NCBI GenBank assembly: GCA_002189035.1 | Contig: NEEC01000500.1 | Span: 1-26,230, forward strand | Origin: Utricularia gibba | Taxonomy: Eukaryota > Streptophyta > Magnoliopsida > Lamiales > Lentibulariaceae | Length of the DNA: 26,230 nt | Reading direction: 5' to 3' | Part shown: positions 1-26,230 of the stretch, in pieces | Numbering within the stretch: position 1 is the stretch's first letter | How the letters are laid out: each line of letters starts with the position of its first letter | Translations under genes and position numbers: made by a program | Notes under the pieces: model-generated | Databases searched by the model: none | What the model was told of the DNA's origin: nothing | What the model saw: the letters and a program-made list of their open reading frames with translations, nothing else

Positions 1-416
1 AAGGAACCGCTTCTCGTTTTATGGCGGCCAGTCTCGCTGGGAACTTGGTCCTCGACCCCGATTCTGTATGGCTCATGAGGTCAACTGGATGCAAATCGAT
101 TAAAAAAAAATGATCCATTTGTTTAAATTATGATGTCACGTGCACCCCACATGATTTTTTTCAACAACTTACTTTATACTTGAGAAGGCGGTCTTTGGGT
201 GCACTTGGAACCGGAAAAAGATCAGCTTAGGCCTTGGCCCAAAGTAAGTTGTAGCCCGGCAAAGAAAGTGATGTATTTATTAACGTTCGGTTTTCGGTGT
301 TGCCTACATGGTTTTTCAAGGAACAGCTTCTCGTTTTGTGGCGGCCAGTCTCGCTAGGAACTTGGTCCGGGCCCGCGATTCTTTATGGCTCATGAGGTCA
401 AAGGATGCAAATCGAT
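1..416. repeat. Left edge: truncated B monomer plus one A monomer
   Basis: The window opens inside a B core (AAGGAACCGCTTCTCG at the very start) ending at 100, followed by a full A monomer at 101-416. The B piece has the TTTTATGG and CCTCGACC variants that elsewhere follow GGATCC-type linkers (2525-2560, 8145-8180), so the monomer just outside the window was probably an A2 copy. The A monomer ends with GTCAAAGG, one base shorter than usual. Confidence 0.9.
137..142. promoter_or_regulatory. CACGTG palindrome, one per monomer (first copy)
   Basis: Every linker I read contains CACGTG followed by CACC, including linkers with many other indels (4187-4330, 6674-6810, 21246-21370, 25296-25400). The flanks give GTCACGTG after B tails and ATCACGTG after most A tails. 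Both fit the RTCACRTG element that budding-yeast Cbf1 binds at centromeres (CDEI), and also the general E-box/G-box of bHLH and bZIP factors. A2 linkers have CTCACGTG and miss the first base. Function here is inference only. Confidence 0.35.
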
Positions 417-2300
417 TAAAAAAAATGATACATTTGTTTAAATTACGATCTCACGTGCACCCCACATGATTTTTTTAAGAACATACTTTATACATGAGGA
501 GGCGGTCTTGGGGGGCACTTGGATCCGGAAAAAGGTCAGCTTAGGCCTTGGCCGAAAGTAAGTTGTAGTCCGGCAAATAAAGTGATGTATTTATTATCGT
601 TCGGTTTTCGGGGGCTGCCTACATGGTTTTTGAAGGAACCGCTTCTCGTTTTGGCGGCCAGTCTCGCTGGGAACTTGGTCCTTGACCCGATTCTGTATGG
701 CTCATGAGGTCAACTGGATGCAAATCGATTAAAAAAATGATCCATTTGTTTAAATTATGATGTCACGTGCACCCACATGATTTTTTCAATAACTTACTTT
801 ATACTTGAGAAGGCGGTCTTTGGGTGCACTTGGAACCGGAAAAAGATCAGCTTAGGCCTTGGCCCAAAGTAAGTTGTAGCCCGGCAAAGAAAGTGATGTA
901 TTTATTAACGTTCGGTTTTCGGTGTTGCCTACATGGTTTTTCAAGGAACAGCTTCTCGTTTTGTGGCGGCCAGTCTCGCTAGGAACTTGGTCCGGGCCCG
1001 CGATTCTTTATGGCTCATGAGGACAAAAGGATGCAAATCGATGAATACAATGTCGCATTTGTTTAAATTGCGATATCACGTGCACCCCACATGATTTTTT
1101 CAACAACTTACTTTATACTTGAGAAGGCGGTCTTTGGGTGCACCTGGAACGGGACAAAGATAAGGTTTGGCTTGCATTGAGAGTTAGTTGTAGTCCGGCA
1201 AATAAAGTGATGTATTTATTATCGTTCGGTTTTTTCGGGGGCTGCCTACATGGTTTTTCAAGGAACCGCTTCTCGTTTTTGTGGCGGCCAGTCTCGCTGG
1301 GAACTTGGTCCTTGACGCCGATTCTGTATGGCTCATGAGGTCAACTGGATGCAAATCGATTAAAAAAAAAGATCCATTTGTTTAAATTAGGATGTCACGT
1401 GCACCCCACATGATTTTTTCAACAACTTACTTTATACTGAGAAGGCGGTCTTTGGGTGCACTTGGAACCGGAAAAAGATCAGCTTAGCCCTTGGCCCAAA
1501 GTAAGTTGTAGCCCGGCAAAGAAAGTGATGTATTTATTAACGTTCGGTTTTCGGTGTTGCCTACATGGTTTTTCAAGGAACAGCTTCTCGTTTTGTGGCG
1601 GCCAGTCTCGCTAGGAACTTGGTCCGGGCCCGCGATTCTTTATGGCTCATGAGGTCAAATGGATGCAAATCGATTAAAAAAAATGATGCATTTTTTTAAA
1701 TTGCGATATCACGTGCACCCACATGATTTTTTCAACAACTTACTTTATACTTGAGCAGGCGGTCTTTGGGTGCACCTGGAACGGGACAAAGGTAAGGTTT
1801 GGCTTGCATCGAGAGTTAGTTTTAGTCCGGCAAATAAAGTGATGTATTTATTATCGTTCGGTTTTTGGGGGCTGCCTACATGGTTTTTCAAGGAACCGCT
1901 TCTCGTTTTGTGGCGGCCAGTCTCGCTGGGAACTTGGTCCTTGACCCCGATTCTGTATGGCTCATGAGGTCAACTGGATGCAAATCGATTAAAAAAAATG
2001 ATGCATTTGTTTAAATTACGATGTCACGTGCACCCCACATGATTTTTTAACAACATACTTTATACATGAGAGGCGGTCTTGGGGGGCACTTGGAACCGGA
2101 AAAAGGTCAGCTTAGGCCTTGGCCCAAAGTAAGTTGTAGCCCGGCAAAGAAAGTGATATATTTATTAACGTTCGGTTTTCGGTGTTGCCTACATGGTTTT
2201 TCAAGGAACAGCTTCTCGTTTTGTGGCAGCCAGTCTCGCTAGGAACTTGGTCCGGGCCCGATTCTTTATGGCTCATGAGGTCAAATGGATGCAAATCGAT
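417..2300. repeat. Hexameric higher-order repeat, copy 1 (1884 bp)
   Basis: Six monomers: B 417-729, A 730-1042, B 1043-1360, A 1361-1674, B 1675-1989, A 1990-2300. It begins with the A2-type linker (GATACATTTG, ATCTCACGTG, AAGAACATAC) carrying GGATCC at 521. The first B has the rare TTTTTGAAGG, seen again at about 8123. The last A carries the rare GATATATTTA at 2155 and GGCAGCC for GGCGGCC. The third B-to-A linker here (at 1361) is of the GATCCATTTG kind, unlike the matching slot in copy 2. Confidence 0.8.
576..581. other. AATAAA hexamer, specific to class B cores (first full copy)
   Basis: Class B cores read GGCAAATAAAGTG, whereas class A reads GGCAAAGAAAGTG, so AATAAA occurs about once per dimer on the plus strand. 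It matches the animal polyadenylation hexamer. Nothing else here shows that the array is transcribed, and the match may be chance. Confidence 0.2.
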
Positions 2301-4186
2301 TAAAAAAAATGATACATTTGTTTAAATTACGATCTCACGTGCACCCCACATGATTTTTTTAAGAACATACTTTATACATGAGGAGGCGGTCTTGGGGGGC
2401 ACTTGGATCCGGAAAAAGGTCAGCTTAGGCCTTGGCCCAAAGTAAGTTGTAGTCCGGCAAATAAAGTGATGTATTTATTATCGTTCGGTTTTCGGGGGCT
2501 ACATGGTTTTTCAAGGAACCGCTTCTCGTTTTATGGCGGCCAGTCTCGCTGGGAACTTGGTCCTCGACCCCGATTCTGTATGGCTCATGAGGTCAACTGG
2601 ATGCAAATCGATTAAAAAAAATGATCCATTTGTTTAAATTATGATGTCACGTGCACCCCACATGATTTTTTCAATAACTTACTTTATACTTGAGAAGGCG
2701 GTCTTTGGGTGCACTTGGAACCGGAAAAAGATCAGCTTAGGCCTTGGCCCAAAGTAAGTTGTAGCCCGGCAAAGAAAGTGATGTATTTATTAACGTTCGG
2801 TTTTCGGTGTTGCCTACATGGTTTTTCAAGGAACAGCTTCTCGTTTTGTGGCGGCCAGTCTCGCTAGGAACTTGGTCCGGGCCCGCGATTCTTTATGGCT
2901 CATGAGGACAAAAGGATGCAAATCGATGAATACAATGTTGCATTTGTTTAAATTGCGATATCACGTGCACCCCACATGATTTTTTCAACAACTTACTTTA
3001 TACTTGAGCAGGCGGTCTTTGGGTGCACCTGGAACGGGACAAAGGTAAGGTTTGGCTTGCATCGAGAGTTAGTTGTAGTCCGGCAAATAAAGTGATGTAT
3101 TTATTATCGTTCGGTTTTCGGGGGCTGCCTACATGGTTTTTCAAGGAACCGCTTCTCGTTTTGTGGCGGCCAGTCTCGCTGGGAACTTGGTCCTTGACCC
3201 CGATTCTGTATGGCTCATGAGGTCAACTGGATGCAAATCGATTAAAAAAATGATGCATTTGTTTAAATTACGATGTCACGTGCACCCACATGATTTTTTT
3301 TAACAACATACTTTATACATGAGGAGGCGGTCTTGGGGGGCACTTGGAACCGGAAAAAGGTCAGCTTAGGCCTTGGCCCAAAGTAAGTTGTAGCCCGGCA
3401 AAGAAAGTGATATATTTATTAACGTTCGGTTTTCGGTGTTGCCTACATGGTTTTTTCAAGGAACAGCTTCTCGTTTTGTGGCAGCCAGTCTCGCTAGGAA
3501 CTTGGTCCGGGCCCGCGATTCTTTATGGCTCATGAGGTCAAATGGATGCAAATCGATGAATACAATGTTGCATTTGTTTAAATTGCGATATCACGTGCAC
3601 CCCCACATGATTTTTTCAACAACTTACTTTATACTTGAGCAGGCGGTCTTTGGGTGCACTGGAACGGGACAAAGGTAAGGTTTGGCTTGCACCGAGAGTT
3701 AGTTGTAGTCCGGAAAAAATAAAGTGATGTATTTATTATCGTTCGGTTTTCGGGGGCTGCCTACATGGTTTTTCAAGGAACCGCTTCTCGTTTTGTGGCG
3801 GCCAGTCTCGCTGGGAACTTGGTCCTTGACCCGATTCTGTATGGCTCATGAGGTCAACTGGATGCAAATCGATTAAAAAAATGATGCATTTGTTTAAATT
3901 ACGATGTCACGTGCACCCCACATGATTTTTTTAACAACATTCTTTATACATGAGGAGGCGGTCTTGGGGGCACTTGGAACCGGAAAAAGGTCAGCTTAGG
4001 CCTTGGCCCAAAGTAAGTTGTAGCCCGGCAAAGAAAGTGATATATTTATTAACGTTCGGTTTTCGGTGTTGCCTACATGGTTTTTCAAGGAACAGCTTCT
4101 CGTTTTGTGGCGGCCAGTCTCGCTAGGAACTTGGTCCGGGCCCGCGATTCTTTATGGCTCATGAGGTCAAATGGATGCAAATCGAT
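2301..4186. repeat. Hexameric higher-order repeat, copy 2 (1886 bp)
   Basis: B 2301-2612, A 2613-2927, B 2928-3242, A 3243-3557, B 3558-3873, A 3874-4186. The opening A2 linker has GGATCC at 2405, 1884 bp after the previous one, and is nearly base-for-base the same as the linker at 417. GATATATTTA occurs in the A monomers at 3409 and 4039; the latter lies 1884 bp after the copy at 2155. The last A ends in GTCAAATGG, as does the last A of copy 1. Confidence 0.85.
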
Positions 4187-6052
4187 TAAAAAAAATGATC
4201 ATTTGTTTAAATTACGATTCACGTGCACCCCACATGATTTTTTTAAAAACTACTTTATACATGAGGAGGCGGTCTTGGGGCACTTGGATCCGGAAAAGGT
4301 CAGCTTAGGCTTGGCCCAAGTAAGTTGTAGTCCGGCAAATAAAGTGATGTATTTATTATCGTTCGGTTTTCGGGGGCTGCCTACATGGTTTTTCAAGGAA
4401 CCGCTTCTCGTTTTGTGGCGGCCAGTCTCGCTGGGAACTTGGTCCTCGACCCCGATTCTGTATGGCTCATGAGGTCAACTGGATGCAAATCGATTAAAAA
4501 AAATGATCCATTTGTTTAAATTATGATGTCACGTGCACCCCACATGATTTTTTCAAAACTTACTTTATACTTGAGAAGGCGGTCTTTGGGTGCACTTGGA
4601 ACCGGAAAAAGATCAGCTTAGGCCTTGGCCCAAAGTAAGTTGTAGCCCGGCAAAGAAAGTGATGTATTTATTAACGTTCGGTTTTCGGTGTTGCCTACAT
4701 GGTTTTTCAAGGAACAGCTTCTCGTTTTGTGGCGGCCAGTCTCGCTAGGAACTTGGTCCGGGCCCGCGATTCTTTATGGCTCATGAGGACAAAAGGATGC
4801 AAATCGATGAATACAAAATGATGCATTTGTTTAAATTGCGATATCACGTGCACCCCACATGATTTTTTCAACAACTTACTTTATACTTGAGCAGGCGGTC
4901 TTTGGGTGCACTGGAACGGGAAAAAGGTAAGGTTTGGCTTGCCCAAAGTTAGTTGTAGTCCGGCAAATAAAGTGATGTATTTATTATCGTTCGGTTTTTC
5001 GGGGGCTGCCTACATGGTTTTTCAAGGAACCGCTTCTCGTTTTGTGGCGGCCAGTCTCGCTGGGAACTTGGTCCTTGACCCCGATTCTGTATGGCTCATG
5101 AGGTCAACTGGATGCAAATCGATTAAAAAAAATGATGCATTTGTTTAAATTACGATGTCACGTGCACCCCACATGATTTTTTTAACAACATACTTTATAC
5201 ATGAGGAGGCGGTCTTGGGGGGCACTTGGAACCGGAAAAAGGTCAGCTTAGGCCTTGGCCCAAAGTAAGTTGTAGCCCGGCAAAGAAAGTGATATATTTA
5301 TTAACGTTCGGTTTTCGGTGTTGCCTACATGGTTTTTCAAGGAACAGCTTCTCGTTTTGTGGCGCCAGTCTCGCTAGGAACTTGGTCCGGGCCCGCGATT
5401 CTTTATGGCTCATGAGGTCAAATGGATGCAAATCGATGAATACAATGTTGCATTTGTTTAAATTACGATATCACGTGCACCCACATGATTTTTTTAACAA
5501 CATTACTTTATACTGAGGAGGCGGCCTTGGGGGCACTGGAACGGGAAAAAGGTAAGCTTTGGCCTTGGCCCAAAGTAAGTTGTAGTCCGGCAAATAAAGT
5601 GATGTATTTATTATCGTTCGGTTTTCGGGGGCTGCCTACATGGTTTTTCAAGGAACCGCTTCTCGTTTTTGGCGGCCAGTCTCGCTGGGAACTTGGTCCG
5701 GACCCGATTCTGTATGGCTCATGAGGTCAACTGGATGCAAATCGATTAAAAAAAATGATCATTTGTTTAAATTACGATGTCACGTGCACCCACATGATTT
5801 TTTAAAACATACTTTATACATGAGGAGGCGGTCTTGGGGGCACTTGGAACCGGAAAAAGGTCAGCTTAGGCCTTGGCCCAAAGTAAGTTGTAGCCGGGCA
5901 AATAAAGTGATGTATTTATTAACGTTCGGTTTTCGGGGGTGCCTACATGGTTTTTCAAGGAACAGCTTCTCGTTTTGTGGCGGCCAGTCTCGCTGGGAAC
6001 TTGGTCCCCCGCGATTCTTATGGCTCATGAGGTCAACTGGATGCAAATCGAT
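4187..6052. repeat. Hexameric higher-order repeat, copy 3 (1866 bp), ending in a mosaic monomer
   Basis: B 4187-4494, A 4495-4808, B 4809-5123, A 5124-5437, B 5438-5746, mosaic 5747-6052. GGATCC is at 4286, 1881 bp after the previous one. GATATATTTA at 5291 is 1882 bp after the copy at 3409, in the same slot. The opening linker (4187-4330) has an unusual cluster of single-base losses compared with copy 2. The last slot, A2 in the other copies, is here an A/B patchwork. Confidence 0.8.
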
Positions 6053-6360
6053 TAAAAAAATGTTGCATTTGTTTAAATTATGATGTCACGTGCACCCCAC
6101 ATGATTTTTTCAACAACTTACTTTATACTTGAGCAGGCGGTCTTTGGGTGCACTTGGAACGGGAAAAAGATCAGCTTAGGCCTTGGCCCAAAGTAAGTTG
6201 TAGTCCGGCAAAGAGTGATGTATTTATTAACGTTCGGTTTTCGGGGCCTACATGGTTTTTCAAGGAACCGCTTCTCGTTTTGTGGCGGCCAGTCTCGCTG
6301 GGAACTTGGTCCTTGACCCGATTCTGTATGGCTCATGAGGTCAACTGGATGCAAATCGAT
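5747..6360. repeat. Mosaic monomers: A and B diagnostic bases interleaved
   Basis: The monomer at 5747-6052 has B-like CAAATAAAG, then A-like TTAACG, B-like GGGGGTGCC, A-like AACAGC (5961), B-like CGCTGGGAAC, A-like GCGATTCTTA, then B-like GTCAACTGG. The monomer at 6053-6360 mixes A-like GATCAGCTTAGGCCTTGG and TTAACG with B-like GTAGTCCGG, AACCGC and CTTGACC. It also lacks short pieces of the core (CAAAGAGTG; GGGGCC for GGGGGCTGCC). Short alternating tracts suggest gene conversion rather than one crossover. Dimer phase is kept across this pair. Confidence 0.8.
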
Positions 6361-7915
6361 TAAAAAAAATGATGCATTTGTTTAAATTACGATGTCACGT
6401 GCACCCCACATGATTTTTTCAACAACTTACTTTATACTTGAGGAGGCGGTCTTTGGGGCACTTGGAACCGGAAAAAGGTCAGCTTAGGCCTTGGCCCAAA
6501 GTAAGTTGTAGCCGGCAAAGAAAGTGATGTATTTATTAACGTTCGGTTTTCGGTGTTGCCTACATGGTTTTTCAAGGAACAGCTTCTCGTTTTGTGGCGG
6601 CCAGTCTCGCTAGGAACTTGGTCCGGGCCCGCGATTCTTTATGGCTCATGAGGTCAAAAGGATGCAAATCGATTAAAACAATGTTGCATTTGTTTAAATT
6701 GCGATATCACGTGCACCCCACATGATTTTTTCAACAACTTACTTTATACTTGAGAGGCGGTCTTTGGGTGCACTGGAACGGGAAAAGGGTTAGGCTTGCC
6801 CAGAGTAGTTGTAGTCCGGCAAATAAAGTGATGTATTTATTATCGTTCGGTTTTCGGGGGCTGCCTACATGGTTTTTCAAGGAACCGCTTCTCGTTTTGT
6901 GGCGGCCAGTCTCGCTGGGAACTTGGTCCTTGACCCCGATTCTGTATGGCTCATGAGGTCAACTGGATGCAAATCGATTAAAAAAAAATGATGCATTTGT
7001 TTAAATTATGATGTCACGTGCACCCCACATGATTTTTTCAAAACTACTTTATACTGAGAGGCGGTCTTGGGGTGCACTTGGAACCGGAAAAAGGTCAGCT
7101 TAGGCTTGGCCCAAAGTAAGTTGTAGCCCGGCAAAGAAAGTGATGTATTTATTAACGTTCGGTTTTCGGTGTTGCCTACATGGTTTTTCAAGGAACAGCT
7201 TCTCGTTTTGTGGCGGCCAGTCTCGCTAGGAACTTGGTCCGGGCCCGCGATTCTTTATGGCTCATGAGGTCAAATGGATGCAAATCGATGAATACAATGT
7301 GCATTTGTTTAAATTGCGATATCACGTGCACCCCACATGATTTTTTCAACAACTTACTTTATACTTGAGCAGGCGGTCTTTGGGTGCACCTGGAACGGGA
7401 CAAAGGTAAGGTTTGGCTTGCACGAGAGTTAGTTGTAGTCCGGAAAATAAAGTGATGTATTTATTATCGTTCGGTTTTCGGGGGCTGCCTACATGGTTTT
7501 TCAAGGAACCGCTTCTCGTTTTGTGGCGGCCAGTCTCGCTGGGAACTTGGTCCTTGACCCGATTCTGTATGGCTCATGAGGTCAACTGGATGCAAATCGA
7601 TTAAAAAAAATGATGCATTTGTTTAAATTACGATGTCACGTGCACCCACATGATTTTTTTTAACAACATACTTTATACATGAGGAGGCGGTCTTGGGGGC
7701 ACTTGGAACCGGAAAAAGGTCAGCTTAGGCCTTGGCCCAAAGTAAGTTGTAGCCCGGCAAAGAAAGTGATGTATTTATTAACGTTCGGTTTTCGGTGTTG
7801 CCTACATGGTTTTTCAAGGAACAGCTTCTCGTTTTGTGGGCGCCAGTCTCGCTAGGAACTTGGTCCGGGCCCGCGATTCTTTATGGCTCATGAGGTCAAA
7901 TGGATGCAAATCGAT
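6053..7915. repeat. Hexameric higher-order repeat, copy 4 (1863 bp), degraded
   Basis: B-like mosaic 6053-6360, A 6361-6673, B 6674-6978, A 6979-7289, B 7290-7601, A 7602-7915. It is recognised mainly by position: the next GGATCC, at 8020, lies 3734 bp (two hexamers) after 4286, and the last A ends in GTCAAATGG with an A2 linker following. The opening linker lacks GGATCC. Linkers at 6674-6810 and 6979-7100 have many single-base deletions. Confidence 0.65.
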
Positions 7916-8541
7916 TAAAAAAAAATGATACATTTGTTTAAATTACGATCTCACGTGCACCCCACATGATTTTTTTAAGAACATACTTTATACATGAGGA
8001 GGCGGTCTTGGGGGCACTTGGATCCGGAAAAAGGTAGCTTAGGCTTGGCCCAAAGTAAGTTGTAGTCCGGCAAATAAAGTGATGTATTTATTATCGTTCG
8101 GTTTTCGGGGGCTGCCTACATGGTTTTTGAAGGAACCGCTTCTCGTTTTATGGCGGCCAGTCTCGCTGGGAACTTGGTCCTCGACCCGATTCTGTATGGC
8201 TCATGAGGTCAACTGGATGCAAATCGATTAAAAAAAATGATCCATTTGTTTAAATTATGATGTCACGTGCACCCACATGATTTTTTCAACAACTTACTTT
8301 ATACTTGAGAAGGCGGTCTTTGGGTGCACTTGGAACCGGAAAAAGATCAGCTTAGGCCTTGGCCCAAAGTAAGTTGTAGCCCGGCAAAGAAAGTGATGTA
8401 TTTATTAACGTTCGGTTTTCGGTGTTGCCTACATGGTTTTTCAAGGAACAGCTTCTCGTTTTGTGGCGCCAGTCTCGCTAGGAACTTGGTCCGGGCCCGC
8501 GATTCTTTATGGCTCATGAGGTCAAATGGATGCAAATCGAT
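7916..8541. repeat. Extra B+A dimer with A2-type linker
   Basis: B 7916-8228 and A 8229-8541. The B linker carries GGATCC at 8020, and the core has TTTTTGAAGG, TTTTATGG and CCTCGACC. The TTTTTGAAGG variant sits about 7497 bp (24 monomers, four hexamers) after the copy near 626. The following A also ends in GTCAAATGG with an A2-like linker, so two A2 dimers are adjacent here. This breaks the six-monomer rhythm. Confidence 0.8.
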
Positions 8542-11045
8542 TAAAAAAAATGATACATTTGTTTAAATTGCGATCTCACGTGCACCCCACATGATTTTTT
8601 AAGAAACATACTTTATACATGAGGAGGCGGTCTGGGGGGCACTTGGAACGGAAAAAGGTCAGCTTAGGCTTGGCCCAAAGTAAGTTGTAGTCCGGCAAAT
8701 AAAGTGATGTATTTATTATCGTTCGGTTTTCGGGGGCTGCCTACATGGTTTTTCAAGGAACCGCTTCTCGTTTTGTGGCGGCCAGTCTCGCTGGGAACTT
8801 GGTCCTTGACCCCGATTCTGTATGGCTCATGAGGTCAACTGGATGCAAATCGATTAAAAAAATGATCCATTTGTTTAAATTATGATGTCACGTGCACCCC
8901 ACATGATTTTTTTCAACAAACTTTATACTTGAGAAGGCGGTCTTTGGGTGCACTTGGAACCGGAAAAAAGATCAGCTTAGGCCTTGGCCCAAAGTAAGTT
9001 GTAGCCCGGCAAAGAAAGTGATGTATTTATTAACGTTCGGTTTTCGGTGTTGCCTACATGGTTTTTCAAGGAACAGCTTCTCGTTTTGTGGCGGCCAGTC
9101 TCGCTAGGAACTTGGTCCGGGCCCGCGATTCTTTATGGCTCATGAGGACAAAAGGATGCAAAAATCGATGAAACAATGTGCATTTGTTTAAATTGCGATA
9201 TCACGTGCACCCACATGATTTTTTCAACAACTTACTTTATACTTGAGAAGGCGGTCTTTGGGTGCACCTGGAACGGGACAAAGGTAAGGTTTGGCTTGCA
9301 TCGAGAGTTAGTTGTAGTCCGGCAAATAAAGTGATGTATTTATTATCGTTCGGTTTTCGGGGCTGCCTACATGGTTTTTCAAGGAACCGCTTCTCGTTTT
9401 GTGGCGGCCAGTCTCGCTGGGAACTTGGTCCTTGACCCGATTCTGTATGGCTCATGAGGTCAACTGGATGCAAATCGATTAAAAAAAATGATCCATTTGT
9501 TTAAATTAGATGTCACGTGCACCCCACATGATTTTTTCAACAACTTACTTTATACTTGAGAAGGCGGTCTTTGGGTGCACTTGGAACCGGAAAAAGATCA
9601 GCTTAGGCCTTGGCCCAAAGTAAGTTGTAGCCCGGCAAAGAAAGTGATGTATTTATTAACGTTCGGTTTTTCGGTGTTGCCTACATGGTTTTTCAAGGAA
9701 CAGCTTCTCGTTTTGTGGCGGCCAGTCTCGCTAGGAACTTGGTCCGGGCCCGCGATTCTTTATGGCTCATGAGGACAAAAGGATGCAAATCGATGAATAC
9801 AAATGTTGCATTTGTTTAAATTGCGATATCACGTGCACCCCACATGATTTTTTCAACAACTTACTTTATACTTGAGAGGCGGTCTTTGGGTGCACCTGGA
9901 ACGGGACAAAGGTAGGTTTGGCTTGCCCGAGAGTTAGTTGTAGTCCGGCAAATAAAGTGATGTATTTATTATCGTTCGGTTTTCGGGGGCTGCCTACATG
10001 GTTTTTCAAGGAACCGCTTCTCGTTTTGTGGCGGCCAGTCTCGCTGGGAACTTGGTCCTTGACCCGATTCTGTATGGCTCATGAGGTCAACTGGATGCAA
10101 ATCGATTAAAAAAATGATCCATTTGTTTAAATTACGATGTCACGTGCACCCCCACATGATTTTTTCAACAACTTACTTTATACTTGAGAAGGCGGTCTTT
10201 GGGTGCACTTGGAACCGGAAAAAGATCAGCTTAGGCCTTGGCCCAAAGTAAGTTGTAGCCCGGCAAAGAAAGTGATGTATTTATTAACGTTCGGTTTTCG
10301 TGTTGCCTACATGGTTTTTCAAGGAACAGCTTCTCGTTTTGTGGCGGCCAGTCTCGCTAGGAACTTGGTCCGGGCCCGCGATTCTTTATGGCTCATGAGG
10401 ACAAAAGATGCAAATCGATGAATACAATGTTGCATTTGTTTAAATTGCGATATCACGTGCACCCCACATGATTTTTTCAACAACTTACTTTATACTTGAG
10501 GAGGCGGTCTTTGGGTGCACCTGGAACGGGACAAAGGTAAGGTTTGGCTTGCCCGAGAGTTAGTTGTAGTCCGGAAAATAAAGTGATGTATTTATTATCG
10601 TTCGGTTTTCGGGGCTGCCTACATGGTTTTTCAAGGAACCGCTTCTCGTTTTGTGGCGGCCAGTCTCGCTGGGAACTTGGTCCTTGACCCCGATTCTGTA
10701 TGGCTCATGAGGTCAACTGGATGCAAATCGATTAAAAAAAATGATGCATTTGTTTAAATTACGATGTCACGTGCACCCACATGATTTTTTTAACAACATA
10801 CTTTATACATGAGGAGGCGGTCTTGGGGGCACTTGGAACCGGAAAAAGGTCAGCTTAGGCCTTGGCCCAAAGTAAGTTGTAGCCCGGCAAAGAAAGTGAT
10901 GTATTTATTAACGTTCGGTTTTCGGTGTTGCCTACATGGTTTTTTCAAGGAACAGCTTCTCGTTTTGTGGCGCCAGTCTCGCTAGGAACTTGGTCCGGGC
11001 CCGCGATTCTTTATGGCTCATGAGGTCAAATGGATGCAAATCGAT
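8542..11045. repeat. Eight-monomer stretch between A2 markers
   Basis: B 8542-8854, A 8855-9169, B 9170-9479, A 9480-9794, B 9795-10106, A 10107-10419, B 10420-10732, A 10733-11045. The first linker is A2-like (GATACATTTG, GCGATCTCACG, AAGAAACATAC) but reads GGAACGG where others have GGATCC. The A copies at 8855, 9480 and 10107 end in GACAAAAGG; the last ends in GTCAAATGG with GGCGCC for GGCGGCC. Small lesions: two extra A's before ATCGAT near 9161, one G lost in GACAAAAG near 10406, and TTCGTGTTG for TTCGGTGTTG near 10297. Confidence 0.85.
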
Positions 11046-13548
11046 TAAAAAAAATGTTGCATTTGTTTAAATTACGATCTCACGTGCACCCCACATGATT
11101 TTTTTAAGAACTACTTTATACATGAGGAGGCGGTCTTGGGGGGCACTTGGATCCGGAAAAAGGTCAGCTTAGGCCTTGGCCCAAAGTAAGTTGTAGTCCG
11201 GCAAATAAAGTGATGTATTTATTATCGTTCGGTTTTCGGGGGCTGCCTACATGGTTTTTCAAGGAACCGCTTCTCGTTTTGTGGCGGCCAGTCGCTGGGA
11301 ACTTGGTCCTCGACCCCGATTCTGTATGGCTCATGAGGTCAACTGGATGCAAATCGATTAAAAAAATGATCCATTTGTTTAAATTATGATGTCACGTGCA
11401 CCCCACATGATTTTTTCAAAACTTACTTTATACTTGAGAAGGCGGTCTTGGGGGGCACTTGGAACCGGAAAAAGATCAGCTTAGGCCTTGGCCCAAAGTA
11501 AGTTGTAGCCCGGCAAAGAAAGTGATGTATTTATTAACGTTCGGTTTTCGGTGTTGCCTACATGGTTTTTCAAGGAACAGCTTCTCGTTTTTGTGCGGCC
11601 AGTCTCGCTAGGAACTTGGTCCGGGCCCGCGATTCTTTATGGCTCATGAGGACAAAAGGATGCAAATCGATGAATACAATGTTGCATTTGTTTAAATTGC
11701 GATATCACGTGCACCCCACATGATTTTTTCAACAACTTACTTTATACTTGAGGAGGCGGTCTTTGGGTGCACTGGAACGGACAAAGGTAAGGTTTGGCTT
11801 GGCCGAGAGTTAGTTGTAGCCGGCAAATAAAGTGATGTATTTATTATCGTTCGGTTTTTCGGGGGCTGCCTACATGGTTTTTCAAGGAACCGCTTCTCGT
11901 TTTGTGGCGGCCAGTCTCGCTGGGAACTTGGTCCTTGACCCCGATTCTGTATGGCTCATGAGGTCAACTGGATGCAAATCGATTAAAAAAAAATGATCCA
12001 TTTGTTTAAATTATGATGTCACGTGCACCCCACATGATTTTTTTCAACAACTTACTTTATACTTGAGAAGGCGGTCTTGGGTGCACTTGGAACCGGAAAA
12101 AGATCAGCTTAGGCCTTGGCCCAAAGTAAGTTGTAGCCCGGCAAAGAAAGTGATGTATTTATTAACGTTCGGTTTTCGGTGTTGCCTACATGGTTTTTCA
12201 AGGAACAGCTTCTCGTTTTGTGGCGGCCAGTCTCGCTAGGAACTTGGTCCGGGCCCGCGATTCTTTATGGCTCATGAGGACAAAAGGATGCAAATCGATG
12301 AATAAATGTTGCATTTGTTTAAATTGCGATATCACGTGCACCCCACATGATTTTTTTCAACAACTTACTTTATACTTGAGCAGGCGGTCTTTGGGTGCAC
12401 CTGGAACGGGACAAAGGTAAGGTTTGGCTTGCACCGAGAGTTAGTTGTAGTCCGGCAAATAAAGTGATGTATTTATTATCGTTCGGTTTTCGGGGGCTGC
12501 CTACATGGTTTTTCAAGGAACCGCTTCTCGTTTTGTGGCGGCCAGTCTCGCTGGGAACTTGGTCCTTGACCCCGATTCTGTATGGCTCATGAGGTCAACT
12601 GGATGCAAATCGATTAAAAAAAATGATCATTTGTTTAAATTATGATGTCACGTGCACCCCACATGATTTTTTAACAACATACTTTATACATGAGGAGGCG
12701 GTCTTGGGGGGCACTTGGAACCGGAAAAAGATCAGCTTAGGCCTTGGCCAAAGTAAGTTGTAGCCCGGCAAAGAAAGTGATGTATTTATTAACGTTCGGT
12801 TTTCGGTGTTGCCTACATGGTTTTTTCAAGGAACAGCTTCTCGTTTTGTGGCGCCAGTCTCGCTAGGAACTTGGTCCGGGCCCGCGATTCTTTATGGCTC
12901 ATGAGGTCAAATGGATGCAAATCGATGAATACAATGTTGCATTTGTTTAAATTGCGATATCACGTGCACCCCACATGATTTTTTAACAACTTACTTTATA
13001 CTTGAGCAGGCGGTCTTTGGGTGCACTTGGAACGGGAAAAGGTAAGGTTAGGCTTGCCCAAGTAGTTGTAGTCCGGAAAATAAAGTGATGTATTTATTAT
13101 CGTTCGGTTTTCGGGGGCTGCCTACATGGTTTTTCAAGGAACCGCTTCTCGTTTGTGGCGGCCAGTCTCGCTGGGAACTTGGTCCTTGACCCCGATTCTG
13201 TATGGCTCATGAGGTCAACTGGATGCAAATCGATTAAAAAAATGATGCATTTGTTTAAATTACGATGTCACGTGCACCCCACATGATTTTTTTAACAACA
13301 TTACTTTATACTTGAGAGGCGGTCTTTGGGTGCACTTGGAACGGAAAAAGGTCAGCTTAGGCCTTGGCCCAAAGTAAGTTGTAGCCCGGCAAAGAAAGTG
13401 ATGTATTTATTAACGTTCGGTTTTCGGTGTTGCCTACATGGTTTTTCAAGGAACAGCTTCTCGTTTTGTGGCGGCCCAGTCTCGCTAGGAACTTGGTCCG
13501 GGCCCGCGATTCTTTATGGCTCATGAGGTCAAATGGATGCAAATCGAT
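11046..13548. repeat. Eight-monomer stretch with the last GGATCC marker
   Basis: B 11046-11358, A 11359-11671, B 11672-11983, A 11984-12299, B 12300-12614, A 12615-12926, B 12927-13234, A 13235-13548. GGATCC at 11149 is the last I find in the window. It lies 3129 bp (ten monomers) after the previous one, so hexamer register is already lost. The first B has CAGTCGCTGGG, a 2-bp loss. The A copies ending at 12926 and 13548 are the last with GTCAAATGG. Confidence 0.85.
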
Positions 13549-13820
13549 TAAAAAAATGTTGCATTTGTTTAAATTGCGATATCACGTGCACCCCACATGA
13601 TTTTTTTAAAAACTACTTTATACATGAGGAGGCGGTCTTGGGGGCACTTGGAACCGGAAAAAAGGTCAGCTTAGGCTTGGCCAAAGTAAGTTGTAGTCCG
13701 GCAAATAAAGTGATGTATTTATTATCGTTCGGTTTTCGGGGGCTGCCTACATGGTTTTGGGAACTTGGTCCTTGACCCCGATTCTGTATGGCTCATGAGG
13801 TCAACTGGATGCAAATCGAT
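13549..13820. repeat. B monomer with a 40-bp internal deletion (272 bp)
   Basis: Between 13758 and 13759 the sequence jumps from CATGGTTTT straight to GGGAACTTGG. It omits the 40 bp that normally run from TCAAGGAACC to CAGTCTCGCT. Flanking monomers are intact and the A/B order is undisturbed, so this is an internal deletion rather than loss of a repeat unit. At most 1 bp of identity lies at the junction. The missing piece is part of the otherwise most conserved core. Confidence 0.92.
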
Positions 13821-16800
13821 TAAAAAAAATGATGCATTTGTTTAAATTATGATGTCACGTGCACCCACATGATTTTTTCAACAACTTACTTTATACTTGA
13901 GAAGGCGGTCTTGGGGCACTTGGAACCGGAAAAAGATCAGCTTAGGCCTTGGCCCAAAGTAAGTTGTAGCCCGGCAAAGAAAGTGATGTATTTATTAACG
14001 TTCGGTTTTCGGTGTTGCCTACATGGTTTTTCAAGGAACAGCTTCTCGTTTTGTGGCGGCCAGTCTCGCTAGGAACTTGGTCCGGGCCCGCGATTCTTTA
14101 TGGCTCATGAGGACAAAAGGATGCAAATCGATGAATACAATGTTGCATTTGTTTAAATTGCGATATCACGTGCACCCCACATGATTTTTTCAACAACTTA
14201 CTTTATACTTGAGCAGGCGGTCTTTGGGTGCACCTGGAACGGGACAAAGGTAAGGTTTGGCTTGCACCGAGAGTTAGTTGTAGTCCGGCAAATAAAGTGA
14301 TGTATTTATTATCGTTCGGTTTTCGGGGGCTGCCTACATGGTTTTTCAAGGAACCGCTTCTCGTTTTGTGGCGGCCAGTCTCGCTGGGAACTTGGTCCTT
14401 GACCCCGATTCTGTATGGCTCATGAGGTCAACTGGATGCAAATCGATTAAAAAAAATGATGCATTTGTTTAAATTACGATGTCACGTGCACCCCACATGA
14501 TTTTTTTAAACAACTTACTTTATACATGAGGAGGCGGTCTTGGGGGCACTTGGAACCGGAAAAAGTCAGCTTAGGCCTTGGCCCAAAGTAAGTTGTAGCC
14601 CGGCAAAGAAAGTGATGTATTTATTAACGTTCGGTTTTCGGTGTTGCCTACATGGTTTTTCAAGGAACAGCTTCTCGTTTTGTGGCGGCCAGTCTCGCTA
14701 GGAACTTGGTCCGGGCCCGCGATTCTTTATGGCTCATGAGGACAAAAGGATGCAAATCGATGAATACAATGTTGCATTTGTTTAAATTGCGATATCACGT
14801 GCACCCCACATGATTTTTTCAACAACTTACTTTATACTTGAGCAGGCGGTCTTTGGGTGCACTGGAACGGGAAAAGGTAGGTTTGGCTTGCCGAAAGTTA
14901 GTTGTAGTCCGGCAAATAAAGTGATGTATTTATTATCGTTCGGTTTTCGGGGGCTGCCTACATGGTTTTTCAAGGAACCGCTTCTCGTTTTGTGGCGGCC
15001 AGTCTCGCTGGGAACTTGGTCCTTGACCCCGATTCTGTATGGCTCATGAGGTCAACTGGATGCAAATCGATTAAAAAAAATGATGCATTTGTTTAAATTA
15101 CGATGTCACGTGCACCCCACATGATTTTTTAACAACTACTTTATACTGAGAGGCGGTCTTGGGGGCACTTGGAACCGGAAAAAGGTCAGCTTAGGCCTTG
15201 GCCCAAAGTAAGTTGTAGCCCGGCAAAGAAAGTGATGTATTTATTAACGTTCGGTTTTCGGTGTTGCCTACATGGTTTTTCAAGGAACAGCTTCTCGTTT
15301 TGTGGCGGCCAGTCTCGCTAGGAACTTGGTCCGGGCCCGCGATTCTTTATGGCTCATGAGGACAAAAGGATGCAAATCGATGAATACAATGTTGCATTTG
15401 TTTAAATTGCGATATCACGTGCACCCCACATGATTTTTTCAACAACTTACTTTATACTTGAGGAGGCGGTCTTTGGGGCACTTGGAACGGAAAAAAGGTA
15501 GCTTAGGCTTGGCCCAAGTAAGTTGTAGTCCGGCAAATAAAGTGATGTATTTATTATCGTTCGGTTTTCGGGGGCTGCCTACATGGTTTTTCAAGGAACC
15601 GCTTCTCGTTTTGTGGCGGCCAGTCTCGCTGGGAACTTGGTCCTTGACCCCGATTCTGTATGGCTCATGAGGTCAACTGGATGCAAATCGATTAAAAAAA
15701 TGATCCATTTGTTTAAATTATGATGTCACGTGCACCCACATGATTTTTTCAACAACTTACTTTATACTTGAGAAGGCGGTCTTTGGGTGCACTTGGAACC
15801 GGAAAAAGATCAGCTTAGGCCTTGGCCAAAGTAAGTTGTAGCCCGGCAAAGAAAGTGATGTATTTATTAACGTTCGGTTTTCGGTGTTGCCTACATGGTT
15901 TTTCAAGGAACAGCTTCTCGTTTTGTGGCGGCCAGTCTCGCTAGGAACTTGGTCCGGGCCCGATTCTTTATGGCTCATGAGGACAAAAGGATGCAAATCG
16001 ATGAATACAATGTTGCATTTGTTTAAATTGCGATATCACGTGCACCCCACATGATTTTTTCAACAACTTACTTTATACTGAGAGGCGGTCTTGGGGGCAC
16101 TTGGAACGGAAAAAAGGCTTAGGCTTGCCAAAGTAAGTTGTAGTCCGGCAAATAAAGTGATGTATTTATTATCGTTCGGTTTTCGGGGGCTGCCTACATG
16201 GTTTTTCAAGGAACCGCTTCTCGTTTTGTGGCGGCCAGTCTCGCTGGGAACTTGGTCCTTGACCCCGATTCTGTATGGCTCATGAGGTCAACTGGATGCA
16301 AATCGATTAAAAAATGATGCATTTGTTTAAATTATGATGTCACGTGCACCCCACATGATTTTTTCAACAACTTACTTTATACTTGAGAAGGCGGTCTTGG
16401 GGCACTTGGAACCGGAAAAAGATCAGCTTAGGCCTTGGCCCAAAGTAAGTTGTAGCCCGGCAAAGAAAGTGATGTATTTATTAACGTTCGGTTTTCGGTG
16501 TTGCCTACATGGTTTTTCAAGGAACAGCTTCTCGTTTTGTGGCGGCCAGTCTCGCTAGGAACTTGGTCCGGGCCCGCGATTCTTTATGGCTCATGAGGAC
16601 AAAAGGATGCAAATCGATGAATACAATGTTGCATTTGTTTAAATTGCGATATCACGTGCACCCACATGATTTTTTCAACAACTTACTTTATACTTGAGCA
16701 GGCGGTCTTTGGGTGCACCTGGAACGGGACAAAGGTAAGGTTTGGCTTGCACGAGAGTTAGTTGTAGTCCGGCAAATAAAGTGATGTATTTATTATCGTT

Positions 16801-16931
16801 CGGTTTTCGGGGGCTGCCTACATGGTTTTTCAAGGAACCGCTTCTCGTTTTGTGGCGGCCAGTCTCGCTGGGAACTTGGTCCTTGACCCCGATTCTGTAT
16901 GGCTCATGAGGTCAACTGGATGCAAATCGAT

Positions 16932-17559
16932 TAAAAAAATGATGCATTTGTTTAAATTACGATGTCACGTGCACCCCACATGATTTTTTTAACAACTTAC
17001 TTTATACTGAGGAGGCGGTCTTGGGGGGCACTTGGAACCGGAAAAAGATCAGCTTAGGCCTTGGCCCAAAGTAAGTTGTAGCCCGGCAAAGAAAGTGATG
17101 TATTTATTAACGTTCGGTTTTCGGTGTTGCCTACATGGTTTTTCAAGGAACAGCTTCTCGTTTTGTGGCGGCCAGTCTCGCTAGGAACTTGGTCCGGGCC
17201 CGCGATTCTTTATGGCTCATGAGGACAAAAGGATGCAAATCGATGAATACAATGTTGCATTTGTTTAAATTGCGATATCACGTGCACCCCACATGATTTT
17301 TTCAACAACTTACTTTATACTTGAGCAGGCGGTCTTTGGGTGCACCTGGAACGGGACAAAGGTAAGGTTTGGCTTGCACCGAGAGTTAGTTGTAGTCCGG
17401 CAAATAAAGTGATGTATTTATTATCGTTCGGTTTTCGGGGGCTGCCTACATGGTTTTTCAAGGAACCGCTTCTCGTTTTGTGGCGGCCAGTCTCGCTGGG
17501 AACTTGGTCCTTGACCCCGATTCTGTATGGCTCATGAGGTCAACTGGATGCAAATCGAT
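16932..17559. repeat. Representative A+B dimer, the basic higher-order unit (628 bp)
   Basis: One A monomer (16932-17244) followed by one B monomer (17245-17559). This pair is the unit that repeats most regularly. A-to-A spacing is about 620-630 bp through most of the window, while adjacent A and B differ consistently at diagnostic positions. That is the definition of a dimeric higher-order repeat: the two classes diverged before the pair was amplified together. Dimer register holds from the left edge to 18800 and again from 19112 to the right edge. Confidence 0.93.
17245..17559. repeat. Representative class B monomer (315 bp)
   Basis: Class B core markers are GTAGTCCGGCAAATAAAG, TTATCGTTCGG, TCGGGGGCTGCC, GGAACCGCTTCTCG, CGCTGGGAAC, CCTTGACCCCGATTCTG and GTCAACTGG before GCAAATCGAT. 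Against class A I count about 16 differences over a ~168-bp core, roughly 90% identity by eye. The 5' linker of this copy is the type I call L1 (CACCTGGAACGGGACAAAGG, then GGCTTGCACCGAGAG). Other B copies carry L2 (CACTTGGAACGGAAAAAGG, then TTAGGCTTGGCCCAAAG) or the GGATCC-bearing A2 linker. Confidence 0.95.
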
Positions 17560-18800
17560 TAAAAAAATGATGCATTTGTTTAAATTACGATGTCACGTGC
17601 ACCCCACATGATTTTTTTAACAACTACTTTATACTGAGGAGGCGGTCTTGGGGGGCACTTGGAACCGGAAAAAGATCAGCTTAGGCCTTGGCCCAAAGTA
17701 AGTTGTAGCCCGGCAAAGAAAGTGATGTATTTATTAACGTTCGGTTTTCGGTGTTGCCTACATGGTTTTTCAAGGAACAGCTTCTCGTTTTGTGGCGGCC
17801 AGTCTCGCTAGGAACTTGGTCCGGGCCCGCGATTCTTTATGGCTCATGAGGACAAAAGGATGCAAATCGATGAATACAATGTTGCATTTGTTTAAATTGC
17901 GATATCACGTGCACCCCACATGATTTTTTCAACAACTTACTTTATACTTGAGCAGGCGGTCTTGGGGCACTTGGAACGGAAAAAAGGTAGGTTTGGCTTG
18001 CCCAAAGTTAGTTGTAGTCCGGCAAATAAAGTGATGTATTTATTATCGTTCGGTTTTCGGGGGCTGCCTACATGGTTTTTCAAGGAACCGCTTCTCGTTT
18101 TGTGGCGGCCAGTCTCGCTGGGAACTTGGTCCTTGACCCGATTCTGTATGGCTCATGAGGTCAACTGGATGCAAATCGATTAAAAAAAATGATGCATTTG
18201 TTTAAATTACGATGTCACGTGCACCCCACATGATTTTTTAACAACATACTTTATACATGAGGAGGCGGTCTTGGGGCACTTGGAACCGGAAAAAGATCAG
18301 CTTAGGCCTTGGCCCAAAGTAAGTTGTAGCCCGGCAAAGAAAGTGATGTATTTATTAACGTTCGGTTTTCGGTGTTGCCTACATGGTTTTTCAAGGAACA
18401 GCTTCTCGTTTTGTGGCGGCCAGTCTCGCTAGGAACTTGGTCCGGGCCCCGCGATTCTTTATGGCTCATGAGGACAAAAGGATGCAAATCGATGAATACA
18501 ATGTTGCATTTGTTTAAATTGCGATATCACACGTGCACCCCACATGATTTTTTCAACAACTTACTTTATACTGAGAGGCGGTCTTTGGGGCACTTGGAAC
18601 GGAAAAAAGGTTTAGGCTTGCCCAAAGTAAGTTGTAGTCCGGCAAATAAAGTGATGTATTTATTATCGTTCGGTTTTCGGGGGCTGCCTACATGGTTTTT
18701 CAAGGAACCGCTTCTCGTTTTGTGGCGGCCAGTCTCGCTGGGAACTTGGTCCTTGACCCGATTCTGTATGGCTCATGAGGTCAACTGGATGCAAATCGAT

Positions 18801-19111
18801 TAAAAAAATGATCCATTTGTTTAATTATGATGTCACGTGCACCCCACATGATTTTTTCAACAACTTACTTTATACTTGAGAAGGCGGTCTTTGGGTGCAC
18901 TTGGAACCGGAAAAAGATCAGCTTAGGCCTTGGCCCAAAGTAAGTTGTAGCCCGGCAAAGAAAGTGATGTATTTATTAACGTTCGGTTTTCGGTGTTGCC
19001 TACATGGTTTTTCAAGGAACAGCTTCTCGTTTTGTGGCGGCCAGTCTCGCTGGGAACTTGGTCCGACCCCGATTCTGTATGGCTCATGAGGTCAACTGGA
19101 TGCAAATCGAT
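18801..19111. repeat. A/B hybrid monomer at a phase slip
   Basis: The left part is pure class A (AGGCCT linker, GTAGCCCGG, TTAACG, GGTGTTGCC, AACAGC at about 19017). The right part is class B (TGGGAAC from 19051, GATTCTGTATGG, GTCAACTGG). The switch lies within about 19023-19050, a stretch identical in A and B. The hybrid is followed by an A monomer, so order reads B, A/B, A, B. Fusing an A to a B in this way removes one monomer length, as expected of unequal exchange out of dimer register. At the join GGTCCGACCCC lacks two T's of the B form. Confidence 0.9.
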
Positions 19112-19412
19112 TAAAAAAAATGATGCATTTGTTTAAATTACGATGTCACGTGCACCCCACATGATTTTTTAACAACTACTTTATACTTGAGGAGGCGGTC
19201 TTGGGGCACTTGGAACCGGAAAAAGATCAGCTTAGGCCTTGGCCCAAAGTAAGTTGTAGCCCGGCAAAGAAAGTGATGTATTTATTAACGTTCGGTTTTC
19301 GGTGTGCCTACATGGTTTTTCAAGGAACAGCTTCTCGTTTTGTGGCGGCCAGTCTCGCTAGGAACTATTCTTTATGGCTCATGAGGGCAAATCGATCATT
19401 TGTTTAAATTGC
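19112..19412. repeat. A monomer with three clustered deletions
   Basis: The A monomer at 19112-19396 lacks 15 bp (TGGTCCGGGCCCGCG, between GGAACT and ATTCTTTATGG near 19367). It also lacks 10 bp between ATGAGG and GCAAATCGAT near 19386. The next monomer lacks 13 bp (GAATACAATGTTG) directly after ATCGAT at 19396. All three fall within about 35 bp of the present sequence and are not seen in any other copy. They adjoin the hybrid monomer, so they may stem from the same event. The following B, 19397-19694, is otherwise normal. Confidence 0.88.
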
Positions 19413-20314
19413 GATATCACGTGCACCCACATGATTTTTTCAACAACTTACTTTATACTTGAGCAGGCGGTCTTTGGGTGCACCTGGAACGGGAAAAGGT
19501 AAGGTTTGGCTTGCCCGAGAGTTAGTTGTAGTCCGGCAAATAAAGTGATGTATTTATTATCGTTCGGTTTTCGGGGCTGCCTACATGGTTTTTCAAGGAA
19601 CCGCTTCTCGTTTTGTGGCGGCCAGTCTCGCTGGGAACTTGGTCCTTGACCCCGATTCTGTATGGCTCATGAGGTCAACTGGATGCAAATCGATTAAAAA
19701 AAATGATGCATTTGTTTAAATTACGATGTCACGTGCACCCCACATGATTTTTTAACAACTACTTTATACTGAGGAGGCGGTCTTGGGGGGCACTTGGAAC
19801 CGGAAAAAGGTCAGCTTAGGCCTTGGCCCAAAGTAAGTTGTAGCCCGGCAAAGAAAGTGATGTATTTATTAACGTTCGGTTTTCGGTGTTGCCTACATGG
19901 TTTTTCAAGGAACAGCTTCTCGTTTTGTGGCGGCCAGTCTCGCTAGGAACTTGGTCCGGGCCCGCGATTCTTTATGGCTCATGAGGACAAAAGGATGCAA
20001 ATCGATGAATACAATGTTGCATTTGTTTAAATTGCGATATCACGTGCACCCCACATGATTTTTTCAACAACTTACTTTATACTTGAGCAGGCGGTCTTGG
20101 GGGCACTTGGGGGAAAAAAGGTAGCTTAGGCTTGCCCAAAGTAGTTGTAGTCCGGCAAATAAAGTGATGTATTTATTATCGTTCGGTTTTCGGGGGCTGC
20201 CTACATGGTTTTTCAAGGAACCGCTTCTCGTTTTGTGGCGGCCAGTCTCGCTGGGAACTTGGTCCTTGACCCCGATTCTGTATGGCTCATGAGGTCAACT
20301 GGATGCAAATCGAT

Positions 20315-20628
20315 TAAAAAAATGATCCATTTGTTTAAATTATGATGTCACGTGCACCCCACATGATTTTTTCAACAACTTACTTTATACTTGAGAAGGC
20401 GGTCTTTGGGTGCACTTGGAACCGGAAAAAGATCAGCTTAGGCCTTGGCCCAAAGTAAGTTGTAGCCCGGCAAAGAAAGTGATGTATTTATTAACGTTCG
20501 GTTTTCGGTGTTGCCTACATGGTTTTTCAAGGAACAGCTTCTCGTTTTGTGGCGGCCAGTCTCGCTAGGAACTTGGTCCGGGCCCGCGATTCTTTATGGC
20601 TCATGAGGACAAAAGGATGCAAATCGAT
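20315..20628. repeat. Representative class A monomer (314 bp)
   Basis: Class A is recognised by its core: GTAGCCCGGCAAAGAAAG, TTAACGTTCGG, TCGGTGTTGCC, GGAACAGCTTCTCG, CGCTAGGAAC, the GGGCCCGCG block, ATTCTTTATGG, and usually GACAAAAGG before GCAAATCGAT. Its 5' linker (inherited from the B tail) carries GATCAGCTTAGGCCTTGG with an AGGCCT site. GGGCCC occurs in A cores but not in B cores, so it marks the dimer period. Variant A copies have GTCAAATGG instead of GACAAAAGG (many copies up to 13519, none after). Confidence 0.95.
20323..20479. repeat. Half-monomer subunit, copy 1 (157 bp)
   Basis: First half of the class A monomer above. Landmarks are TGATCCATTT at 20323 (TGATGCATTT in other copies), ACATGATTTTTTCAA at 20361, GGCGG at 20398, ACTTGG at 20414, GAT at 20431 and GGC at 20441. 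Each has a counterpart in the next 157 bp in the same order and at nearly the same spacing. I infer that the ~313-bp monomer arose by duplication of a ~157-bp ancestor and that the halves then diverged strongly. Hand alignment outside the landmarks is poor, so confidence is moderate. Confidence 0.6.
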
Positions 20629-20636
20629 GAATACAA
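20480..20636. repeat. Half-monomer subunit, copy 2 (157 bp)
   Basis: Second half. Counterparts are TGATGTATTT at 20480, ACATGGTTTTTCAA at 20517, GGCGG at 20551, ACTTGG at 20571, GAT at 20588 and GGC at 20598. Offsets from copy 1 are 157, 156, 153, 157, 157 and 157 bp. The end was set one half-period on and runs 8 bp past the ATCGAT cut used for monomers. This half includes most of the conserved core. Confidence 0.6.
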
Positions 20637-21245
20637 TGTTGCATTTGTTTAAATTGCGATATCACGTGCACCCCACATGATTTTTTCAACAACTTACTTT
20701 ATACTTGAGCAGGCGGTCTTGGGGGCACTTGGAACGGGAAAAAGGTAGGTTTGGCTTGCGTTAGTTGTAGTCCGGCAAATAAAGTGATGTATTTATTATC
20801 GTTCGGTTTTCGGGGGCTGCCTACATGGTTTTTCAAGGAACCGCTTCTCGTTTTTGTGCGGCCAGTCTCGCTGGGAACTTGGTCCTTGACCCCGATTCTG
20901 TATGGCTCATGAGGTCAACTGGATGCAAATCGATTAAAAAAAATGATCATTTGTTTAAATTACGATGTCACGTGCACCCCACATGATTTTTTTAACAACT
21001 ACTTTATACTGAGAGGCGGTCTTGGGGGGCACTTGGAACCGGAAAAAGATCAGCTTAGGCCTTGGCCCAAAGTAAGTTGTAGCCCGGCAAAGAAAGTGAT
21101 GTATTTATTAACGTTCGGTTTTCGGTGTTGCCTACATGGTTTTTCAAGGAACAGCTTCTCGTTTTGTGGCGGCCAGTCTCGCTAGGAACTTGGTCCGGGC
21201 CCGCGATTCTTTATGGCTCATGAGGACAAAAGGATGCAAATCGAT

Positions 21246-23110
21246 GAATACAATGTTGCATTTGTTTAAATTGCGATATCACGTGCACCCCATGATTTTT
21301 TCAACAACTTACTTTATACTTGAGAGGCGGTCTTTGGGGCACTGGAACGGAAAAAGGTAGCTTAGGCTTGCCCAAAAGTAAGTTGTAGTCCGGCAAATAA
21401 AGTGATGTATTTATTATCGTTCGGTTTTCGGGGCTGCCTACATGGTTTTTCAAGGAACCGCTTCTCGTTTTGTGGCGGCCAGTCTCGCTGGGAACTTGGT
21501 CCTTGACCCCGATTCTGTATGGCTCATGAGGTCAACTGGATGCAAATCGATTAAAAAAATGATCCATTTGTTTAAATTATGATGTCACGTGCACCCCACA
21601 TGATTTTTTCAACAACTTACTTTATACTTGAGAAGGCGGTCTTTGGGTGCACTTGGAACCGGAAAAAGATCAGCTTAGGCCTTGGCCCAAAGTAAGTTGT
21701 AGCCCGGCAAAGAAAGTGATGTATTTATTAACGTTCGGTTTTCGGTGTTGCCTACATGGTTTTTCAAGGAACAGCTTCTCGTTTTGTGGCGGCCAGTCTC
21801 GCTAGGAACTTGGTCCGGGCCCGATTCTTTATGGCTCATGAGGACAAAAGGATGCAAATCGATGAAAAAAATGTGCATTTGTTAAATTGCGATATCACGT
21901 GCACCCCACATGATTTTTTCAACAACTTACTTTATACTTGAGGAGGCGGTCTTGGGGGGCACTTGGAACGGAAAAAGGTAGCTTAGGCTTGGCCAAAAGT
22001 AAGTTGTAGTCCGGCAAATAAAGTGATGTATTTATTATCGTTCGGTTTTCGGGGGCTGCCTACATGGTTTTTCAAGGAACCGCTTCTCGTTTTGTGGCGG
22101 CCAGTCTCGCTGGGAACTTGGTCCTTGACCCCGATTCTGTATGGCTCATGAGGTCAACTGGATGCAAATCGATTAAAAAAAATGATCCATTTGTTTAAAT
22201 TATGATGTCACGTGCACCCACATGATTTTTTCAACAACTTACTTTATACTTGAGAAGGCGGTCTTTGGGGCACTTGGAACCGGAAAAAGATCAGCTTAGG
22301 CCTTGGCCCAAAGTAAGTTGTAGCCCGGCAAAGAAAGTGATGTATTTATTAACGTTCGGTTTTCGGTGTTGCCTACATGGTTTTTCAAGGAACAGCTTCT
22401 CGTTTTGTGGCGGCCAGTCTCGCTAGGAACTTGGTCCGGGCCCGCGATTCTTTATGGCTCATGAGGACAAAAGGATGCAAATCGATGAATACAATGTTGC
22501 ATTTGTTTAAATTGCGATATCACGTGCACCCCACATGATTTTTTCAACAACTTACTTTATACTTGAGCAGGCGGTCTTGGGTGCACCTGGAACGGGACAA
22601 AGGTAAGGTTTGGCTTGCAGAGAGTTAGTTGTAGTCCGGCAAATAAAGTGATGTATTTATTATCGTTCGGTTTTCGGGGGCTGCCTACATGGTTTTTCAA
22701 GGAACCGCTTCTCGTTTTGTGCGGCCAGTCTCGCTGGGAACTTGGTCCTTGACCCCGATTCTGTATGGCTCATGAGGTCAACTGGATGCAAATCGATTAA
22801 AAAAAATGATGCATTTGTTTAAATTACGATGTCACGTGCACCCCACATGATTTTTTTAACAACATACTTTATACTGAGAGGCGGTCTTGGGGGGCACTTG
22901 GAACCGGAAAAAGATCAGCTTAGGCCTTGGCCCAAAGTAAGTTGTAGCCCGGCAAAGAAAGTGATGTATTTATTAACGTTCGGTTTTCGGTGTTGCCTAC
23001 ATGGTTTTTCAAGGAACAGCTTCTCGTTTTGTGGCGGCCAGTCTCGCTAGGAACTTGGTCCGGGCCCGCGATTCTTTATGGCTCATGAGGACAAAAGGAT
23101 GCAAATCGAT
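21246..23110. repeat. Three-dimer block, right side copy 1 (1865 bp)
   Basis: B 21246-21551, A 21552-21863, B 21864-22173, A 22174-22486, B 22487-22797, A 22798-23110. The three B-to-A linkers are of the GATCCATTTG, GATCCATTTG, GATGCATTTG kinds in order, and the next block repeats this order. A-to-B linkers are L2, L2, L1. Small lesions: CACCCCATGATT (AC lost) near 21290, and GATGAAAAAAATGTGC replacing GATGAATACAATGTTGC near 21861. Confidence 0.65.
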
Positions 23111-24985
23111 GAATACAATGTTGCATTTGTTTAAATTGCGATATCACGTGCACCCCACATGATTTTTTCAACAACTTACTTTATACTTGAGGAGGCGGTC
23201 TGGGGGCACTTGGAACGGAAAAAGGTAGCTTAGGCTTGGCCCAAAGTAAGTTGTAGTCCGGCAAATAAAGTGATGTATTTATTATCGTTCGGTTTTCGGG
23301 GGCTGCCTACATGGTTTTTCAAGGAACCGCTTCTCGTTTTGTGGCGGCCAGTCTCGCTGGGAACTTGGTCCTTGACCCGATTCTGTATGGCTCATGAGGT
23401 CAACTGGATGCAAATCGATTAAAAAAAATGATCCATTTGTTTAAATTATGATGTCACGTGCACCCCACATGATTTTTTCAACAACTTACTTTATACTTGA
23501 GAAGGCGGTCTTTGGGTGCACTTGGAACCGGAAAAAGATCAGCTTAGGCCTTGGCCCAAAGTAAGTTGTAGCCCGGCAAAGAAAGTGATGTATTTATTAA
23601 CGTTCGGTTTTCGTGTTGCCTACATGGTTTTTCAAGGAACAGCTTCTCGTTTTGTGGCGGCCAGTCTCGCTAGGAACTTGGTCCGGGCCCGCGATTCTTT
23701 ATGGCTCATGAGGACAAAAGGATGCAAATCGATGAATACAATGTTGCATTTGTTTAAATTGCGATATCACGTGCACCCCACATGATTTTTTCAACAACTT
23801 ACTTTATACTTGAGGGCGGTCTTTGGGTGCACCTGGAACGGGACAAAGGTAAGGTTTGGCTTGCACCGAGAGTTAGTTGTAGTCCGGCAAATAAAGTGAT
23901 GTATTTATTATCGTTCGGTTTTCGGGGGCTGCCTACATGGTTTTTCAAGGAACCGCTTCTCGTTTGTGGCGGCCAGTCTCGCTGGGAACTTGGTCCTTGA
24001 CCCCGATTCTGTATGGCTCATGAGGTCAACTGGATGCAAATCGATTAAAAAAAATGATCCATTTGTTTAAATTACGATGTCACGTGCACCCCACATGATT
24101 TTTTCAACAACTTACTTTATACTTGAGAAGGCGGTCTTGGGTGCACTTGGAACCGGAAAAAGATCAGCTTAGGCCTTGGCCCAAAGTAAGTTGTAGCCCG
24201 GCAAAGAAAGTGATGTATTTATTAACGTTCGGTTTTCGTGTTGCCTACATGGTTTTTCAAGGAACAGCTTCTCGTTTTGTGGCGGCCAGTCTCGCTAGGA
24301 ACTTGGTCCGGGCCCGCGATTCTTTATGGCTCATGAGGACAAAAGGATGCAAATCGATGAATACAATGTTGCATTTGTTTAAATTGCGATATCACGTGCA
24401 CCCCACATGATTTTTTCAACAACTTACTTTATACTTGAGCAGGCGGTCTTTGGGTGCACCTGGAACGGGACAAAGGTAAGGTTTGGCTTGCACCGAGAGT
24501 TAGTTGTAGTCCGGCAAATAAAGTGATGTATTTATTATCGTTCGGTTTTCGGGGGCTGCCTACATGGTTTTTCAAGGAACCGCTTCTCGTTTTGTGGCGC
24601 CAGTCTCGCTGGGAACTTGGTCCTTGACCCCGATTCTGTATGGCTCATGAGGTCAACTGGATGCAAATCGATTAAAAAAAATGATGCATTTGTTTAAATT
24701 ACGATGTCACGTGCACCCCACATGATTTTTTTAACAACATACTTTATACATGAGGAGGCGGTCTTGGGGGCACTTGGAACCGGAAAAAGATCAGCTTAGG
24801 CCTTGGCCCAAAGTAAGTTGTAGCCCGGCAAAGAAAGTGATGTATTTATTAACGTTCGGTTTTCGGTGTTGCCTACATGGTTTTTCAAGGAACAGCTTCT
24901 CGTTTTGTGGCGGCAGTCTCGCTAGGAACTTGGTCCGGGCCCCCGATTCTTTATGGCTCATGAGGACAAAAGGATGCAAATCGAT
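23111..24985. repeat. Three-dimer block, right side copy 2 (1875 bp)
   Basis: B 23111-23419, A 23420-23733, B 23734-24045, A 24046-24358, B 24359-24672, A 24673-24985. B-to-A linkers again run GATCCATTTG, GATCCATTTG, GATGCATTTG; A-to-B linkers run L2, L1, L1. The A copies at 23420 and 24046 share a 1-bp loss (TTCGTGTTG). The same loss recurs in the A at 25912, six monomers after the second of these. Confidence 0.65.
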
Positions 24986-26230
24986 GAATACAATGTTGCA
25001 TTTGTTTAAATTGCGATATCACGTGCACCCCACATGATTTTTTCAACAACTTACTTTATACTTGAGGAGGCGGTCTTGGGCACTTGGAACGGAAAAAAGT
25101 CAGCTTAGGCTTGGCCCAAAGTAAGTTGTAGTCCGGCAAATAAAGTGATGTATTTATTATCGTTCGGTTTTCGGGGGCTGCCTACATGGTTTTTCAAGGA
25201 ACCGCTTCTCGTTTTGTGGCGGCCAGTCTCGCTGGGAACTTGGTCCTTGACCCCGATTCTGTATGGCTCATGAGGTCAACTGGATGCAAATCGATTAAAA
25301 AAAATGATCCATTTGTTTAATGATGTCACGTGCACCCCACATGATTTTTTCAACAACTTACTTTATACTTGAGAAGGCGGTCTTTGGGTGCACTTGGAAC
25401 CGGAAAAGATCAGCTTAGGCCTTGGCCCAAAGTAAGTTGTAGCCCGGGTGATGTATTTATTAACGTTCGGTTTTCGGTGTTGCCTACATGGTTTTTCAAG
25501 GAACAGCTTCTCGTTTTGTGGCGGCCAGTCTCGCTAGGAACTTGGTCCGGGCCCGCGATTCTTTATGGCTCATGAGGACAAAAGGATGCAAATCGATGAA
25601 TACAATGTTGCATTTGTTTAAATTGCGATATCACGTGCACCCCACATGATTTTTTCAACAACTTACTTTATACTTGAGCAGGCGGTCTTTGGGTGCACCT
25701 GGAACGGGACAAAGGTAAGTTTGGCTTGCACCGAGAGTTAGTTGTAGTCCGGCAAATAAAGTGATGTATTTATTATCGTTCGGTTTTCGGGGGCTGCCTA
25801 CATGGTTTTTCAAGGAACCGCTTCTCGTTTTGTGGCGGCCAGTCTCGCTGGGAACTTGGTCCTTGACCCCGATTCTGTATGGCTCATGAGGTCAACTGGA
25901 TGCAAATCGATTAAAAAAAATGATCCATTTGTTTAAATTATGATGTCACGTGCACCCCACATGATTTTTTCAACAACTTACTTTATACTTGAGAAGGCGG
26001 TCTTTGGGCACTTGGAACCGGAAAAAGATCAGCTTAGGCCTTGGCCCAAAGTAAGTTGTAGCCCGGCAAAGAAAGTGATGTATTTATTAACGTTCGGTTT
26101 TCGTGTTGCCTACATGGTTTTTCAAGGAACAGCTTCTCGTTTGTGGCGGCCAGTCTCGCTAGGAACTTGGTCCGGGCCCGCGATTCTTTATGGCTCATGA
26201 GGACAAAAGGATGCAAATCGATGAATACAA
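24986..26230. repeat. Right edge: two dimers of a third block, running off the window
   Basis: B 24986-25295, A 25296-25597, B 25598-25911, A 25912-26222, then 8 bp of the next B. A-to-B linkers are L2 then L1 and B-to-A linkers GATCCATTTG twice, continuing the order of the two blocks before. The A at 25296-25597 lacks 4 bp (TGTTTAATGATG) near 25320 and 8 bp (CCCGGGTGATG, missing CAAAGAAA) near 25449. The array does not end here. Confidence 0.75.

What the first reader, a model, noticed from the sequence alone, without database searches (positions are those of the whole stretch)
20323..20636. The ~313-bp monomer is itself a diverged duplication of a ~157-bp subunit
Six landmarks recur in order within one monomer at offsets of 157, 156, 153, 157, 157 and 157 bp: TGATCCATTT/TGATGTATTT, ACATGATTTTTTCAA/ACATGGTTTTTCAA, GGCGG, ACTTGG, GAT, GGC. 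The same offsets (157-158) hold in the B monomer at 17245-17559. Chance shared words would not keep one spacing. The satellite then has a layered history, 157 to 313 to 627 to ~1880 bp, with a base unit of nucleosomal size.
Basis: partly seen in the sequence, partly recalled or inferred. Interest (0 to 1): 0.72.

Follow-up and report, generated by a model that had tools for sequence, protein, structure and literature searches.

The report
Doubled 157-bp unit in bladderwort satellite
The 313-base repeat that fills this stretch of a small plant genome (very probably the bladderwort Utricularia gibba) is an old, worn tandem doubling of a repeat about 157 bases long; this is a known way for satellite DNA to grow, but it sits in a genome whose chromosome centres were reported to lack satellite repeats.

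Summary
The window is one array of 84 complete head-to-tail ~313-bp monomers. The two halves of a monomer align on a single diagonal at 155-157 bp; 0 of 500 dinucleotide shuffles reached the observed score for each of five sequences, and no other offset is favoured. A related satellite, S2, sampled over the last 200 kb of a 3.7-Mb contig with a telomere at its other end, shows the same doubling more strongly. In a tree all right halves separate from all left halves (100% bootstrap), so the doubling is older than the split of the two families. The 627-bp A/B layer is robust; the claimed ~1880-bp layer is weak. Nucleosomal size fits but is untested.

Both families together have at least 9,414 copies (~2.9 Mb). 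Contig-ordered listings show none on the four contigs I take for the complete chromosomes. PMC8333044 reports satellite repeats absent from putative U. gibba centromeres. Mechanism: ordinary satellite growth by unequal exchange, as in the 343-bp New World monkey satellite. A centromeric role is plausible (~0.55), not shown. New member of a known kind.

The parts
1..26230 (+). Satellite array S1: 84 complete ~313-bp monomers head to tail plus one partial at the left end, all on the + strand
   Evidence: Tandem Repeats Finder, one row, period 313, 84.3 copies; profile cut into monomers
20323..20635 (+). Class A monomer named in the finding
   Evidence: profile match 1-313; identical 314-bp copies on other contigs
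20323..20479 (+). Left (L) half of the A monomer, 157 bp
   Evidence: global half-to-half alignment and offset scan
20480..20635 (+). Right (R) half of the A monomer, 156 bp
   Evidence: as for the L half
17253..17566 (+). Class B monomer (the finding's B monomer in the same phase)
   Evidence: profile match; offset scan best at 157, 0 of 500 shuffles reach it
17253..17409 (+). Left half of the B monomer
   Evidence: phase set by TGTTGCATTT at 17253
17410..17566 (+). Right half of the B monomer
   Evidence: phase set by TGATGTATTT at 17410
20361..20375 (+). ACATGATTTTTTCAA, the clearest word shared with the other half (L copy)
   Evidence: position; low-variation block in 244 monomers, columns 31-50
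20517..20530 (+). ACATGGTTTTTCAA, the R copy of the shared word
   Evidence: position; low-variation block, columns 191-210
20323..20941 (+). Example of the ~627-bp A/B dimer (A 20323-20636, B 20637-20941)
   Evidence: class alternation, identity 0.965 at lag 2 against 0.892 at lag 1

Best explanation
The array is a plant satellite whose present 313-bp monomer is a fixed dimer of an ancestral ~157-bp unit. Two variants of the old unit were amplified as a pair, the two halves drifted apart (now ~65% of aligned positions) until they no longer exchanged, and 313 bp became the unit that is homogenised. Shown here: homology of the halves, the order of events, and the rarity of half-step spacing in sampled arrays. 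Inferred: unequal exchange or slippage as the mechanism. The doubled unit then split into at least two families, S1 (the window) and S2. Within S1 the same process acted again: a 627-bp A/B dimer here, and another multi-monomer order on contig C8. Its most likely role is (peri)centromeric array DNA on chromosomes that were not assembled end to end (inferred, about 0.55; the confidence given below is for the origin, not for this role).
For: Offset scan with 0 of 500 shuffles reaching the score in five sequences. 73 of 82 single monomers beat all 200 of their shuffles. S2, not used in any earlier step, gives offset 157, score 49 against a shuffle maximum of 14, 0 of 500. Cross-family L/R pairs: 0, 0, 0 and 1 of 1000 shuffles reach the score. 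L halves score 57-66 with L, R halves 59-63 with R between the families, and L with R 8-25. R and L halves separate with 100% of 200 bootstraps in a tree of ten half consensuses. The L-to-L junction word is absent from the genome while the L-to-R word of the same length occurs 2,141 times. 0 of 199 R-motif intervals are half a monomer in the window and four sampled 10-kb pieces.
Against: Strict local alignment of the halves is at shuffle level, and 9 of 82 monomers do not beat all their shuffles. No array of undoubled 157-bp units was found, and no relative's genome could be searched. Three half-step and two 1.5-step spacings occur in disordered pieces of C7 and C10. For the role: no chromatin data, no CENP-B box, and genes lie about 300 kb from the end of the S2-bearing contig.
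Confidence: 0.9

Rival explanations
1. The half-to-half resemblance is chance or base composition, made visible by picking shared words.
For: Local alignment is at shuffle level; two of the six landmarks are 3-letter words present 8 times each.
Against: 0 of 500 dinucleotide shuffles reach the score over all offsets in five sequences; the separate S2 family repeats the result at offset 157.
Confidence: 0.02
2. The halves resemble each other by shared function, not descent: two binding sites for one protein or two nucleosome-positioning elements in an otherwise unrelated 313-bp monomer.
For: The shared word ACATGnTTTTTcAA lies in low-variation blocks of both halves; variability of paired positions is weakly correlated (rho 0.18, p 0.03; 8 of 138 shifts reach it).
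Against: Similarity runs along the whole unit (20-column windows mostly 0.5-0.7, lowest 0.35). Positions shared by both halves are not significantly more conserved (27 of 138 shifts and 1025 of 5000 permutations reach the difference). The variability profile has no peak at 157.
Confidence: 0.06
3. On function: the satellite is subtelomeric or knob-like heterochromatin and has no centromere role.
For: S2 lies at the end of a 3.70-Mb contig, about the size of the 3.85-Mb contig C4 that has telomeres at both ends, so C213 could be a nearly whole chromosome with the array near its far tip; genes lie about 300 kb from that end.
Against: 0 of 20 samples taken 5-150 kb from five telomeres are satellite, and none of 13 telomeric contig ends shows it in 700 bp. 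Both are small samples.
Confidence: 0.35
4. The arrays come from another organism in the sequenced sample.
For: Most sampled copies lie on small contigs, and the ones sampled along C477, C11 and others are satellite nearly throughout.
Against: The related S2 array is joined to a telomere-bearing contig with plant-type transporter and patellin genes. S1-like monomers lie in a composite repeat at the end of C402, a 2.63-Mb contig with histone matches.
Confidence: 0.03

Closest known systems
343-bp alpha satellite of New World monkeys (Melters et al. 2013, PMC4053949, passages and section 11 read)
   Same: [quoted passage not shown] the authors read it as a dimer of a 171-bp ancestor and expect the pattern to be general.
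   Different: There the undoubled 171-bp unit is known in related species; here no undoubled 157-bp array was found. Unrelated sequence, plant host, and here a sister family carries the same doubling.
A/B dimer higher-order repeats such as Sorghum (PMC4053949, section 11) and dimeric human alpha satellite (PMC8122249, passages)
   Same: Alternating A and B monomers, more alike at two steps than at one.
   Different: Here the A and B monomers are themselves diverged dimers, so there is one more layer below.
Vaccinium satellites VaccSat1, 2, 5 and 6 (PMC7290377, passages)
   Same: Plant satellite monomers built of two subunits of differing similarity.
   Different: Monomers are shorter and the subunits partly unequal in length; here the halves are nearly equal, 155-159 bp.
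~156-bp plant centromere satellites, maize CentC 156 bp and rice CentO 155 bp (PMC8122249, passages and Table 1)
   Same: Base unit of nearly the same length.
   Different: Those are undoubled and tied to centromeres by experiment according to the review; no such tie exists here. Sequence similarity was not tested.

Membership tests
Satellite DNA | Long head-to-tail arrays of similar non-coding monomers | tested here: met
   84 monomers in the window, mean pairwise identity 0.929; no Rfam match. Coding potential was not examined separately.
Satellite DNA | High copy number in the genome | tested here: met
   5,856 exact copies of an S1 22-mer; 9,414 of a word shared with S2; 3,450 of an S2 word
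Higher-order repeat satellite | Multimers more alike than neighbouring monomers | tested here: met
   lag 2 identity 0.965, lag 1 0.892
Doubled-monomer satellite (New World monkey type) | The two halves of the monomer are homologous | tested here: met
Doubled-monomer satellite (New World monkey type) | An undoubled relative exists in related species | not testable with these tools
   No other genome of the family could be searched; the own genome gives no relatives
Centromeric satellite | Bound by CENH3 nucleosomes | not testable with these tools
   needs ChIP
Centromeric satellite | Located at the primary constriction | tested here: inconclusive
   satellite at 3 of 32 ends of the large contigs; S2 over the sampled last 200 kb of C213; orientation on the chromosome unknown
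CENP-B box satellite | Contains NTTCGNNNNANNCGGGN (motif recalled) | tested here: not met
   0 matches in the window

The most novel reading that the evidence does not exclude
U. gibba has two kinds of centromere: chromosomes with no satellite, which therefore assembled end to end and led to the published view that its centromeres lack satellites, and chromosomes with long arrays of these doubled satellites, left as unplaced contigs. The published absence would then be an effect of which chromosomes could be assembled.
Probability: 0.3. Interest if true: 0.65.

Novelty: new member of a known kind. Interest (0 to 1): 0.4.

Why it matters
It gives a clear record (157 to 313 to 627 bp) of how satellite units grow by fixing dimers, with a sister family that places the first step before a family split. 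It also shows that the genome, very probably that of Utricularia gibba, whose putative centromeres were reported to lack satellite repeats (PMC8333044), carries at least ~2.9 Mb of satellite in its own assembly. [quoted passage not shown]

Tried and rejected
Chance word sharing was rejected. A first offset scan was flawed, because the aligner slipped back to the trivial diagonal; it was replaced by banded alignment and is not used. Local alignment of halves was not above shuffles. Constraint reading: columns shared by both halves were not significantly more conserved, and the correlation of variability is weak; the variability profile has no peak at 157. ~10-bp WW power was not above shuffles. 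Single-strand folding of one monomer was not better than shuffles (81 of 100 fold at least as well). CENP-B box: none. RNA families: none at gathering score. Inner repeats within four half consensuses: none above shuffles. ~1880-bp layer: weak. Rows dropped before counts: 2 of 84 short monomers; only full-length matches from the six loci were clustered (for example 31 of 33 rows of L003 and 27 of 34 of L004), so the monomer order read from C8 has gaps. Literature: nine searches; no paper describing this satellite was seen in their listings, which show only 4 to 20 papers each. The primary assembly paper (Lan et al. 2017) is not held, so its statement is known only through PMC8333044.

Full report
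What is there. The whole 26,230-bp window is one satellite array. Tandem Repeats Finder gives a single row, period 313, 84.3 copies. A profile built from the window cuts it into 84 complete monomers and one partial, all on the + strand. Clustering by pairwise identity gives two classes, 43 A and 41 B, that alternate except at three places where two of one class adjoin. Mean identity is 0.965 at lag 2 and 0.892 at lag 1. This is a 627-bp A/B dimer.

The observation. GAT and GGC each occur eight times in the A monomer and mean nothing. A fair test must let the offset float. I scored the monomer against itself as a circle, within a band of 8 around each offset from 30 bp to half a monomer, and compared the best score with the best score of dinucleotide shuffles. 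For the pooled, A and B consensuses and for one A and one B monomer the best offset is 155-157, and 0 of 500 shuffles reach the score in each case (z 6.7, 6.4, 4.3, 5.2, 5.7). The best offset away from the half lies below the shuffle mean in all five. Periods of 1/3 to 1/6 of the monomer score negative, and no inner repeat above shuffles appears in the four halves tested. Of 84 monomers 82 were tested one by one (two short ones dropped): 73 beat all 200 of their shuffles, mean z 4.1. Against this, a strict local alignment of the two halves is at shuffle level: the likeness is weak, 65-66% of aligned positions and 54-57% counting gaps, and spread out.

Independent support. Contig ends in this genome led to a second family. 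On C213 (3.70 Mb) the last 10 kb is an array of ~310-bp monomers that match the window profile at roughly 120-155 bits, where most of the window's own monomers score 340-382. I call it S2. Its consensus was made from 30 monomers (298-314 bp) and was not used in any earlier step. Its best self-offset is 157, score 49, against a shuffle maximum of 14 (0 of 500). Left and right halves of different families also resemble each other: S2_L with A_R, S2_L with B_R and S2_R with A_L, 0 of 1000 shuffles each; S2_R with B_L, 1 of 1000. Between families L halves are nearer to L (scores 57-66) and R to R (59-63) than L to R anywhere (8-25). A tree of ten half consensuses separates all R from all L halves in 100% of 200 bootstraps; the other nodes have 27-72% support. 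So the 157-to-313 doubling came first, then the split into S1 and S2. That the A/B classes came later still is read from their 89% identity, not from the tree.

Half-step exchange has nearly stopped. The exact word expected if an L half followed an L half is not found in the genome (0), whereas the L-to-R word of the same length is found 2,141 times. The L-to-L word covers one common variant only. Spacing of the R motif is never half a monomer in the window and four sampled 10-kb pieces (0 of 199 intervals; one interval is 188). Three half-step spacings occur in a disordered piece of C7 and two 1.5-step spacings in C10; these may be assembly noise.

Higher layers. The 627-bp layer is clear. 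Sampled pieces of C479 and C33 show the same A/B order. C8 shows another order, mostly A-D-B-D in the labels, which would be about 1,252 bp; it is irregular and truncated monomers were left out of that clustering. The ~1880-bp layer in the window is weak: same-class identity three steps apart exceeds one and two steps for class B (95% intervals exclude zero) but not four steps, and none of these for class A. S2 has raised identity at lags 2, 5 and 7.

Which genome. The assembly has 100,091,633 bp in 516 contigs, an open rbcL of 484 aa on a 172-kb contig, sixteen contigs over 1 Mb met in the histone search and a contig of 6.82 Mb. PMC8333044 (passages, and section 12 read) describes a U. gibba assembly with 18 contigs over 1 Mb, four of them putatively whole chromosomes, and a Unitig_8 of 6.8 Mb; PMC6982007 (passages) gives 101 Mb. 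The identity as Utricularia gibba is inferred and very likely, not read from a label. That contigs C1-C4 are the four whole chromosomes is also my inference, from their order; 700-bp samples show telomere repeats at both ends of C3 and C4 but at one end only of C1 and C2.

Amount and place. Exact words give 5,856 copies for S1, 3,450 for S2 and 9,414 for a word shared by both. At ~313 bp each, 9,414 copies are ~2.9 Mb or ~2.9% of the assembly, a lower bound. Only the first places are listed, in what looks like contig order; they start at C7 or C34, so these words appear not to occur on C1-C4; more diverged copies there are not excluded. A sample pattern with 63 copies, all listed, fell on 35 contigs, none of the sixteen large ones. 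Of the 32 ends of the sixteen large contigs, 13 show telomere repeats, 3 satellite, 1 reads N and 15 neither, in 700 bp each. On C213, 8 of 8 samples between 15 and 200 kb from the end are S2 and 5 of 5 samples or pieces from 234 to 500 kb are not; the other end has telomere repeats. A 10-kb piece about 300 kb from the end holds genes. Satellite was found in 0 of 20 samples taken 5-150 kb from five telomeres.

How it most likely works. The anatomy is that of ordinary satellite growth: a pair of variants is amplified together, the pair becomes the unit, and its halves drift until they no longer pair. Melters et al. 2013 (PMC4053949, section 11 read) describe this for the 343-bp New World monkey repeat and expect it to be general. 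A role in (peri)centromeric chromatin is my best guess for arrays of this size and base unit, about 0.55. It is not shown. No CENP-B box in the window, no 10-bp AT periodicity and no unusual folding were found, and positions shared by the halves are not significantly more conserved.

Why it is more than routine. PMC8333044 states, citing Lan et al. 2017 (not held), that the putative centromeric regions of U. gibba lack satellite repeats. The counts here show megabases of satellite in the assembly, seemingly outside C1-C4. Either those chromosomes differ from the rest, or the satellite is not centromeric. This can be tested directly.

Noticed in passing
L068 (last 10 kb of contig C213) and L071-L078: A second satellite family, S2 (~310-bp monomers, consensus halves 157 bp apart), in every one of 8 samples between 15 and 200 kb from the end of a 3.70-Mb contig with telomere repeats at its other end; monomer identity is raised at lags 2, 5 and 7.
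   Followed up: partly
L069 (last 10 kb of contig C402): A composite tandem repeat of about 2,326 bp that holds pieces of 313-type monomers together with 62-63-bp sub-repeats; traces of the unit continue 15-20 kb from the end (L081, L082).
   Followed up: partly
L067, about 86-7417 (contig C477, about 886-8217): A Ty3/Gypsy-type retrotransposon inserted in the satellite: gag, reverse transcriptase, RNase H and integrase domains, direct repeats of a ~600-bp end with one end split by ~607 bp, integrase frame ending inside that end repeat. No Pfam chromodomain was matched; whether it is a centromeric (CRM) element was not settled.
   Followed up: partly
L003 and L004 (contig C8): A different higher-order arrangement of S1, mostly A-D-B-D instead of A-B, with only 4 of 58 monomers carrying the S1 22-mer exactly.
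   Followed up: partly
S1 word TTTTGTGGCGGCCAGTCTCGCT, genome-wide: 5,856 exact copies, but only one copy with any other base at its 14th position: very strong homogeneity, or constraint, at that base.
   Followed up: no
L005 (C7:16001-26000) and L008 (C10:1-6000): Disordered satellite with truncated monomers and odd spacings, unlike the regular arrays in the window, C8, C479 and C33; could be assembly error or real decay.
   Followed up: no
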